Source of the DNA: Qingshengfaniella alkalisoli
Lineage (GTDB): Bacteria > Pseudomonadota > Alphaproteobacteria > Rhodobacterales > Rhodobacteraceae
Length of the DNA stretch: 64,000 nucleotides
Direction of reading: 5' to 3'
Assembly (NCBI RefSeq): GCF_007855645.1
Contig: NZ_CP042262.1
Span: 62,001 to 126,000, forward strand
The notes under the pieces were generated by a model, which saw only the letters and a list, made by a program, of their open reading frames with translations, was not told the origin of the DNA and did not search any database. How positions within the stretch are numbered: position 1 is the stretch's first letter; each line of letters opens with the position of its first letter. This document shows, piece by piece, positions 1 through 64,000 of the stretch. The translations under genes and the position numbers were made by a program.

Positions 1-2
1 GT

Positions 3-446
3 ATCGCGTTAGGCCAGCCCGAGGGCGGTTACGCGCTGGTGGCGGAGAACCACGCGCTCATCCCCCGGCGCGACAATCCGACGATGGACGATCCTCTGAA
101 CGGAGCCGCTGTTGGCGGGATTGCCCTGACGGGTGGCAGGTTGCGCGTCACGCTCGGTCGGTTCTTCAGCGCCGGAACCTGGGACATGGGCAGCAGCGTC
201 TTTACGTTTCGCTGGCAGGACAACGGCTTCTGGCTGATCGGTTATGACGAGACGGTCGTTTCGCGAAACACCGGTTCGACACGTTCGATCAGCGTCAACT
301 ACCTGACGGGTGATACGAAACACATATACGGCTCCATCGAAGACGATGCCGAACGGATCGAGTGGACCCAGTCGGCACCTGCGCCGCTGCTTTCGTTCGA
401 CGACATAGGTAGTGGCTTTGATTTCGATCCGGTGGAAGGTCCATAG
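3..446 (+). CDS. C-terminal part of an unidentified protein (cut by window edge)
   Basis: The reading frame is open from the left edge to a TAG stop, so only the C-terminal ~147 residues are visible. An internal ATG at 39 exists, but the frame upstream of it reads smoothly (ALGQPEGGYALVAEN), so that ATG is probably not the start. The visible part is rich in beta-strand-forming and aromatic residues (SVFTFRWQDNGFWLIGYDE) and ends in an acidic tail. I do not recognise a family. The segment looks like a beta-rich, possibly exported domain. It sits upstream of the mobilization genes, from which a long non-coding stretch separates it. Confidence 0.5.
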   Translation: MALGQPEGGYALVAENHALIPRRDNPTMDDPLNGAAVGGIALTGGRLRVTLGRFFSAGTWDMGSSVFTFRWQDNGFWLIGYDETVVSRNTGSTRSISVNYLTGDTKHIYGSIEDDAERIEWTQSAPAPLLSFDDIGSGFDFDPVEGP

Positions 447-1133
447 AGGAGTTGTCATTTGTGGGCAGCCCCCATTTGCGAGAGTTTCGACGATGACGAT
501 CTTGCGGGCTGGCAGTCATTTGTCCGGTCTGTTCGCGCGGCACTTACCTTGCCGGGGCTTTGATGAGATCCGCGAGCGGGATCCCTCTCACATTATCCGG
601 CTACGATGCCCTGACCACTCGCTGCCACCCGATGGAAGTTCACCGCGCGTGGGAAGCAGCCGCCAGCATCCCTTCAGACCTGCTTCAATGGCGCTGAGCG
701 AACCACCCTTCGGTTAAGGTGACAACTCCCCTGCAAGAAGATGGGTCCCTGTCCGGTGGAGGTGAACATACCGGAGGATTCCGAGCTGCCGCTACAAGCC
801 CGCCCAGGGCGTCGAATTGCGAGAGACATTGTTCGGCTACTCTCCCGAGTTACCTGGGCGGACCAATTCCAGCTCGGTTCCGGATCGAGCTATGCTAAAG
901 CTTTGTAATACGCCAACGGGCTCCTCAACCGGGACGGTATTGCCGTCCGCATACCCTGCCAGTTATTAGCCCCCAGTTATTAGCCCAGGACAATCCGGGG
1001 TGCTCCTGCACAGATAGCGTGACTGACTGGCGTCGAGATGCGTGCGCGGTCCGGAGGTCAAAAAAGCCTTTCGGATTTTCATCGGTCGTGGATAATTTTC
1101 GTGTCGGTTACAATTCTAACGGGAAAAACCGAC
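447..1133. other. Non-coding stretch upstream of mobilization genes; possible oriT region
   Basis: No convincing gene is seen. A perfect 14-bp tandem repeat (CCAGTTATTAGCCC twice, 959-986) and an inverted repeat at 1102-1134 lie in its right part. A possible ~35-codon peptide with a TTG start follows a GAGGAG motif near 445-450, but nothing supports it further. Its position just before mobC-like and relaxase genes is where oriT often lies in MOBP plasmids. I see no clear nic consensus. Confidence 0.35.
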
Positions 1134-1134
1134 A
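1102..1134. promoter_or_regulatory. Inverted repeat overlapping a mobilization gene start
   Basis: The arms TGTCGGTT (1102-1109) and AACCGACA (1127-1134) are perfect complements with a 17-nt spacer. The right arm runs into the ATG at 1134. It could be an operator for autoregulation of the mobilization operon or part of oriT. Confidence 0.4.
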
Positions 1135-1544
1135 TGACGACGACAACTGGTCCGATCAGCCGGGACGGGCTTGATGAGATGCGGGCGATGCTGCAGGCGC
1201 TCGAGCCGAAGCCCAAGACCAGCTTTACCAATCGCGAAGCGGTTAAGGAGATGGCGCAGGACATCCTGCGCGCCCGCGACGAACTGGGCTATTCGATCGA
1301 AGATATCGCCATGATGCTTGGCAAGCATCATGTTGCGATCAAGCCTGCGACGTTGCGCGGGTACCTGCGCGACCTGGAGGCAGCAAAAGGCAAGGTATCC
1401 AGGGCGGGCAAGCGCGCGCCCCGGAGTGCGAGGCCGGCGGCGCGTGCGAGCGACTATGGAGTCGCAGGACATCAGTCGATTGCGACGGCGGAAACGTCCT
1501 CCGTCGTGCAGACCAGGGCGGCGCAGGAACACCCCGGTGGCTAA
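1134..1544 (+). CDS. Small mobilization-operon protein, probably DNA binding
   Basis: This is 136 residues from the ATG that follows the inverted repeat. The N-terminal ~85 residues look like a helix-turn-helix-rich fold: SFTNREAVKEMAQDIL, then LGYSIEDIAMML and IKPATLRGYLRD, like helices of a DNA-binding accessory protein. The C-terminal third is basic and alanine-rich and looks disordered. It is followed, with an ~8-nt overlap, by the MobC-like gene and then the relaxase, so a relaxosome role is likely by context. The family is not firmly recognised. An in-frame start at 1038 would add 32 residues with little support. Confidence 0.6.
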   Translation: MTTTTGPISRDGLDEMRAMLQALEPKPKTSFTNREAVKEMAQDILRARDELGYSIEDIAMMLGKHHVAIKPATLRGYLRDLEAAKGKVSRAGKRAPRSARPAARASDYGVAGHQSIATAETSSVVQTRAAQEHPGG

Positions 1545-1905
1545 GGCGGGGGATGGCCGCGCGCGTTCCGAGCTGCGGCGCAAAAGCGCTGTCATCCAGG
1601 TGCGCGTTGCACCCGGGCAGCGCCGCTTGATCGAGGCCAGAGCCCGGCGCGAAGGATATGGCTCTGCGGCAGAGTATCTGCGCGAGCGTGGACTCGGTGA
1701 CAATTCATCGGGTCAGCAACTGACGGCAAAGTTTGTGGGTTATCTCGGGTATGTCGGAGGATGGCTCACAGCAGCTTCCCATTGCCTCGATCAGGCCGGT
1801 CTTGTCAAAGAAGCAGAACAGGTGCGTCGCTACAGCAAGCGCAGCGCCGGGATGCAGCGCGAGTTGATCAAGGATGCAGGCAGTGCTGGCAAAAGTGATC
1901 CATAG
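1537..1905 (+). CDS. MobC-like relaxosome accessory protein
   Basis: A GTG at 1537 gives 122 residues. The core VIQVRVAPGQRRLIEARARREGY followed by AAEYLRERGL resembles the ribbon-helix-helix/MobC type that binds oriT and helps the relaxase nick DNA. The downstream part is helical (GGWLTAASHCLDQAG, EQVRRYSKRSAGMQRELI), as in MobC proteins. It overlaps the end of the preceding gene and the start of the relaxase (1874), which indicates translational coupling. An ATG at 1456 in the same frame is an alternative start that would add a basic, low-complexity N-terminus; I prefer the shorter form. Confidence 0.65.
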   Translation: MAKAGDGRARSELRRKSAVIQVRVAPGQRRLIEARARREGYGSAAEYLRERGLGDNSSGQQLTAKFVGYLGYVGGWLTAASHCLDQAGLVKEAEQVRRYSKRSAGMQRELIKDAGSAGKSDP

Positions 1906-3658
1906 CCGTCGCAGGCACAAACCATCGGCAGTTTCGTTCAAGGCTCTTATCGACTATTGCTGCGGCAAGGCCTGCATAGTGGTCACGGGCAACCTCGCGG
2001 GCGATTGGCGGGATGCCGCGCTTCAGATGAGAGTCTGCGCCGGACGGAACGCACGGCTGCGCGATCCAGCCTATCATCTCGTATTATCGTGGGGTGATGG
2101 CGAACAGCCGCGGGATGCCGAGATCATTGCTGCCGCACGACTGGTGATACGCGAACTGGATGGAGCGGCGTATCAGTATGTCATTGCCGTCCACCGGGAT
2201 CGCCGCAATGTCCATTGTCACATTGTGCTCAACCGTGTGCATCCGCTGACGGGCCGGGCGTTGTCATTGAGTCACGACTATGCGCGGCTCGAACTGGGAT
2301 GCCGGAGGGTCGAACACGCCTTTGGCTGGCCGCCCGATCGCGGCCGGTTCAAGCGCGCATATATCCATGGGGAGATCGAGCTGGCACCACAGACTGCAAA
2401 GCATTGGGATGCCCGTCGAGACGCGCGTGCGGCGGGGTTGCGACCAGATCCGCGGGCGCAGCGCGGTCGCGATCTGCGCGGCGGGCGTTTTCCCCTGCGG
2501 GACCGGTTGACCGCGACGGGGTTGAGCAGGCTCAGGCGTGCGATCGACACTGCAACAAGCTGGTCCGCACTGCACGTCAGACTGCATGCATGCGGCATGC
2601 GGTATTTGCGACATGGACCGGGCGCTCGGATCGAAGACCAAGACAGCGGCGGCTGGATGCCCGCCGGTCAACTCGGCACCGGTTATGCCCTGCCCACACT
2701 TCTCAGCCGGTTGGGCGACTATGTTCCGGCTTCCGATCACCTTGCAGAGAGCAGACAATCGCGGTCCGACAGGAGGCGGGCGTATCACGATGCGCGACGG
2801 GCTCGACGGAATGCCATCCATGATCTGCAAACGAAGCATAGCCACGAGCGAAGGCGGCTGGCCACCACCGTCGCGGGAATGCACAGGATTGTTGCGATGA
2901 GTTTCCGTCATGCGCTCCGACAGCAGCAGATCGAGGATTTGCGCCACCTGCGCGCCACTCAACCGGTCCCTGTTCTGTCTGAATTCGGCCTTGGCGGTGC
3001 CAGGGAGCCCTCCGATCCATGTCGTCAGTCCCGCCTGCGCTATCGCCACGTCCTGCGGCGGCTGGCATTGCAAGATGCGACATCGGAAAGTGAGATCGAC
3101 CATACATATCTGCGCCAGCTTTGGCATGGCCCGACCCTTGATGGGGTGAGCAACTTGCGGGTGCCGGATAAAGAAAGACTCGCGGCCGGTCTGCGAGATT
3201 TGGGCAACAAGACCATCCTGCTACCGCGCAGAGGGGGCCGTTCTGGCGCGTTGGGATATGCGCTGATCACGGAACAGCCAGATGGCGCTTTGCGCGTAAT
3301 GGATCCGCAGAGTGATCTGGCGCTTTGTACGCTGGGACCTCGCGACGCCCGGGAGTGCATCATTGTCGCTGATACAAGATTGGGAATTCAGTGTTCTTTG
3401 GAGTGTCCGGATTGCCTGGTGATCGTTGCCTCGAGTGATCCTCCCTGTCGTCAGGCTGAGCAGGCATGCGATCTGGTGGGAGATCGATCTGTCACGATTA
3501 TCAGCGGGCATGACGATGATGCCAACGACCTGTTCGAGCGCCTGTCACCCATGCTCCGGGATTGTCGACATCGGTCGCACGCATACGCGTATGGAGATCG
3601 GAGCAAGCGGTCCGCAGAAAGACGGGTGACGGATGAAACAGCGATGTCGTTCCCATAG
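1874..3658 (+). CDS. MOBP-type relaxase (mobilization nuclease)
   Basis: This 594-residue protein has the relaxase metal-binding motif HRDRRNVHCHIVLNRVHP. The three-histidine/aspartate pattern is H107, D109, H114 and H116, and a candidate catalytic tyrosine (Y28) lies near the N-terminus. The segment YHLVLSWGDGE at ~67 matches the family strand before the catalytic region. Relaxases of this class nick oriT and pilot the strand during mobilization. The C-terminal two-thirds is basic, with no recognised helicase or primase domain. Its start overlaps the MobC-like gene and is preceded by AAGG. No type IV secretion genes are in the window, so the element may be mobilizable rather than self-transmissible. 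Confidence 0.85.
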   Translation: MQAVLAKVIHSRRRHKPSAVSFKALIDYCCGKACIVVTGNLAGDWRDAALQMRVCAGRNARLRDPAYHLVLSWGDGEQPRDAEIIAAARLVIRELDGAAYQYVIAVHRDRRNVHCHIVLNRVHPLTGRALSLSHDYARLELGCRRVEHAFGWPPDRGRFKRAYIHGEIELAPQTAKHWDARRDARAAGLRPDPRAQRGRDLRGGRFPLRDRLTATGLSRLRRAIDTATSWSALHVRLHACGMRYLRHGPGARIEDQDSGGWMPAGQLGTGYALPTLLSRLGDYVPASDHLAESRQSRSDRRRAYHDARRARRNAIHDLQTKHSHERRRLATTVAGMHRIVAMSFRHALRQQQIEDLRHLRATQPVPVLSEFGLGGAREPSDPCRQSRLRYRHVLRRLALQDATSESEIDHTYLRQLWHGPTLDGVSNLRVPDKERLAAGLRDLGNKTILLPRRGGRSGALGYALITEQPDGALRVMDPQSDLALCTLGPRDARECIIVADTRLGIQCSLECPDCLVIVASSDPPCRQAEQACDLVGDRSVTIISGHDDDANDLFERLSPMLRDCRHRSHAYAYGDRSKRSAERRVTDETAMSFP

Positions 3659-3881
3659 GCATCGAGGTCGGCACAGTGCGAAGCAGGCTGTCCACGTTGT
3701 CCGTTTCTGCACAATCCTGAAAAACCTGTCGATTACCCATGGGTTGTCCACATAATTCGACATCGGGGATGCAGCCGGTTTGCGACACATTGGCTATTCT
3801 TGGAGCGCCGGAAGAACTCCGGGCCTCACTATAACTAAGCACCCACCCTCGCAGTCACGCGCGATTGCGATCAAAGTAAAA

Positions 3882-5813
3882 ATGTGTCCCATGACCAAAC
3901 CTTCTGACTCCACCTCCCATCAGTCCGCATCCTCCGCAGGCTTGACGCATTGTTGCCATCAGGTCCCGGAATTGCTGCCGGACGATGGTGATCCGGCCGC
4001 AAGCCGTGTGTCTGTCGGGCGGAGCGAAGATTGCGAGGACGACACCAGATTGCGGCTGACCACCGATACCCGCCGCGATGATCCCTGTCAGCAAAACAGG
4101 CTCGCGGAGTTCTTTGCGGAGCTCGAACGTGGATTGCCGGATGACTATGTCCTGGACGAGGCGTCACGCGGCATCTATTTCGGCAACGCCGAGGAACCGA
4201 CGTGCAGCCCGGTCAGGCTGGTCAGCCGTGCCCGCAGCGCCGACCGGACGGGCTGGATGCTGGAGGTCGAGTTTCTGACACCCGACGACGGTCTCGCCCG
4301 CGCGACGATCTCGTATTCCGAGCTCTCGGGGCAGGCCGGAGGCAGTGTCAGTCAATTGATCGATCGCGGATTCGTTGCGTATGGTGGCATGAAAAAAGTC
4401 ATGACGTTGCTGAGGGCGTGGCCCGAAGCCGGTCGTGCCTGGCGCGCCGATCATCCGGGTTGGTTTACCGATCCTGACGGCGTCATGGCCTTTGTGACGG
4501 CGGATGGGGCCATCTATCGGCATCAAAGTCGTCAGCCCGCGATCGTGCTAAGCGATCCGCAGCCCGTCGGCTTCGGCATCTCTGGCAGTCTGGCCGGGTG
4601 GCAGGCAGAGGTTGCCGCACGGGCGGTCGGAAACCCCCTGCTGGTGTTCGCAATCGCTACAGCGTTGGCAGGGCCACTTTTGCACCTGTCAGCCATCAAC
4701 TCCGCAGGGTTCAATTTTTACGGGCTCTCCGGCATCGGCAAATCGCTTTTGTTACGACTGGCAATCAGCTGCGGGACCAACCCCGCGCGGTTGGAAAGCT
4801 GGACCTCCGCACAGAGCGGGTTGCATCGCTTCAGCCGGGCGGCACAGGACGGGTTATTGGCGCTGGACGCCTTTCCGCGTGATCCGGAGGCCCGGCATCT
4901 CCGTGCGCTTCTTGCGATCGGTGAGGATCTCGGGGCAGGGCGTGTTCTTTCGTCGCGTGATCCGGATGGCGGGTTTCGTTGGCGCCGGATGATGCTGTCG
5001 ACCTCGGAGCTTCCCTTGGCATACTGCCTGCGGCGAAAGAACAAGGATGTTCCCCATGCTCTGGCCGCGCGGATCATCGAGATTCCGGCAGACCCTGGTC
5101 CTTACGGACTTCTTCACGATCTTCACGGGTACGAAAGTGGTACCCGGTTTGCCCGCGATCTTGATGCCGCGATGGAACGGCATCACGGGACGTTGCTGCG
5201 CGCATTTCTCGACAGGCTGACCCGGGGTCTGCCCGCGATCCGCAGCGCGCTTTCGAGTGATCTGCACCGCATTGCACGCGACATTCAGGCCCAGCCCGAG
5301 CAAGCAGGAAGCGAGCAAACAGGTTTGCCGACAGCGGTGGCCGAACGTTGCGCACTCGTTGCTTACGCCGGAGAGCTGGCCATAAGTTTCGGGCTTCTGC
5401 CGTGGTCGAAGGGTACCGCGGATGAAGCCGTTCGGGCTGTAGCCTCTCTTGGCTGGCAGGCGGCGTGTTCATCATCGATCAATGCAAACACGCCTCTCGA
5501 CATTTTACGCGACTATCTCGATCAGAACGCAACCCGGATTGTCGACTTGCCGCCTGAACAGCTGATCGAGACCCCTCAAAGCACCATTGGTTGGCAGGAT
5601 GAGGAGCATGTTTACTTGTTAGGCGATCCACTCCGGCGCGACGTTGCGGAGCTTGATCATCTGTTGGACCAGCTTCAGGCAACCGAAATACTGAAGCCCG
5701 GAGGGGAAGCACGATCCTTGCAGTACAAGCTGCCCGCATCAAAAATTCGGAGCCGCCCGAGGAGCTACCGGCTGGACCGGTCGAAACTTATGGATACGGA
5801 ACGCTCCGGATAG
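3882..5813 (+). CDS. DUF927 domain protein, predicted P-loop ATPase/helicase-like
   Basis: The predicted protein is 643 residues from ATG 3882; ATG 3891 is equally possible, and neither has a strong ribosome site. A Walker A motif GLSGIGKS lies near residue 282. It sits in the DUF927 core (FNFYGLSGIGKSLLLRLA, then LLALDAFPRDPE and MMLSTSELPLAYCL), a family related to plasmid and phage primase-helicase ATPases. The N-terminal ~100 residues are hydrophilic and look disordered. It follows the relaxase in the same orientation after 220 bp. By context it could act in plasmid replication or transfer, but no primase (TOPRIM or AEP) domain is visible here, so the function is not settled. Confidence 0.75.
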   Translation: MCPMTKPSDSTSHQSASSAGLTHCCHQVPELLPDDGDPAASRVSVGRSEDCEDDTRLRLTTDTRRDDPCQQNRLAEFFAELERGLPDDYVLDEASRGIYFGNAEEPTCSPVRLVSRARSADRTGWMLEVEFLTPDDGLARATISYSELSGQAGGSVSQLIDRGFVAYGGMKKVMTLLRAWPEAGRAWRADHPGWFTDPDGVMAFVTADGAIYRHQSRQPAIVLSDPQPVGFGISGSLAGWQAEVAARAVGNPLLVFAIATALAGPLLHLSAINSAGFNFYGLSGIGKSLLLRLAISCGTNPARLESWTSAQSGLHRFSRAAQDGLLALDAFPRDPEARHLRALLAIGEDLGAGRVLSSRDPDGGFRWRRMMLSTSELPLAYCLRRKNKDVPHALAARIIEIPADPGPYGLLHDLHGYESGTRFARDLDAAMERHHGTLLRAFLDRLTRGLPAIRSALSSDLHRIARDIQAQPEQAGSEQTGLPTAVAERCALVAYAGELAISFGLLPWSKGTADEAVRAVASLGWQAACSSSINANTPLDILRDYLDQNATRIVDLPPEQLIETPQSTIGWQDEEHVYLLGDPLRRDVAELDHLLDQLQATEILKPGGEARSLQYKLPASKIRSRPRSYRLDRSKLMDTERSG

Positions 5814-6178
5814 TCATGACCCGGTGGTCCAACAGTCCAACGGTCCAACAAACAGGCGGACAGAGAGGTGCGTCATGGTAGCGTATCACAGTGGGTACCG
5901 GATCTGTCGAAGCATGGCATCGACTTCGACGGGGTGCTGGGCAGGCGGCAGGGGCGGGACTGCCCGATGCCACCGCTGATCGGTAAGGCTTGGGCGGCGG
6001 CAGACGAGGGGAGCATGCGATGCCCCCGCCGCGATGCGTTGAATTTGAAAGGCATCCCGGTATCCGGCAGTCAGATCGAAGGACCAGATCCGAAACGGAA
6101 ACGATCCATGCAACACTCTCAGTTTCAATGAGATAGACCGGCTTGCTGCCTCTTCCGCGACCCTGGAGCCCGTGACCT
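5814..6178. other. Intergenic stretch with no supported gene
   Basis: It begins with three near-copies of GTCCAAC (about 5824-5848). An 87-codon frame on the plus strand (5868-6131) has no recognisable features. The stretch separates the DUF927 gene from the convergent CcdAB pair. Confidence 0.4.
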
Positions 6179-6472
6179 TCAGACCCCGTCGATGAGGATG
6201 TCCAAGGCGCGCTTCAGGACATCACGAAGTTGTTCCAGGGTTCCGACCGGCTCTCGCAGTTCCGCCCCCGGGACCGCGGCCAGTTCCTGCACACGAACAA
6301 TCCAGGTCATCCCTTCGATTTCGACCGACGGCGTCAGCCCCGCAAAGGCCGTGTATCTGCCCGCGTCGCGCAATGGGGCCACAATACGGGACGCGTTGAT
6401 TCCGATCAGATCGGTTTGCAGATCCACAACAAGCTGCCCGTCGTGCAGGCGATAGAGATCGAATTGCGCCAT
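6179..6472 (-). CDS. ccdB: CcdB-family toxin
   Basis: The 97-residue protein begins MAQFDLYRL and contains YVV-like core strands (GQLVVDLQTDLI), then IVAPL and PSVEIEG, matching the CcdB/MazF fold. CcdB toxins poison DNA gyrase and stabilise plasmids by post-segregational killing. The C-terminal helix ends in LDILIDGV; the usual C-terminal W-G-I triad of F-plasmid CcdB is not present, so target identity is not certain. It lies 12 bp downstream of ccdA on the same strand, in the usual antitoxin-then-toxin order. Confidence 0.85.
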   Translation of the reverse strand: MAQFDLYRLHDGQLVVDLQTDLIGINASRIVAPLRDAGRYTAFAGLTPSVEIEGMTWIVRVQELAAVPGAELREPVGTLEQLRDVLKRALDILIDGV

Positions 6473-6484
6473 CGGTGCCCCGCC

Positions 6485-6706
6485 TCAGAAACTTCTGTAC
6501 CGCGCGAGGGGCAAGCCCTCTTTGGCCACCTCGTCGGCATAGGCGCTGATCGCGGTTCTGTTTTCCTCGCGCCATTGCCGGTTCCGTTCCAGCTTGGCAG
6601 CCTCGGCAATCGCTGCCTCTGCCAAGCGCGACATGTTCAGACCCAACGTCCGAGCCGTTTCCGCCACATCGGCATCGAGCGTCAGATTGACCTTTACACG
6701 GCCCAT
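6485..6706 (-). CDS. ccdA: CcdA-family antitoxin
   Basis: The protein is 73 residues from the ATG at 6706, which has AGGAG six bases upstream. The N-terminus MGRVKVNLTLDADV is a ribbon-helix-helix DNA-binding segment. The rest is the toxin-binding tail, with the conserved pattern NRQWREENRTAISAYADEV and a final PLARYRSF. CcdA neutralises CcdB and represses the operon. A good sigma70-type promoter lies just upstream at 6739-6767. Confidence 0.88.
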   Translation of the reverse strand: MGRVKVNLTLDADVAETARTLGLNMSRLAEAAIAEAAKLERNRQWREENRTAISAYADEVAKEGLPLARYRSF

Positions 6707-6738
6707 AATGCACTCCTGAATGATACGTATAATACAAG

Positions 6739-6767
6739 AGTATAGTCTCGACGTCACATTCAATCAA
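6739..6767 (-). promoter_or_regulatory. Candidate promoter of ccdAB
   Basis: On the minus strand TTGATT (6762-6767) and TATACT (6739-6744) are separated by 17 bases. Between the -10 box and the ribosome site lies TATACGTAT, a short near-palindrome that could be part of a CcdA operator. Confidence 0.6.
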
Positions 6768-7116
6768 GTTGATCTGAACAAGATCTTGCTTCTAAGTCGT
6801 TTGCGAAGGCACGGGACTTTGGCTGGAAGAGGTGGTCCTGGATGTCCGACCAGTTTGACGCCGTGCTAAGCTATAGCATGGGTTTTCTGACAGGCGGCGA
6901 CTTTCAGGTTCTGGGTCCGGAAATCAACATCCGGAAATCATAGGCTGCGGCCGGGGGTCAGTGGGCCCCGAGATGAGTGCAGGCGTTTTTCGGTATAGTA
7001 AGCAATCCAGCTGCCAATCCCGTCACGGACCTCGGAACCGATCTCGAAGGCATTCCGGTCAACGCCTTCTCACGCCGCCTGTTGCCAATATCGGCTTGTT
7101 TGCTGCTGCATGTGGG
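6768..7116. other. Intergenic stretch, no gene seen
   Basis: The segment lies between the ccdAB promoter and an IS110 remnant. I see no coding region with recognisable features in it. The open frames here on the plus strand are antisense to the IS remnant further right. Confidence 0.35.
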
Positions 7117-7420
7117 TCATGCAGCCTCGACCGATATCGGGTCTCGACAATCTTTCTGTTGTGTCAACATCGCCCAAATCGCGCGTGCCATATTGTTGGC
7201 CAAAGTGATTGCCACGAGCCTCTTCGGCTTTCGCGCCGACAAACGTGCTAGCCATGAACCCTCCGGGATCGACTGACGCTCCATCCAGTTCAATCATGGC
7301 ATTGCTCCAATGACCAGTAATCGACGGATATTCACCTGACCTGCCTTCGAAACGCGTCCGAGCCGTTCCTTGCTGCCTGAAGAGTGTTGTCGCGGCACCA
7401 AACCCAGCCAAGCCAAGCTG
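7117..7420 (-). pseudogene. IS110-family transposase remnant (C-terminal)
   Basis: On the minus strand a single frame reads LAWLGLVPRQHSS, then KERLGRVSKAGQVNIRRLL, with a stop codon after IGAMP. It continues as ARKPKRLVAITLANNMARAIWAML to a TGA at 7117-7119. This is the C-terminal Leu-Pro-Arg-Gln region typical of IS110-family transposases. The N-terminal RuvC-like part is missing. It abuts the end of the glycosyltransferase gene at 7429. Confidence 0.75.
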
Positions 7421-7428
7421 CAAAGTCC

Positions 7429-8172
7429 CTATATCCGCTTTCCCACCGCGTTCACGAGGTAGTGCGCAAAGTACCAACCAGCCTTGATCGCCCCTAGCTG
7501 TTCACAGTCACGGTACACGCGCCAGGTTGCCCTCATCGCAACCCGCTTGTTCGACGAAAGTGAGTTTGACCGCACCCGGTAGCGCGCGAGGCTTTCCTGA
7601 ATTCCAATCGCTGGTCCATGTTGGCGCAGCAACTTCAACCACAGCGCATAGTCCTGTCTGCGCTTCATGTCCGGCATCAGCACTTTACCATAGACCCGCG
7701 TGTCATAGGCGGCGGTCAGACACCCGATCGGGTTGCCCTTCAGTGCCTCGGCATAGGCAACCTGCATGGACACCCGAACCGATCCCAATAGGCGACCATC
7801 TTCATCTATTCGATCATAGGCGGAGAAAACGAACCCTGCTCCATCATCTAATGCAGCTTTTTGAACCGCGAGCTTGTGTGGCTTCCAAAGATCATCTGCA
7901 TCCAGAAAGGCTATGTAATGGCCTGTCGCTGCTTCGATGGCAGCGTTACGTGCAACAGCAGCCCCTGACTGCCCGGGCAAGGAAATCACATTGATACGTG
8001 CATCATGCGCCGCTGCATCTTCGATCACCGCCCTGGATCCGTCAGTGGACCCGTCATCCACCAACCACAGCTCCCAGCTTGTCAGGGTTTGCTCCTGTAT
8101 GGATTGGATCGTTTCACTGACCGTTTTGGCCGCGTTGTAAACTGGGGTGACGATGGAAAACACGGGAGGCAT
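7429..8172 (-). CDS. Family 2 glycosyltransferase
   Basis: The protein is 247 residues from ATG 8172. The GT-A fold signature is clear: FSIVTPVYNAAKTVSETI at the N-terminus, WLVDDGSTDGSR, and AFLDADDLW, whose DxD motif binds the nucleotide-sugar metal. It transfers a sugar to a lipid- or glycan-linked acceptor in surface-polysaccharide synthesis; the donor is not predictable from sequence. The gene is followed by an IS110 remnant and preceded, after a parS-like palindrome, by galE on the same strand. An in-frame ATG at 8193 is an alternative start; I prefer 8172 because the fold begins directly after it. Confidence 0.85.
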   Translation of the reverse strand: MPPVFSIVTPVYNAAKTVSETIQSIQEQTLTSWELWLVDDGSTDGSRAVIEDAAAHDARINVISLPGQSGAAVARNAAIEAATGHYIAFLDADDLWKPHKLAVQKAALDDGAGFVFSAYDRIDEDGRLLGSVRVSMQVAYAEALKGNPIGCLTAAYDTRVYGKVLMPDMKRRQDYALWLKLLRQHGPAIGIQESLARYRVRSNSLSSNKRVAMRATWRVYRDCEQLGAIKAGWYFAHYLVNAVGKRI

Positions 8173-8258
8173 CAGGGGTTCCAACACAAGCAAGGTTGAT
8201 CGGACGCTACAGGTCTACCTTGGCAAACACCACCAATGGGTTTCCCCAGCTACATCAG

Positions 8259-8276
8259 TGTTTCGCGCGCGAAACA
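8259..8276. repeat. parS-like palindrome, copy 1
   Basis: TGTTTCGCGCGCGAAACA is a perfect 18-bp palindrome in the gap between galE and the GT2 gene. Its arms TGTTTC and GAAACA are those of the ParB-binding consensus TGTTTCACGTGAAACA, with a GC-rich centre. Confidence 0.75.
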
Positions 8277-8279
8277 GAC

Positions 8280-9272
8280 TCAGTTCCTATAGCCCGGCTT
8301 TTGGTGCCACGCCCACGCAGTGGAAATCATCTGCTCCAGCGTTGAATGATCCGGGCTCCAGCCCAGAACATCTGCGGCCTTGCGTGAACCCGACACCAGC
8401 GCCGCACAGTCGCCGGCGCGGCGCGGGCCATCTTCGGCCGGAACTGGTTCATCCGTGACGCGGGCAACCGCCTCGACCACCTCACGAACGGAGAAGCCGC
8501 GGCCAGTGCCCAGATTAAAGACCTCTGACGCACCACCCTTCAGCAGGTATTCCAGCCCCAGCACATGCGCGGCGATCAGGTCGGTGACATGCACATAATC
8601 GCGCACGCAGGTCCCGTCCGGCGTCGGGTAGTCCTGCCCGAAGATGGTCAGCTTGTCGCGCCGCCCGCGCACCGCGTCCAGCGCCAGCGGGATCAGGTGG
8701 GTTTCGGGGCGATGGAATTCGCCCACCTGCCCGTCCGGATCCGCGCCCGCCACGTTGAAATAGCGGAAGAACACATGGTTCAGCACAGCCCCCGGCGCCG
8801 CGGCGAAGTTGCGGATCAGATCTTCAACCGCACGCTTGGACGCCCCATAGGCATTGATCGGCTGTTGAGGACAGGTTTCATCAAGCATCACACCGTCCTG
8901 CTCACCATAAGTCGCACAGGTGGAAGAAAAGGCGATATGCTCCACGCTTGCCCGCTGCATCGCCTCGATCAACCGCAATGACCCGATCACGTTGTTGTCC
9001 CAGTACAGCCCCGGATCGCGGGCGGACTGGCCGACATCCGACAGCGCTGCGAAATGCATCACCGCCACTGGTTTGTGCTTGGCAAAGACCTCGTCCAGCC
9101 GCGCGGGGTCCCGCAGATCACCTTCTTCCAAAGGGCCGAACTGCACCGCGTCGCGCCAGCCGGTGACAAAGCTGTCGAAGGTCACAGGGGTATACCCCGC
9201 TTCCGCCAACGCCTTGCATGCATGCGAACCGATATAGCCCGCGCCGCCCGTAACCAGAACCGTGGAAGTCAT
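8280..9272 (-). CDS. galE: UDP-glucose 4-epimerase
   Basis: This 330-residue protein has the NAD-binding motif TGGAGYIGSH at the N-terminus, the SSTCATYG catalytic Ser/Thr region, and the YGASK motif (Tyr-x3-Lys) of short-chain dehydrogenase/epimerases. These features, with RYFNVAGADPDG and RDYVHVTDLI, are diagnostic for GalE, which interconverts UDP-glucose and UDP-galactose. Its length is normal for the family. It probably supplies UDP-Gal (or UDP-GalNAc) to the neighbouring glycosyltransferases. parS-like palindromes flank it on both sides. Confidence 0.93.
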   Translation of the reverse strand: MTSTVLVTGGAGYIGSHACKALAEAGYTPVTFDSFVTGWRDAVQFGPLEEGDLRDPARLDEVFAKHKPVAVMHFAALSDVGQSARDPGLYWDNNVIGSLRLIEAMQRASVEHIAFSSTCATYGEQDGVMLDETCPQQPINAYGASKRAVEDLIRNFAAAPGAVLNHVFFRYFNVAGADPDGQVGEFHRPETHLIPLALDAVRGRRDKLTIFGQDYPTPDGTCVRDYVHVTDLIAAHVLGLEYLLKGGASEVFNLGTGRGFSVREVVEAVARVTDEPVPAEDGPRRAGDCAALVSGSRKAADVLGWSPDHSTLEQMISTAWAWHQKPGYRN

Positions 9273-9335
9273 GCTGCCTGCCCTTGTGATGTGGATCTTT
9301 CCCTCTGACTATCGGGCCTTGCCCAAAAGGAAAAC

Positions 9336-9353
9336 TGTTTCGCGCGCGAAACA
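9336..9353. repeat. parS-like palindrome, copy 2
   Basis: This is an identical 18-bp perfect palindrome. It lies between the Doc gene end (9367) and the galE start (9272). Confidence 0.75.
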
Positions 9354-9366
9354 TCCTGATCGGCGG

Positions 9367-9756
9367 TTACCCGATAGGTGTGACGTCTCGTGCAAGCCAA
9401 TCCGCGAAATCGTTCTCCAGAACTTTACCGGCTGCAAGGTCTTCCATCATGCGCACACCTTCGATCGCATCGGTCCGAAACACCAAACCGTTCACGCGCA
9501 AAAAGGTCACTGCAGTCACGCAAGCTGTCCGTTTGTTGCCATCAACAAATGCACGCGCTTTGGCGATGCCGAACGCGTAGGCGGCGGCCAACTCCACAAG
9601 GGAGGCGCTTGCATAAGCGTGGCGGTTAACCGCAGGCCGGCAGGCTGCTTCCAACAACGCGAGATCGCGAAAACCCGCTGCTCCACCGTGGCGCGCTATT
9701 TGTCGGTCGTGGAAAACAACTACGGCACGCAATGGGATCCGAACGGGATCGCTCAT
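9367..9756 (-). CDS. doc: Doc/Fic-family toxin with altered catalytic motif
   Basis: The protein is 129 residues from ATG 9756, whose ATGA overlaps the stop of an antitoxin remnant. The N-terminus VVVFHDRQIARHGGAAG and the signature AFVDGNKRTACVTAVTFLRVNG place it in the Doc (death-on-curing) group, kinases of EF-Tu related to Fic proteins. The motif position normally held by the catalytic histidine (H-x-F-x-D-x-N-K-R) reads RAFVDGNKR here, with a CGT codon, so the histidine is replaced by arginine and the enzyme is predicted to be inactive. With the antitoxin also truncated, this looks like a disarmed module kept in the partition region. Confidence 0.8.
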   Translation of the reverse strand: MSDPVRIPLRAVVVFHDRQIARHGGAAGFRDLALLEAACRPAVNRHAYASASLVELAAAYAFGIAKARAFVDGNKRTACVTAVTFLRVNGLVFRTDAIEGVRMMEDLAAGKVLENDFADWLARDVTPIG

Positions 9757-9836
9757 GCCAGGGCAGCAAGAAGATCGCGGTTTTCGTCCATCACGATCTC
9801 GGGCTGTTTTTGCGCGCGGAACGCTTGAGCCGAGCA
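9753..9836 (-). pseudogene. Truncated antitoxin of the Doc module
   Basis: The last ~27 codons of an antitoxin remain: FRAQKQPEIVMDENRDLLAALA before a TGA that overlaps the Doc start codon. An upstream in-frame TGA ends the frame, and no start or DNA-binding N-terminus is present. The overlap with Doc shows the original operon order. Confidence 0.6.
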
Positions 9837-9938
9837 GTATCACCCCTTCGATTCACGCAAGGGTTGAGCGAGCCCATTGAGTCTGCAAAACTCACCTTGA
9901 TAATCGCCGATTTTTACAAAAATTATTTAAGGTGGCAC

Positions 9939-10370
9939 ATGTCCAGCGCATTCAGAAAGAGATGGAATATCGCTAAAGGCGCCATGGAAACCGCATGGGG
10001 CAAGGATTTCGTCAAGAAAGAGTTCAAGGATGATCTGGGTCCAACCTTCGACAAGCTCTCGAAAGACATGGACGCGTTGAACAAGAAGCTGATCGGTGTC
10101 GAGAAGGAACTGGCAAAGATCAGCAGCCAGAAAGCCAAGCTCATCAAAGATTACGAACAGGCAACCTCGACGCTCACCAAGTACGGGATGAAGATCAAAA
10201 TCAAATCCAGCAAGGAAAAGACCGACCACGGCAAACAATGGGATGGGATCGAAAAGATCCTGACCTCGGAGTTCTCGAAAGATTGGGGTAACGGCTATTA
10301 CTCGACCCATCGACGGGTCGCCAAGCAGGTCAACGAGCTGGAGCCCGACTATCCCGGCCAGCCATCATAA
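9939..10370 (+). CDS. Hypothetical Lys-rich coiled-coil protein
   Basis: The protein is 143 residues from ATG 9939, with AAGGTGG upstream. It is strongly charged and lysine-rich. A long predicted coiled coil runs from about residue 35 to 75 (LSKDMDALNKKLIGVEKEL, then AKLIKDYEQATSTL). No signal peptide or membrane segment is seen. I do not recognise a family. It lies on the opposite strand to its neighbours and converges on the VanZ-like gene, overlapping it by six bases. Its base composition looks less GC-rich than that of galE or parB, which suggests a separate origin. Confidence 0.65.
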   Translation: MSSAFRKRWNIAKGAMETAWGKDFVKKEFKDDLGPTFDKLSKDMDALNKKLIGVEKELAKISSQKAKLIKDYEQATSTLTKYGMKIKIKSSKEKTDHGKQWDGIEKILTSEFSKDWGNGYYSTHRRVAKQVNELEPDYPGQPS

Positions 10371-10943
10371 GATATCCTGACCGCGCTGTTTCGCGCGCGA
10401 AACACTGCGCACCAGGGCAAACCCCAACATGACACCCGTGACGTTCAGGATCAGGTCGTCGATCTCGAAGTGGCGGTAGGAGCAGGGATAGAGACCGTAA
10501 AGCGCCGTGATCTGTGACAACTCGATAAACCCGGTCAGGCAGATGGCACACACGGCCGCACGGTTCCAGCTGCGCGTGACGCGCGCCAATGCCATACCGG
10601 GCAGCGCGAACAGCGCGACATTCATCACTGGCGACACGATGCTGAGGCTATAGAGCCAATCACCCAAAGGGCGGCCTTCATTCCAGAAGCGGGTGTAGGC
10701 ATGGGTGAACCGGAAGGGCTCGACATACTTGCGGGCGCCGCCTTGGCTGCAATCGAGCGTAGCCGGATCGGGAAAGGGGTGCAGGCCCAGAAAGACGACG
10801 AACAGCGCCGTCAGGGCAAATGTCGCAGCAGCCCGCGACAGGCGGTGGCCGGCCAACCTGACGCCCAGCCCCAGGACCAATGTGCCGGCCAATGCGTAAA
10901 GAAGCGCGCCGCCCGCATAGATGACCATCTCGACCGGTGTCAT
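10365..10943 (-). CDS. VanZ-like membrane protein
   Basis: This 192-residue protein has about four to five hydrophobic membrane segments. Near the C-terminus it has the VanZ-like signature RHFEIDDLILNVTGVMLGF, with the acidic pair before the last helix. VanZ-like proteins are small inner-membrane proteins of poorly known function; some confer teicoplanin resistance. The start overlaps the parB stop (ATGA), so it is translated with parB. Its last codons (SVSRAKQRG) are encoded by parS-like palindrome copy 3. Confidence 0.75.
   Translation of the reverse strand: MTPVEMVIYAGGALLYALAGTLVLGLGVRLAGHRLSRAAATFALTALFVVFLGLHPFPDPATLDCSQGGARKYVEPFRFTHAYTRFWNEGRPLGDWLYSLSIVSPVMNVALFALPGMALARVTRSWNRAAVCAICLTGFIELSQITALYGLYPCSYRHFEIDDLILNVTGVMLGFALVRSVSRAKQRGQDIL
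10387..10404. repeat. parS-like palindrome, copy 3 (inside the VanZ-like gene)
   Basis: This is an identical 18-bp perfect palindrome. It lies within the C-terminal codons of the VanZ-like gene and encodes part of SVSRAKQ. Confidence 0.72.
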
Positions 10944-11944
10944 GCCTTGAGGCGTCTCAGCAGATCCTGCGCCTGTGCCAGCAACGCGTCATCGACATTC
11001 TGGCCCGTCAGCGTGAGCGTAATGGTCCGACCTTTCCGCACGGCATTCAGCGACAGGTCTTTGCCCAGCTTTTCGGCCGGCTGTTTCGCGCGCGAAACAC
11101 TGGGCTTCTGCCTGGGGGGGTCGGCCAGCTTGGCCAGCAGGGCGATCTCGTCCTCGGCGGTTTGCGGGTCTGCCTCTTTCAGCGCCTCGGCAATGCGATG
11201 TCGGTCACCAAAGCGCAGCCGCGACACCAGCGCCAGCCCCAACCGTTCGGGAATATCGGCGGGAAAGCGCACGACATGGCCCAGCTCTTCATGAAGCTGC
11301 ATGAAGGATCCGATCTTGGACCGCTTCGCGCGGCTGGCCGTTCCGAACAGCCCCCGCAGTGCTGCGCCCTGATCTTCGAACACACCGCGCCTGGCGGCCT
11401 CATAGGCGACGCGCGCACGCTCGTAATAGCTTAGCCCGACGCGGATCTCGTTTTCCTCGACCATCGCGACATAGCTGTCGGCGGCTTCCTCAGCTGGGCG
11501 GATCAGGGCACGCAACGTGGCGAAGCGGTCCTCTCCGGTTTCCGCGTGAAGCGCTGTCAGGGCACGCAAGCGCCGCCAGCCGGAGATCAGACCAAAGGGA
11601 GCGTCACTGTCGGGCAGGGGGGTGATCTCTGCCGGTGTGCGCTGACCGTGTTTGCGGATGGAGGCCTTGAGCGTATCGAACTCGTCCTGATCCAGCGTGA
11701 CGCGATCACGCAGCAGGTGATCAGCGGCGATCTTGCCCAGCGGCACCTCGACGATCATCCGGCCTTCCTGACGGGCGGCTTCGATTCCATCCGCCATTTC
11801 ACGCAGTGCCGATACGCCTGCCGCTTCGCTGGCGACCTGCGCAATGGGTGGCACCGACAGGTTCAGCCGTCGTCCGCCATTATCCGGCGTTTGCGAGGGC
11901 GAAAGGTAACCCGGCTGCGCGGGGGTCAGGCGGCGTCTGGCCAT
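10940..11944 (-). CDS. parB: Plasmid partition protein ParB
   Basis: This 334-residue protein has the ParB/Spo0J core: IRKHGQRTPAEITPLPDS, GLISGWRRLRAL and VAMVEENEIRVGLSYYERA. A helix-turn-helix region around GLALVSRLRFGD and a C-terminal dimerisation segment (TLTLTGQNVDDALLAQAQDLL) follow. ParB binds parS and, with a ParA ATPase, segregates the replicon. AAGGAG lies upstream of the ATG. Five parS-like palindromes lie within ~3.8 kb, one of them inside this gene where it encodes SVSRAKQ. The ParA gene that should precede it is missing or truncated at a recombination junction near 12110. Confidence 0.88.
   Translation of the reverse strand: MARRRLTPAQPGYLSPSQTPDNGGRRLNLSVPPIAQVASEAAGVSALREMADGIEAARQEGRMIVEVPLGKIAADHLLRDRVTLDQDEFDTLKASIRKHGQRTPAEITPLPDSDAPFGLISGWRRLRALTALHAETGEDRFATLRALIRPAEEAADSYVAMVEENEIRVGLSYYERARVAYEAARRGVFEDQGAALRGLFGTASRAKRSKIGSFMQLHEELGHVVRFPADIPERLGLALVSRLRFGDRHRIAEALKEADPQTAEDEIALLAKLADPPRQKPSVSRAKQPAEKLGKDLSLNAVRKGRTITLTLTGQNVDDALLAQAQDLLRRLKA
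11082..11099. repeat. parS-like palindrome, copy 4 (inside parB)
   Basis: This is an identical 18-bp perfect palindrome within the parB coding sequence. It encodes SVSRAKQ in the linker before the dimerisation domain. Confidence 0.72.
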
Positions 11945-12048
11945 CAGGCGGCTCCTTCATTGGCAAAGGGGCTGTATGGGGTGCGCCCGGTCAATAAATC
12001 CTTGGCCCACCGTGCGGTGTTTCGCACGCGAAACAGATCAAGGTTCAT
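11944..12048 (-). CDS. 34-residue ORF linking parB to a truncated upstream gene
   Basis: The ATG at 12048 overlaps the stop of an upstream fragment (ATGA), and the TGA overlaps the parB ATG (TGATG). The peptide ends LLTGRTPYSPFANEGAA. It contains the variant palindrome copy 5 near its N-terminus. It could be a small coupled ORF or the displaced end of parA. The family is not recognised. Confidence 0.4.
   Translation of the reverse strand: MNLDLFRVRNTARWAKDLLTGRTPYSPFANEGAA
12018..12035. repeat. parS-like palindrome, copy 5 (one mismatch)
   Basis: TGTTTCGCACGCGAAACA differs from the other copies by one central base, so it is no longer a perfect palindrome. It lies just upstream of parB. Confidence 0.65.
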
Positions 12049-12113
12049 TGCGCGGCCTCCGCTTGTGCGGCCAGTTCATCCCGCCGCCATGCCCCGATCA
12101 ATAATCTCTTACC
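12045..12113 (-). pseudogene. C-terminal fragment of the gene upstream of parB (possibly parA)
   Basis: On the minus strand a frame reads KRLLIGAWRRDELAAQAEAAQ and stops at 12045, overlapping the next ATG. By position it would be the end of the partition ATPase gene parA, but the surviving ~22 codons are too few to identify it. The sequence to the right belongs to the end of an unrelated plus-strand gene, so the replicon has been rejoined here. Confidence 0.4.
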
Positions 12114-12311
12114 AACATCCCGACAGGCGATACAGTCACAACCTCAGGCTTCAGCCTGCTGGAAAGCTGGGAAATCTTACGTCGGACCCGAACAGACCCG
12201 TATGGTGAACGTGTCGGTCACACTGTCGGACTGGCTCTATCGCGCGGTGCTAACGCTGAGCCGCGACTATTTTACGCTCGAAAGCCGTTGGAGCGGCGTC
12301 TATACGAATGA
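12105..12311 (+). pseudogene. C-terminal fragment of an unidentified gene
   Basis: An open frame without a start reads FSLLESWEILRRTRTDPYGE, then VGHTVGLALSRGANAEPRLF, and ends ARKPLERRLYE with a TGA that overlaps the ATG at 12308. The smooth amino-acid composition indicates the true end of a protein whose front was removed at the junction near 12105. The family is not recognised. Confidence 0.5.
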
Positions 12312-12673
12312 TCGCGCAAGAATTGTGGACGCCAGCGGCGCTGGCAAATCTCGATGGAAATCTTGCCCCAAAACCGAGTTCATCGTCCCTGCGACGTGTC
12401 TTTCGAAAGATAATCCGGGATATTGCTGCATTGGATCACTTGTCAGACTACCAGTTGGATGTGATAGAGAACGACATGGCCGTCATCATACCCCGTGCGG
12501 TGGACGTAGTCGATGATGACCCATCTTACCCCTTGGCCGCGGTATCTGGGCTGGATGCTAATGCGCTGGAAGCGGATTGGTGGCGTTACTGGGCAGCGTT
12601 GGGACGTCCGAGATTGTGTAGTCCGGCGAGGGCTTTTATGGCGTATTGCAAGAAGCGTAGCGGAGATGACTAA
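12308..12673 (+). CDS. Hypothetical 121-residue protein
   Basis: The ATG overlaps the stop of the preceding fragment (ATGA), so it was the downstream partner of the lost gene. Residues ~28-60 (LRRVFRKIIRDIAALDHLSDYQLDVI) faintly resemble the short DUF1127 helix pair, which I treat as weak. It has no signal peptide or membrane segment. It ends 39 bp before the GT4 gene in the same direction and may be the first gene of the glycan operon. Confidence 0.5.
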   Translation: MIAQELWTPAALANLDGNLAPKPSSSSLRRVFRKIIRDIAALDHLSDYQLDVIENDMAVIIPRAVDVVDDDPSYPLAAVSGLDANALEADWWRYWAALGRPRLCSPARAFMAYCKKRSGDD

Positions 12674-12712
12674 CACATTTCGTACAGGAAGCATGTTTGG
12701 AGCTTTCCTTCT

Positions 12713-13813
12713 ATGACAGCCGCTCCACGCATCGCGTTAGCGCCCGGTTCTATTGATGGCGGCGGGATCGGCACTGTGACTTTGAACCTTGCTGAAGGGC
12801 TTGTTGCCCGCGGTGCGAAGGTCGATCTCCTTTTGACAACCGTGCCAAAGGATGGACGCCGTATACCCGATGGTGTGGAGACCGTGGTTCTGGCAGGCCG
12901 TACACGGCAGGCTTTTGGAGCTGCCAAGCGGTATATGTCGCAGTCGCGCCCCCATATGATTGTTACGGCGCGAAACTACATGCATCTGCTGATGACCGCC
13001 GCACATCGGAGCACCGGAGCGAGCAAGCACTGCGCGCTGGTTTGGAGTTTTCACACGCATCGCAGCACGGAACGTTCACACGCAAGACTCAAAGACCGGC
13101 TGGTCGATGCGCTTGCTGTTCGGTTTGCGGGATGGGCAGACCATCTGGTTGCGGTTTCCCACGGTGTTGGCAATGATCTTGCGGCTGCAGGTTTGCCCGA
13201 AGACAAGCTGCGCGTGATTGAAAACCCTGCCTGGACGGATTGGTATAATGACCTGGCACAGGCGCCCTGCTTCCATCCTTGGCTGCAGGGGGGGGAGGTT
13301 CCGGTAATTCTGGGGATTGGTCGGCTGAGCAAGCAGAAGGATTTCCCGCTTCTGATCCGCGCCTTTGCCAAGTTGCGAGCCTCGCATCCGGCGCGGCTGA
13401 TCATTCTGGGAGAAGGCCCGGACCGCTCGGCTCTGGAAGCGTTGATATCGGATCTGGAAATTTCGGAGCATGTATCTCTACCCGGCCATGTTCCGAACGT
13501 CTTTTGCTATCTGGCGAAAGCACAACTTTTTGTGCTCTCATCGCGTTGGGAGGGATTCGGGATGGTTCTGGTCGAAGCAATGGGCTGCGGTTGTCCGGTC
13601 ATCTCGACCGATTGTCCCGCCGGTCCGGCGGAGATCTTGCAAGGCGGGCGCCTAGGACCGCTCGTTCCTGTGGGCGATGTTACAGCCATGGCTCATGCGA
13701 TGGTGAACACATTGGCTGCGCAGATACCCCTATCCGCCTCTGCACTCCCCATGGATCGGTTTCGAGCGGACGAAGCGGCACAACGCTACCTATCCCTGAT
13801 GGTGCGTACATGA
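12713..13813 (+). CDS. Family 4 glycosyltransferase
   Basis: This 366-residue protein shows the GT-B GT4 pattern: a glycine-rich N-terminal loop (SIDGGGIGTVTLNLAEGL), HLVAVSHGVGNDL, and ILGIGRLSKQKDFPLLI at the start of the donor-binding domain. The E-x7-E motif is WEGFGMVLVEAMGCGCPVI. It is a retaining transferase of surface-polysaccharide synthesis; the donor is not predictable. The next GT2 gene starts within its stop codon (ATGA at 13810), so the two are translationally coupled. Confidence 0.88.
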   Translation: MTAAPRIALAPGSIDGGGIGTVTLNLAEGLVARGAKVDLLLTTVPKDGRRIPDGVETVVLAGRTRQAFGAAKRYMSQSRPHMIVTARNYMHLLMTAAHRSTGASKHCALVWSFHTHRSTERSHARLKDRLVDALAVRFAGWADHLVAVSHGVGNDLAAAGLPEDKLRVIENPAWTDWYNDLAQAPCFHPWLQGGEVPVILGIGRLSKQKDFPLLIRAFAKLRASHPARLIILGEGPDRSALEALISDLEISEHVSLPGHVPNVFCYLAKAQLFVLSSRWEGFGMVLVEAMGCGCPVISTDCPAGPAEILQGGRLGPLVPVGDVTAMAHAMVNTLAAQIPLSASALPMDRFRADEAAQRYLSLMVRT

Positions 13814-14670
13814 CTGCGATAGCCTGTTCGGTGATTGTGCCTGTGTATCGTCAATGGGACCGGATGCAGACATTTCTGACCGCGTGGAGCGCGCTCAAAC
13901 GAGCACCGGGCGAAGTAGAGCTGATCATCGTGAACAATGAGCCTGATTTCGAACCGGGGCTTGGCACGTTGCCCGAATGTGCGCAGATCATAAAGTGCGC
14001 AAAACCGGGGTCGTATGCCGCGCGCAATGCGGGGGCATCGGTCGCGCGAGGGACGTGGCTGATCTTTACGGACGCCGATTGCGTCCCAAGATCCGATTGG
14101 CTGGCGAATCTCTGTGCAGCTTTCAACGATGTGGGCGAGACGCTGCTTGCAGGCGATGTCCAGATGTTCCGGGAGGGCCCGCCGAACTGGTGCTCGAGCT
14201 ATGACTTGGTGAGAGGGATACCACAGCGGCGCTACGTCTCGCGGGGCTATGCTGCTACGGCCAATCTGGCGGTACCGGCACAAGTTTTCAGAAGAGTTGG
14301 CGGGTTTGACCCGCAGCGGTTTTCGGGGGGAGATGCGGAGTTCTGCCGCAGAGCGAAGCAGCATGGAATACCGCTTCTATTTCTTTCGAATGCGGTTGTA
14401 GAGCACCCGGCCCGTGCGAGTTGGGGAGATCTCGTAAAGAAAGCGAGAAGGGTCAAGGGTGCGCAATTAACCCATGGATCCTATTACGAGCGGATATACT
14501 GGATGGCCCGCACGTTGTTGCCGCCAATCCCTGAACTTTGGCACCTTGCACGAAGTGCGAGACCAATCCCTGATCGACTCAAAGCTCTGATCATCCGGCT
14601 GTTTCTGTGGCCTCTCGAAATAGCGGAGATCGCGAGCCTGCAACTTAACCGTAACCCTGAACGGCGTTGA
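13810..14670 (+). CDS. Family 2 glycosyltransferase
   Basis: This is a 286-residue GT-A protein. SVIVPVYRQWDRMQTFL opens the fold, and ELIIVNNEPDF and LIFTDADCVPRSDWL carry the metal-binding acidic cluster. A longer open frame reaches back to 13279, but it lies inside the GT4 gene and the coupled ATG at 13810 is the natural start. The middle contains RGYAATANLAVP and FSGGDAEFCRRAKQHG, the acceptor-side region with the ED-like catalytic element seen in rhamnosyl- and related GT2 enzymes. It converges on the ABC permease gene, 10 bp away. Confidence 0.86.
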   Translation: MTAIACSVIVPVYRQWDRMQTFLTAWSALKRAPGEVELIIVNNEPDFEPGLGTLPECAQIIKCAKPGSYAARNAGASVARGTWLIFTDADCVPRSDWLANLCAAFNDVGETLLAGDVQMFREGPPNWCSSYDLVRGIPQRRYVSRGYAATANLAVPAQVFRRVGGFDPQRFSGGDAEFCRRAKQHGIPLLFLSNAVVEHPARASWGDLVKKARRVKGAQLTHGSYYERIYWMARTLLPPIPELWHLARSARPIPDRLKALIIRLFLWPLEIAEIASLQLNRNPERR

Positions 14671-14680
14671 ATGGGCTCTT

Positions 14681-15460
14681 CTAAAGTTCGTTCAGTATTT
14701 TCTTGTGATATCTTCTCAAGAAAAAAATACCCACGGTCATTGGAAAAATAGCAAAACACATGGCATATTCCACGGAAACGTAATCGCCAATATATTCAGG
14801 GTATACACCTTGCCGCATTTTTCCAACAACGTGGATAAGCGGATTGTACCATAAGTATTGGGCATACTTCTCAGGAATCTGATCAAAAGTAAAAAATATG
14901 CCAGAGGCAAGAAACGCGGGACGATTTACAATTCCCCAGACCTGAGACCAAACCGGGTATAATGAAAAAAGAAGACAATTCAGGGATCCAACGCCAAGCC
15001 CAATCATCAGTGCCAGCACCAATGCGGTGGCGACCTCAGTGTAGTTAAGCATAAGCGGAAGATCATACAGCAAAAATATGCCTGCAAAAACAACAGTCGC
15101 AACGACGATTTGTATCAGTGCGTTCAGCAAGAAACGAGCGAGAACCGCGTCAAGATAGGTGACTCTAGGGTAAATAAGAAGTTGCCGCGAGAACGTGACT
15201 GCCTTTGAGACCTTGTTTTGGGTGGAAGTATACATCAGGAACGGAACGAGTCCGGAAGCATAAAACAAAGGAAAGCTTGTTCCGATCGCGGGCGTCCGCG
15301 AAATGGCGCTGAATGCTAGCGTAAGAAGTGTAATGCCCGCCGCTGGCTCCAGAATCGCCCAGATATAACCACCAGGCGAGCGACCGTAGGTCGTTGACAT
15401 CTCCCGCAACATCAATGCGACGATGACACGAATTGTACGCATATCCCAGATCGCTGTCAT
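14681..15460 (-). CDS. ABC-2 type polysaccharide export permease (KpsM/Wzm-like)
   Basis: The 259-residue protein has six predicted membrane segments. The ABC-2 features MLREMSTTYGRSPGGYIWAI near the N-terminus and YNPLIHVVGKMRQGVYPEY before the last helix are characteristic of KpsM/Wzm capsule exporters. The protein would form the inner-membrane channel that exports a lipid-linked polysaccharide, with an ATPase partner (KpsT/Wzt). No ATPase gene and no periplasmic or outer-membrane partner is in the window, so they must lie elsewhere. It is less GC-rich than parB or galE. It diverges from the KpsC-like gene across a 220-bp gap. Confidence 0.88.
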   Translation of the reverse strand: MTAIWDMRTIRVIVALMLREMSTTYGRSPGGYIWAILEPAAGITLLTLAFSAISRTPAIGTSFPLFYASGLVPFLMYTSTQNKVSKAVTFSRQLLIYPRVTYLDAVLARFLLNALIQIVVATVVFAGIFLLYDLPLMLNYTEVATALVLALMIGLGVGSLNCLLFSLYPVWSQVWGIVNRPAFLASGIFFTFDQIPEKYAQYLWYNPLIHVVGKMRQGVYPEYIGDYVSVEYAMCFAIFPMTVGIFFLRRYHKKILNEL

Positions 15461-15680
15461 GGCCTCTACTCTTCCATTGCCAGTTTAATCAATCTATTGC
15501 AGGGAATGACGATCCACAAGTCGAACGCCTCTCATGCAGTTTGTCTGATGACGCTATGAAAATCTTCTTGCGCGCAGAAGGGGTGTCTGCTGAACAGTGG
15601 CTGGTGACTGGGGGGATTCTTGGTTAGACCGTGCTTGCAGCCGGAATAGTCTGGCGGCCATAGCGTCCGAGAGCAGATAG

Positions 15681-16865
15681 TTGAGATTACGAGGGCAAAC
15701 AAGACTCGAAAACGTTCTAAAGCGATGGCATCATAAGCATGATCTGCGCAGATGGTGCTCCTTTCTTGCTACGCAGCAGCATTCGATTCAATCGCGCGAC
15801 ATTCGGGATTATGTTCTGAGCATTCAAGGGTGCCGTATTTCCATCGGATACCCCAGAAACAATCTCTCGCGTACATATGCCCGCGAGATGACGCGGCTTT
15901 TTCCGAATCTGTTAGTCTATGATCGTGACGGGGCAGCTTGGCGGGCTTCGGACAAGTTCCTAACGACCGGTGCGATCCACGACCGTTCTGGACCCTCGCA
16001 TGCGGGACTTGGGCGTATCCTGCGTGCCAAGGGAGAGAAGGCGGAAATCATACTCTTCGAACAAGGTTTTCTGGCATCCGCATATAGCTGGATCGAGTCT
16101 TATCGCGATCACCGCCCAGAAGCCGCCTGTCTTGGCTATGTCTATGACGACATTGCCCACTACTACATGGCGGAGTATCCGAATCGATTGATAGAGCGTC
16201 TTAATGGCCCGCAGGAACTGACGGCCGATGAGACGAAGCGCGCCCAAAGTGCGATGAATCGAATACGGGACAGGCGGATATCAAAGTATAATTCGCAGCC
16301 ATTAGCCGCTCCATCACTAGGGAACGCAGAGCGGCGTAAGGTTCTCGTTTGCGATCAATCCTTTGCGGACGCATCTACCGTTTACGGACTTATTGATGAA
16401 ACGGGTTTTGAGGAGATGTTGGCTGCTGCTGTTCGCGAGAACGCTGACGCAGATATTCTGGTCAAGACGCATCCCGATACTGCATCGCGGCCGAAAGGGA
16501 GGGCGGGTTACTTCAGCCACCTTTCGGATCATGGCCGCGTCAGGATTCTACGCGACCCTATAAACCCCTACGCCCTGTTCGAGCATGTCGATACGGTCTA
16601 TGTTGGGACCAGCGGCATGGGGTTGGAGGCGCTGTTTGCGGGCAAGCGCGTCGTCTGCTTTGGCGCGCCTTTCTACGCGGGGTGGGGCCTCACGGATGAC
16701 CGGCGTGAGATACCGCACCGCCATCGTTCCCGCAGCCTCGAAGACATATTTCACGCGTTTTATATCTGGTACACGATCTATCATGTGCCGGGCGCACCCG
16801 TGCCCTCACGCATCGAGGATGCCCTCGATTACATCGAAAAGTACAGGCCCGTCAAAGCCGTATAG
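15681..16865 (+). CDS. KpsC-like capsule glycosyltransferase, single module
   Basis: The protein is 394 residues, read from TTG at 15681; no in-frame ATG exists before the conserved region, so the start is uncertain. It matches the capsule synthesis family that contains KpsC (beta-Kdo transferases). The features are FEQGFLASAYSW, VLVCDQSFADASTVYG, ILVKTHPD, and the hallmark GLEALFAGKRVVCFGAPFYAGWGL. E. coli KpsC has two such modules (~675 aa); here there is one. Such enzymes build the Kdo linker on the capsule lipid terminus or act as Kdo-adding polymerase modules. Its last ~310 bp are nearly identical, in inverted orientation, to the middle of the neighbouring 1261-residue gene. Confidence 0.8.
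   Translation: MRLRGQTRLENVLKRWHHKHDLRRWCSFLATQQHSIQSRDIRDYVLSIQGCRISIGYPRNNLSRTYAREMTRLFPNLLVYDRDGAAWRASDKFLTTGAIHDRSGPSHAGLGRILRAKGEKAEIILFEQGFLASAYSWIESYRDHRPEAACLGYVYDDIAHYYMAEYPNRLIERLNGPQELTADETKRAQSAMNRIRDRRISKYNSQPLAAPSLGNAERRKVLVCDQSFADASTVYGLIDETGFEEMLAAAVRENADADILVKTHPDTASRPKGRAGYFSHLSDHGRVRILRDPINPYALFEHVDTVYVGTSGMGLEALFAGKRVVCFGAPFYAGWGLTDDRREIPHRHRSRSLEDIFHAFYIWYTIYHVPGAPVPSRIEDALDYIEKYRPVKAV
16518..16829. repeat. Near-identical inverted repeat, left arm (right arm 19549-19860)
   Basis: About 312 bp at 16518-16829 match the reverse complement of 19549-19860 with only a few mismatches. Both arms encode the donor-binding half of the KpsC-like module (from HLSDHGRVRILRDP to VPSRIEDALD). 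Flanking coding sequence on both sides is much more divergent, which points to recent gene conversion or duplication. Confidence 0.85.
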
Positions 16866-16869
16866 GACG

Positions 16870-19800
16870 CTAGCCCTGCTCTCCCGATTTACGCGCTTCA
16901 CCGATCGGAAACATCAGGCGCCCGATGATGCGCATCGTGCGCCGCGGATGTGTTCGGAAGTAGAGAATCGGGGACTTTCGGAGTCTGCTGAGAGCTCGAT
17001 CGCCACGTGTCTTGCCTAAAGCTCGTTCAATGGGGGGCACCCAAAATGCAAAGATATTCGCCGGCCCATAAATGTTACCTTGCGGATAGATATAACGCGC
17101 AGCCTTGCGCTGCCGCTCGAGCCGCATGTTGTGCAAGAACGTGGCCGGGTCCCTGTCGAACTCACGAATGAGGTCAGGAGATGCTCGCGAGACAAGTCGG
17201 CGGCGAACAAATGGCGTAAGCGCCCAGAGGCGCCAGCCGAACAAACCATAGTTCACGATTGCAGGAGATGAACCTAGCTGGTTTGTGCGTCCCGTCCCCT
17301 CGTCCAACATGCCGCTTCCGTGTCTCCGGTATCCTTCCGCGATAATCTCGAGCTCTGCGCTGTAAAGAGGTATCGGTGCGGAAGTAGCTGTAGGCGGCGA
17401 GGATAAAAACAGGATGCCGTCTGTGCGTCCGAGATAGCGCCGGGCAATCTCGGCATTGCAGTTCTGCGCGGTATCTAGAATTCGGGTCCGCGTGTGGATG
17501 TCCAATAGGTCAGGCTTTGGCATTTCATGACCGTTGCGCTTGCGCCAGTCTTGGAGTTGGTCCGCCACATCTTGAATGAAAGAAAAGTAAGCATCACGAC
17601 TTGGAAATGGCAGGCTATTAAAGAAGCGCAGTACCTCGATGTGAGCCGAGGAAAGCGCACCGTAGTTGCGCTGCCGGGAATCTGGGCGCGGCAATTCGGA
17701 CAAATCCGGTAATCCTGCCGCTTCGACGAAATCCTTAAGGAGGTCTCCCTCCAATAGTTGTGTGGGCTCGTAAACTCGAACATGGACATGGTCCCGCCCA
17801 ACCGCATGCTCCCATCGTCCGAGAATTTGGCGATAATCCAGCAGATCACGGGTTTTTGGCGCCGCTAGCCAATCTGTGACTGATGCCGAAACGCGGTTTA
17901 CAGCACCTCCGGCAACAAATTCGGCGTATTGCGAATTGGCCCAGTCGTCCTGGCGCCGTAGATAGACCACCATTTCCACGTCATATCCGACGAAGTACTG
18001 TGCCAAAAGGTGTGCATTAGGGTTCAGAAAAAACGCCTCGCTCGACAGCACAATGGTCTTGACCCGGCCCTGCATGAGCGACACGCCTGAGGAGATATAA
18101 TTCAGAAGATCGGGATCTTCGTTGATAGCAGATGTAGCAAACTGCGCGTGCCCAGCTTGTTTGTGACTGCGACCGGATTGCCAGAAGAGGCCGACTTCGG
18201 GATACCAGACGCCCTTGCGCAGTAGTTCGGGACGGTTTTGCTCCATCAGATGCTGCAGATAGGTGCTTCCAGTCTTGGTGACGCCGATGTGGATGACAAC
18301 CCTTGGTTTGGGTCCGTTCCACTCCTTGGCATCAGAGCGGCGTACACGGTCGTTGCGCGCATAAAGCGATAGCGCATCGGCGAGCGCACGTTCGCGCGGC
18401 GTCGGCGCATCCTTAAGAAACTCTAGGTAGAGTTGGGATTGAGCGATAGGCTTGAGGTGCCGAGCGGCATCGATGAGATCAGGGCGCTTGGACAGTATGC
18501 TCTCAAATAGAAGGCCATAGGCATGAGCATCTTTATGAGCGGCGGAAAGCTGGGTGGGCATGTCGCTCAAATCACTAGCGCGCAAGCCGGTTCCTTCTAG
18601 AACCTGTTTCAGGCCCTCAAAGAACTCGTCCTCAAAATCAGAGTCTTCGGTGGCGAGAACTGTTTTGTACGCAAAGCCCCAAAATAGATAGTGCAGGAAC
18701 TGCGCCACCTGAAAGGTTGCCGTCGCAAAGAGGTCAGAGCTTCTATCAAACGCGCCCTTATCGTGCAGCAGTGAGACGACCGTTCGGAAGTTATTGAATT
18801 GATCAGTTACGTCCGAGCGAGACTGGGCCCGCCGAACTGCTGAATCCGGCCGGATTCTGTAGACGACCGACGCGCTGTCGAGCGACGAAATTCTGTCGGT
18901 GGATAGCAGTGCCTTGAGCAAGAACGCCCGTTCTTCACGGTAGGTTGTAATGAATCGGATATCGTTTTCTTGTAAAAATTCCCGGCGATAGGTCCAATTC
19001 CAGAAATGGCGACTGTGAAGAATTTCCGGCCTTGAGGTAAGGCTTTGCATCGCAAAGGGTTCGTTAAAATAGGTTTCGACTTTGTCCTGGCGTCGCCCCG
19101 TAATGGTACCGTCTTCATTTTCTAGTTGTTCATAGGCTTTCCGGCCTCGGATCATGTCAGGGAGGTCATTGGCGATGGCTTCATTCACAGCATCAAAATG
19201 ATGCCGGGAAGGCATATAGTCATCGGGGTCTATGAAGTGGATGTAAGTGCCGCGGGCGGCGTCAAGTCCTCTATTGCGTGCAAATCCCGGGCCAACATTC
19301 TCGGGTAGTTCCAGAATACGAATGCGCGGGTCATGCTCCGCTAATTCTTCAAGAATCACCTGGCTGCGATCCTCGCTTTTGTCGACAACCGCGATAATCT
19401 CAAAATCCTTGAAGGTCTGCGCCTGAATCGAAGTGATACACTCCCGGATATATTTTTCGACATTGTAAACGGGAACAATAACCGAGATTGTTGGAACGTG
19501 CCCCTCCGCCGCAGCTGGTAGCGCGACGGGTCTGTACTTCTCAATGTAGTCGAGGGCATCCTCGATGCGTGAGGGCACGGGTGCGCCCGGCACATGATAG
19601 ATCGTGTACCAGATATAAAACGCGTGAAATATGTCTTCGAGGCTGCGGGAGCGATGGCGATGCGGTATCTCGCGCCGGTCATCCGTGAGGCCCCACCCCG
19701 CGTAGAAAGGCGCGCCAAAGCAGACGACGCGCTTGCCCGCAAACAGCGCCTCCAACCCCATGCCGCTGGTCCCAACATAGACCGTATCGACATGCTCGAA

Positions 19801-20655
19801 CAGGGCGTAGGGGTTTATAGGGTCGCGTAGAATCCTGACGCGGCCATGATCCGAAAGGTGATTGTAGAACCCGGTACGCTTGCCATCGTTTACCCAGGTC
19901 ACATCGGGATGGGTTTTCACCCATATTTCAGCGTCGGGATTTTCCTCCACAGCGGTTGCGAGCATGTCCTTGAAGTCTTGTTCGGATGCGCGTCCGTAGA
20001 TTGTCGACGCGTCTGAGAAGTTCTGATCAACTACTAAGACACGGCGCGACGCTCCTGTAGTAGACAAAGCACCAGTCAATGGTTGAGAGTTGTATTTGGA
20101 GATCCGAGCACACACGATGCGCTCCATCAGTGCCGCAGCACGAGCTTGTTCAACTTCACTTAGTTCAATGTCGCCATTCAGCCGCTGGATCAATCGGTTA
20201 GGATAGTCTGCCATGTAGTAATGTGCAATGTCATCATAGACATAGCCAAGACAGGCCATCTCTGGATCGCGTTGTTGAATGGCTTGCGACCAGCTATGGC
20301 TTGAGGCAAGAAAGCCCATCTCGAAGAAAACTATTTCATCCCCGGGAGATGCGTTTTCTAGGGCTACTTGCGTGCTTTTGTGCGAAAGAGCCTCGTCTTC
20401 GACTACAGCGCCATAAAGAAGAACTCTTTTGCTTTGCGTAACGAAGCGATCATCTGCTGCAATGAGGTTTGGGAATAGAGCCGGCAAATTTGCAGAAAAT
20501 GCCGAACTGATATTCGCCCTTATGAATCCCACGCTCCACGGCGAAAATCTGTTCTCTATGATAAACGCATGCATGTCCCGATCTTCGGGAGTGCCTTTGC
20601 GCTTATCTTCGAGGAGACTAGTAAATTTCTTAAGCGCCGTCCTGTGCCGTGCCAT
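16870..20655 (-). CDS. Trimodular KpsC-like / GT2 / sulfotransferase fusion (copy A)
   Basis: This 1261-residue protein has three modules in order. Residues ~1-385 are a KpsC-like module: FFEMGFLASSHSWS, VLVVDQNFSDASTIYG, WVKTHPD, GLEALFAGKRVVCFGAPFYA. Residues ~388-720 are a GT2 module: ISVIVPVYNVEKYIRECI, AVVDKSEDRSQ, and FIDPDDYM with its acidic metal site. Residues ~785-1110 are a sulfotransferase module: the PAPS 5'-phosphosulfate loop HIGVTKTGSTYLQHLM and the 3'-phosphate site VVYLRRQDDWANSQYAEFV. The C-terminal tail resembles that of the 1272-residue paralogue, including FPIGEAR. A single chain could add Kdo-like and second sugars and sulfate the product. This is inferred from the domains. 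It ends four bases from the convergent single-module gene. Confidence 0.85.
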   Translation of the reverse strand: MARHRTALKKFTSLLEDKRKGTPEDRDMHAFIIENRFSPWSVGFIRANISSAFSANLPALFPNLIAADDRFVTQSKRVLLYGAVVEDEALSHKSTQVALENASPGDEIVFFEMGFLASSHSWSQAIQQRDPEMACLGYVYDDIAHYYMADYPNRLIQRLNGDIELSEVEQARAAALMERIVCARISKYNSQPLTGALSTTGASRRVLVVDQNFSDASTIYGRASEQDFKDMLATAVEENPDAEIWVKTHPDVTWVNDGKRTGFYNHLSDHGRVRILRDPINPYALFEHVDTVYVGTSGMGLEALFAGKRVVCFGAPFYAGWGLTDDRREIPHRHRSRSLEDIFHAFYIWYTIYHVPGAPVPSRIEDALDYIEKYRPVALPAAAEGHVPTISVIVPVYNVEKYIRECITSIQAQTFKDFEIIAVVDKSEDRSQVILEELAEHDPRIRILELPENVGPGFARNRGLDAARGTYIHFIDPDDYMPSRHHFDAVNEAIANDLPDMIRGRKAYEQLENEDGTITGRRQDKVETYFNEPFAMQSLTSRPEILHSRHFWNWTYRREFLQENDIRFITTYREERAFLLKALLSTDRISSLDSASVVYRIRPDSAVRRAQSRSDVTDQFNNFRTVVSLLHDKGAFDRSSDLFATATFQVAQFLHYLFWGFAYKTVLATEDSDFEDEFFEGLKQVLEGTGLRASDLSDMPTQLSAAHKDAHAYGLLFESILSKRPDLIDAARHLKPIAQSQLYLEFLKDAPTPRERALADALSLYARNDRVRRSDAKEWNGPKPRVVIHIGVTKTGSTYLQHLMEQNRPELLRKGVWYPEVGLFWQSGRSHKQAGHAQFATSAINEDPDLLNYISSGVSLMQGRVKTIVLSSEAFFLNPNAHLLAQYFVGYDVEMVVYLRRQDDWANSQYAEFVAGGAVNRVSASVTDWLAAPKTRDLLDYRQILGRWEHAVGRDHVHVRVYEPTQLLEGDLLKDFVEAAGLPDLSELPRPDSRQRNYGALSSAHIEVLRFFNSLPFPSRDAYFSFIQDVADQLQDWRKRNGHEMPKPDLLDIHTRTRILDTAQNCNAEIARRYLGRTDGILFLSSPPTATSAPIPLYSAELEIIAEGYRRHGSGMLDEGTGRTNQLGSSPAIVNYGLFGWRLWALTPFVRRRLVSRASPDLIREFDRDPATFLHNMRLERQRKAARYIYPQGNIYGPANIFAFWVPPIERALGKTRGDRALSRLRKSPILYFRTHPRRTMRIIGRLMFPIGEARKSGEQG

Positions 20656-20821
20656 AACGAAAAACGTCCTCGCCTTTTAATTATGCATCAGCGACAGCGC
20701 GCTGCTGTAAGTTTTTAATGCTTCTATAGGTAATTAATGGAATGTTCAATTGTGGCGGATCTCTGGTGTGCGAACTGAATAAGAGCCAAAGCTTGACCTG
20801 CTCCCCTTGAGGCTGCGTTTT

Positions 20822-20950
20822 TCAGTTAGCTCTGTTCAGGGTTTGGTTCTCTCTTGATCGTTGATAATACTCCCGCGTGGTGAGCCCGTCGAGACTCGAA
20901 TGCGGGCTGTGGTGCTCGCCAAAGTTCGACTGCAAAACTCGTAAGCGATT
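20822..20950 (-). pseudogene. IS3-family transposase remnant (C-terminal tail)
   Basis: The minus strand ends HSSLDGLTTREYYQRSRENQTLNRAN before TGA. This is the conserved tail after the DDE domain of IS3-family OrfB transposases. Only ~35 codons remain. Confidence 0.7.
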
Positions 20951-20996
20951 GATTTTGTTTGGCGGGTACTGCCTTTGTGTGACTACGCGACGGCTT

Positions 20997-21200
20997 TCAG
21001 GCGGGTTTTCGCAGGTTCGGGGCGTCGAACAGCTCCAATTGTTCCGGGGTAGTCGTTGAGATCCCATCAGGCGAGCGTTCACCAATTTTCGCGCTGTGGC
21101 GCTGTATGTGCGCGAGCATGTCGAGAGCAGTGCGTGGGCTTGCACTGTGCCCCTTGACCGGCGAAGCCGACCCTCGGCCAACCCGTCCGCGTCAAAGGCC
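20997..21200 (-). pseudogene. IS1634-type transposase remnant (C-terminal)
   Basis: The minus strand reads LDMLAHIQRH, then TTPEQLELFDAPNLRKPA before TGA at 20997. This is the same kind of C-terminus as in the plus-strand fragment ending at 22737, but divergent from it. It is a separate, older insertion. Confidence 0.6.
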
Positions 21201-21278
21201 ACGTTCCGGAAGGTCTCGACAAGAGGTAATGTTGCGCAAATCAGGTTCGAGGGTGAATGCGCCCTTTCCCGGCAGAGT

Positions 21279-21998
21279 TCAGGTGACGGCTTCGATTTTG
21301 GCCCTGCCGAGGGCCGAGAAGGTGTTCATGATTGCGATGCGGATGTGGATTTCGGCGGTTTGGCGAACGGACATGATCCTCTCACCGAAAAGTTTCAGGC
21401 AGTTCATCCTGGCCTCGACCCGGCTTCGGATATGGTATCGCGCCCATTTCTTCCAGAGCGCCCGGCCCAGGTGTCGGGTTGCACGCAGGATCTCGTTTCG
21501 CGCGAAGGCTGCGGGGCAGTCTTCCTTCCAGACGCGTCCGTTGCGGCGGATGGGTAGTGAGGGCATGACTGCCACGGGTTCGAAGGAATGCCCGAACGCA
21601 TCGACACCTCGCTCAAAGATCGCCCCATGACATCGGCGCGTGTCATAGGCGTCGTCGGCGGTGACGGTCTCGATCGTCTCGTCGGTCGGGATCTGTGCCA
21701 GCAGCTCCGGCAGCAGCGGGCTGTCGCCCTGACGGCTTGAGGTGAACTCGACCGCGCGAACGTCTCCCGTGCCGGCGTCCATGGCGATATGTACTTTCCG
21801 CCACTGCCTCCGGCGCGAGACTCCATGCTTGCGGGCCAGCCATTCACCGTCGCCACGGAACTTGATACCTGTGCTATTGATCAACAGGTTCTGCAGCCGC
21901 CCGGAGACGCGATACGGGATCTGCACCGCTATCCGCGCCTGACGTCGGCACAGGGTCGAGAAATCCGGCACCGGCCAGTCCGTCCAAATCTCGGCTTA
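21279..21998 (-). pseudogene. IS5-family transposase, N-terminally truncated
   Basis: From about 21998 the minus strand reads TDWPVPDFSTLCRRQARI, then GDGEWLARKHGVSRRRQWRK and HIAMDAGTGDVRAVEFTSSRQGDSPLLPELLAQIP. It continues VTADDAYDTRRCHGAIFERG and ends at a TGA at 21279. This is the DDE core of IS5-family transposases. The usual first ~80 residues are missing; a start at 21971 gives 230 residues. Plus-strand sequence of an IS1634-type gene adjoins its left end as transcribed, so either element may have cut the other. Confidence 0.82.
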
Positions 21999-21999
21999 A

Positions 22000-22737
22000 C
22001 TGTCGAACCCAAGGGGCTTGCCTTCGACGATGATGGCCTGGCCGAGGATACCTTCGCCGGGCATCGCCTGATCGTCGCCCATGATCAACTGCGCGCTGAA
22101 GAGCGATCAGGCCGGCGCAGGGCGCGCATCCGAGAGCTCGAAGATATGGCAGAGCGCATGGTGACGAAGCTTGATCGGCAAGATGACGGTGAGACCGCCC
22201 GCGGTCGTCGCGCTTCCGATCGTGGCGCCTACAGCCGGTTCACTCGCGCCGTCGCCGAAGCCGAACTGACCCGCTTCATCAAGCCCGACCTGCAAGCCGA
22301 CCGGTTCAGTTGGAGCCTCGACGAGGACGCCATCGCACGAGCGGAACTCTTCGACGGCAAACTCGCGCTGCTGACCAACGCGTCCGATCTGACGGCGACT
22401 GACGCCCTATCACGCTACAAGGCCCTGGCCGATATCGAGCGCGGCTTTCGCGTGCTGAAGTCCGACATAGAGATCGCCCCCGTCCACCACCGGCTGCCCG
22501 ACCGCATCCGCGCCCATGCCCTGATCTGCTTTCTCGCGCTGGTTGCTCTACCGCGTCATGCGCATGCGCCTGAAGGCAAAGGGGCATTCCGCAAGCCCCC
22601 GCACAGCACTCGACATGCTCGCGCGCATCCAGAAACACACCGCCCATGCGGGAAACCGCACCTTGCACGGCGTCAGCAGAACAACACCGGAACAACTCGA
22701 CCTCTTCGAAGCCATGGATCTCCCCAAACCCGCCTGA
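22000..22737 (+). pseudogene. IS1634-type transposase fragment with frameshift
   Basis: The frame reads AFDDDGLAEDTFAGHRLIVAHD, then ALSRYKALADIERGFRVLKSDIE and IRAHALICFLALV, the DDE-region pattern of IS1634-type transposases. Near 22540 the frame shifts by one base and continues LYRVMRMRLKAKGHS to TTPEQLDLFEAMDLPKPA. The N-terminal half is missing next to the IS5 fragment. The sequence after its stop (to ~22816) resembles 32940-33010, marking the right end of this IS type, and directly adjoins a cut KpsC-like gene. Confidence 0.75.
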
Positions 22738-22816
22738 CGGGCTTTGTTGTCACATTCTTGGCTAATCGGCCTTAACAATATCAATTGCTTAAGCGCTCTA
22801 CTGATGAACTTGGGGG

Positions 22817-23134
22817 GTGCGGATGTTGCGGGAACCGATCAACCCCTACTCGCTGTTCGACGAGGTCGACACCGTCTATGTCGGCACCAGCCAGGTGGGG
22901 CTGGAGGCGCTGATGGCGGGCAAGAAAGTGATGACCTTCGGCGCGCCCTTCTACGGCGGCTGGGGCCTGACCGACGACCGGCAGCCGATCCCGCACCGGC
23001 ACCGCCAGCGCAGCCTGGCCGAGATCTTCCACTATTTCTATGTATGGTACACGATCTACCACGTGCCCGGCTGCGCGGTGCCAAGCCGGATAGAGGATGC
23101 GCTTGATTTCATCGAGGCGAACAGGCCGGGGTGA
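22817..23134 (+). pseudogene. C-terminal fragment of another KpsC-like gene, cut by an IS
   Basis: Directly after the IS right end the frame reads VRMLREPINPYSLFDEVDTVYVG, GLEALMAGKKVMTFGAPFYG, and ends DALDFIEANRPG at a TGA. This corresponds to the donor-binding end of the KpsC-like module. It stops at the same module boundary as the 394-residue protein, so the parent was probably also single-module. The upstream ~280 residues are gone. Confidence 0.8.
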
Positions 23135-23164
23135 GCAGGAATGGTCCATCTTGTCCAAATGAAC

Positions 23165-24175
23165 TTATGCTTTCTTCAACGTAGTAAGCCTATCCTCCAA
23201 ATGCCTAATATATCTCACAAACATCTCAGCATCAACGGGCTTAGACAGATCACTTGCATCTACTGAAAATGCCGATTTCGAAAGAAAGGCCTTATCCAGA
23301 TTAAGGCTTTCCGACGCCCAATTAATGTCACTCTCTGCAGACCTAATCGCCATCTCATGACAATAGGCAGGAAGTCCGAACCTTTCCTTCTTCGGTAGTT
23401 CCATATTCCTAAGATGCCTTAGAATAATAAGGCCGTCCTTCCAATTAGATCTGAAGCGAACTTCATTTACAGCTGATGCTAGCCTAATTTGATCAACGGT
23501 CATAGAATCATTCTTCATATAAAGCTTGATATTTCTTGAAGAACTATCTTCACTCAAGATAGATAGGAAGTCAGATACTACATCCTCTCCGTGGAGAGTC
23601 TTCCTATAAAATGGACGAATATCGACATTCTCTCGTCCAAATGTCGAAATATACTTCTCAAAATACTCTCGATACCTAGGATAAGGCGGCAGATCTATAA
23701 CATCCGATATTGTCTTTAGCGACTGCCTTATCAGTTGTTGCGAAAAGCTGTTAGACCACTCAGCAACCGGCCTTATATACCCCACAACAGAAAACGACGT
23801 TGCGCCGCTGTCAACGAAGAACTTTCTCATCTCCGCGACTTCACTCTCGTGTAGAATGCATAGATCTTCGGCAGAAACTATCAGATTGAGATTCGATTTC
23901 TTTGCGCTCTGAATCTCTTCAAAAATGCGGTTCTGTGCAAACCTCTTGCCGAATCTCTTCCTTGGAATTCCTGCGGACGACTTGATTTCTTTATAGTATT
24001 TCATGTAGCTTTCGGATCCAAAGGCCGAAGATATGATGAAAGAGTGGTTTCTCTCATCAGACTGCAAATACCTCCATTTTTTCAACTGTACGCGCTTTTG
24101 AGCGAAGTCTAGCGTCGCTTGAATAGAGGATGATCCCGTCTTATGCTGCCCGATATGGAGCATTATCTTCGTCAT
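23165..24175 (-). CDS. Stand-alone sulfotransferase
   Basis: This 336-residue protein begins MTKIMLHIGQHKTGSSSIQATL. It has the 5'-phosphosulfate loop (K-T-G-S) and a 3'-phosphate site at SVVGYIRPVAEWSNSFSQQL (R followed by S after seven residues). It would transfer sulfate from PAPS to a carbohydrate in the cytoplasm. The gene is visibly AT-richer than its neighbours, with many AT-ending codons (AAA, ATA, TCT, GAT), which suggests recent transfer. It lies 74 bp downstream of the 1272-residue trimodular gene on the same strand and is probably expressed with it. Confidence 0.82.
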   Translation of the reverse strand: MTKIMLHIGQHKTGSSSIQATLDFAQKRVQLKKWRYLQSDERNHSFIISSAFGSESYMKYYKEIKSSAGIPRKRFGKRFAQNRIFEEIQSAKKSNLNLIVSAEDLCILHESEVAEMRKFFVDSGATSFSVVGYIRPVAEWSNSFSQQLIRQSLKTISDVIDLPPYPRYREYFEKYISTFGRENVDIRPFYRKTLHGEDVVSDFLSILSEDSSSRNIKLYMKNDSMTVDQIRLASAVNEVRFRSNWKDGLIILRHLRNMELPKKERFGLPAYCHEMAIRSAESDINWASESLNLDKAFLSKSAFSVDASDLSKPVDAEMFVRYIRHLEDRLTTLKKA

Positions 24176-24249
24176 GGTATTATCTCCGCTGGGCGATCAT
24201 GTCTATTTTTGGAATAGTGCCTGCGTGATCGCTTGATGTTTCTCTTTTG

Positions 24250-27200
24250 TTATCTTGATTTAGTTGTCGAATCGACGTTTCTGAGTTCACCCACCGGGAA
24301 CAGCACCCGTCCGATCGCGCGCGAGGCCGGGCGGTCGAGGGTTCGCATGAACAGCACCGGATCGGCCCGCAGCCGACTGACCGCGGCCTGGCCGCCCCGG
24401 GCATAGGCGAGGGGTTCGAGAAGGCGCTGACGCCGCCGGGGCTTGCGGGGTTCCGTCCTGGTCGGCTGCGGGTAGAGGAACCCCGCAAGCCCGGCATGCC
24501 GCCCGGCCCAGTTCTTGCGTGCATATTCGGCGGGTTCGGTCAGAAGGCGCGCCCGCGCCTTTTTCCAGCCGCGCCCCGCGTAGTACCAGCCGATGATCGG
24601 GGCGAGGACGTGCAACCGCCATCCGAGCACCCCGTAATCGACGATTCGCGGAGCGGCCTTCCGCTTAGGCGGCGGCGGAGCGGCCTTCCGCTTAGGCGGC
24701 GGCGGGGCGGCGGGCCTGGGCGGCGTGTGCCTGGCATAGGCGGCCCCCGCAACGGCAAGCTCCTCGGCATGAAGGACGCTTTCCGCCTCGTTCCGCGGCG
24801 TGGCCCCGAATAGCGGCGCGCCGTCGAAATAGTCCCGCGCAATGCGCTGATTGCCCGCTTCCCCCGCATCCATGATGCGCTCGGAAAGTTCCGGGGTGAC
24901 AAACCATGGGCCCGGCATGGCCAGTTCGCGCTTGCGCCGCCAGCCCTGAAGGGCCTGCGTCACCTCCTCGATGAAGCTGAAATAGGCATCCCGGCTGTGG
25001 AAGGGCATAGTGTTAAATTGCCGGATCATCTCGACATGAGCGGTGGAAAGGCGCGCGGAATTGGCCTTGGCGCCTTGGGGGCGGGGAAGCGCATGCAATT
25101 GCGGCAGATTCACCGTGTCGGCGAAATCCGTCAGGATATCCCAATCCTTGTCCTCGGACTTGCCATAGCGCCGCACGTGAATCCGGTCACGGTCAAGCAC
25201 GGTCTCCCACCGGGACAGAAGATCGTCGTAGTCGAGCCAGTCGCGGGTCTTCGGCTCCTGCAGCCAGTCTTCGAACGGTGCATTCACGCGTCCGACTGCC
25301 CCACCGGCCACGAACTCGGCATACTGCGAGTTCGCCCAGTTATCCTGACGCCGTAAATATACAACCATCTCACAGGGATAGTCGGAGAAATACCGGGCCA
25401 GCTTCTCGCTGTGCGGGTTCAGGAAGAATGCCTCGCTGGACAGCACGATCGTATGAATCTGCTTCCCGAGCAGGGCAAGGCCGGTCTCGATGTAGTTGTG
25501 CAAGTCCGCCTCATCGCGGACGGCGGCACGAGCAAAATCAGCATGTCCGGCTTGCTTATGTGGCCTGCTCTGCTGCCAGAAAAGCCCCACCTCGGGATAC
25601 CAGATGCCCTGGCGCAGCAGCGCGGGGCGGTTGTCCTCCATCAGGTGCTGAAGCGCCGTGCTGCCGGTCTTGGTCGCACCCAAGTGTAGGATGATCCGAG
25701 GTTTACTGGCAGGCGCCTTCGCCACCCGCGCGGGCGCGACATGGGTATTCCGGGCGTAGGTATTGAGCGCGGACTGGAATTCGCGCGCGATATCGTCTTG
25801 TGGCTCTTCCAAGAGCTCGGTGTAAAGTTTACCCTGCGGGACGCGCTTTCCGCCGGCGGCGATATCGACCCAGTCGTAACGGCGGGCGCGCAGGGCGGCG
25901 ATGATCAGCTTGTAAACGCCGGTACCAAACTTGGCTTTCTGGACTTGCCCAGGGGCGTCGGTCAATTCGGAGAGCTGGAAATCAACGGTGTCCAGCGCCC
26001 TTGACAACCGATCGAGGTACGGGACCCGATCCGGCACCTTGTCGCAGAGTGTCTTGTACCAAAACCCAAAGAACAGGAAATGGGTGAATTGGGAGACTTG
26101 GAAGGCCAAGTGCTGCCGCAGCGCGCCTTGACGTGTGTCAGCACCGTGGTCGGCTAACAGCTGAACGATACTCTCGAAGTTTTTTAGAAAATTTTCTACG
26201 TCTCCGATATTCTTTTCTCGTCGCGCCGTGGATGACTGACGAATCCGATACATGAAGGAAAGCTCATTGGTCAGAGTAATCGTTCCGGATTTCAGCAATG
26301 CATTGAGAAGAAATCCCCTCTCTTCCCATTGGCTCGTGATAAATTTCACACCTTCTCGCAGAAGAAAATCTCTTCTGTAAAGCCACAGGCAAAAGTGCCT
26401 GCTATGAAGAATTGTCAGATCATCCACGAAAGTGGTTGACGCTACGTATTCGTTGAAATTCTTTTCCGTTCGATCCTCCTCTATACGGATAAGCTGATCA
26501 TTTTCATCGAATATCGCCTCGCCAGCCTTCTTCGCCCGCGTCATATCGGCATCGTTTTTATCCGCCGCGCGCACAACATTTTCCAGAAACTCGGGATCGA
26601 CGAGCCAGTCGTCTGAATCAATGAACCAGATATACTCGCCCCTTGCCGCTTCCAGGCCCCGGTTGCGGGCGAAGCCTTGGCCGGCGTTCGTAGCCAAGAG
26701 GATTGGCCTGATCCGCGGGTCCTCCGCCGCCAACCGATCTATGATCTCTTGGCTGCCGTCGGGCGAGGCATCGTTGACGGGGATAATCTCGATCTCACGC
26801 AGGGTCTGGCGCTGGATCGAGGCGATACATTCCTCGATATATTTCTCCACCCCGTAGACCGGCAGGATCACCGAGACGCGCGGCGGAGCGGCAAGCTCGT
26901 CTTCCGTCGGCGGCAGCGCATAGGGGCGGTGCGTCTCGATATAATCGAGCACATCCTCGATTTGGCTTGGCGCGGGTTTTCCGGGCACCATGTAGATCGA
27001 GTACCAGACGTAGAAATAGTGGAATATCGACGCAAGATCGCGCTGACGGTGCCGGTGCGGGATTTCCTGCCGGTCGTCGGTCAGGCCCCAGCCGCCGTAG
27101 AAGGGCGCGCCGAAGGTCACCACCTTCTTGCCTGCCATCAGCGCCTCGAAACCCATCTGACTGGTGCCGACATATACGGTATCGACAAGGTCGAAGACGC

Positions 27201-28068
27201 TGTAGGGGTTCACCGGATCGCGCAGAATCCGGACCCGTCCGAAGGATTCAAGATGGGAATAATAACCAGCGCGCTTGCCCTTTTCCCAAGCGGTGTCGGG
27301 ATGGGACTTCACCCAGATCTCGGCATCGGGGTTTTCGCGGATGGCCGCGTAGAGCATCTTCTCGAAATCCGCGTCCCCCATTTTGCCATAGACGGTCGAG
27401 GCATCGGCATAGGCCTGGTCGCAGACCAGAACCCGGCGGGCATAATCCGAGGCCGGCACCGGCGGCGTCATGGGCTGGGCATTGTACTTGCTGATCCGCT
27501 GCGAGACGATGCGCTGCATTGCTTGGTCGGCGCGTGCCCGTTCCCTTTCCGTCGGTTCGTCTTCTCCGTTGAGTTTCCGGATCAGGCGATTGGGGTGGTC
27601 CGCCATGAAATAATGGCTGATGTCGTCATAGACATAGCCGAGGCAGGCATATTTCGGGTCGCCTTCCCGGAAGGAATGAGACCAGCTGTGGCTGGTCGCG
27701 AGGAAGGAGGACTCGAAAAAAAGGATTTCCCGGTCCTCCGGCATGATCTGCAGCGCCTCGACCGCGCCCCGGTGGGAATTCGTGGCTTCACGGTAGACCG
27801 TGCCAGAAAGCAGAAACCAGTCGCATTCGCCAAATCCCTTCTGGTCAAAGGACCGGTTCCGAGGAAATAGGCTCGGCAGGTTCGCCCCAAAACCGTTCTC
27901 CAGCGTGTCGGAAACATACCCGAACCCTACCTCTTCCTGCCGCTTCGATAGAACATACTCGCGGATATCTCGATCCGGCGCGGCATTGGCCGCTCCCTGC
28001 ATGGAAAGGAATTCGGCGAACCGAAAAAAAGCGGTCTGGTTATTCTTGTCCATGTCGTCCCTGCTCAA
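24250..28068 (-). CDS. Trimodular KpsC-like / GT2 / sulfotransferase fusion (copy B)
   Basis: The protein is 1272 residues from a TTG that overlaps the stop of the upstream gene (TTGA); ATG 28053 is an alternative. It has the same order as copy A. The KpsC-like module is at ~1-390 (VLVCDQAYADASTVYG, WVKSHPD, GFEALMAGKKVVTFGAPFYG). The GT2 module is at ~396-730 (VSVILPVYGVEKYIEECI, PVNDASPDGSQE, FIDSDDWL). The sulfotransferase module is at ~788-1110 (HLGATKTGSTALQHLM, MVVYLRRQDNWANSQYAEF). A proline/lysine linker made by a 27-bp tandem duplication follows, then the shared C-terminal tail (FPVGELR). It is more GC-rich than copy A, so the two were not freshly duplicated as wholes. It is coupled to the methyltransferase-GT4 gene. 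Confidence 0.85.
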   Translation of the reverse strand: MSRDDMDKNNQTAFFRFAEFLSMQGAANAAPDRDIREYVLSKRQEEVGFGYVSDTLENGFGANLPSLFPRNRSFDQKGFGECDWFLLSGTVYREATNSHRGAVEALQIMPEDREILFFESSFLATSHSWSHSFREGDPKYACLGYVYDDISHYFMADHPNRLIRKLNGEDEPTERERARADQAMQRIVSQRISKYNAQPMTPPVPASDYARRVLVCDQAYADASTVYGKMGDADFEKMLYAAIRENPDAEIWVKSHPDTAWEKGKRAGYYSHLESFGRVRILRDPVNPYSVFDLVDTVYVGTSQMGFEALMAGKKVVTFGAPFYGGWGLTDDRQEIPHRHRQRDLASIFHYFYVWYSIYMVPGKPAPSQIEDVLDYIETHRPYALPPTEDELAAPPRVSVILPVYGVEKYIEECIASIQRQTLREIEIIPVNDASPDGSQEIIDRLAAEDPRIRPILLATNAGQGFARNRGLEAARGEYIWFIDSDDWLVDPEFLENVVRAADKNDADMTRAKKAGEAIFDENDQLIRIEEDRTEKNFNEYVASTTFVDDLTILHSRHFCLWLYRRDFLLREGVKFITSQWEERGFLLNALLKSGTITLTNELSFMYRIRQSSTARREKNIGDVENFLKNFESIVQLLADHGADTRQGALRQHLAFQVSQFTHFLFFGFWYKTLCDKVPDRVPYLDRLSRALDTVDFQLSELTDAPGQVQKAKFGTGVYKLIIAALRARRYDWVDIAAGGKRVPQGKLYTELLEEPQDDIAREFQSALNTYARNTHVAPARVAKAPASKPRIILHLGATKTGSTALQHLMEDNRPALLRQGIWYPEVGLFWQQSRPHKQAGHADFARAAVRDEADLHNYIETGLALLGKQIHTIVLSSEAFFLNPHSEKLARYFSDYPCEMVVYLRRQDNWANSQYAEFVAGGAVGRVNAPFEDWLQEPKTRDWLDYDDLLSRWETVLDRDRIHVRRYGKSEDKDWDILTDFADTVNLPQLHALPRPQGAKANSARLSTAHVEMIRQFNTMPFHSRDAYFSFIEEVTQALQGWRRKRELAMPGPWFVTPELSERIMDAGEAGNQRIARDYFDGAPLFGATPRNEAESVLHAEELAVAGAAYARHTPPRPAAPPPPKRKAAPPPPKRKAAPRIVDYGVLGWRLHVLAPIIGWYYAGRGWKKARARLLTEPAEYARKNWAGRHAGLAGFLYPQPTRTEPRKPRRRQRLLEPLAYARGGQAAVSRLRADPVLFMRTLDRPASRAIGRVLFPVGELRNVDSTTKSR
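24651..24704. repeat. 27-bp perfect tandem duplication inside copy B
   Basis: Two identical 27-bp units (24651-24677 and 24678-24704) encode a repeated nine-residue block of the type AAPPPPKRK in the linker between the sulfotransferase module and the C-terminal tail. Confidence 0.85.
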
Positions 28069-29990
28069 TGGATGTTTTCTGCGGCGATGCGCAGCGGATC
28101 GCCAACCAACTCGGCAAGCCTGACGTTCAGAAGCTCGCGCTGACCTGCCCGGACTCTGACCGGACCGCGTTCCAGCGCCTCGGCGAACATCTCTTCCCAG
28201 GCTTTCGCGATGACCTCTTGGCTATAGAGCCGTTCGTAGCGCAGGCGCGAGGCGCGTCCCATCTGTGCCCGAAGCCCGGCATCGGCCATGATCCTGTGCA
28301 GCTCCTCGCCAAGCGACCCGACCTGCCGTCCGCCGCTTGCCAGAAAGCCGTTTTCGCCGGGAACGATCTGTTCGTTGACGCCGGAACAGACCGCGTAGCC
28401 GACCAGCGGCAGGCCATGCGCCATGGCCTCGCATGTCACCATCGGGAAGCCCTCCAGCGTCGAGGGCAGCACGAAGGCATGCGCGCTGGCATAAAGCGGA
28501 TAGGGATCGTCAACTTCACCCAGGAATTCGATCCGGTCGCCCAGGCCCAGCCCCTCGGCTCTTTCGGCAAGCGCTGCGCGCTCGGACCCGTCGCCGACTA
28601 TGCGCAGCATCCAGTCGGGATGATCCCCGGCCACCTGTGCAAAGGCCTCGATCAGGACGCGGACATTCTTGCGCGGCACCAGCCGGGCCACGCACAGCAG
28701 GTATTTCACCCCCTCCGCGCCGGGATCAGCCCGCTTGTCCGTATCGCGCACGGTGTTCGGCACGACGCGAATCCTGTCCTGATGCGATTTTCCCAACGTC
28801 TGGCGAAACCCCTCCGTCAGCAGATGGATGAGGGTCGCGCCGAAAAAGGCGATCTCGCGCTCCTCGGCGGAGAAGGTTCCGATCCAGTCGGGCATGCGCG
28901 GATCGATATGTTCCGACAGCACGATGGGAAGGCCGAGGCGATGCGCGCAGCGGACATAGCGCGAAAAGGTCCGGTTCATGTGCAGACCGACCAGCAGCTC
29001 GCGCCCCTCGGCGGCGACGATCATCGCCATCTGGTCGTCCACCCGCGCGTTCGCCCCTTCGGGCAGATGCACCAGGCGGATCGCTGGATCCAGCGGCCAG
29101 ACCGGCCGGCCCCGGGCGTCGTCGAAGGTGAAGATCACGACATCATGCCCGCGCGCCGCCATCGCATTCGCCATCATGTGGCCGACATTCTCGGTGCCAC
29201 CCCTGCTTTTCGTAATCCATGGCACGAAGAAACCCAGCCGCATGGACGGGATCGCCGGGGGCTGGGCCAGGGCCGCGCGCGGAACCGCGATCTCCTGCGG
29301 CGGCACGTGCCATTTCCAGTTCACGCTCTGCAGGTTGCCCTCGAACCCTTGGCGCGCCTTGAAGCCCTCGGGAAACGATCCAAGTTCGGTCAGCCTCTCG
29401 AGATCGCCATTCGCGAACCTCAGTTCGGACCGGGGTGGGGCCTCGCCACGGCCAACCTCGCCAAAGATGTTGTAACCATGTCGAACGAACCGGCCCGACC
29501 GCAGGTCGAACCCGGTCACCGCCAGCACATACATCAGGTTGCCGACGTTCCAGCCATTGCTGACATGGCCGCCGACAACAGTCGACTTTGCCGGCGGGAC
29601 GGTAACCAGCAGCAGGCCGTCTGGTTTCAGGACGCGCCGGATCTCGGCCAGAGCTCGGCCGGTATCCAGCACGTGCTCCAGAACATGCGCGCACCATACG
29701 ACATCAAAGCTCGCGTCCGGGAACAGGGTCATGTCGGTTACGTCGACATTCTCGTGCAGTTCGATCCCCTCCGGGAAGACCGCTTGGTCTGTGAGATAGG
29801 CGTCCACGTCGAACCCAGTCGCCGTCACATCCCACCCGGCGGCCAGAAAGGCGCGCGCGGCCAAGCCGGATCCGGTCCCGATGTCGAGCATCCGCTTGCC
29901 CGATCCATCTGGAAGCGCCGCGATGGCCTCCGCCAGGATGTCCGCCTGCCCGCGAATGAACGTGGTGACTTTACCATTGCTTTCAGTCAA
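28065..29990 (-). CDS. Methyltransferase-GT4 glycosyltransferase fusion
   Basis: The protein is ~641 residues from a TTG at 29990, which follows GAG-rich sequence. The frame stays open to an ATG at 30116, but that extra N-terminus looks non-coding. Residues ~30-190 are a class I SAM methyltransferase (KRMLDIGTGSGLAARAFLAAG, VWCAHVLEHV). The rest is a GT4 enzyme: FFVPWITKSRGGTENVG, LLCVARLVPRKNVRVLI, and the E-x7-E motif TLEGFPMVTCEAMAHGLPLV. Such fusions can cap or modify glycan chains by adding a sugar and a methyl group; that role is inferred. Its stop overlaps the start of trimodular copy B, so they form one operon with the downstream sulfotransferase. Confidence 0.82.
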   Translation of the reverse strand: MTESNGKVTTFIRGQADILAEAIAALPDGSGKRMLDIGTGSGLAARAFLAAGWDVTATGFDVDAYLTDQAVFPEGIELHENVDVTDMTLFPDASFDVVWCAHVLEHVLDTGRALAEIRRVLKPDGLLLVTVPPAKSTVVGGHVSNGWNVGNLMYVLAVTGFDLRSGRFVRHGYNIFGEVGRGEAPPRSELRFANGDLERLTELGSFPEGFKARQGFEGNLQSVNWKWHVPPQEIAVPRAALAQPPAIPSMRLGFFVPWITKSRGGTENVGHMMANAMAARGHDVVIFTFDDARGRPVWPLDPAIRLVHLPEGANARVDDQMAMIVAAEGRELLVGLHMNRTFSRYVRCAHRLGLPIVLSEHIDPRMPDWIGTFSAEEREIAFFGATLIHLLTEGFRQTLGKSHQDRIRVVPNTVRDTDKRADPGAEGVKYLLCVARLVPRKNVRVLIEAFAQVAGDHPDWMLRIVGDGSERAALAERAEGLGLGDRIEFLGEVDDPYPLYASAHAFVLPSTLEGFPMVTCEAMAHGLPLVGYAVCSGVNEQIVPGENGFLASGGRQVGSLGEELHRIMADAGLRAQMGRASRLRYERLYSQEVIAKAWEEMFAEALERGPVRVRAGQRELLNVRLAELVGDPLRIAAENIH

Positions 29991-30099
29991 GGTGTCGCTC
30001 TCACTCCCATTTAAAACATCTGTTCGACGGTCTCGACAACGTTCTGCCGGATAGTCCAGCAAACGTCCACACCTTCTGCCTGTTGACAATGAGGTAAAG

Positions 30100-30765
30100 T
30101 TGATGTGTTTGTGCAAGCTTGAACGGCTAGCGACGAGTGGCGCCTCGTGGATTTCGAACTCTTCTCAAAAAAACCAGATTGACCAGCTTCATTCTCTTTC
30201 ACATCCAGCGGAGATTGCGTCCGACAAAATTCGGGGTCCCAAGCAAGAGTGGGCCATAAAAGGACGTGTGTTATGTGGTGAATATACGTCAATCAACGGT
30301 GCATTTACCGCACGCGGGAGGGTATTAATAGGAAAGTATTGCGCATTTGGTAGATATGTCGCTCTCATTTCCGGAAATCACCGAACCGATCTCCCTAACC
30401 AGCAAATATGGCTAAATGAACGCTTTAGTTTCATTTCTGCAGGAGAGACAAGGGGTCCCGTGGAGATCGGCCACAATGTTTGGATTGGCGACAAAGTTAC
30501 TGTTCTGTCGGGCGTAAGGGTGGGGCACGGTGCCGTTATCGGTGCGGGAACGACGGTCACGAAATCCGTACCACCTTTCGCTATTGTCGCCGGGAGCCCG
30601 GCTCGCGAGATTCGGTACCGTTTTAGCCCGTCAGTGATCCGTCAAATGCTCGATCTGAGCTGGTGGGATTGGGACGATGAGCGAATTGCGCGGAACAGGG
30701 CTTTCTTCGAAACCTCGATTTCTCCGACAGATGAGATTGATTTGATGTCGATCGTCGTCGACTAA
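30100..30765 (+). CDS. Left-handed beta-helix acyltransferase (CatB/WbbJ type)
   Basis: The predicted protein is 221 residues; ATG 30103 is also possible, and the first ~60 residues are poorly conserved. Hexapeptide repeats form the beta-helix: VLIGKYCAFGRYVALIS, then GPVEIGHNVWIGDKVTVLSG and VGHGAVIGAGTTVTKSVP. The motif AIVAGSPAREIRYRF closes the domain as in CatB-like and sugar O-acetyltransferases. The catalytic histidine is probably in SGNHRTD. It likely O-acetylates a sugar of the surface glycan. It is divergent from the methyltransferase-GT4 gene and less GC-rich than that gene. Confidence 0.82.
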   Translation: MMCLCKLERLATSGASWISNSSQKNQIDQLHSLSHPAEIASDKIRGPKQEWAIKGRVLCGEYTSINGAFTARGRVLIGKYCAFGRYVALISGNHRTDLPNQQIWLNERFSFISAGETRGPVEIGHNVWIGDKVTVLSGVRVGHGAVIGAGTTVTKSVPPFAIVAGSPAREIRYRFSPSVIRQMLDLSWWDWDDERIARNRAFFETSISPTDEIDLMSIVVD

Positions 30766-30959
30766 ACCTCATGATCGCGAAGTAAACTGGCTGGGCTGGT
30801 GGTCTCTCCTGCGGCATTCTCCTTCGAGAGTTGCGCCAGACGGGCTGGTGCCGGGCCTCACGAATGGGGGATAGACCAGATGCAGGATACCCAACTTCGC
30901 AGGCTACACGACTCTCCCCGGTGGTCGTCTTGGCACGACGAGTTTTCTGAGGGTTGGCG

Positions 30960-31886
30960 GGGTCTTCGCATGTGAGCGGAGTGAACTGACGCGGTGGATG
31001 CCCCCACCGGCCTGCATTGTGGCAATGGAGGCTTGTGCCATCTCGCATCACTGGGGAAGATTTGCCCAAAGCCATGGTCATGAAGTTTGGCTTGTGCCAG
31101 TTGCTTACGTGAAGCCGTTTGTTAACCGCCAGAAGAATGGCCGAGCGGATGCAGAGGCCATCGCAGAAGCTGCGTTGCGCCCTACCATGCGATTTGTTGC
31201 AGTGAAGAGCGCGGCAACCCAAGGCCGTGCTGTAGTGTTCCGAACGCATCAATGTATGGTTCGACAGCGGACGCAGCTGATAAACACCCTGCGCGGCCAT
31301 TTGGCTGAATTTGGGTTGGTAGCGCCCAAAGAGCCTGCAAGCCCAAAACTACTTGAGAACGCCCTTGCTGATGAGAGCACAGATCTGCCCGGGCCCGTCC
31401 GCCATATGGGATCGATCTATGTCGAGCAGATTGCGCGCCTCACCGAAGTCATTGACCAGCTTTCTGATGAGCTGGAAGTCTCATCAAAGACAGACGAGCG
31501 ATTGCGCAGGCTTTGCACCATTCTTGGAACCGGCCCGGTCACCGCAGGAGCGGTCGCAGCATTCGCGCCTGATCTTGATACGTTTGACAGCGGTCGCAAC
31601 TTCGCTGCCTGGCTGGGTTTGGTGCCACGACAAAGGTCTACGGGAGGAAAGGCACGGCTGGGATCAGTCAGCAAAATGGGGCGACCGACATTCGTCGATT
31701 GCTGATTGTGGGCGCCATGAGCATGCTACGCTGGGTTGTCCGAAAAGGAGGCTGCTCGAACCGTTGGCTGGCCGCACTGGTGGCGCGCAAGCGCCGAAGA
31801 TGGTGGCCCCCCTTGCCTTGGCGAACAAGATGGCTCGGATGGTCTGGGAAATTTCGACAAAGCAGGAAAATTATCGAATGGCGTGA
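30960..31886 (+). pseudogene. IS110-family transposase, truncated and frameshifted
   Basis: Frames on the plus strand read CIVAMEACAISHHWGRFAQS, then AYVKPFVNRQKNGRADAEAIAEAA (RuvC-like DEDD part) and NFAAWLGLVPRQRSTGGKARLG. They continue after a frameshift near 31660 as GATDIRRLLIVGAMS and, after another, APLALANKMARMVWEIS to a TGA at 31886. The first ~45 residues are missing. The element is inactive. The downstream bases to ~32110 look like the usual non-coding 3' end of such an IS. Confidence 0.8.
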
Positions 31887-32155
31887 TCTGATCCCGAGAA
31901 GGAGAAAGGCACGACATGGCCGCAAGGCCAGGGTGAGCGATCGACGAGGAGTACGCGATACGGACTTCGAAGTTCAAGGCAGGGAAATTCAGACCCGGGG
32001 CTCGAGCGCTTACAGCTCTCTGAACCGATGTGAGCCCAGCCTTCCGAACAGCATACCGGCCCGTGGCGTTATAGAAGGCCACATTGACAGGCCTGACACA
32101 CGTTCCTCCGCATTATGGCTAACTAATGATTAGTTAAGTAATGCAGAGGTGGTCA

Positions 32156-32413
32156 TTACTTCACGAAAGGCTTGACGTAAGCTGGAGGGATCAGCCGAAC
32201 ATCATGGCCGAGCTTCCCGATATCGCGGCCCCAAAAATGCGCACCGCCGCACCCTTCCATGGCGACAACGCAAGCCGGCGGCTGGCTGAAAAACTCCAAC
32301 ACCTGCGCTCGCCGCAGTTTCTTACGCAACACCGCGCGGCCCGATGCAGCAGCTCCATGCACTTGGAACACATTCTCCGTGAGATCGAGCCCGACTGTGA
32401 TAATCTCCGACAT
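32156..32413 (-). pseudogene. IS110-family transposase remnant (N-terminal)
   Basis: ATG 32413 begins MSEIITVGLDLTENVFQVHG, the RuvC-like start of IS110 transposases (first catalytic Asp in GLDL). It continues VVAMEGCGGAHFWGRDIG to AYVKPFVK and is then cut at ~32156. AGGAGG lies upstream of the ATG. Confidence 0.8.
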
Positions 32414-32476
32414 GACCGTCCTCCTTTGTGGATCATCGCAGACCCACCCTGGCACATTAATGCCGTCGGGAGGCGG

Positions 32477-32675
32477 TCACATAATCAACGTCCGTCGAAT
32501 ATCTGCCTGTCCGGCCTTCGTCATCCGCCCCAAGCGTTCCTTTTCTCCAGAGGAATGCTGCCTGGGCACCAGGCCCAACCGCGCCGCAAAGTCACGTCCC
32601 GTTTTGAACTGCGCGATGTCGGGTCCGAAGGCCTCCACCGCGACGGCCGTCAGCGGTCCCAAACTCGGGGGGAAG
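32477..32675 (-). pseudogene. IS110-family transposase remnant (C-terminal)
   Basis: The minus strand reads LTAVAVEAFGPDIAQFKTGRDFAARLGLVPRQHSSGEKERLG, ending QADIRRTLIM at a stop. It lies upstream, in transcription order, of an N-terminal IS110 fragment. The two come from different copies or from a rearrangement. Confidence 0.75.
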
Positions 32676-32679
32676 GTCT

Positions 32680-32945
32680 TAGTTTCGATGTGCGTGGTGT
32701 GTCGCTGGATGCGCGCGAGCATGTCGAGGGGCAACTCGTGTGCTTGCTGAATGCCCCTTTGCCTTCAACCGCATGCGCATGATGCGATAGCGGACCAGCG
32801 CCAGTCCCCGTACAGCCCTGGATCTGCTCGCGCGCATCCAGAAACACATGTCCATGCGGGAAATCGTACCTTGCATGGCATCAGCAGAACAACACCGGAG
32901 CAACTCGACCTCTTCGAAGCCATGAACCGTCCCAGGCCCGCTTGA
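32680..32945. pseudogene. Two head-to-head IS1634-type transposase fragments
   Basis: On the minus strand (~32815-32680) the C-terminal pieces YRIMRMRLKAKGHS and LDMLARIQRHTTH are visible in two frames. On the plus strand (~32820-32945) HAGNRTLHGISRTTPEQLDLFEAMNRPRPA runs to a TGA. The bases after this stop to ~33015 resemble 22740-22816, marking the IS right end. Confidence 0.65.
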
Positions 32946-33125
32946 CGGGTCCCGTTGTCACATCTTTGGCTCTTCGGCCTCATCAATATCAATCGTTTAG
33001 GTGTTTAACTGTCGAAGTTGGGTTAACCTGATGTCAGGGCTTGGACGCCCAGTTTTTGAACGCACCGCTTCAAGTCCGTTTCGGCTAGGGCGAACTCCAA
33101 CACGAAGTTGATCTGTGCAACTCGG

Positions 33126-34152
33126 TCATGTCACGGCATCCCTGCCGCGAGATGCCGGGCCGGTCGAAGAGCGTACGACGAGTGATGCTTCGATCGATTG
33201 CGTCGGATCTTCCGACGGCCCCAAGCCTTCACGATGCAAGCAGCGGATCATGTCTATGACCCGCTTGGCCGCAATGCGGCCCATTTCAGCACGAGGTTGA
33301 TGGATAGTCGTGAGCGCCGGCAGGAAACGATCAGCGAAGTCGATATCGTCGAAGCCGATGACTGACACATCGCCGGGCACAGTGTACCCCATGTGTACGC
33401 TTTCCGAAATAAAGCCAAATGCGCATTCGTCAGATGCGCAGAAGACCCCGGTCGGGCGATCAAGCACCGGCAGGCGTGCCCATCGGCGAGCGGCTTCCGC
33501 GCCTGCCTCCAGGGTGAAATCGCCCGAGAACACAGAAGGCTCCATCGCGCGCTTTGCGGACTCGGCCAGAAATCCGTCCCTTCGCGCGACGGCAAGCACG
33601 TTATGTTTCGGACCGCTCACATGCATGACCGAATGGTGTCCGAGTTCCGCAAGGTGTTCGACTGCGAGGCTGGCGGCTGCATGGTTGTCGATCCCAAGGT
33701 GTGGCGCGACGTAGGCGTCGTTCCATTCGCTGAGTTGAATGAGCGGCAGTTGCCATCCGTTCACGACCTCCGGTTCGAGACCGCCATCCAGAAGCACGAT
33801 ACCGTCGGCGCGGCCGTCATGGCCAAGCGACAAGATCCGGTCGCGCCCGATGCGGCTGTCGGATATCTGGACGGTGAGTCCCGCCGCACTTGCCTCTTCC
33901 TGGACTGCCGCGAATATCCGGCTGAAGAAGGTGTTGGACAGGTTCGGAGCCAGGATGAGGATTGACCGGGCGCGGCGTTGGCGCAGGTCGCGTGCGGCAG
34001 CGTTGACCCGGTAACCGGTTTCGCTCACGGCCCGCATGACCTTTTCGCGGGTGGCCGGCCCCACACTCTGCGGGGGCGGACAATGCCCGGCTTACCGTGG
34101 CCGTGGACACACCGGCGAGCGTCGCCACGTCCTTGATCTTTGGCCTCGCCAT
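33126..34152 (-). pseudogene. LacI-family repressor with a frameshift
   Basis: The N-terminus MARPKIKDVATLAGVSTATVSRAL is a complete LacI-type helix-turn-helix, followed in another frame by SVGPATREKVMRAVSETGYRVN and a sugar-binding domain (to DMIRCLHREG). The two frames are joined by one extra C in a run of C near 34072-34076; removing it restores SAPQSVGPATREK. The repressor is therefore broken unless this is a sequencing error. It is divergent from the epimerase and ABC transporter operon and would be its regulator. A start inside the second frame (34064) would lack the DNA-binding domain. Confidence 0.85.
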
Positions 34153-34181
34153 TCTGTCGCCCCCCTTGCCATCTGCTCCGA

Positions 34182-34193
34182 GTAATCGATTAC
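34182..34193. promoter_or_regulatory. Candidate LacI-type operator
   Basis: GTAATCGATTAC is a perfect 12-bp palindrome in the gap between the divergent LacI-type gene and the sugar operon. It has the central CG and AT-rich arms common in LacI-family operators. Confidence 0.5.
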
Positions 34194-34274
34194 ATTTTTT
34201 ATTGCAATCTTGCCGTGAATCATGTGCAGTCCACTATACAAGGTGCCGGGGGGACGGCGCCGCAGGGAGGAACC

Positions 34275-34403
34275 ATGAAGGAAAACTGCGAAGGGTTCGG
34301 CCCTGCGCCTAATGTCGTTTGCCAATCCGCGCATCGCAGGTGGGGTGTCATGCTTTGCGCCTGCTCCTTTGCGTCTGCAATTGGTGCACGGGTGATACCA
34401 TGA
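34275..34403 (+). CDS. 42-residue leader-like ORF coupled to the epimerase gene
   Basis: GGGAGG lies four to five bases before the ATG at 34275, the best ribosome site in this leader. The peptide starts MKENCEGFGPAP, contains five cysteines (CQS, CAC among them), and ends ARVIP at a TGA that overlaps the epimerase ATG (ATGA at 34400). The epimerase itself has only a weak ribosome site, so its translation may depend on this ORF. No family is recognised. Confidence 0.5.
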   Translation: MKENCEGFGPAPNVVCQSAHRRWGVMLCACSFASAIGARVIP

Positions 34404-35248
34404 AGCTTGGTGTCAATCTGCTGTGTCTCGCCGGACATATTGATGAGGGTCATCTGCCACAGATCGAGCGACTTGCCGAGATCGGCTATGACCATGTCGA
34501 GGTGCCGGCAATGCGCGGAAGTCCGGATCACTACGCTTGGCTGGGAGAGAAAATAGCGAGTCTCGGATTGGGACGTGCACAAACGTCGATCGTTCCGGAG
34601 TTCTCGGCGAATCCGCTCTCGGACGACGCTGAGATACGGCAACGTGGTATCGATCATCTTTCCTGGATTCAGGATTGCGCCGAGGCACTCGGGTCCGAAA
34701 CAGTCGGAGGGCCTTTTCATGCCCCGATCGGACAGTTTACGGGAATTGGGCCGACCGAAGCGGAGATCGCCCGCGGAGTAGAGGCGCACCAAGCGATGGC
34801 CGAACGGGCGGCACGGGGTGGTTACCGGCTTGCTCTGGAACATCTCAATCGCTTTGAGACCTATTTCCTGAACACGATGGAGCAGGCGCGCGCCTATTCC
34901 GACAGGGTCGATCACCCTGCCTTCGGCATCATGTACGACACGTTTCACGCCAATATCGAGGAACGGGACCAGTTGGCGGCAATCCAACATCTTGGTGACA
35001 AGATGCATGTGCTACACATATCGGAGAATGACCGAGGCATCCCGGGGCGTGGCCAGATTGATTTTACCTCGGTGATCCGCGCGGCGAAGGCGGTCGGTTT
35101 TGACGGGCATGTTGTCCTTGAGGCGTTTGGAGCAGGTGTTCCGGAACTGGCCGCTGCGACACGGGTCTGGCGACCGCTCTTTCCGGATTTCGAGACGTTG
35201 TTCACGGAATCGCATGATTTCATTCGACGTACGTGGGAAGCCGCATGA
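34400..35248 (+). CDS. Sugar phosphate isomerase/epimerase family protein (ketose 3-epimerase-like)
   Basis: The protein is 282 residues from ATG 34400; an in-frame ATG at 34319 is upstream but the conserved fold starts at MKLGVNLLCLAG. It is an AP-endonuclease-2-like TIM barrel. The four metal/catalytic residues of D-tagatose/D-psicose 3-epimerases are seen as Glu in LALEHLNRFE, Asp in IMYDTFHANIE, His in VLHISENDRG and Glu in VVLEAFG. It likely isomerises the sugar imported by the transporter encoded downstream. It overlaps the ABC ATPase start (ATGA). Confidence 0.82.
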   Translation: MKLGVNLLCLAGHIDEGHLPQIERLAEIGYDHVEVPAMRGSPDHYAWLGEKIASLGLGRAQTSIVPEFSANPLSDDAEIRQRGIDHLSWIQDCAEALGSETVGGPFHAPIGQFTGIGPTEAEIARGVEAHQAMAERAARGGYRLALEHLNRFETYFLNTMEQARAYSDRVDHPAFGIMYDTFHANIEERDQLAAIQHLGDKMHVLHISENDRGIPGRGQIDFTSVIRAAKAVGFDGHVVLEAFGAGVPELAAATRVWRPLFPDFETLFTESHDFIRRTWEAA

Positions 35249-36756
35249 CCGCCACCGTCATAGAAATGAAGGGCATCACCAAGACCTTTCCCGGCGTGCG
35301 CGCGCTTACGGACGTGAGTTTTGACGTTCGCGCTGGAGAGGTCCAAGCGCTGGTGGGCGAGAACGGTGCGGGAAAATCCACGCTTATCAAGATTTTGTCT
35401 GGCGTCTATCAGGCCGATTCTGGCGCTGTTCATATGAACGGCGAGGCGGTGCATTTCGCTCACCCCGTCGAATCGCTGCGTTCGGGGATTGCCGTGATCT
35501 ACCAGGAATTCTCGCTGCTTCCTGAAAGGACCGTTGCGCAGAACCTCTTTCTGGGACGAGAATTGCGCTCGCGCTATGGGCTGATCGACACTGCAAGAAT
35601 GCGTGCCGAGACGAAAGATGTTCTGACCTTGTTTGCAGCTGCTGGACGCATCGACCCTGATCGCAGGGTTGGAGAGCTGGACGTGGCGACTCAGCAGGTG
35701 GTGGAGATCGCGAAGGCGGTGTCGATTGGCGCGCGCGTTGTGGTGATGGACGAGCCGACCGCCGCGCTGAATGAGGCGGAATGCGAGGAGCTTTTCGCCA
35801 CCGTCGACGCACTGCGCGACCGAGGCGTTGCGATCATCTACATCACGCACCGGATGCGCGAGATCACCCGGCTGGCCGATCGGGTCACGGTGCTGAAGGA
35901 CGGCGAAGTTGCTGCGCGGTTCGACAAGGTGCCAGCGCCGGATGCGATCGTGCGCGCGATGGTGGGGCGGGACATTGCCGATTTTTACGCGCCTCCCGCC
36001 TCTCCGGACGAAATAGGCACGCCCGTCCTCACAGTGCGCGATGCAGGAAATGACGTGCTGCATGACATTGATCTTGATGTGCGAGCGGGCGAGATCGTGG
36101 GGCTTGCCGGCATTCAGGGTGCTGGCCGGGTGGCACTGGCAAATGCGATATTCGGCGAAACCCCGTTCAAGCGCGGCGATGTTACCTTGAATGGCGAAAC
36201 GGTTTCCTTCCGTACGCCACGCAAGGCAATCATGGGCGGTATCGGGCTATTACCTGGCGACCGCAAGAGCGAAGGGCTCGTGGTGATGCAGTCAGTGCGT
36301 GACAATGGGATGCTGACATCGCGCGCTTTCGCGCCACTCTGGACCAGAGACCGGATCAATGCCCATGTCGATACGGCAGGGATGGACAGACTGCTCGACC
36401 AAATGAAAATTCGCGCCGCGTCCTATGATCAGGACATTCGCGGGTTGTCGGGTGGGAACCAGCAAAAGACCATCGTGGCTCGCTGGATATCTATGCGGCC
36501 CAAACTGCTGATCTTCATCGAGCCGACCCGCGGCATCGATGTCAACTCCAAGGCGGGTATCTATCATCTGATGCGAGATCTTGCCCGCGAAGGGGCTGGC
36601 ATACTGATGATCTCGTCGGACCTGCCGGAAGTGATCGGCGTGGCCGACCGCGTGTTGGTCATGCAGGAGGGCCGGATTGTCGCCGAGTTCCCATACGGCG
36701 CAAGCGAGCAGGAGGTCATGTATGCCGCGACCGGTGAGACGGAGGTGGCCGCATGA
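35245..36756 (+). CDS. Sugar ABC transporter ATPase (CUT2, RbsA-like, double domain)
   Basis: The predicted protein is 503 residues from ATG 35245, overlapping the epimerase stop; a GTG at 35233 is in frame but unnecessary. The first ABC domain has Walker A ALVGENGAGKSTLIKI and Walker B VVVMDEPTAAL. The second has the degenerate GLAGIQGAGRVALA, as usual in RbsA-type proteins, plus a good signature GLSGGNQQKTIVARW and LLIFIEPTRGIDV. The double-domain layout defines the CUT2 class for ribose, xylose, arabinose and similar sugars. It is the energy subunit for the two permeases that follow with four-base overlaps. Confidence 0.92.
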   Translation: MTATVIEMKGITKTFPGVRALTDVSFDVRAGEVQALVGENGAGKSTLIKILSGVYQADSGAVHMNGEAVHFAHPVESLRSGIAVIYQEFSLLPERTVAQNLFLGRELRSRYGLIDTARMRAETKDVLTLFAAAGRIDPDRRVGELDVATQQVVEIAKAVSIGARVVVMDEPTAALNEAECEELFATVDALRDRGVAIIYITHRMREITRLADRVTVLKDGEVAARFDKVPAPDAIVRAMVGRDIADFYAPPASPDEIGTPVLTVRDAGNDVLHDIDLDVRAGEIVGLAGIQGAGRVALANAIFGETPFKRGDVTLNGETVSFRTPRKAIMGGIGLLPGDRKSEGLVVMQSVRDNGMLTSRAFAPLWTRDRINAHVDTAGMDRLLDQMKIRAASYDQDIRGLSGGNQQKTIVARWISMRPKLLIFIEPTRGIDVNSKAGIYHLMRDLAREGAGILMISSDLPEVIGVADRVLVMQEGRIVAEFPYGASEQEVMYAATGETEVAA

Positions 36757-37739
36757 GCGTCCACAGTGATACCTCACCTCGCCGAAAGGCTTTCCGATTC
36801 GAACGATGGGCGCCACTGATCCTTCTGGGCGGGTCGTTCCTAATCTATGTGCTCGTCGCGCTTGCCACCGACCAGACGCAGTATCTAACCTTCGATAATT
36901 TAATCGCCATTCTCGGGCGCTCTATTGCTCTTGGAATCACCGCGATCGGGCAGACATTTGTCATCCTTGTTGCCTCCATCGACTTGAGTGTCGCGAGCCT
37001 GATCTCGGCAACGGCCGTTCTGGCCTCGGTCATCATGGATGGCTCTCCCGCCATGATCGTACCGGCCATTTTTTCAGCCGTCGCTCTCGGCGGGGTGGTG
37101 GGGCTAACAAACGGGCTTGTTGTCAGTGGTCTTCAGGTGAATCCCCTGATCGCAACGCTGGGTATGAGCCTGATCATCCAAGGCTGTCTGTCCGCCTTCG
37201 TTTCCAACTTCGCAGGCGAAGTGCCAGCGGCGTTCCAGGTATTTGCATATGGCGAAATCGGACCCTTTCCTTTGGCGCTTTTGTTCCTTACTGCCCTTGC
37301 TGTGTTGGCTTGGGGTGTGCTGCGCTTCAGCAAGTTCGGATCGGACATCTACGCGGTCGGCGGCAACGAGGAAGCCGCCCGTTTCGCGGGCATCAAGACA
37401 GGGCGTATTGTCATCCTGTCGCACGTCATCTGTTCGGTCTGCGCGGCGGTCGCGGGCCTTTACCTAGCGTCCCGCCTGCGTTCGGGAGCGCCGTGGATCG
37501 GAGCCGACGGGGTTTACGACCTTGAAAGCATCGCCGTCGTGGTAATTGGCGGGACGGTACTGGCCGGAGGGCGCGGTGGTATTTGGGGGACGATGGCGGG
37601 GATGCTGATCTTCTCTCTCATTGATTCCGTTTTCAATATCGCGGGAGTCGACAGTTTTGCCAAGCAGGTGCTGCGCGGTATCATTATCGTGGCGGCCGTC
37701 GCCTTTTACGCCATAAACTCTAAACGGATCGTGGCATGA
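36753..37739 (+). CDS. Sugar ABC transporter permease 1 (CUT2, RbsC-like)
   Basis: The 328-residue protein has about eight to ten membrane segments. Typical RbsC features are IGQTFVILVASIDLSVASLI, GLQVNPLIATLGMSLIIQG, and VGGNEEAARFAGIKT before the coupling helix. It forms half of the inner-membrane channel. Its start overlaps the ATPase stop and its stop overlaps the second permease (both ATGA), so expression is tightly coupled. Having two different permeases shows a heterodimeric channel. Confidence 0.92.
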   Translation: MSVHSDTSPRRKAFRFERWAPLILLGGSFLIYVLVALATDQTQYLTFDNLIAILGRSIALGITAIGQTFVILVASIDLSVASLISATAVLASVIMDGSPAMIVPAIFSAVALGGVVGLTNGLVVSGLQVNPLIATLGMSLIIQGCLSAFVSNFAGEVPAAFQVFAYGEIGPFPLALLFLTALAVLAWGVLRFSKFGSDIYAVGGNEEAARFAGIKTGRIVILSHVICSVCAAVAGLYLASRLRSGAPWIGADGVYDLESIAVVVIGGTVLAGGRGGIWGTMAGMLIFSLIDSVFNIAGVDSFAKQVLRGIIIVAAVAFYAINSKRIVA

Positions 37740-38722
37740 CGGAGAAGGTGAGCACGCGAGGAACGGAAAAGCGCCGCCGTCTTCCGCAGATCAATCCGGT
37801 CTGGGTGTTGCTGGCCGCATTGATTGTGGCCATCATATTCATGAACCCAAGCTTCGTGGAACCAACCGGCTACATGAACTTTCTGAAGCGTGCGGCGCCG
37901 CTTGCGATTCTGGCGGCAGGACAGGTCTACGTCATCGTATCAGGCGGCTTCGACTTGTCGGTTGGCTCGCTCATCACGCTGGTTGTGGTCGGCTCGTCCA
38001 TGCTTACCAACAATGATCCGGCTGCGACCTATTGGGTGATTCCCCTTATGCTGGGGCTGGGCCTTGGCGTCGGTGCGATCAACGGGCTGGTCGTGTGTTT
38101 CTTACGTGTGCCGTCACTTATTGCGACACTTGGTATGATGATCACCCTCAACGGTCTGGCCTTCCTCTGGTCGGGAGGAGCGCCGCGAGGTTACCTGCCT
38201 GATACGTTCCGCTTTTTCGGGCGTGAACTGATCCGCGATGTGCCTCTCGTCCGTTTTGTCCCGGTCTCGGTGGTCGTTCTGATCGTCGTTGGCTGCGTAC
38301 TAGCCTGGCTGATGCACAGGACGAACCTTGGCAGACAGGTTCACGCGATAGGGGACAATCCGGTCGCAGCCCGCCTTGCAGGTGTGGCCGTAAATCGCGT
38401 GCGCATCACGGCATTCATGGTGTCGGGCCTTTCCGGTGCCATTGCTGGCATTCTGCTGGGCGGTTTTGCGGGTGTATCGACGGATGTCGGTGCGGGCTAC
38501 GAGTTGCAGGCGATCACCGCCGCGGTGCTCGGCGGCGCACAGCTTCTGGGCGGCAGGGGCTCTGTTCCGGCGGCTCTCGGTGGTGCGCTGGCGCTAACCG
38601 CCATCTTCACGCTTTTGAACTTTCTTGGCCTGCCGCAACCCGTCCGGCAGGTGGTGCAAGGGCTGATCCTGATCGCAGCCGTCGCGCTGGCCATGCATCG
38701 TAGGAAGCAGACGGGAAACTGA
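37736..38722 (+). CDS. Sugar ABC transporter permease 2 (CUT2, RbsC-like)
   Basis: This 328-residue membrane protein has the same family features: GQVYVIVSGGFDLSVGSLI, LRVPSLIATLGMMITLNG, and AIGDNPVAARLAGVAVNRVR. It is the partner of permease 1. A good ribosome site (AGGGAGAGAG) for the binding-protein gene follows 20-30 bp after its stop. Confidence 0.92.
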   Translation: MTEKVSTRGTEKRRRLPQINPVWVLLAALIVAIIFMNPSFVEPTGYMNFLKRAAPLAILAAGQVYVIVSGGFDLSVGSLITLVVVGSSMLTNNDPAATYWVIPLMLGLGLGVGAINGLVVCFLRVPSLIATLGMMITLNGLAFLWSGGAPRGYLPDTFRFFGRELIRDVPLVRFVPVSVVVLIVVGCVLAWLMHRTNLGRQVHAIGDNPVAARLAGVAVNRVRITAFMVSGLSGAIAGILLGGFAGVSTDVGAGYELQAITAAVLGGAQLLGGRGSVPAALGGALALTAIFTLLNFLGLPQPVRQVVQGLILIAAVALAMHRRKQTGN

Positions 38723-38753
38723 GGGGGAAACCCCGACTGATAGGGAGAGAGAG

Positions 38754-39872
38754 ATGAGACACATATTGATGGCGGTGAGCGCGCTTGCACTCAGCGCCCT
38801 ACCGCTTCACGCTCAGAACTTCGACGACCCCGAAGAATTTGCAAAGCAGCGGGATCAACTGCAGGCTGAACCTATGGGTCCCGAAGGCCAGCCTTGGCTA
38901 CAGCATATCGGCGGCGACATGGTCGAGACTGCAGATCTGGGTCTGACTGCTCCGGCGACGGTTTGCTTCTCGAATGCGGGTGTGAACAATCCATGGCGGG
39001 TCGTGGGCTATACGAACATGACCGAAGAACTGGCCAACCACGAGTCCATTGGTGACTTCATTCACGTCGATGCAGAAGGCTCCGACGACAAGCAGATTGC
39101 GGACATCGATGATCTTCTCGCGGGGGACGATTGCGATGTAATGATCGTGTCGCCCAACACTACCGCCGCGTTAACCCCGGCCGTTGAGCGCGCTTGCGAG
39201 GCGATGCCGGTCATCGTCTTCGATCGGGGTGTCAACACGGATTGCCCGGTGTCCTTCATCCACCCGGTCGGTGGCTACGGCTTTGGAATCCAGGGCGCCG
39301 AATTCATTGTGAGCCAGCTTGATGGGGGCTCCGACGTGCTGATGCTGCGAATCCTGCCCGGGGTGGATGTACTTGAAACCCGCTATTCAGCGGGCCGCCG
39401 CATCCTTGAAGAGGCCAGCATGAACATCGTTGGTGCCGAGTTTACCGATGGTGACAATGCAAAGACCAAATCCATTGTCGAGGACTACCTGATGCGTGGC
39501 GATGTCGACGCGGTCTGGATGGATGCGGGCGCCACGGCCGTCGCCGCGATCGAGGCGTTCGAGGACTCGGGCTACGACATTCCGGTCTTCGTGGGCGAGG
39601 ACCAGCAGGATTTCCTGCGCAAGTGGCAGGATGAGGGCCTGACTGCGATTGCACCGACCTACCCCACCTACCAGTGGCGCACAGCGGTCATCGCCGCAGC
39701 CCGTGTGATCGAGGGCGAACCGTTGCCAGGGCCGGAATGGGTGCTGCCGCAGCCCGCGATCACCCAGGAGAACCTTGACCAGTTCGTGAACCCTGCAATG
39801 CCGCCGCTGCACTACGCGATGTGCGGCTGCGAAGAAATGGAGAACTACCCAGAAGCCTGGGGCGGTAACTGA
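38754..39872 (+). CDS. Sugar ABC transporter substrate-binding protein (CUT2)
   Basis: This 372-residue protein has a signal peptide (MRHILMAVSALALSALPLHA then QN) and is exported to the periplasm. The two-lobe periplasmic binding fold is visible in TVCFSNAGVNNPWRVVGYTN, VMIVSPNTTAALTPAVERA and VDAVWMDAGATAVAAIEAFE. It has a ~65-residue insert or extension after the signal peptide and a cysteine-containing C-terminus (YAMCGCEEME), both less usual for ribose-type proteins. The bound sugar cannot be named. A hairpin lies immediately after its stop. Confidence 0.87.
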   Translation: MRHILMAVSALALSALPLHAQNFDDPEEFAKQRDQLQAEPMGPEGQPWLQHIGGDMVETADLGLTAPATVCFSNAGVNNPWRVVGYTNMTEELANHESIGDFIHVDAEGSDDKQIADIDDLLAGDDCDVMIVSPNTTAALTPAVERACEAMPVIVFDRGVNTDCPVSFIHPVGGYGFGIQGAEFIVSQLDGGSDVLMLRILPGVDVLETRYSAGRRILEEASMNIVGAEFTDGDNAKTKSIVEDYLMRGDVDAVWMDAGATAVAAIEAFEDSGYDIPVFVGEDQQDFLRKWQDEGLTAIAPTYPTYQWRTAVIAAARVIEGEPLPGPEWVLPQPAITQENLDQFVNPAMPPLHYAMCGCEEMENYPEAWGGN

Positions 39873-39879
39873 TCCAGTG

Positions 39880-39906
39880 GACGGGGGCAGCGCGTGTTGC
39901 CCCGTC
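39880..39906 (+). terminator. Hairpin after the binding-protein gene
   Basis: GACGGGG and CCCCGTC pair around a 13-nt interior that itself can pair GCA with TGC. No U-run follows, so it is more likely an mRNA-stabilising or attenuating hairpin than a strong terminator. Confidence 0.5.
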
Positions 39907-39948
39907 TTGCCATCACGGTGACGTACTGATGAACTAGCGAGGAATGGC

Positions 39949-40512
39949 ATGACCCGAACAGTAGAAGAGTTGCGATCAAGGCCCATCGGGCGAGTGCCCA
40001 ACAGTCGTTTTCCACTTCTCATCCATCGTGACGGCGTATCCGGTGGCGGTGCCGACGCTCTGCGTGCACGCTTTCAGCAGAACGGCTGGCTGAACAACTG
40101 GTGCTATCCGGGAATCTACCTCTATCATCATTTCCATTCTACTAGCCACGAATGCTTGGGCGTTGCCTCCGGCTGGATGGAGCTGGAGCTTTTCGGGCAG
40201 GGCGGTCGCACAGTCCGGGTCGAGACAGGTGATGTGGTGGTCATGCCTGCCGGTGTCTCGCACGCCATGACTGGAAATTCTGAGGATGTGCAGGTGGTGG
40301 GGGGCTACCCTGAGGGGCGCGACTGGGACAATATCCAAGAAGCATTCCTGAGTGTAGAGGGCTTTCGCGCCGCGTCCAAACTCATCATGACCTTGCCGAT
40401 CCCCGCAGCCGATCCGGTCACCGGGGAGCCTTTGGGGCAGTGGCGCGATGCGCCGTCGTCTGTCGATGCGGGATGGAACGATTTTCGCGACGGCCTCGAC
40501 GCGTCGTCCTAA
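39949..40512 (+). CDS. Cupin-domain protein
   Basis: The 187-residue protein has a single cupin barrel: the first metal motif is around YLYHHFHSTSHECLGVASGWMELELFG and the second is VVVMPAGVSHAMTG. It belongs to the YjlB-like cupins, often sugar isomerases or sugar-binding enzymes with a metal at the His cluster. GAGGA precedes the ATG. It lies 76 bp after the binding-protein gene in the same direction and probably takes part in catabolism of the imported sugar. Confidence 0.78.
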   Translation: MTRTVEELRSRPIGRVPNSRFPLLIHRDGVSGGGADALRARFQQNGWLNNWCYPGIYLYHHFHSTSHECLGVASGWMELELFGQGGRTVRVETGDVVVMPAGVSHAMTGNSEDVQVVGGYPEGRDWDNIQEAFLSVEGFRAASKLIMTLPIPAADPVTGEPLGQWRDAPSSVDAGWNDFRDGLDASS

Positions 40513-40763
40513 ATCGGCAGGCTCTGTAACGATGAATCATGATGACATTATCTTTTGGCAGGACGTTGTTGCGCAAAGCGATGCCAGCGTTTCCAGTTGC
40601 GTCTTGCTCAGGTTGCAATGCGGGCATAACGTTTTGAAAAAAAGGGCGAGACTGCACTCGGGCATCTCGTGGTTGAGAATCTTTACATCGAAACCAGATC
40701 GCCCCTCGGCGTAATAGTGTCGTGGGCCGTGACGGAAGAATTATGCAGAGTTTTCAGAGTGAA

Positions 40764-41579
40764 CTAAAGACTGTGCAGGTATTCCTCAGCGGGGCCCGGC
40801 GATGATCCCGGTGCCTTTGCATGATCGGGGTCCAATGCCCCCGTCATCAACGCGACAGCGTCCGACATCGTGCATTCGTTCGGCTTGACGACGCAAAGAC
40901 GTTTGCCAAGCCGGTGGATATGAATGCGATCCGCGACCTCGAACACATGGGGCATATTGTGGCTGATCAGGACGATTGGAATGCCTCTGGCTTTCACATC
41001 CTGAATAAGTTCCAACACTTTGCGACTTTCTTTGACCCCTAGCGCAGCCGTGGGTTCGTCGAGGATGATAACCTTCGATCCGAACGCCGCAGCCCGCGCG
41101 ACCGCCACCCCCTGACGCTGTCCACCAGACAACGTTTCAACGGGCTGGCGGATATTCTGGATTGTCATAAGTCCTAGATCATTCAGCTTTTCACGCGCGA
41201 AACGCTCCATCTCTTTGTGGTCCAACTGACGCAGCAGCGAACCCATCAAACCCTTCTTGCGCAGTTCGCGTCCCATGAACATGTTGTCGGCGATAGACAA
41301 AGCTGGCGACATGGCAAGCTGCTGATAGACGGTTTCGATTCCGTATTCTCGTGCGTCGAGAGGCGAATGAAAATTCATGCGCTTCCCATCGAGCCATACC
41401 TCGCCATCATCGGGCGTCACCGCGCCGGACAATGCCTTGACCAAGGTGGACTTGCCCGCCCCGTTGTCTCCGATAATGGCGAGGACTTCACCTGGATAGA
41501 GTTCGAAGTCACAGTGATCCAGCGCCACGACGCGACCGTAGTGCTTGACCAGCTTCTTGCCTTGCAGAATGGGGTCCAT
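40764..41579 (-). CDS. frcA: Fructose-type ABC transporter ATPase
   Basis: The protein is 271 residues from ATG 41579, overlapping the permease stop (ATGA). It is a single ABC domain: AIIGDNGAGKSTLVKALSG (Walker A), LSGGQRQGVAVARAAAFG (signature) and VIILDEPTAAL (Walker B). Unlike RbsA it is a half-size ATPase, as in the FrcBCA fructose system of Sinorhizobium meliloti. The C-terminus holds HRLGKRLCVVKPNECTMSDAVALMTG, a segment typical of FrcA-type proteins. The fructose assignment is an inference from locus organisation. Confidence 0.87.
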   Translation of the reverse strand: MDPILQGKKLVKHYGRVVALDHCDFELYPGEVLAIIGDNGAGKSTLVKALSGAVTPDDGEVWLDGKRMNFHSPLDAREYGIETVYQQLAMSPALSIADNMFMGRELRKKGLMGSLLRQLDHKEMERFAREKLNDLGLMTIQNIRQPVETLSGGQRQGVAVARAAAFGSKVIILDEPTAALGVKESRKVLELIQDVKARGIPIVLISHNMPHVFEVADRIHIHRLGKRLCVVKPNECTMSDAVALMTGALDPDHAKAPGSSPGPAEEYLHSL

Positions 41580-42649
41580 CACACCGACACCTTTCTGATC
41601 CATTGATCAATCGCCACCGCAACGATGATGAGCATACCAATCAGCAGATAGGTCCATTGCGGATCGGTTCCCGCCATCCTTAGCCCGAGCGAAAAAACAC
41701 CGACGATCAGCGCGCCACACAAAGTTCCCAGGATGGACCCGCGACCGCCGAACAAGCTGATCCCGCCAATGACGACCGCAGTAATTGCTTCGATATTGGC
41801 CAACTGCCCGGATGTCGGTGAAACAGACCCGATCCGGCCAATCAATACCCAGCCCGCCAGTGCGCAGATCAGCCCTGACAGCGCGTAGACCGACACGAGT
41901 ACCCGCTTGGTTTGCACGCCCGACAGCTCTGCCGCATCCTTGTCGTCGCCGACCGCATAGACATGCCTGCCCCAAGCCGTTTGTCGCAGCGCGTAGGCCA
42001 GTCCGAACACCAGAACAAGCATCAGGACAACGCCATAGGTGAAGACGGCACCGCCGATCCGAAAGCTCAGCCCGAAGAACTGTAATGCGGCTGCGTGTTC
42101 CTCTATCTCTTGTGCGCGGATCGTTTCGTTTGCGGAATAGAGATAGTTCGCCGCAAGATAGATCTGCCACGTGCCTAAGGTCACAATGAATGGCGGCAGG
42201 CGCATGAAAGCAACCAGAACACCGTTGATAACCCCCATCACCGTTCCCGCCATCAGACCCAGCCCGATCGCGATCTCCGCAGGAATTCCGTAGCGGAATG
42301 TGAACTGCCCCATCAGGACCGACGAGAACACCATCATCGCGCCAACGCTCAGATCGATCCCTGCCGTCAGAATGACCAGCGACTGCGCGGCAGCGGTTAT
42401 TCCGACGATCGCCACCTGTTGCAGGATCAGGGTAAGCGCAAAGGGTGAAAAGAACTTCGATCCCAACAGTAATCCAAACACGATGATGGACAGGACAAGT
42501 ACGATCAGAGGAACGGCGGCTGGTATCTGATGCAGGAAGTGCTGGACCCGCTGCAATGTGCTGTGCTGCTGATCGAACTCGGCCACCGCTTCGGCTTGTG
42601 GGGCGGCTGTGGCGTCGATGTTCTCCGCCTCATCGGCAGATGTCGTCAT
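41579..42649 (-). CDS. frcC: Fructose-type ABC transporter permease
   Basis: The 356-residue protein begins with a ~40-residue acidic cytoplasmic N-terminus, followed by about ten membrane segments. RbsC-type features are AAQSLVILTAGIDLSVGAMM, MRLPPFIVTLGTWQIY and AVGDDKDAAELSGVQTKR. AAGGAGG lies before the ATG. It is one of three transport genes transcribed together from the gap upstream of frcB. Confidence 0.88.
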   Translation of the reverse strand: MTTSADEAENIDATAAPQAEAVAEFDQQHSTLQRVQHFLHQIPAAVPLIVLVLSIIVFGLLLGSKFFSPFALTLILQQVAIVGITAAAQSLVILTAGIDLSVGAMMVFSSVLMGQFTFRYGIPAEIAIGLGLMAGTVMGVINGVLVAFMRLPPFIVTLGTWQIYLAANYLYSANETIRAQEIEEHAAALQFFGLSFRIGGAVFTYGVVLMLVLVFGLAYALRQTAWGRHVYAVGDDKDAAELSGVQTKRVLVSVYALSGLICALAGWVLIGRIGSVSPTSGQLANIEAITAVVIGGISLFGGRGSILGTLCGALIVGVFSLGLRMAGTDPQWTYLLIGMLIIVAVAIDQWIRKVSV

Positions 42650-42690
42650 GGGACCTCCTTCCGGTTTGGTCTTTACTGATCGATTCCACC

Positions 42691-42714
42691 CCGGCGCGGC
42701 GAGAACCGCGCCGG
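42691..42714 (-). terminator. Hairpin between frcB and frcC
   Basis: CCGGCGCGG and CCGCGCCGG form a perfect 9-bp stem with a 6-nt loop just after the frcB stop. Such hairpins usually stabilise the abundant binding-protein mRNA and lower permease expression. Confidence 0.65.
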
Positions 42715-42731
42715 AACTACATCATAGGCAA

Positions 42732-43745
42732 TCAACCCCAGCAGAGATCCATGCCCTCTTCGACCGTGATTGAGTCGACCCCGTCGACCGGCTCGCCTGT
42801 CACCAACGCAACACCGGTGTCGAAGAAATCCTTGCCCTCCGTTGGCTGTGGCAGCGTGCCATCAGCAGCGTATTGGGCAATCGCTTCGATACCCAGAGCG
42901 GCCATATCCAGCGGGTATTGTTGCGATGTCGCGCCGATCACACCATCGGCGACATTCTGAACACCGGGACAGCCGCCATCAACGGACACGATGATCACAT
43001 CCTCTTCACGGCCAATTGCCTTCAGCGCCTCGTAAGCGCCTGCGGCGGCGGGTTCGTTTATCGTATAGACGACGTTGATCATCGGATCCTTGGCAAGCAG
43101 GTTCTCCATTGCCCGGCGACCACCCTCTTCGTTGCCGGCAGTCACGTCATTGCCAACGATGCGTGGATCGTCCTCATCGCCCCATTTGTTGGGATCGCCA
43201 AGTTCAATTCCGAAACCTTGCAAAAAGCCCTGATCGCGCAGCACGCCAACGGTTGGCTGGCTGACGCCCAGATCCAGCATCGCGATCTTAGCATCCGCCG
43301 CATCATCGCCCAACTTCGCGGCGGCCCATTTGCCAATCAGTTCACCAGCCAGAAAATTGTCCGTGGCGAAGGTCGCATCGGCCGCGTCAATCGGGTTCAG
43401 CGGAGTGTCGAGCGCAATTACCAAGATCCCCGCATCTCGCGCTTGCTGAACAGATGACACGATAGAGGATGTGTCCGACGCGGTAAGAAGAATGCCCTTC
43501 GCGCCATCAGCGATGCAGGTCTCGATCGCGGCGACTTGGCTTTCATGGTCCCCGTCGATTTTGCCGGCATAGGACTTCAGGTTGATGCCCAACTCTTCGG
43601 CCTTGGCTGTGGCGCCCTCTTTCATTTTCACAAAGAACGGGTTGGTATCCGTTTTGGTGATCAGGCAGGCACCGATGTCCTGCGCAGCAGCACCAGCAGT
43701 AGAAGCGGCCAGCGCAAGCGCACTGATGGAAAGTAGTTTTGTCAT
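42732..43745 (-). CDS. frcB: Fructose-type ABC transporter substrate-binding protein
   Basis: The protein is 337 residues from ATG 43745, with GGAGG at a good distance. It has a clean signal peptide ([23 protein letters not shown]). The binding fold shows [61 protein letters not shown] and [17 protein letters not shown], a pattern typical of FrcB-type (ribose/fructose) proteins. An in-frame ATG upstream (43802) would spoil the signal peptide. Confidence 0.88.
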
Positions 43746-43846
43746 GATTTTCCTCCCTATATCGAGGGCGACGGCAACACGTCTCCCGGCCCGATCCTCC
43801 AACGGGCTTACTAGGGATAACGGCGAAATTCTGATTCGATCAATAA

Positions 43847-43865
43847 ATAAATCCAGTTGATTTAT
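43847..43865. promoter_or_regulatory. Candidate FrcR operator between frcB and frcR
   Basis: ATAAATC and GATTTAT are perfect inverted arms with a 5-bp spacer in the divergent gap. An AT-rich inverted repeat is usual for ROK-family repressors. Confidence 0.5.
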
Positions 43866-43906
43866 AAATGGGGCTGGATATTTTCATCGCTGACGAAGGA
43901 GCCAGT

Positions 43907-45079
43907 ATGCAACCGACTGAAGTCCGCAAATTAAGCGACGGCGCGAACTCCACAGGTGTGCGTGCCCATAACGAACGGCTCACCATGTCCACGATCCAGC
44001 GCTATGGGCAGCTTCCCGGCAGCGAGATTTCCAAACTCACGGGCCTGTCGCCACAAACCGTATCCAACATACTGCGCAAGCTTGAAGGGGAAGGTTTCCT
44101 GCAACGGTGCGAACCCAACCGGGGGCGGGTCGGCAAACCATCCGTGCCAATGGCCCTGAACCCCGATGGCGCACTGTCCTTCGGAATGAAAATCGGACGA
44201 AGATCTGCCGATCTGTTGGTGATGAACCTCAAAGGCGAGGTTCTGGGACAACGGAAGACAACATTCAAATATCCGATGCCTGTCGAGATCTTTTCCTTTC
44301 TCCAGAACGGTATCGCGGAGCTATCAGCCAATCTGAGCAAGGAGCAACGAAAGCGCCTTTGCGGCATCGGCATCGCCGCGCCGACCGAGATTTGGAGCTG
44401 GACGGATGTACTCGGCGCCCCCGATGATTTCAAGATATGGAGCAGAATCGATCTCCAGCAGGAATTATCTCTGATCAGCGATCTGCCCGTCTTTCTCGAA
44501 AACGATGCGACCGCCGCCTGCCGTGCCGAGCATGTGTTTGGTCGCGGGCGAGAGTTCACGGATTATGCTTACTTCTTCATAGGTTCCTTCATCGGTGGAG
44601 GCGTCGTGCAAAACTCCAGCGTGACGGTCGGTGCAAAGAAGAACGCAGGTGCTTTTGGTTCTTTGCGGGTGACGCGGCTCAATGGTGATGAGATAGCCTT
44701 AATCGACGCCGCATCGCTGTATCTGCTGGACGCTGCCATCGTTCAGGACGGGTTTGATGGCTCGGTACTTTGGCGAAACCCGCAGGACTGGTCCGGTTTT
44801 GCTACCCAAGCGGATCATTGGATCAAACACGCGGCGCATGCCTTGGCCCACGCCACGCGATCTATCGGCAGCGTGCTGGATTTCGAAGCGGTTCTGATTG
44901 ATGGCGCATTTCCACCTGGCATTCGCAGGCAACTGGTAGAATGCACCCGATCCGAGCTTTTGAAACTTGACCTGCGCGGCATGCTGCCGCCTCAGCCGGA
45001 AGAAGCCTCCATCGGAGCAAATGCCCGCGCTGTGGGTGCCGCCTGCGCCCCGATCTACGCCCAGTATCTGTTTCCTTGA
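43907..45079 (+). CDS. frcR: ROK-family transcriptional repressor
   Basis: The protein is 390 residues from ATG 43907, with AAGGAG five bases upstream; an in-frame ATG at 43868 lies in the operator. The N-terminal winged helix-turn-helix is ISKLTGLSPQTVSNILRKLEGEGFL. A ROK sugar-kinase-like domain follows (GIGIAAPTEI, LENDATAACRAEHVFG, GSFIGGGVV). The glycine-rich GIGGGII-type element and the ENDA motif are intact. It is divergent from frcBCA and probably represses that operon, with the sugar as inducer. Confidence 0.85.
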   Translation: MQPTEVRKLSDGANSTGVRAHNERLTMSTIQRYGQLPGSEISKLTGLSPQTVSNILRKLEGEGFLQRCEPNRGRVGKPSVPMALNPDGALSFGMKIGRRSADLLVMNLKGEVLGQRKTTFKYPMPVEIFSFLQNGIAELSANLSKEQRKRLCGIGIAAPTEIWSWTDVLGAPDDFKIWSRIDLQQELSLISDLPVFLENDATAACRAEHVFGRGREFTDYAYFFIGSFIGGGVVQNSSVTVGAKKNAGAFGSLRVTRLNGDEIALIDAASLYLLDAAIVQDGFDGSVLWRNPQDWSGFATQADHWIKHAAHALAHATRSIGSVLDFEAVLIDGAFPPGIRRQLVECTRSELLKLDLRGMLPPQPEEASIGANARAVGAACAPIYAQYLFP

Positions 45080-45085
45080 ACCGCG

Positions 45086-45721
45086 TTATTGTTTGAACAC
45101 CAGATCCGCCGGAACACTGTGATCGCGCACCACCGCAACGTTGGGCAGATCATTGCCGTCCAGTTTTTGCCTGATTTGAGCGTCATTTAATCCATATCCC
45201 TGCCAGCGCGCATATAGGCGTTGTGACAGTTCCGGTTCATCGACATCGATCATGCAGGTTAGATCGAAAAACGGCTGCAACGATGACCAGGGATTCTGAT
45301 CGAGCAACAGGTAGTTTCCTTCGACGATGATCACCTGAACTTCAGCGGGTATCAATCGTGCAGAACCGCGGGACAACTCGCGATCCCGGCAAAATACCGG
45401 AACCGCGACGTCGGGTTCGTCTCTGGCTCGCAGTCGCTGCAACGTCGCACGAAGGCCACCCACATCGAACGTATCGGACGCCCCCTTGCGTTCATACCGA
45501 CCCAGCGAACGCAAAACATCGTCATCATAGTGAAACCCGTCCATCGGCAACAGCGCACTTTGCTTGGGGGCCAGCTGTTCAAGGCGTTTTTGAATCAGCT
45601 CTGCACTGGTGCTTTTTCCGGATCCTGGTGCGCCGGCAATCGCCAGAAACTGCCGGTCGGCGTGCAAAAGCAATCGATGGGCGAACTGGAACAACTGATC
45701 AAACGTGACGACCTCGGGCAT
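45086..45721 (-). CDS. frcK: P-loop kinase of the uridine/pantothenate kinase type
   Basis: This 211-residue protein has Walker A LAIAGAPGSGKSTSAELI and then LLPMDGFHYDD, VEGNYLLLDQNPWSSL and LYARWQGYGLNDAQI, matching the nucleoside/nucleotide kinase family called FrcK in fructose loci. Its substrate is not known with confidence; sugar phosphorylation has been suggested from context. It converges on frcR with a six-base gap and is on the strand of frcBCA, but separated from them by frcR. Confidence 0.83.
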   Translation of the reverse strand: MPEVVTFDQLFQFAHRLLLHADRQFLAIAGAPGSGKSTSAELIQKRLEQLAPKQSALLPMDGFHYDDDVLRSLGRYERKGASDTFDVGGLRATLQRLRARDEPDVAVPVFCRDRELSRGSARLIPAEVQVIIVEGNYLLLDQNPWSSLQPFFDLTCMIDVDEPELSQRLYARWQGYGLNDAQIRQKLDGNDLPNVAVVRDHSVPADLVFKQ

Positions 45722-46042
45722 CCGGCTGTCTTTCTACAACATAGGGTCGATATTCGCGCGACCATAATCTGGACTTTTCTCAAAGAAAATGCCGGATGCT
45801 GCGGCATCAGCTGTTGCCCTCGACACGCAGACGAACTCGCCGACAAAGTATTCCGAATACAAGGATGGCGCAAAGCACTATCCGATCCGTATCGAGCGGC
45901 TGCCAGGGCAATCGAGCCGCTATTTGGCCGAGCACAATTGCCTGCTGCTTGAACGACAGTCGGGCGCGTGGTCCGCAAGATGAGACCTTGAGTAAAGCGG
46001 CATGATTGCGCCGCTTGCACTGAGTAACGCGCGAAAGTTGGT
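45722..46042. other. Gap between frcK and an IS256 remnant
   Basis: No gene is supported. An open plus-strand stretch (45789-45983) has no recognisable features. Confidence 0.35.
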
Positions 46043-46565
46043 GATGGCACGCTCGGGTTCTGGACCGCCCTGCGGGAGGTATTCGCGACGACGCGGGAAC
46101 AACGTTGTTGGGTCCACAAGACCATGAATGTGCTCAGCGCATGCCGAAGTCCGTGCAAGCTAAAGCCAAGGGCCATTTGCAGGATATCTGGCAGGCGGAA
46201 ACAAAGGCCGAGGCCAACGCTGCTTTCGACTTCTTCAGCGAAACTACGGCGTCAAATACGATAGAGTCCTTGCCGAGCTTGCCAAGGATCGTGAGGCGTT
46301 GCTGACCTTTTACGACTATCCGGCGAAACACTGGAAACACATTCGGACGTCAAACCCAATCGAAAGCACCTTCGCCACCGTCCGGCATCGCACGAAGCGC
46401 ACCAAAGGATGTCTCAGCCGCATGACCGGTCTGGCCATGGTCTTCAAGCTGATGATGTCCGCCAAAAAGAAAGGGCGCAAGCTCGATGGTCAAAATCGAC
46501 TGCCAGAGATCATCCAGGGGATTGAGTTCCGCGATGGGATCCACCAACTTCAAGCTGCCGCCTGA
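46043..46565 (+). pseudogene. IS256-family transposase remnant
   Basis: The frames read GTLGFWTALREVFATTREQRCWVHKTMNVL, then after a frameshift MPKSVQAKAKGHLQDIWQAETK. After another near 46245 they read YGVKYDRVLAELAKDREALLTFYDYPAKHW and on to HIRTSNPIESTFATVRHRT, ending at a TGA at 46565. This is the C-terminal half of a mutator-type (IS256) transposase. The first half is missing and the gene is dead. Confidence 0.8.
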
Positions 46566-46756
46566 TCAGACGGCGCCAACTTTCGCGCATATCTCCTTGC
46601 ACTGTCGCAATAAGCTGATCGTGAGGTGGCCGTTGAAGGGACTGACAAAGTAGTCTCGCAATAGGTGCGGCCGCTGCGACTCCTCCTTGCGCAGCATCAA
46701 CCCTTCTTGTCGAATACCTAGAGCGACGACAAGGCCCACGGCACACCAGCCGGTTT

Positions 46757-47053
46757 TCAGTATTCGTTGATATCGCCGTCATAGGGGTCTTCGTCGGCCG
46801 CGCGATTGCGGAATATTTTCCGAAGCACGATCCAGACGGCCGCAGAGAGCAATGCCCAGGACATAAAGATAAACGGGGCGGAGCCCTCGGCGGGATCAAG
46901 GAAGTAGAGCACCACCGCGACGATCCAGGCGCCAATTCCGAAACCGAGCGCCAGAAATGACGGCAGCAGTATTTCCAGAACGATCAGCGCCGCGCCGAAG
47001 ACGAACCAGAAAATGGCGGTGTGCGGATTTATAAAACCTACCAAATCTATCAT
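46757..47053 (-). CDS. NfeD-like membrane protein
   Basis: This 98-residue protein has three hydrophobic segments (NPHTAIFWFVFGAALIVLEI, GFGIGAWIVAVVLYFL, FIFMSWALLSAAVWIVLRK) and a short acidic C-terminus. It matches the short NfeD form that pairs with SPFH proteins; the usual OB-fold tail is reduced here. Its start overlaps the SPFH gene stop (ATGA), so the two are co-translated and probably form a membrane complex. Confidence 0.82.
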   Translation of the reverse strand: MIDLVGFINPHTAIFWFVFGAALIVLEILLPSFLALGFGIGAWIVAVVLYFLDPAEGSAPFIFMSWALLSAAVWIVLRKIFRNRAADEDPYDGDINEY

Positions 47054-47916
47054 TTCAGCCCCTTGAGCATCTTGAATGCGTCGCCGAAGGCGTCCAGCGC
47101 GTTGGCCGGCACCAGAATGGTGGAGGTGCCAGAACTATCTCCCAGAGCGGCCAAAGCATCAACCTGCTTCAGCGCGACCTGATACTGCGCGGCTTCGATC
47201 CCGTTCTTCGCAATCGCTGCGGCAACCACCTCTGTGGCATAAGCTTCGGCATCGGCTTCGATACGGCGGGCGTCAGCCAGTTTGCTGGCCTCGTAAAGCT
47301 GGGCATCGGCCTTCAGCTCGATCGCGCGCTTTTCGCCCTCGGCCTGTGTCACCGATGCCCGCCTTGCGCGTTCTGCATTAAGTTGCTGCAGCATGGCGTT
47401 GCGGGTCGCCTCGTCGAGATTCACGTCCAGAATTTCGGCGCGGGTGACCTCTATCCCCCATTGCTCTACCGCGTCCTCGACTGCGGCTTTGATCTCGGCG
47501 ATCAGTGCAGAGCGGTTGGACTGAACCTCGTCGAGTTCGATCTTGCCCACGGCAGAGCGCACAATCCCCGCAACAGTGGTGGCAATCGCGCTGTCGATGT
47601 CGCGGATGCGATAGACAGTCTTTTCGGGCTGGATGATGCGGTAAAAGACACTGGTTTCGAGATCCACCAGGACGTTGTCTGAGGTGATCGCATCCTGGCT
47701 GGCATTGGGCAACTGGCGCTCGAGAACGGTGATCTTGTGTGGGATGCGGTCAACGAACGGGATGATGAGGTTGATGCCGGGGCCAAGGACCCGCTGGAAC
47801 TTTCCGAAACGTTCGACAATCCACTTGTCCGCTTGGGGCACGATTCGTAGTCCGCGTGAGATCGTGAATATGACCAGAACCGCGATAACCAGAAAAAAGA
47901 TCTGAGTTTCCGTCAT
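47050..47916 (-). CDS. SPFH/band-7 family membrane protein (QmcA/stomatin-like)
   Basis: The protein is 288 residues from ATG 47916; an upstream in-frame ATG (48000) would add a non-conserved stretch. An N-terminal membrane anchor (IFFLVIAVLVIFTISRGL) precedes the SPFH domain: VERFGKFQRVLGPGINLIIPF, NVLVDLETSVFYRI, GIEVTRAEILDVNLDEATR. A helical repeat region follows (RASVTQAEGEKRAIELKADAQ). It likely organises membrane microdomains and partners the NfeD-like protein encoded next. Confidence 0.9.
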   Translation of the reverse strand: MTETQIFFLVIAVLVIFTISRGLRIVPQADKWIVERFGKFQRVLGPGINLIIPFVDRIPHKITVLERQLPNASQDAITSDNVLVDLETSVFYRIIQPEKTVYRIRDIDSAIATTVAGIVRSAVGKIELDEVQSNRSALIAEIKAAVEDAVEQWGIEVTRAEILDVNLDEATRNAMLQQLNAERARRASVTQAEGEKRAIELKADAQLYEASKLADARRIEADAEAYATEVVAAAIAKNGIEAAQYQVALKQVDALAALGDSSGTSTILVPANALDAFGDAFKMLKGLK

Positions 47917-48221
47917 GAGTAACTCCGGTGAAATCCGGCAAACGCCATGCAGCCGAGTGGCAGGAAGGGAATCAACGCACGGTTGATCCTGATCATACAA
48001 GGACGAAACGACTTTGTGGAGGCGACCACATTGCGACGGTTGAGGTGCGTTTTACGACCCTGATCAGTCTATGTCTTGGTGTTGAGGGCCCGACCCTAGC
48101 GTGATACGGAACTGCGCTTGGGTGTGCTACTGTCGAGGGCACAGCGTCGAATAGTCCGGTACTGGCCGGTCGAGACCTGCGCGGCCCTACAAGCTGGCGA
48201 CCATGCCCGACTGCTGCCTCA
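47917..48221. other. Gap between the SPFH gene and an IS110 remnant
   Basis: No gene is supported. The right part is probably degenerate IS110 non-coding sequence, because it continues into the transposase remnant at 48222. Confidence 0.35.
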
Positions 48222-48572
48222 TCACCAGACCAAAGAGTATCTACACGCTGAGACAGCGCCGGGTCGCCACCCCCCCAAAAAAACGCCCGGGTCGCCCGCG
48301 TTTGTCCCGAGCCAGCCCATTCCCCTGCGGTTTGCAACCACCCGCTGGCGGATCTGGGGGACTGCTTGGATTTCCAACTGCTCTGGCGACTTTGGCAGTA
48401 CGAACCGCATTGATGGCCTGCCAACCGCTTCACAGATTGCCTCGGCATCATTGCGATCATTCTTGTTTGACTTGACGAAGGGCTTCACAAACTGAGGCGA
48501 GATCAATCGCACTTCGTGTCCAAGATTAGCCAGAACCCGCGCCCAGTAGTGCGATGCGCGGATCAGAAGCAT
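48222..48572 (-). pseudogene. IS110-family transposase remnant (N-terminal part)
   Basis: The minus strand reads LIRASHYWARVLANLGHEVRLI, then FVKPFVKSNKNDRNDAEAICEAVGRPSMRFV, the DEDD-region pattern of IS110/IS1111 transposases. A frame change follows, after RFVLPKSPEQLE, with no C-terminal domain. Runs of C and A near 48270-48285 lie in the decayed part. Confidence 0.72.
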
Positions 48573-48708
48573 ATCAACAAATCGAGATCAAAAGCTCCAG
48601 CGCTGTCCAGATTGAAGCGGCAATCGGCCCGGAATAGCAGTAAAATGCCTTTCAGAATGTTGAACTGTGCTGTGGGGCGTGCTCATTTACTGCTATGAAA
48701 CGCCTACA

Positions 48709-50434
48709 ATGCACAGACAAATGAACCGCCTGTTGAGCATTGTTGGAGCCATGTTCTTGTGGTCGGGAGCACATGCACAAGAACTAGGCCCGCTTGCACC
48801 GCTTGACACCTCCAGTCCCCGGGCAACGTATCAGTCGCTTCAATCTGTGACGCGAGAGCTGGAAGATCTCTACGAAGCCTATCATGCGGATAAGACCCCC
48901 CGCCGGTGTTCAGCAGATATTCCGCACCATGGGACGCGGATGGCGGCTGTTTGATCTGAGCGAGACCGCACTAGCCACCCGAGTTGAAGTCAGTGGCGCA
49001 TCCTTTGCCTATCTACTCGATATTCTGCCACGACTTCCCGCACTTCATCCCGAAGACATTCCGGGCGGAAGCAATGCCCCGCCAATCTGGCACATTCCCC
49101 AAACCGAGATCGCGATCAGAAAGGTCGAAGAGGGTGAACAACGCAGCGCTTACCTTTCTCGCCGGAAACCATGAGGCGACTACCGGAATTTCACGCGCAG
49201 ATCATAGACTACCCACCCCTGCAAGCGGTCCAGTATCTCAGCTGGCGGGACGAGCAGATCCGCTTCACCGGGCCATACATTCCCTATTCGGTCGTCGAGA
49301 AACTCCCCGAGCTTTTGCATGGTCTCGTTTGCGGAACACCCACATGGAAGGTCATGCTGGTTCTGGTTTTCTGGACGCTGCTCCTATTCGTCATGATCTT
49401 CTGGTCCCGTCTGGTGTCGCGCCTGGGGGCAGAGCGGAGCGCAGTCTGGGGGCTAGCACTCCGCCTGACGACGCCGCTTGTGCTGTCAATGTTCGCAACC
49501 GCGATGCATGGCTTCATGCGGACTCAGATAAACCTTTCCGGAAGTTTTGCCGAAGCCATGGACCTTTGGGCCACGGGCCTTGTCTATATCGGGCTGGCTT
49601 GGGTGGCCTGGCTTGCCGTGTTCCTTGCCTTCGAGACGATTATTGCGCTGCCGGCGATCCCCGATGACAGCCATGATGCACATCTACTGCGCCTTCTGGC
49701 GCGGGTCGGATCACTGCTGGCAAGTGTGGCAGTACCGGTTTGGGGGGCCAGCGATCTTGGCATTCCCGCTCTTGGGCTGGTCGCAGGGCTCGGTGTTGGT
49801 GGTTTTGCGCATGCTCTTGCGGCGCAATCCACGGTCGAAAACCTGTTCGGGGGTGTTTCCATCTTTGCCGATCGCCCCTTCCGGGTGGGCGATATCATCC
49901 TCTATGGTGGTTCGACCGGGATCGTCGGGGCGATCGGGCCGAGGTCCAGCCGCATCCGCGGGCTGGATGGAACGCTGACCACTGTTCCCAGCGGCGCCTT
50001 GGCCAAGATGCATATCACCAACTATTCAACGCGGGACAAGTGTCTGTTCCGGCAAGTCATCGGACTGGGATATGAAACCTCGCCCGCACAGTTCGAGTGG
50101 CTACTGGCTCAGATCCGCAAACACGTTTCGGCCCACCCTCTGGTGGAGGAAGACGAAGCCGGCATGCCGCGCGCCCGCATTCTTGGTTTCGCCGATTCCG
50201 CGATCGAAGTGGAAGTGCGCGCCAACGTCATGGCATCCAACTGGGAAGAGTCGACGGGCGTTCCTGCACCGAGGGCTGAAGGCGGAACGAATGGAGTTGG
50301 TGGAGGACACCGTCCTTGTTCATGCGGGAGCGACGGGGACAACCGCTGCCTGCACTGGCTGCGACGAGGTTTCTCGATACATCCACAGTCACGATTGGCG
50401 ACGGCTCGCGGATCTGCTCGCTCACGGACGGTAA
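48709..50434 (+). pseudogene. Mechanosensitive (MscS-type) channel gene with several frameshifts
   Basis: The start MHRQMNRLLSIVGAMFLWSG then AHA is a good signal peptide. A frameshift near 48900 leads to FRTMGRGWRLFDLSETAL. Another near 49170 leads to the long frame with membrane helices and the MscS core: GLGVGGFAHALAAQSTVENLFGGVSIFADRPFRVGDIILY, then GTLTTVPSGALAKMHITNYS. A third near 50245 breaks the C-terminal vestibule. The MscS beta domain is intact in the middle fragment (49171 onward), but the gene is non-functional as read. The number of breaks argues against sequencing errors alone. Confidence 0.78.
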
Positions 50435-50815
50435 GTCAGAGTCCTCCTGAACGTGCGGCCCTTTCGCTGCAGGGCTATATGTTGTCTTGTCAGGATATTC
50501 ACCGAAAGGTTTCCACTTGCCGTGACGCTGCTGCATGCACGGCGCACGCCACGCATGCAGGGGACGGTGTATCACCTCGCCTTGCCCCCGGTGGTCGCCC
50601 CGCGCAGGCACTTGCCGGGCGGCTAATGCTGCCGGTGAGCAAGGATACTTTCCTGCGTAACGTCCGGGAGGCGACTGAAGACCCTGCTGTGACACCCCGT
50701 GTGGTCAGCATCGATGACGACTGGGTCTGGCGCAAGGGGCGCGTAACTTTACGGTGCCGGTCTTGACGTGACGCTCGAAGCTTGTATCGGGCTAATCATA
50801 TCGGACCCGCGTTTC
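50435..50815. other. Gap without a supported gene
   Basis: Open frames here are continuations of the decayed channel gene or antisense readings. Nothing recognisable is seen. Confidence 0.35.
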
Positions 50816-51070
50816 TTAGTGAGCATAGGCTTTGGCCATCACCTCTTGGCCACCAAGGGCCGAGACCAACACCAACGGGTTCCAATAATCCTGATAGCGC
50901 GCAATCTTGCTATCACGCAGATGCAGCACACAGATATATTTCTGGTCATATGGAAGACCCGTTTCGGATCCGCGGCCCTGACAGGTTGCTTCGAAAATTG
51001 TCCGACCGTGCTGTCGACCTGGTCGCCCAATCTTCAGAATAGCCGATAAGCTCAGCCTGATATCAGTCAC
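50816..51070 (-). pseudogene. SnoaL-like/NTF2-fold protein remnant
   Basis: The minus-strand frame contains YDQKYICVLHLRDSKIARYQDYWNPLV, the C-terminal half of SnoaL-like (ketosteroid-isomerase-fold) proteins. The preceding ~110 residues of the family are not present and the N-terminal part of this frame is unrelated. Confidence 0.55.
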
Positions 51071-51152
51071 ATAACAAAGCCATGTCGATTACAGGTATTG
51101 GTTGACAATGCGATTGATGCAGGTTTTTTTACACTAAAATCAAGAGGATCAG

Positions 51153-51437
51153 ATGCGCGACTTCTTTATACGTTCGTTGGAAAAACTTGTTGGGCTTATT
51201 GTCATTTTGTCGATCATCGGAGTCGTGATCGGGTCCGTGTCAGCCATGTTTGTGCCGGATGGAGGGTTTCTGGCCGGGCTAGCTGTCCTTGTCGGCGGGA
51301 CTATTTATATCATTCTGTTGGGTGGTGGACTTTATCTTGGGCTCGGGATTTACGACAACACTCGCCGCACCGCCGAAGCATTGATGAATCGCAATGCAGC
51401 CGACCTCGCAAACCAAACCAGTTCGTCTCAAGATTGA
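51153..51437 (+). CDS. Small two-helix membrane protein
   Basis: This 94-residue protein has two long hydrophobic segments, LVGLIVILSIIGVVIGSV and LAVLVGGTIYIILLGGGLYL. A hydrophilic C-terminal tail follows (NTRRTAEALMNRNAADLA). GAGGATCAG lies upstream of the ATG. It has the look of the DUF-type small inner-membrane proteins common in Rhodobacterales, but I do not name the family. The surrounding genes are decayed, so it may be an isolated survivor. Confidence 0.65.
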   Translation: MRDFFIRSLEKLVGLIVILSIIGVVIGSVSAMFVPDGGFLAGLAVLVGGTIYIILLGGGLYLGLGIYDNTRRTAEALMNRNAADLANQTSSSQD

Positions 51438-52053
51438 GGCTGACTGCGGTTCTCACGCGGTACCGAGTTGAACGATATCGCGCGTCGTATGGCGATCTGT
51501 ATTCGGGGCAACCATAATTCTGACCGGGACGATGCGCGGTATTAACCGTTCGTTGTGTGGCCGTTTGATCGCCGTAGGTTCTACGATGGTAGCCATTGGA
51601 CACGACGCGATGGCCGTTGCGGACCCCATGCGGCTTGGAGCGACCAAGTCCTTTGCTTTGCCTCGGACCTGCCCTCACACAACAGACCGCGAGACCGAAG
51701 GCGGTGCTTGCCTGGATTGCGTCAGTACTCTCGGAGCGGGAGCATCGTGGCGCGATGTAGTCAGCACTACGGGCGGGTCCGCTATCCTGTCCGCTCTGAA
51801 ATCGCCGGCAGCAGGCGAGATATGGCGTTGTTCAACATTGCGATTTCGTAACGCTGAAGGTGGCTGATGTTCTTGCCGACGCGGCGCCTCGAGGCATATC
51901 GGTTCCAATGCGATATTGCGGATGCAAGGGGGCTGGACATCCGGTGACAAGAACGTCACGAAAAGACAATGATGTCAGTCCGATGTCGCCCGAACCACCA
52001 CGGCGGACTCGTCGGCGAAGTGGACATTCGCACGTTTGTACCCGGGAGAGTAA
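51438..52053. other. Gap before the DUF2339 gene
   Basis: Two overlapping plus-strand frames (51532-51867 and 51555-51851) are open but have no recognisable domains and do not continue each other. I regard this stretch as non-coding or decayed. Confidence 0.35.
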
Positions 52054-54780
52054 ATGGCTGGTTTCGCATTTCTGCTGAGTTGCTTTCTCCTGATCGGCAG
52101 CGGGCTGGGCATTATCACCTTTACCCGGGCCCGTCGTGTCGAACGCCGACTACGTGAGATGGAGGCGCAGCTACAGCAGCTGATCGATGGTGGAGATCTC
52201 CTGGCCGACGGTGCCAGCGCCGCATCGCGCGAGGCATCGACGACCAGCGCCTTCGATGGCTCTCAGCCCGAACAGGCGCACGGACGAGACGCGCCTGAGA
52301 GATCTGTCGCGCCACTCTCCAAGAGTTCGCAGGGCACGAAGCAGAAAAAACCTGCTCGCTCAACGCCCGAGCGCAAGCCGCTCAGCGCACACACGACACC
52401 TGCGCGAGTCTCGCTGGAGGAACGGTTCGGTACACGGTGGGTTGTCTGGGCCGGCGGGTTGGCGTTGGTACTGGGCGGTGTGTTCCTCGTTCGCTATTCG
52501 ATAGAGGCCGGTTTGCTCACGCCGCCGGCACGGGTTCTCGCCGGTGTGCTCTTGGGGCTGGCGCTGCTTGCAGGGGGTGAGTGGCTTCGCCGCAAATATC
52601 CCGATGCACCGGATCGACCACGTGCCTATATTCCCGGAGTCCTGACGTTCGCGGGAACAACCACAGTATTCGCGAGCATCTTCGCAGCACACGTTCTCTA
52701 TGGGCTGATAGGATCGGTCGCTGCCTTTCTGCTGCTGGCCTGCGTCGCGTTGCTGACTCTTGCAGCCGCCATTCTCCACGGGCCCGCCATTGCGTCCTAC
52801 GGGCTGATCGCGAGCTATGTCGTTCCCTTCCTGGTTCAGTCCGACCAGGCTTCGGCATGGCCGTTGGCACTTTACGGTATCGCCGTCACCTGTGCAGCTT
52901 ATACGGTGGCACGTCTTCGCCTGTGGCGCTGGCTGGCGTTCGCAGGTGCGACGGGTGCGTTGCTCTGGGGTCACCTCATCGCGCTGGCCGCAATCGATAC
53001 CGGGATGGCAGGGGCGCTCGCCGCCTACGATCTGGTGGTTTTCGCCCTCGCGGCCTTCGTCTTCGTCATATCATTCTCTCCCAGAAATGCGGCACAGGTG
53101 CCGGGACGGCAGGACCGGGCCGCAGCGCTGATCCTGTTCCTTCATGCTGGACCGTTGCTCTACCTGCTGCAAATCGACCACTTCAGCGCACTGTCGGTGA
53201 TCATGGTTGCCACCGTTGCCATCGCCCTGCTCCTGATCGCCACGGAGTGGCCTGTCGTGGCGGTGGCCGCACCCGGCGCAGGTGTATTGCTGATCCTCGG
53301 GTTCCTGTCCTGGGATGTACCGCTTTCGACGATCGACCTTCAACAGTACCCGGTGGCTGCCTCTCGTATCGCGGCTGCGTTGGCCGATCCCGATGCCGAC
53401 GGGTTCGTCCAAGTCGGTCTTCTGTTCGCGTTCCTGTCAGGCGGACTGAGTGCGTGGGGCGCATGGCGGTCGGCTGGACGTTGGGCGCTGGCCGCGACCG
53501 GTGTGGGCACGCCGCTGGCGCTGATCGGCATCGGTTATTTCCGCCTGTCCCCATTCGAGGTCAACCTGATGTTCAGCGGGATCGCCCTCGCTCTCGCAGC
53601 GGCTTTCCTTTGCATCACGACCGTTCTGGACCGCAACCTTCGCCCCGCCATTTTCGGCCGCGATGCGGCGGTGACCGCCTACGCCACCGGCACCGTGGGC
53701 GCCATCGCCGCCGCCATGGCAATGGCGCTGCAGGACGGCTGGTTGCCGGTGGCGCTGGCCCTGCTTGCCGCCGGAGCCGTCTGGGTCCACTGCCAGCGCC
53801 CGCTGCCCAAGCTCCCGATGGTGGCCTTCGGTGTCGCGCTCCTGAGTTGTGCCGCCATCGCCCATCAGCCGACCATAGTCGGCCCGGATCGCCTGGGGAC
53901 AACCCCGATCATGAACGCCTTGCTCTACGGCTACGGTGTTCCCGCGCTCGCGTTCAGCTTCGCGGCCTGGCGGCTGGCACGACACGCGCGCGATCGCGTG
54001 CAGCAACTCTTCGAGGCGCTCGCGTTGTTCCTGTGCCTCACGACGCTTGCGGTTCTCGTCCATCACGCCATGAACGACGGTGCGATGCACACGGCCCCCG
54101 AGACACTGGCGGAATGGAGCCTTCACAGCCTGGTGATGCTTGTGGGCGGAATCGCCGCAGGCCGGCTTGATCGAGTGGCTCACAGTTCGGTTCTTCGCCA
54201 TGGCAGTCTCGGCCTGAGCCTGGCCGGCTTCGCGACTATCGCCGGCCTGCATCTGTTTGTTCTCAACCCGTTGGTCAGCGGAGAATCCATCGGGGAAGGC
54301 GCGGTTCTCAACCTGCTGCTCGTCGCCTACCTGCTTCCGGCATTGCTCTGTGCGGCAATCGCGCTCTGGGCGGGCAGGCATCGTCCCGGCTGGTATCGTC
54401 TGGTTGCCGGGGGGCTGTCGGGAGCACTGGCATTCGCCTGGGTGTCGCTGGAGGTCCGCGCCGTCTTTCATCGCCCCTATCTGGACGCGGGCGGAAGCGG
54501 ACCGCTGGAACTCTACAGCTACTCGGTGGCTTGGCTAGCTCTCGGTATCCTGCTGCTCCTGCTAGGATTCCGCCTGCGCCTGCGCCTGCTCCGACTGGTT
54601 TCGGCCGCATTCGTTCTGGCGGCGGTCGCGAAGGTATTCCTGGTGGATATGTCGGGGCTCGACGGGGTGTGGCGGGCGCTTTCATTCATCGGCCTTGGTG
54701 TCGCCCTGATCGGAATCGGACTTCTCTATCAGCGCGTTCTGACGAAGCCGGGCGCAGAGCCGTTTCAGAGCGTCAGGTAG
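52054..54780 (+). CDS. Large DUF2339 membrane protein
   Basis: This 908-residue protein begins with a membrane segment (FAFLLSCFLLIGSGLGIITF) and a short coiled coil (RRVERRLREMEAQLQQLI). A ~75-residue low-complexity linker follows, and then about 20-25 membrane segments. The start of the family domain is the conserved FGTRWVVWAGGLALVLGGVFLVRY. DUF2339 proteins are large polytopic membrane proteins of unknown role, often near stress or envelope genes. The length is typical. Its last codons overlap the end of a decayed aldo-keto reductase gene on the other strand. Confidence 0.85.
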   Translation: MAGFAFLLSCFLLIGSGLGIITFTRARRVERRLREMEAQLQQLIDGGDLLADGASAASREASTTSAFDGSQPEQAHGRDAPERSVAPLSKSSQGTKQKKPARSTPERKPLSAHTTPARVSLEERFGTRWVVWAGGLALVLGGVFLVRYSIEAGLLTPPARVLAGVLLGLALLAGGEWLRRKYPDAPDRPRAYIPGVLTFAGTTTVFASIFAAHVLYGLIGSVAAFLLLACVALLTLAAAILHGPAIASYGLIASYVVPFLVQSDQASAWPLALYGIAVTCAAYTVARLRLWRWLAFAGATGALLWGHLIALAAIDTGMAGALAAYDLVVFALAAFVFVISFSPRNAAQVPGRQDRAAALILFLHAGPLLYLLQIDHFSALSVIMVATVAIALLLIATEWPVVAVAAPGAGVLLILGFLSWDVPLSTIDLQQYPVAASRIAAALADPDADGFVQVGLLFAFLSGGLSAWGAWRSAGRWALAATGVGTPLALIGIGYFRLSPFEVNLMFSGIALALAAAFLCITTVLDRNLRPAIFGRDAAVTAYATGTVGAIAAAMAMALQDGWLPVALALLAAGAVWVHCQRPLPKLPMVAFGVALLSCAAIAHQPTIVGPDRLGTTPIMNALLYGYGVPALAFSFAAWRLARHARDRVQQLFEALALFLCLTTLAVLVHHAMNDGAMHTAPETLAEWSLHSLVMLVGGIAAGRLDRVAHSSVLRHGSLGLSLAGFATIAGLHLFVLNPLVSGESIGEGAVLNLLLVAYLLPALLCAAIALWAGRHRPGWYRLVAGGLSGALAFAWVSLEVRAVFHRPYLDAGGSGPLELYSYSVAWLALGILLLLLGFRLRLRLLRLVSAAFVLAAVAKVFLVDMSGLDGVWRALSFIGLGVALIGIGLLYQRVLTKPGAEPFQSVR

Positions 54781-55305
54781 TTTTGACATAAATACCTGTG
54801 GCCATGGATTTGCACGCATACTCAATCGCTTTCAGGCCTTCTTCAACCTTTTCCACGGACACTCGATAAGGCGCGATTTTTCCTTTTCGAACCATATCGT
54901 CAAGCGTCGCAAAAGCGTCGGGACAATAGTAGATTTCCGGTAATGCAGTTGCAGCAAGTCCAGACGCCCGACCCCAAGATTGGTCAGGCTGCGATCAGCA
55001 AAGGTTTCCAGTGCAGCCGAGGTATAGCCCTCGGCGACATGCGGGTTCAATCGTTTCCCGGCTTTGGTCGTGACCAGAGGGCGATCTCCGCCGCGCTCTG
55101 CTAGGACTCCCCGATCAATCGCTCAGAACGATCGTCGCCATAAACGTCTGCCGTGTCGATAAAGCTGATGTCACTGTCTAGCGCAACGTGGAGCGTTGCT
55201 TTGGCGTCGGTTTCGCTTACGTTGCCCCAAGATCCTCCGATAGCCCAGACTCCGAAGCCGATCGCAGATGTGGTCCATCCAGTATTCCCGAAAGGCCGAT
55301 GTGAC
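54773..55305 (-). pseudogene. Aldo-keto reductase pseudogene
   Basis: On the minus strand RPFGNTGWTTSAIGFGVWAIGGSWG is followed by DISFIDTADVYGDDRSERLI (AKR active-site Asp and Tyr), an in-frame TAG, then LVTTKAGKRLNPHVAEGYTS and RLDLLQLH. A frameshift leads to EIYYCPDAFATLDDMVRKGKI and SVEKVEEGLKAIEYAC before a TGA at 54773. At least one stop and one frameshift make it non-functional. Its first codons lie near 55305. Confidence 0.8.
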
Positions 55306-55525
55306 GGTGTTATTTTGTTACCTCAGTTTCAGAGCCAGAACCGTGGACGAACAGCGACTCCATCTTGCGCCTGACATTGGGCGGCCTTGGCTGGTGCTGG
55401 CCGCCCGTCATTCTTTCAGACTGGTTCTGGGGATGACAATACCGAATGTCGCCAGATGACCTCTCGCCTTCTGCGAACAAGCAAATCTTCGACGATGTTC
55501 TATCCGTAGGTACCGGTTTGGCTGG

Positions 55526-56350
55526 TTAGTCCGCTTCGTAACTCATGAAGGCGAACTTGCTTCCGTCGGGCGCCCAGCATGGAACGTTGATCGTTCCCTG
55601 TCCTCCGTAAAGCTCAAGCAAGACCTTTGACTGTCCTCCCTCCGTAGGCATCAAGCGTAACTCGACGTCTTTTCCGCCTGGGTGTCCCTGGGTTCCGGCT
55701 TGGTAGGCGAGATACAGAACATTTCTGCCATCGGGCGAAGGATGAGGGAACCAGTTGACGCTGTCACCGGATGTCATTTTTTCCGCCTCGCCCCCGTCGG
55801 GCCGGACCCGCCAAAGGTCGACATTGCCATCACGCTCGCCGTTGAACCAGATCCACTCGCCATCGGGCGTATAATCGGGGCCGTCACAGTGGTCAAAATC
55901 GTTCGTTATCTGCGTCTCGTCACCGCCGGCCACGTGGCAGGTATATATTTGGTAGCTTGCGCCCCGCTTTGCCGTATAGGCCAAAGTTTTTCCATCGGGC
56001 GACCACCCGTGCCAGTAGGACGGAACAAGCGGTGTGACGCGCTTTGGCTGTCCCCCCGATGCCGGCAATGTATAGATCGCACTTTCGCCGTCCTCAGTGG
56101 AATCGCTGATGACCAGTTGTGAACCGTCCGGCGAAATGCCGTGATCATTGTTGATCTTTGTCGCAAATCCGGTCTCGATGAGGCCAAGCGCCGGTGAATT
56201 CAGGTCAACGCGATAGAGCCGGCCATCGCCGTTGACGATCAGGGCGTCGCCATCGGGTGTCCAGTTGGGGGCCTCGATATGCCTGTCTAATGCAATCAAA
56301 GTATCTGCGCGGCCGGTGGCGAGATCGTAAATCCGGATGAGACTTTTCAT
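55526..56350 (-). CDS. TolB/PD40-like beta-propeller protein
   Basis: This 274-residue protein is built of WD40-like PD40 repeats: PNWTPDGDALIV, HGISPDGSQLVI, HGWSPDGKTLAYT, PDYTPDGEWIWF, PHPSPDGRNVLY and CWAPDGSKFAFM. No signal peptide is seen, so it is probably cytoplasmic. Propellers of this type occur as accessory or lyase-like proteins in uronate and sugar-acid utilisation loci. It is the last gene of the eight-gene minus-strand operon, and its start lies 22 bp after the enolase-superfamily gene. Confidence 0.78.
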   Translation of the reverse strand: MKSLIRIYDLATGRADTLIALDRHIEAPNWTPDGDALIVNGDGRLYRVDLNSPALGLIETGFATKINNDHGISPDGSQLVISDSTEDGESAIYTLPASGGQPKRVTPLVPSYWHGWSPDGKTLAYTAKRGASYQIYTCHVAGGDETQITNDFDHCDGPDYTPDGEWIWFNGERDGNVDLWRVRPDGGEAEKMTSGDSVNWFPHPSPDGRNVLYLAYQAGTQGHPGGKDVELRLMPTEGGQSKVLLELYGGQGTINVPCWAPDGSKFAFMSYEAD

Positions 56351-56371
56351 CTAGTGCTCCAAGTGTTGGAA

Positions 56372-57568
56372 TTAATCGAAGAAACCTGCATGTTCGGGCG
56401 CAAGATACGCCATGGCTTTTTCGGGGATTAGGTCCACGCCCATGCCGGGACGGTTGGGAACGTCGATATGGCCGTCGCACACAATCGGATCAGGAAGCCC
56501 TTCAACAATGTCATACCACCAGTCAGGGTCTCCGACAGGATATTCAAAGCCGATATAATTGGCGGGTAGAGCGGCCGACATTTGTACGAGTGCAGCCAGT
56601 CCCAAAAGGCCGTTTGCAGTTCCGTGCGGCGCGACCAGTATGCCGTGCAAATCTGCGTATTCTGCGATCCATTTCAGTTCCGCGATGCCACCAACATCGC
56701 AAGGGTCGGGGCCTATGATGTTCACGGACTTTCCTTCGATCAGATCCTTGTAGTTTTGCCGCAGATAGATTTGCTCGCCCGTGTGAATAGGGGTTGCCGT
56801 CGAGCGCGTCACTTCGCGATAGCTGTCGGCATTGACGAAGGGAGCGTAGTCGCCTGTCAGCAGGTCTTCGAGCCATAGCAGGTTGAACGGCTCTACCGCG
56901 CGTGCAAAACGAATGGCGTCGGGCACAGTCCAGCCCGGGCCACAGTCCAGTGCCAGCCCTATGCGATCTCCGCAGACCTCCTTCATGGCAGCCACGCAAT
57001 CCACCATATGTTGAAGGCCACGTTCAGTCAGCAGGCCGCGGTCATGCTGTCCGTGATGATCGCCCGCTTCGGGGTCACCGTAGAAGAAATCCGGAACCTC
57101 GCGCCGCATCTTGCTGTGAAAGCCGATGGGCTGTTTCAAGATCGTGAAGTCTTCGGGCTGCCCTAGCATGTGTTCGCAGTTCCGGGCGTAGTCCTGCGGG
57201 GTAAATCCTTCGAGGGGAGTACGTTTTGCGCCGTTATAGACCCTGACGCGATCACGCTGCTTGCCACCCAGAAGCTTGTAGACTGGCACGCCCGCCACCT
57301 TGCCTGCGATGTCCCACAAAGCCATTTCAACTACACTCACGGCTGCGCCCCAAGGCTTGAAGCCACCCCGATGCCGAATGCGGCGCATGCACCGCTCGAC
57401 ATCGGTCGGATCCGCGCCGATGAGTAGCTCCTTGAGCGCCAAGATGTTCGGCAACAGAAAGGGCTTCCAGGTTTCGGCTTGCGCGTACCCGTCGATCCCT
57501 GCATCGGTGATGATACGCACGACCGGACTCTGGCCCAATAGGGCGCAACGCAGATCAGTGATCTTCAT
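56372..57568 (-). CDS. Enolase-superfamily (mandelate racemase subgroup) sugar-acid dehydratase-like protein
   Basis: The 398-residue protein has the N-terminal cap domain and a TIM barrel. Metal ligands are visible as Asp in IGLALDCGPGW, Glu in LLWLEDLL and Glu in IHTGEQIYL, and the general-base His is probably in VAPHGTANG. This arrangement is typical of galactonate/mannonate-type dehydratases. The substrate cannot be fixed from sequence. It sits between a sugar isomerase gene and a beta-propeller gene in one operon with a CUT1 transporter, so it likely dehydrates the imported sugar acid. Confidence 0.83.
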   Translation of the reverse strand: MKITDLRCALLGQSPVVRIITDAGIDGYAQAETWKPFLLPNILALKELLIGADPTDVERCMRRIRHRGGFKPWGAAVSVVEMALWDIAGKVAGVPVYKLLGGKQRDRVRVYNGAKRTPLEGFTPQDYARNCEHMLGQPEDFTILKQPIGFHSKMRREVPDFFYGDPEAGDHHGQHDRGLLTERGLQHMVDCVAAMKEVCGDRIGLALDCGPGWTVPDAIRFARAVEPFNLLWLEDLLTGDYAPFVNADSYREVTRSTATPIHTGEQIYLRQNYKDLIEGKSVNIIGPDPCDVGGIAELKWIAEYADLHGILVAPHGTANGLLGLAALVQMSAALPANYIGFEYPVGDPDWWYDIVEGLPDPIVCDGHIDVPNRPGMGVDLIPEKAMAYLAPEHAGFFD

Positions 57569-57583
57569 GAATTGCCCTTCGTT

Positions 57584-58339
57584 TCAAAGTCCCAAGGACT
57601 TCAGGTAGGTGATCGAACGCTGCGCGAATTCCTTCCAGTCGGACGGGTTATCGTGTTCTGTGACAATGTGGTGGGCGGAGGTCTCTTTGAACAACGGCGC
57701 GAGGCGCGGCCAATCGATGATGCCGTCGCCAGTCGGCGCCCACCCGTCATCTTTTTCCGTTCCCGGTGGTGCAGTATCTTTCGGCTGAATTGCCGCGATC
57801 CGATCCGCATAGCGTTCCAGCTCTGCGACGGGATCAGCACCCGCGCGCGTGATCCATCCGCAATCGATTTCGAACAGGACGTCGTCGCTTTGTCCCAGGA
57901 TGTGCTCGATCGGGCGCGTGCCATCCGGGAGCGCGGCGTATTCGAAATCATGGTTGTGCCAGACCACTTTCAAGCCGTGCTTGGACACGTAGTCTGCACC
58001 TGTCGCCAGTTGCTCGCCGATCCTTTGCCAGAATTCGGTTGTGTCTTGTCTTTGCTCGGCAGGAACGAAAGGCGGGATCATATACGTTGCGCCCAATGCC
58101 TGCGCGATTTCGACATATTTCGCGGGCTCGTTGACGAGACCATCGAGAGGCATATGAAATCCGTAGCAGGCGAGCCCGGCATCATCGATCTGCTGACGGA
58201 GTGTCTCTGCCCCTTCTTCATAGGCAGGCAACCAAGGCTCGACGCCATCGTAGCCCATTGCTTTCAGGACCGACAGTTGGTCCTTCAGCGGCGGAAAGTT
58301 ACGCGACGAATAGAGCTGGTAGGAAATCTTGTAGCTCAT
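57584..58339 (-). CDS. Sugar phosphate isomerase/epimerase (IolE-like TIM barrel)
   Basis: This 251-residue AP-endonuclease-2-like barrel shows ISYQLYSSRNFPPLKDQLSVL at the N-terminus, then GLKVVWHNHDFEYA, LFEIDCGWITRAG, and HIVTEHDNPSDW with the expected Glu and His metal ligands. It likely isomerises or epimerises a sugar in the same pathway as the dehydratase. The start overlaps the upstream VOC gene (ATGA), showing coupling. Confidence 0.82.
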   Translation of the reverse strand: MSYKISYQLYSSRNFPPLKDQLSVLKAMGYDGVEPWLPAYEEGAETLRQQIDDAGLACYGFHMPLDGLVNEPAKYVEIAQALGATYMIPPFVPAEQRQDTTEFWQRIGEQLATGADYVSKHGLKVVWHNHDFEYAALPDGTRPIEHILGQSDDVLFEIDCGWITRAGADPVAELERYADRIAAIQPKDTAPPGTEKDDGWAPTGDGIIDWPRLAPLFKETSAHHIVTEHDNPSDWKEFAQRSITYLKSLGL

Positions 58340-58818
58340 CGGTTCTGGGCCTCTTTGTCGGCGTCGAATTCCAGAAGTTCAATCATGATGCCGAGGTCAC
58401 GCACGGTGTCGTAGTAGGCATAGCGTCCATGGCCGCCGTCGAATTCACCACGTTGAAGCAATTCATGTCCCTTGCTCTCAAGATACTCGTTGCGCTTGGT
58501 CAGATTGCGGGTGCGAAATGCGATGTGATGACATCCTGGCCCCTTCTCTTCGAGCAGATCGCGCCACGCCGATTTTTCTGGTCCAGGCTGCAGGAATTCG
58601 ACGTCGATGTTGCCAAATTTGAACATCATGATGCGGCAACCGACTGTTGCTGGTTCGCCGCGATAGATGGCCCTGGCCTCTTCCGGCCCGGCGGCCTGGC
58701 CCTCTTCGGGCAATGGCTTGCCGGTCAGTTCGGCAAACCAACGTGCGGATTTTTCGACGTCATCAGTGACAAAGCAGATTTGCATCACTTCGTCGCGGTC
58801 AAGCAGACGTGTGTCCAT
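58336..58818 (-). CDS. VOC-family protein (glyoxalase/dioxygenase fold)
   Basis: The 160-residue protein has two betaalphabetabetabeta units: MQICFVTDDVEKSARWFAEL in the first, then GCHHIAFRTRNLTKRNEYLE and GHGRYAYYDTVRDLGIMIELLE in the second. Metal ligands His and Glu are placed as in methylmalonyl-CoA epimerase and lactoylglutathione lyase. The substrate is unknown. It is encoded just downstream of the transporter binding-protein gene, so a sugar-derived compound is likely. Confidence 0.78.
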   Translation of the reverse strand: MDTRLLDRDEVMQICFVTDDVEKSARWFAELTGKPLPEEGQAAGPEEARAIYRGEPATVGCRIMMFKFGNIDVEFLQPGPEKSAWRDLLEEKGPGCHHIAFRTRNLTKRNEYLESKGHELLQRGEFDGGHGRYAYYDTVRDLGIMIELLEFDADKEAQNR

Positions 58819-58843
58819 GGGTGCTCTCGTACATTGGGGGTAG

Positions 58844-58875
58844 GGGGCTGGGGCCGACCGTCATGGGCCAGCCCC
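58844..58875 (-). terminator. Hairpin after the CUT1 binding-protein gene
   Basis: GGGGCTGG and CCAGCCCC form an 8-bp stem around a 16-nt loop just after the binding-protein stop. No U-run is seen, so it probably tunes or stabilises mRNA between the transporter and the enzyme genes. Confidence 0.55.
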
Positions 58876-58883
58876 AATCGATT

Positions 58884-60128
58884 TCAGTTCAAGATGATGT
58901 CGAAGTTGTTCTTCAACTCAGAGACCGCGTCTTCGGTGGACATGTCCGGGTCGCTCCAGAAGTTGAAAGCGACTTCCCAGACCGAGCTCTGCCAGTCGGC
59001 GTCAACCATGGAGTGAGGGTTCTGGACCTGATGGGTCGGATCCTCGAGAATTGTCATGACCTCTTGCGAGCAGACGTCGAGATTTTCCGTTGGAATGTCA
59101 GTACGTACCGGTGTCGAGCCCTTCTTCGCGGCGAATTCCGCGTTGATCTCGGGCGAAACCGCCATAAGTGCAAAATCGAGTTCTGCCTTATCCTTCGCCT
59201 CAGGCTGATCGCCGAGCAAACCCCAGGCATCAACCGTGACCGACAATGCCTTAGATCCCGGGATCTGGATGCATCCGAAGTCCTTGCCCGGTACTTTCCC
59301 GGCTGCCAGCCATTCGCCTTTCATCCAGTCGCCATGGATCTGCATCAGTGCGTCTCCATTGATCACGGTATTGGCGGTCATGTTCCAGTCGCGGTTGATC
59401 GATCCTTCATCAGCGGCTTGCTGGAACTTACGCAGCCAATCAAAGGTCTCTGCCACCGCAGGATCGTCCAGCGCCTCAACTTTCGGCTCGGGTCCATAGA
59501 TGCTTTCGAACAGGTCAACACCACCCGTGGTGGCGATCAACGCATGGGTCAGGTAACCGATCTGCCACGCCTGCGCACCCAAGGCGAGTGGGACGGCACC
59601 CGCCTCGCGAATCTTGTCGAAGTCGGCATGCATGTCATCAAGAGAGGTCCAGCCCTCTGGTGATACTCCCGCTTTTTCAGCAACCTCCTTGTTGTAGAAC
59701 AGCATTCCATCGATATGGATGCCGAGCGGGAACTTCATGATCTCGCCGTCAACCGTGATCGACTTGATCACAGATGGCGGCAGGTGCTGTGTCACGCCGG
59801 CCTTTTCGAAGTCAGAGGTCAAGGGACGCGCCAGTCCCATCTGTTCGAGATCGCGATAAACGGCCGGATTGTTCTCCGAGAAGATATTTGGTGGCTTCCC
59901 GCCAGTTACGAGGTTCAACAGATTAACGTTTGAACCCGTATCATGGGGGATCGTGATGTCGATCCATTCAATGCCAAGTTCAGCCGCACCTTCATGCAAT
60001 ACATTCAGCGCGGCCACTTCAGCCGGTGAAGACCATTTTTGGTAAATCACCAGCTCTTCGGCTTGAACGCTGGCGGCCAGCAAGCTCGCAAAAGCTGTGG
60101 CAGCCGTTAGTCTTATGGTCGTTGACAT
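58884..60128 (-). CDS. Carbohydrate ABC transporter substrate-binding protein (CUT1)
   Basis: The protein is 414 residues from ATG 60128, with GGGAGG upstream. It has a signal peptide (TIRLTAATAFASLLAASVQA then EE) and belongs to the extracellular solute-binding family 1. Features are VIYQKWSSPAEVAALNVLHEG, PLGIHIDGMLFYNKEVAEKAG and ALMQIHGDWMKGEWLAAGK. The frame is open further upstream (60227), but that has no signal-peptide character. It delivers a mono- or oligosaccharide to the two permeases. Confidence 0.9.
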   Translation of the reverse strand: MSTTIRLTAATAFASLLAASVQAEELVIYQKWSSPAEVAALNVLHEGAAELGIEWIDITIPHDTGSNVNLLNLVTGGKPPNIFSENNPAVYRDLEQMGLARPLTSDFEKAGVTQHLPPSVIKSITVDGEIMKFPLGIHIDGMLFYNKEVAEKAGVSPEGWTSLDDMHADFDKIREAGAVPLALGAQAWQIGYLTHALIATTGGVDLFESIYGPEPKVEALDDPAVAETFDWLRKFQQAADEGSINRDWNMTANTVINGDALMQIHGDWMKGEWLAAGKVPGKDFGCIQIPGSKALSVTVDAWGLLGDQPEAKDKAELDFALMAVSPEINAEFAAKKGSTPVRTDIPTENLDVCSQEVMTILEDPTHQVQNPHSMVDADWQSSVWEVAFNFWSDPDMSTEDAVSELKNNFDIILN

Positions 60129-60150
60129 GCTTTCCTCCCTCATTGAAGCA

Positions 60151-61251
60151 TTAGATGCGATGTCCGCTTTGAACATCGAAGATGTTGAGCTTGTTCTTGG
60201 GGTAAGAGACCGAAACCACATCGCCACGGGTCAGCCGCGCCGCCTTGTCAGGCTCTGTGCGAATTGTCATCAGCTTGTCGCCGAATGCCAGTGTGACAAT
60301 TGTGTCCGAGCCGGTGCGCTCGACCACATCAACCGGTAAGGACAAGGTGCAGGCCGGATCGGCCTCCATCTCATTTGGCGCAGAAAAGTGTTCCGGACGA
60401 AGCCCGATCTTCACGATGCTTCCGGGTTTGGGTGGCAGGTTGAAGTCGTATCCGGAAAGATCAATGCGTTCTCCCGTCGTAAATTCGGCGGAAATGCCCC
60501 GATCACCTGCGACAACCGTCGAATCGACAATCGTCATCTGCGGCGAGCCGATGAAGCCGGCAACGAACAGGTTGGCAGGTTTTTCGTAGACTTCGTCAGG
60601 AGTGCCGAACTGCTGAATTTCTCCGCCATTCATGACTGCGATCTTGGTTGCCATGGTCATGGCTTCGATTTGGTCGTGTGTGACATAAACGACGGTGGGA
60701 TTGAGCTGGTCGTGGAGTTTCTTGATCTCCATTCGCATTTCAGTCCGCAGTTTGGCGTCGAGATTTGACAGCGGCTCGTCGAACAACAGAACCTCCGCGT
60801 GTTTCACCAAAGCGCGGCCAATCGCGACTCGTTGGCGTTGCCCGCCAGACAGTTGGCCCGGCTTACGGCCCATCAAGGCGCCGAGCTGAAGCAGCTCGGC
60901 GGCCCATTGAATTCGGCGTTCGACTTCATCCTGTGGCAGGTTGCGCGCTGACAGACCGAAGCGCAAATTACCTTGTACGGTCTTGGTCGGATAAAGGGCA
61001 TAGGACTGAAAAACCATTGCCAGCCCGCGATCCTTCGGGTCGAGATCGCTGACATCTCGTTCGCCGACCATGATGCGACCACTCGTCAGGTCCGTAAGGC
61101 CCGCCAATAGATTGAGCAAGGTCGTCTTTCCGCATCCCGAAGGTCCGAGCAAGACAAGGAAATCTCCGTCCTCGATCGCGAGGTGCAACTCGTCCAAGAC
61201 AGTAACATCGCCGTATTTCTTGACAATGTACTCGAAAGAAAGATTGGGCAT
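60151..61251 (-). CDS. Carbohydrate ABC transporter ATPase (MalK/UgpC type)
   Basis: This 366-residue protein has the ABC domain (Walker A LLGPSGCGKTTLLNLLAG, signature QLSGGQRQRVAIGRALV, Walker B VLLFDEPLSNLD, switch VYVTHDQIEAMTM). A C-terminal MOBE/TOBE regulatory domain follows (KIGLRPEHF, then VERTGSDTIVTLAFG). It energises the CUT1 transporter and could also serve other CUT1 permeases. It lies between the permease and binding-protein genes in the operon. Confidence 0.93.
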   Translation of the reverse strand: MPNLSFEYIVKKYGDVTVLDELHLAIEDGDFLVLLGPSGCGKTTLLNLLAGLTDLTSGRIMVGERDVSDLDPKDRGLAMVFQSYALYPTKTVQGNLRFGLSARNLPQDEVERRIQWAAELLQLGALMGRKPGQLSGGQRQRVAIGRALVKHAEVLLFDEPLSNLDAKLRTEMRMEIKKLHDQLNPTVVYVTHDQIEAMTMATKIAVMNGGEIQQFGTPDEVYEKPANLFVAGFIGSPQMTIVDSTVVAGDRGISAEFTTGERIDLSGYDFNLPPKPGSIVKIGLRPEHFSAPNEMEADPACTLSLPVDVVERTGSDTIVTLAFGDKLMTIRTEPDKAARLTRGDVVSVSYPKNKLNIFDVQSGHRI

Positions 61252-61256
61252 CCGAA

Positions 61257-62192
61257 CTATCCCTTGATTGCGCCGGCAGAGATCCCCTGGACGAAGAATT
61301 TGCCCAGCAGGAAATAGATGACGAGTGGTGGAATGGCAGTCAGCAGTGCCGCAGCCATGTTGACGTTGTAGGACACGGTGCCGGTGGACACGGTGACCAT
61401 GTTGGCAAGGTTGACGGTCATCGGAGCCGCGCCCAGCCCGCCGAAGGTGACACCGACAAGATAGTCGTTCCAGATGTGTGTGATCTGCATGATGAGCACG
61501 ACAATCAGGATGTTGCCCGACATTGGAAGGATGATTTCGAAGAAAATTCGCCAGAAGTTGCCGCTGTCGAGTGTCGCTGCCTTCATGAGCTCGTCAGGGA
61601 TATCTTTGTAATAGTTGCGGAAAATGAGCGTTAGAATGGGCATGGTCATGACCGTGTGAATGAACGCCACGCCCCATAGAGAACCGTAGATACCCAAATT
61701 CACGGTTACGATGATCAGGGGATACATGATGATCTGGAAGGGAACGAAGGCCGCCATGAACAGAGCGAAGAGAAAGCTACCCGCCCATTTCACGTCCCAC
61801 AGTGCCAACGCATAGCCGGTGATCGCAGACAGCGAGATGGAGGCAATCAGGGAGGGAAAAAGGATTTTTACCGAGTTCCAGAAGCCGACCTTCAATCCTT
61901 CGCAGGTGATGCCGGAGCACGCCTCATTCCATGCGAAATTCCAAGCTTCCCAGTTCCAGATGCGGGGCAGGGCGAATATCGCGCCTTCCCTGATCTGATC
62001 CATGGATTTGAACGATGTGACGACCAGTACGTAAAGCGGGACACAGAAGAACAGAGCCGCAACCAACAAGAACGACAGAACAGCTATCGAACGCCCAGAG
62101 ATGCGCTTCTTGGGTCTTGGGAACACGACTTCGCGTTCTGATGCCGACCTTGATCTGCTGACTGCGGGGCGAATTGCGCTTTGGTCGCTCAT
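61257..62192 (-). CDS. Carbohydrate ABC transporter permease (MalG type)
   Basis: The protein is 311 residues from ATG 62192, which overlaps the other permease's stop (ATGA). Six membrane segments are visible. The EAA loop lies in PDELMKAATLDSGNFWRIFFEIILP, where it contacts the ATPase. The N-terminus is long and basic. The periplasmic stretch between the first two membrane segments is unusually long (around ACSGITCEGLKVGFW) and contains two cysteines. Confidence 0.9.
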   Translation of the reverse strand: MSDQSAIRPAVSRSRSASEREVVFPRPKKRISGRSIAVLSFLLVAALFFCVPLYVLVVTSFKSMDQIREGAIFALPRIWNWEAWNFAWNEACSGITCEGLKVGFWNSVKILFPSLIASISLSAITGYALALWDVKWAGSFLFALFMAAFVPFQIIMYPLIIVTVNLGIYGSLWGVAFIHTVMTMPILTLIFRNYYKDIPDELMKAATLDSGNFWRIFFEIILPMSGNILIVVLIMQITHIWNDYLVGVTFGGLGAAPMTVNLANMVTVSTGTVSYNVNMAAALLTAIPPLVIYFLLGKFFVQGISAGAIKG

Positions 62193-63088
62193 GCTGCGCC
62201 TCCGGTTTTCTTGCGGCGCTGCTGCCATACCGTCAGCAACACCAACGGCAGGAAGACCAGCAGAGTAAGTACGAGCATCATTGTGGCCGCAGCAGACGCG
62301 TATCCGAGATTGCCCTTGTTCGTCATGGCGTTGATGGTGAAGTAGGCGGGAACCCAGGTGGATTGACCCGGACCACCATTCGTCATTGCCACAACGATAT
62401 CATAAGCCTTGATCACACCCAGCGAGAGCAGGATGGCGCAGGTCAGGAATGTAAACTTCATCATCGGGATGATGATTTCGAGATACACGCGCCAAAGGCT
62501 GACACCGTCCAGACGCGCCGCGCTCCATATTTCGTCAGGAATGCTTTTGAGCCCTGCCAGCATCAATGCCATGTAGAAGCCCGAGCTTTGCCAGACGCTC
62601 GCCAGAATGATGGCATACATTGCCGTGTCACCGTCGGCCAACCAGTTGAAGTTAACGGACGTCCATCCCAGTCCATGAAGGAAGTGCTCGATGCCGAGCT
62701 GCGGATTGAAGATCCAGCGCCATGCAACCCCCGTGACAATGAGCGAGACCGCCAGCGGATACAAAAAGACCGTTCTGAAGAAGTCTTCGCCACGGCGCTC
62801 ACGCTCAATCATGGCCGCCAGAAGAAAGCCGAACACGATGGCCAGCGCACTGCCAAGCGCGAGAATAATCAGGTTGGATAAAGATGTTTGCCAGGCGGAG
62901 TCGCGAAACAATCTCGAATATTGCCGAAGCGGTTCTGACCAGTCGATCGCATAGTCAGGTAGTCGACGGCTTGTTGTGAAAGACACATATATCGTCCAGG
63001 CAATTGACCCGACGAACGCGATCATTGTGAGTATTACGGCCGGCCCAAGCGCGAGCTGCGGCGTCGTCCGACTCCACCTAATCTTCAT
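62189..63088 (-). CDS. Carbohydrate ABC transporter permease (MalF type)
   Basis: The protein is 299 residues from ATG 63088, with GGGAGG upstream; the frame is open to 63127 but the ribosome site decides the start. Six membrane segments are visible. The EAA loop is in PDEIWSAARLDGVSLWRVYLEIIIP. It is the first gene of the eight-gene operon and lies 55-75 bp downstream of the perfect 20-bp palindrome. Confidence 0.9.
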   Translation of the reverse strand: MKIRWSRTTPQLALGPAVILTMIAFVGSIAWTIYVSFTTSRRLPDYAIDWSEPLRQYSRLFRDSAWQTSLSNLIILALGSALAIVFGFLLAAMIERERRGEDFFRTVFLYPLAVSLIVTGVAWRWIFNPQLGIEHFLHGLGWTSVNFNWLADGDTAMYAIILASVWQSSGFYMALMLAGLKSIPDEIWSAARLDGVSLWRVYLEIIIPMMKFTFLTCAILLSLGVIKAYDIVVAMTNGGPGQSTWVPAYFTINAMTNKGNLGYASAAATMMLVLTLLVFLPLVLLTVWQQRRKKTGGAA

Positions 63089-63143
63089 TCTATCCTCCCT
63101 TACCGAACCCTGCGTGCCCATCTCCACGGCCCTTGCACGGTTA

Positions 63144-63163
63144 CAGTATTAGCGCTAATACTG
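63144..63163. promoter_or_regulatory. Perfect 20-bp palindromic operator in a divergent promoter gap
   Basis: CAGTATTAGCGCTAATACTG is a perfect inverted repeat with a central GCGC. It lies between the transporter operon (start 63088) and the aldo-keto reductase gene (start 63271), where a LacI/GalR-type repressor would bind and control both directions. Confidence 0.7.
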
Positions 63164-63270
63164 AGCAAGAAGCGTTCGTTTCGTCAAGTGCCAGATTTAC
63201 GAAAGCGAGGAATATCTTCTAGTTTTGGCTGAAATAGCGAAGGCGAAACAGACGGGTAGGGAGCTACAAC

Positions 63271-64000
63271 TTGGATAAAATAAAACCTAATCAGATGCTT
63301 GGCTTTGGTACATATGGTCGAACCGGCATAGATGGACAGAGGGCTATCGAATATGCCCTTGAGATCGGGTACCGCCACCTGGATACCGCGCAGAGCTATG
63401 ATACCGAGCATGAGACCGGCGCCGCTTTGAAAGCATCCGGCGTGGATCGCGACTCAGTTTTCGTCACGACCAAGGTGACCCCTGAGAATTTCGCGCCGGG
63501 CAAATTGGTCCCGTCCCTGGAACGGAGTCTCGGCCAACTCGGCCTGGACCAGGTTGACCTGGCGCTGATTCATTGGCCCGCGCCGAATGGCGACCGCCCA
63601 CTCAGGGATTATCTGCCGCAGCTTGTGCAGGCTCAGGAAGCTGGTCTGACACGCTTGATCGGTGTCTCGAACTTCACCATCTCGATGTTGGGCGAGGCGC
63701 TTGATACTGTCGGGCGGGATACACTGTTCACCAACCAGATTGAGTGCAACCCGCTGTTTCAAAATCGTAATGTTACTGACTGGTGCAAAGAAAACGGAAT
63801 TCTGGTGACATGTTATCAACCGCTTGCAAAAGGGTTGGCGAGACGCAATTCTACCTTGAACACCGTTGCGGAACGATTGGGAGCCACGCCTGAGCAGGTT
63901 GCTCTCGCCTATGAGCTTGCCCACGGGTTTGCCGCTATTCCGACGTCTTCTCAACCCCAGCACATCACGTCCAATTTTGAAGCGCAGAAGTTGCGACTAT
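63271..64000 (+). CDS. Aldo-keto reductase (truncated by the window end)
   Basis: The frame is open from TTG 63271 (GGGAG upstream) to the right edge, ~243 residues visible. An in-frame ATG at 63295 is an alternative start but has a poorer ribosome site. AKR features are GFGTYGRTGIDG, LDTAQSYDTEHETGAAL (active-site Asp and Tyr), KVTPENFAPGKL with the active-site Lys just before, and VDLALIHWPAPNGDRPL with the active-site His. GVSNFTISML and NQIECNPLFQNRNV follow. It probably reduces a sugar or aldehyde of the pathway encoded by the divergent operon, with NADPH. Confidence 0.87.
   Translation, partial: MDKIKPNQMLGFGTYGRTGIDGQRAIEYALEIGYRHLDTAQSYDTEHETGAALKASGVDRDSVFVTTKVTPENFAPGKLVPSLERSLGQLGLDQVDLALIHWPAPNGDRPLRDYLPQLVQAQEAGLTRLIGVSNFTISMLGEALDTVGRDTLFTNQIECNPLFQNRNVTDWCKENGILVTCYQPLAKGLARRNSTLNTVAERLGATPEQVALAYELAHGFAAIPTSSQPQHITSNFEAQKLRL

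Follow-up and report, generated by a model that had tools for sequence, protein, structure and literature searches.

Two trimodular proteins of Qingshengfaniella alkalisoli that join KpsC-like, GT2 and sulfotransferase modules, candidates for sulfating capsule polymerases

Fusions of a Kdo transferase with a second glycosyltransferase are not new in kind, as CsaA, KrkA and a protein of E. coli K6 demonstrate. As far as the accessible part of its description goes, CsaA of Kingella kingae is an 811-aa chain that unites a GalNAc transferase with a Kdo transferase for a disaccharide repeat and has no sulfotransferase (PMC5070880). KrkA of E. coli K13, in the accessible sections of PMC12887879, is a large single-chain capsule polymerase in which an N-terminal retaining Kdo transferase of family GT140, with negligible sequence similarity to KpsC, is followed by a ribosyltransferase part (a phosphoribosyl transferase and a phosphatase), again without a sulfotransferase. 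The dual-domain protein of E. coli K6 joins a GT107-like domain to a GT29 partner, and no sulfotransferase is described for it in the available excerpt of PMC13171606. Sulfated polysaccharides are known from bacteria such as Cobetia, where the available part of PMC11766843 reports separate sulfotransferase genes.

Here, we analyzed a 64,000-nucleotide stretch of Q. alkalisoli DNA (the window), in which two large open reading frames (ORFs) had been proposed to be paralogues that each encode a KpsC-like, a GT2 and a sulfotransferase module followed by a related C-terminal tail (Table 1). The two proteins share 47% identity over nearly their full length and the tail is present in both, while the three modules per chain were borne out by Pfam for the first two, PF05159 (Capsule_synth, E 4.4e-34 in protein 1 and 1.2e-30 in protein 2) and PF00535 (GT2, E 1.3e-31 and 1.2e-34), and by a modelled sulfotransferase fold for the third. 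The KpsC-like and GT2 assignments are secure at the sequence level. Like CsaA (compared by description) and KrkA, both proteins thus hold a Kdo transferase-type module and a second glycosyltransferase in one chain, and like the K6 protein they fuse a GT107-like domain to another glycosyltransferase. Among the matches listed in mostly non-subscription literature for glycosyltransferase-sulfotransferase fusions, KpsC/GT107 and Kdo capsules, none was a KpsC-GT2-sulfotransferase fusion, consistent with the original prediction that no such system had been described. Protein 1 is of an "A type" by its motifs EMGFLAS, FIDPDDY and TYREER, and protein 2 of a "B type" (FIDSDDW, QWEER); contrary to its motifs, protein 1 groups with the B types in the GT2 tree (0.707). 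The listed TTG start of protein 2, which is followed by a Met at aa 6, overlaps the TGA with which the methyltransferase-GT4 gene ends, so that both genes may be translated together.

Table 1. Features of the locus, in window coordinates
Feature	Position	Strand	Remarks
GT4-type glycosyltransferase	12713..13813	+	
GT2-type glycosyltransferase	13279..14670	+	open frame; GT2 match from aa 183-184
KpsM-type ABC-2 permease	14681..15460	-	47% to Cereibacter one
Separate KpsC/GT107-like ORF	15681..16865	+	394 aa from a listed TTG start; convergent with protein 1
Tract	16506..16853	+	348 nt, 97% identical, inverted, to 19525-19872 in protein 1
Trimodular protein 1	16870..20655	-	1261 aa, ATG start, ORF open throughout
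Protein 1 C-terminal tail	16873..17397	-	aa 1087-1261
Protein 1 sulfotransferase module	17398..18312	-	aa 782-1086; KTGST, SSEAFF, YLRRQDDWANSQY
Protein 1 GT2 module	18349..19500	-	aa 386-769
Protein 1 KpsC/GT107-like module	19528..20646	-	aa 4-376
3' fragment of further KpsC-like gene	22815..23127	+	81% to 26924-27236
Separate sulfotransferase-like gene	23165..24175	-	module-3 profile E 1e-4; 74 nt downstream of protein 2
Trimodular protein 2	24250..28068	-	1272 aa, TTG start as listed, ORF open throughout
Protein 2 C-terminal tail	24262..24798	-	aa 1091-1269; Pro/Lys-rich stretch
Protein 2 sulfotransferase module	24799..25707	-	aa 788-1090
Protein 2 GT2 module	25744..26889	-	aa 394-775; TarS/TarP-like fold
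Protein 2 KpsC/GT107-like module	26923..28041	-	aa 10-382
Methyltransferase-GT4 fusion	28065..30116	-	directly upstream of protein 2
Hexapeptide-repeat acyltransferase-like protein	30100..30765	+	

A search for the same three-domain architecture in other genomes, as the original prediction had suggested, found it in four besides the host. Six further proteins in these genomes have the module order of the window's two, which is more than chance, and altogether eight KpsC-GT2-sulfotransferase proteins occur in five Rhodobacterales genomes. Several trimodular proteins are present in two of the genomes, and a third has one together with a KpsC-less relative; Roseivivax jejudonensis encodes three paralogues within about 38 kb. 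Recurrence of the fusion in eight proteins and five genomes, including one case on a complete plasmid record, led us to reject an assembly error as its source. A classical two-module KpsC exists besides the fusion in a Celeribacter MAG (699-aa frame) and in R. jejudonensis (721-aa frame), so the fusion is no replacement for it there. No two-module KpsC was shown in the window's genome, where four of the five PF05159 matches are the window's own genes and fragment and the fifth is a 392-aa, weakly KpsS-like protein, or in R. halodurans, which has only two PF05159 matches (frames of 1276 and 369 aa).

In the tree, the nine KpsC-like modules group together as a separate clade (support 1.0), and a profile built from six of them matched five PDB chains of KpsC, the group 2 capsule linker synthase of family GT107, at E values from 4e-59, a homology of the donor half, to 4e-25. 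Unlike KpsC, which has two such modules in tandem, each trimodular protein has one KpsC match, fused to GT2 and sulfotransferase modules. The SKYN, QxxxD and HP motifs and the base Glu (KpsC Glu66) are present in 9/9 clade modules (SKYN 193-196, Q218-D222, H256-P257 and E119 in protein 2). The segment GLEALFAGKRVV, earlier named as the donor site, is indeed conserved, but it is HP and QxxxD to which donor binding and the Asp nucleophile of KpsC are assigned in the accessible part of PMC10148158. Inspection of the KpsC active-site residues, which the original prediction had put forward as a check, thus found the donor and catalytic motifs kept, but an acceptor residue lost: the acceptor-binding Asp67 of KpsC, beside the base Glu, occurs in 0/9 clade modules versus 28/28 KpsC modules (from 14 KpsC proteins picked by a motif filter, a set without the classical KpsC proteins that R. 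jejudonensis and the Celeribacter MAG encode). Both Asp67 and Trp42 have been stated to be absolutely conserved in KpsC. At the position of Trp42, a Trp was found in at most Celeribacter among six aligned modules, a placement that is not firm as the acceptor-half alignment is unsure. KpsC Lys202 binds the carboxylate of the acceptor Kdo, and a basic residue at this position is also usual in KpsC; the Arg found there in 9/9 clade modules therefore fits a Kdo acceptor as well. When the first 775 residues were modelled with AlphaFold, pLDDT was <50 over much of aa 1-160, the KpsC acceptor half, so that the acceptor-site residues rest on sequence alignment. The 50 structural matches listed for this model include no KpsC structure, which is no argument against a KpsC fold because the GT2 half filled the list.

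Because the donor and catalytic motifs are kept and the acceptor Asp is lost in all nine modules, the KpsC-like modules probably transfer beta-Kdo to an acceptor other than that of KpsC. The same loss of a residue that is fixed in the KpsC acceptor site argues against module 1 being just a KpsC linker transferase, and it makes unlikely an alternative in which these modules synthesize the Kdo linker, or act as an anchor or transition transferase in the first linker-to-polymer step. This alternative would suit the KpsM permease next door, the position of Lys202 that remains basic and the two genomes that showed no two-module KpsC; however, R. jejudonensis and the Celeribacter MAG have a classical KpsC plus the fusion, and a linker role has no obvious need for three paralogues in R. 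jejudonensis or for a sulfotransferase.

Module 2 modelled as a TarS-like fold (Z 27.1, with a range of Z 20.7-27.1 over TarS, TarP and RmlT), and these wall teichoic acid glycosyltransferases share their fold with the whole of the module at about 16-21% identity. The DxD-type motif F(I/L)DxDD is present in 8/9 GT2 modules, with LLDSDD in RjejA. The position of the base, for which ED is the usual GT2 motif, reads EE (EER) in 9/9.

Module 3 was without a Pfam match in all six members tested, even at E 10, and had no real PDB match by sequence, so it was identified by structure comparison only. Its AlphaFold2 model (mean pLDDT 63.5) matched 3rnl with Foldseek (E 1.5e-4), and VIA-align gave Z scores of 14.9 for NDST1 (rmsd 3.9, 242 aligned), 14.4 for 3rnl and 13.8 for 3-OST-3. 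As modelled, the module has the heparan-type sulfotransferase fold found in NDST1, the heparan 3-O-sulfotransferases and the bacterial 3rnl, with 11-17% identity to these best structural matches. We know of no glycosyltransferase fusion for any of these enzymes. The motif KTGST, noted earlier as the PAPS loop, was found as KTG(S/T) in 9/9 sulfotransferase modules together with SSE and RRQD; we take KTG(S/T) to be the 5'-phosphosulfate loop and R-x7-S to be the 3'-phosphate motif, the Ser of which is present in 8/9 (Ala in RjejC). Retention of the PAPS-loop and SSE motifs throughout also weighs against an inactive module 3, or one that sulfates a lipid, a protein or another glycan as a free acceptor, with the fusion only serving to hold proteins together. 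Such a role, which we regard as quite unlikely, would be compatible with a family that is widespread, mostly in frames <470 aa (matches in 44/100 family genomes, the own genome included), and with a sulfotransferase tree that disagrees with the GT2 and KpsC trees, so that the module seems to be exchanged. Yet Leisingera (L080) and L107 also have module 3 attached to GT2, in proteins that lack KpsC, and these fusions point to a shared substrate.

The surroundings described in the original prediction were recovered as well: a separate sulfotransferase-like gene that matches the module-3 profile and is without a Pfam match, a methyltransferase-GT4 fusion, a hexapeptide acyltransferase and a KpsM-type permease are all present near the trimodular proteins (Table 1). 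A methyltransferase-GT4 homologue also lies directly upstream in the Celeribacter MAG, and its GT4 part alone is found in R. jejudonensis. The export set in the window consists of the permease only, with KpsE and KpsT homologues on contig 1, outside the window. For PAPS supply, the genome encodes a Sat-CysC-like protein. The genome's sole CTP_transf_3 match is KdsB, adjoining CysQ, and kpsF, a gene of the Kdo pathway, lies about 3 to 5 kb from the homologue in three of the four other genomes; it was not found in the Celeribacter stretch L009 or in the window. KdsB and KpsF serve LPS as well. Of the earlier assignment to the beta-Kdo transferase type, KdsB and kpsF strengthen the Kdo donor, whereas the lost acceptor residue speaks against a plain KpsC linker transferase. 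Synthetases of other CMP-ulosonates would be expected to match CTP_transf_3 as well, and the single match in this genome, along with kpsF near the homologues, makes it very improbable that module 1 uses pseudaminic acid, legionaminic acid or a modified Kdo instead of Kdo. Precedent for such a donor exists in Acinetobacter KpsS1, a KpsC relative that is a pseudaminic acid transferase, but enzymes of this kind are argued to suit an axial C5 substituent (both from the accessible part of PMC12887879).

We consider it about an even chance (roughly 0.5) that each protein is a KrkA/CsaA-like single-chain capsule polymerase with a sulfotransferase added in cis. Module 1 would take Kdo from CMP-beta-Kdo, bind it to an Asp as an intermediate (Asp222 in protein 2) and, with Glu119 serving as the base, transfer it to a sugar other than Kdo in a retaining reaction. 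Module 2 would then extend the Kdo end by a second sugar, taken from a nucleotide-sugar donor. Alternation of the two modules would yield a Kdo-X repeat that the NDST/3-OST-like module 3 would sulfate as it grows, with PAPS as the donor, and the chain would exit via a KpsM/KpsT/KpsE-type ABC exporter. The A- and B-type paralogues would probably either form different linkages within one repeat or produce two related polymers. Activity, Kdo as the donor, the addition of a second sugar, where the sulfate is placed and a polymerising mode of action, as opposed to single additions, are what we infer here, and the most specific form, in which one polypeptide alternates Kdo and the second sugar and sulfates each repeat while the A and B paralogues form complementary linkages, is offered more tentatively.

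To our knowledge, it is rarely known which enzyme sulfates which residue in bacterial polysaccharides. With the sulfotransferase and the two sugar transferases linked in a single chain, what is sulfated and when can be tested directly on one protein. If the single-chain sulfating polymerase is real, sulfation would be fixed while the chain is being polymerised, in contrast to heparan, where separate enzymes introduce it later. Such an enzyme would also be of practical use for making sulfated glycans in one pot. The KpsC-like modules add a third GT107-related clade, with a retained donor site and an altered acceptor site, that is useful for asking how KpsC-type enzymes gained new acceptors.

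No tRNA genes were found in the window and no Rfam matches in 7000-34000. IS5 and IS110 transposases are present at the locus, and the KpsC-like fragment adjoins IS5-type remnants. We consider it very unlikely that the copies in the window are plasmid-borne relics in decay, as the transposases, the fragment, gene conversion and the export set reduced to a permease might suggest, because each ORF runs uninterrupted for about 3.8 kb with catalytic motifs kept, and protein 2 may be co-translated with the gene upstream. The 97% identical tract shared by the separate KpsC/GT107-like ORF and protein 1 marks a recent gene conversion or duplication.

The two genes of interest each encode a single chain with a KpsC/GT107-like, a GT2 and a sulfotransferase part (modules 1, 2 and 3 of proteins 1 and 2; see the table), and we predict, with a probability of about one half, that these trimodular proteins are capsule-type polymerases that also sulfate. 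This reading is based on a donor half of the CMP-Kdo type, an altered acceptor half, the presence of a second glycosyltransferase and a sulfotransferase in the same chain, and the models offered by CsaA and KrkA. Both reading frames are open as the original prediction had proposed, and its view of the two proteins as paralogs holds, with 47% identity across nearly their full length. Its assignment of modules 1 and 2 is borne out by Pfam matches to Capsule_synth (PF05159) and GT2 (PF00535) in both proteins.

Searched against the PDB, a profile of six KpsC-like modules matches five KpsC chains: four at E 4e-59 to 3e-57, and 6mgd at E 4e-25. We take 6mgb to be an N module and 6mgd a C module of KpsC, and 8fuw and 8fux, by their sequence, to be E. 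coli KpsC-N. Homology of module 1 to KpsC is clear only from about residue 140 onwards, where CMP is bound and the nucleophile lies. According to PMC10148158, in which 6mgc is named E. coli KpsC-N, the nucleophile of KpsC is Asp160 of QxxxD, the acid is a His, the base is Glu66 and an HP motif lies at the CMP site; Trp42, Glu66 and Asp67, which contact the acceptor, are invariant in the two modules of all KpsC proteins. All nine modules of the new clade retain QxxxD, HP, SKYN and the base Glu, and none has Asp after this Glu (M, S, Q or A instead). The same position is Asp in 28 of 28 modules from 14 KpsC proteins, a set comprising 13 of the 19 relative loci (six had no frame passing the motif filter) plus an E. 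coli plasmid protein (L077) and leaving out the classical KpsC of Roseivivax jejudonensis and of the Celeribacter MAG, which the filter missed. The Trp42 equivalent has no reliable placement in the alignment. A midpoint-rooted tree of the modules gives a single clade for the nine (support 1.0) and another for the 13 KpsC-N modules of the relatives (1.0), with the N module of L077 beside the KpsC-C modules. Judged from these sequences, module 1 has the donor half of a retaining CMP-Kdo enzyme and lacks, in its acceptor half, one of the residues by which KpsC holds Kdo.

Module 2 with its helical end matches the structures of TarS (Z 27.1, 326 aligned), TarP (Z 24.8) and RmlT (Z 23.8), and by sequence that of a putative galactosyltransferase (5hea, E 1e-29). 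The base motif, usually ED in GT2 enzymes, reads EER in all nine proteins (eight trimodular and one KpsC-less). Module 3 has no sequence match in Pfam or the PDB. Its predicted structure (C-terminal 502 residues of protein 1; mean pLDDT 63.5, 70–90 across much of the domain) aligns with NDST1 (Z 14.9), 3rnl (14.4), 3-OST-3 (13.8) and further sulfotransferases, above unrelated kinases at about 8, in agreement with the original assignment of this module as a sulfotransferase. KTG(S/T), SSE and RRQD, presumably the PAPS sites and the catalytic Glu, occur in 9/9 proteins.

Kdo transferases fused to glycosyltransferases and bacterial capsule sulfotransferases are already known. The expectation that a chain joining both KpsC-like and GT2 parts to a sulfotransferase would be new is consistent with the literature, where no description was found among the matches listed, and the Cereibacter homolog is annotated only as "glycosyltransferase" in the public record. 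CsaA, a single chain that combines a GalNAc transferase with a Kdo transferase (PMC5070880), and KrkA (PMC12887879) are the nearest working models. PMC11766843 describes a sulfated capsule for which kps genes are accompanied by separate sulfotransferase and PAPS genes, and states that both Kdo and sulfate can be present in Cobetia polymers. Alternatively, the KpsC-like modules could make the Kdo linker or the first linker-to-polymer step, which we consider unlikely, although no two-module KpsC was found in the Q. alkalisoli genome or in R. halodurans (in Cereibacter, the search covered the plasmid only). Its absence from R. halodurans as well makes a polymerase slightly less likely and a linker role slightly more so.

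Relatives are encoded at 38 loci in the genome collection, three of which match over the KpsC, GT2 and sulfotransferase parts (Celeribacter MAG, R. jejudonensis) or over GT2, sulfotransferase and tail (Roseivivax halodurans). Only one of 1124 matching plasmid records, Cereibacter azotoformans pORIO1, reaches at least 80% query coverage, and among 61 relative genomes, 23 match at E 1e-30 but only Q. alkalisoli itself beyond the KpsC part. The surrounding contigs encode three trimodular proteins in R. jejudonensis (RjejA–C, within ~38 kb of contig 9; L140–L142) and two proteins in R. halodurans (RhalA and RhalB), one of them trimodular and the other KpsC-less. Beyond Q. alkalisoli, the architecture recurs in four genomes; in total, five genomes hold eight trimodular proteins, and there is one KpsC-less version. 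The latter may be a truncated copy, since its start adjoins an IS-like stretch (L010 8300-9990) that by eye resembles the IS at ~32.1–32.8 kb of the window. GT2-sulfotransferase pairs without KpsC occur in Leisingera (L080 4983-7331) and at L107. The sulfotransferase family is common (44 of 100 family genomes, Q. alkalisoli included), mostly as open frames below 470 aa; longer frames (617–656 aa; L102, L111, L116) carry the same module beside unidentified parts. A Paracoccus seriniphilus plasmid (L079 5562-9053) encodes a 1163-aa protein whose C-terminal end is closely related to the GT2 module (E 2.9e-85) and whose N-terminal part differs. RjejA (L140 12192-16940) has a C-terminal FDPxFYxxxYPDVAxAGxDPLxHFLxxG stretch, which sets its tail apart from those of the others.

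Motifs sort eight of the nine proteins, RjejA standing apart, into type A (EMGFLAS, FIDPDD, YREER: protein 1, Cereibacter, RhalA, RjejC) and type B (FIDSDDW or FLDSDDF, QWEER: protein 2, Celeribacter, RhalB, RjejB), with one of each in Q. alkalisoli, R. halodurans and R. jejudonensis. In the KpsC tree, protein 1 clusters with the rest of type A (0.867). In the GT2 tree, the remaining three type A proteins group together (0.978), as does type B (0.978), and protein 1 sits with the latter (0.707), contrary to its motifs. By sulfotransferase tree, the partner of protein 2 is Cereibacter (0.876) and that of protein 1 is RhalB (0.828), and modules therefore seem to have been exchanged, with moderate support. 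The separate KpsC-like gene is 61% identical to protein 1 over the whole module at the protein level, and its last part shares a 348-nt inverted tract with it at 97% identity (84% over a further 93 nt upstream); bins of 22–40% just before the tract reflect a register shift by a one-codon gap, not divergence. The tract covers part of the donor half and, to all appearances, stems from recent gene conversion (or duplication).

Features of the window around the trimodular genes
Feature	Position	Strand	Remark
TraI/MobA-like relaxase match	1874-3658		below NCBI cut-offs
RepB-like partition protein	10940-11944		below NCBI cut-offs
Separate KpsC-like gene	15681-16865	+	convergent with protein 1
348-nt inverted tract	16506-16853 and 19525-19872		separate KpsC-like gene and protein 1
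Protein 1	16870-20655	-	trimodular
IS5-type and IS110-type transposases	21279-21971 and 30998-31705		within and beside the cluster
Related repeats	22556-22814 and 32765-33022
Another KpsC-like gene, 3' fragment	22815-23127		adjoins IS5-type transposase remnants
Protein 2	24250-28068	-	trimodular
Tandem 27-nt duplication	24648-24701		perfect; in protein 2

Protein 2, with its start listed as TTG, overlaps there with the stop of a methyltransferase-GT4 gene, a homolog of which lies directly upstream in Celeribacter (48%; in R. jejudonensis the GT4 part only, 55%). A sulfotransferase-like gene directly follows a trimodular gene in the window and in R. jejudonensis (22% identical, E 1.5e-7). In Cereibacter, R. 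jejudonensis and R. halodurans, a trimodular gene has kpsF at a distance of ~3 to 5 kb; the window and the Celeribacter stretch yielded no kpsF. The single CTP_transf_3 match in the Q. alkalisoli genome is KdsB, side by side with CysQ and a GalU-like gene (the latter by eye; L119 9261-11984), so that PAP recycling adjoins CMP-Kdo synthesis; the one APS-kinase match lies in a Sat-CysC-like protein (sulfurylase part by eye). Contig 1 carries a weakly KpsS-like protein and KpsE- and KpsT-like genes, the pair (L117 8514-10491) having genes of the group 4 capsule type, YjbH and YjbF, in its vicinity; a KpsM is encoded in the window. The window belongs to contig 2 (448,990 bases) of a 3.93-Mb genome in five contigs and is probably plasmid-borne, given the partition protein and relaxase match. 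The tandem duplication repeats a Pro/Lys/Ala-rich linker, and the corresponding region of the Celeribacter homolog holds a long Asn-Lys-Ala-Pro repeat.
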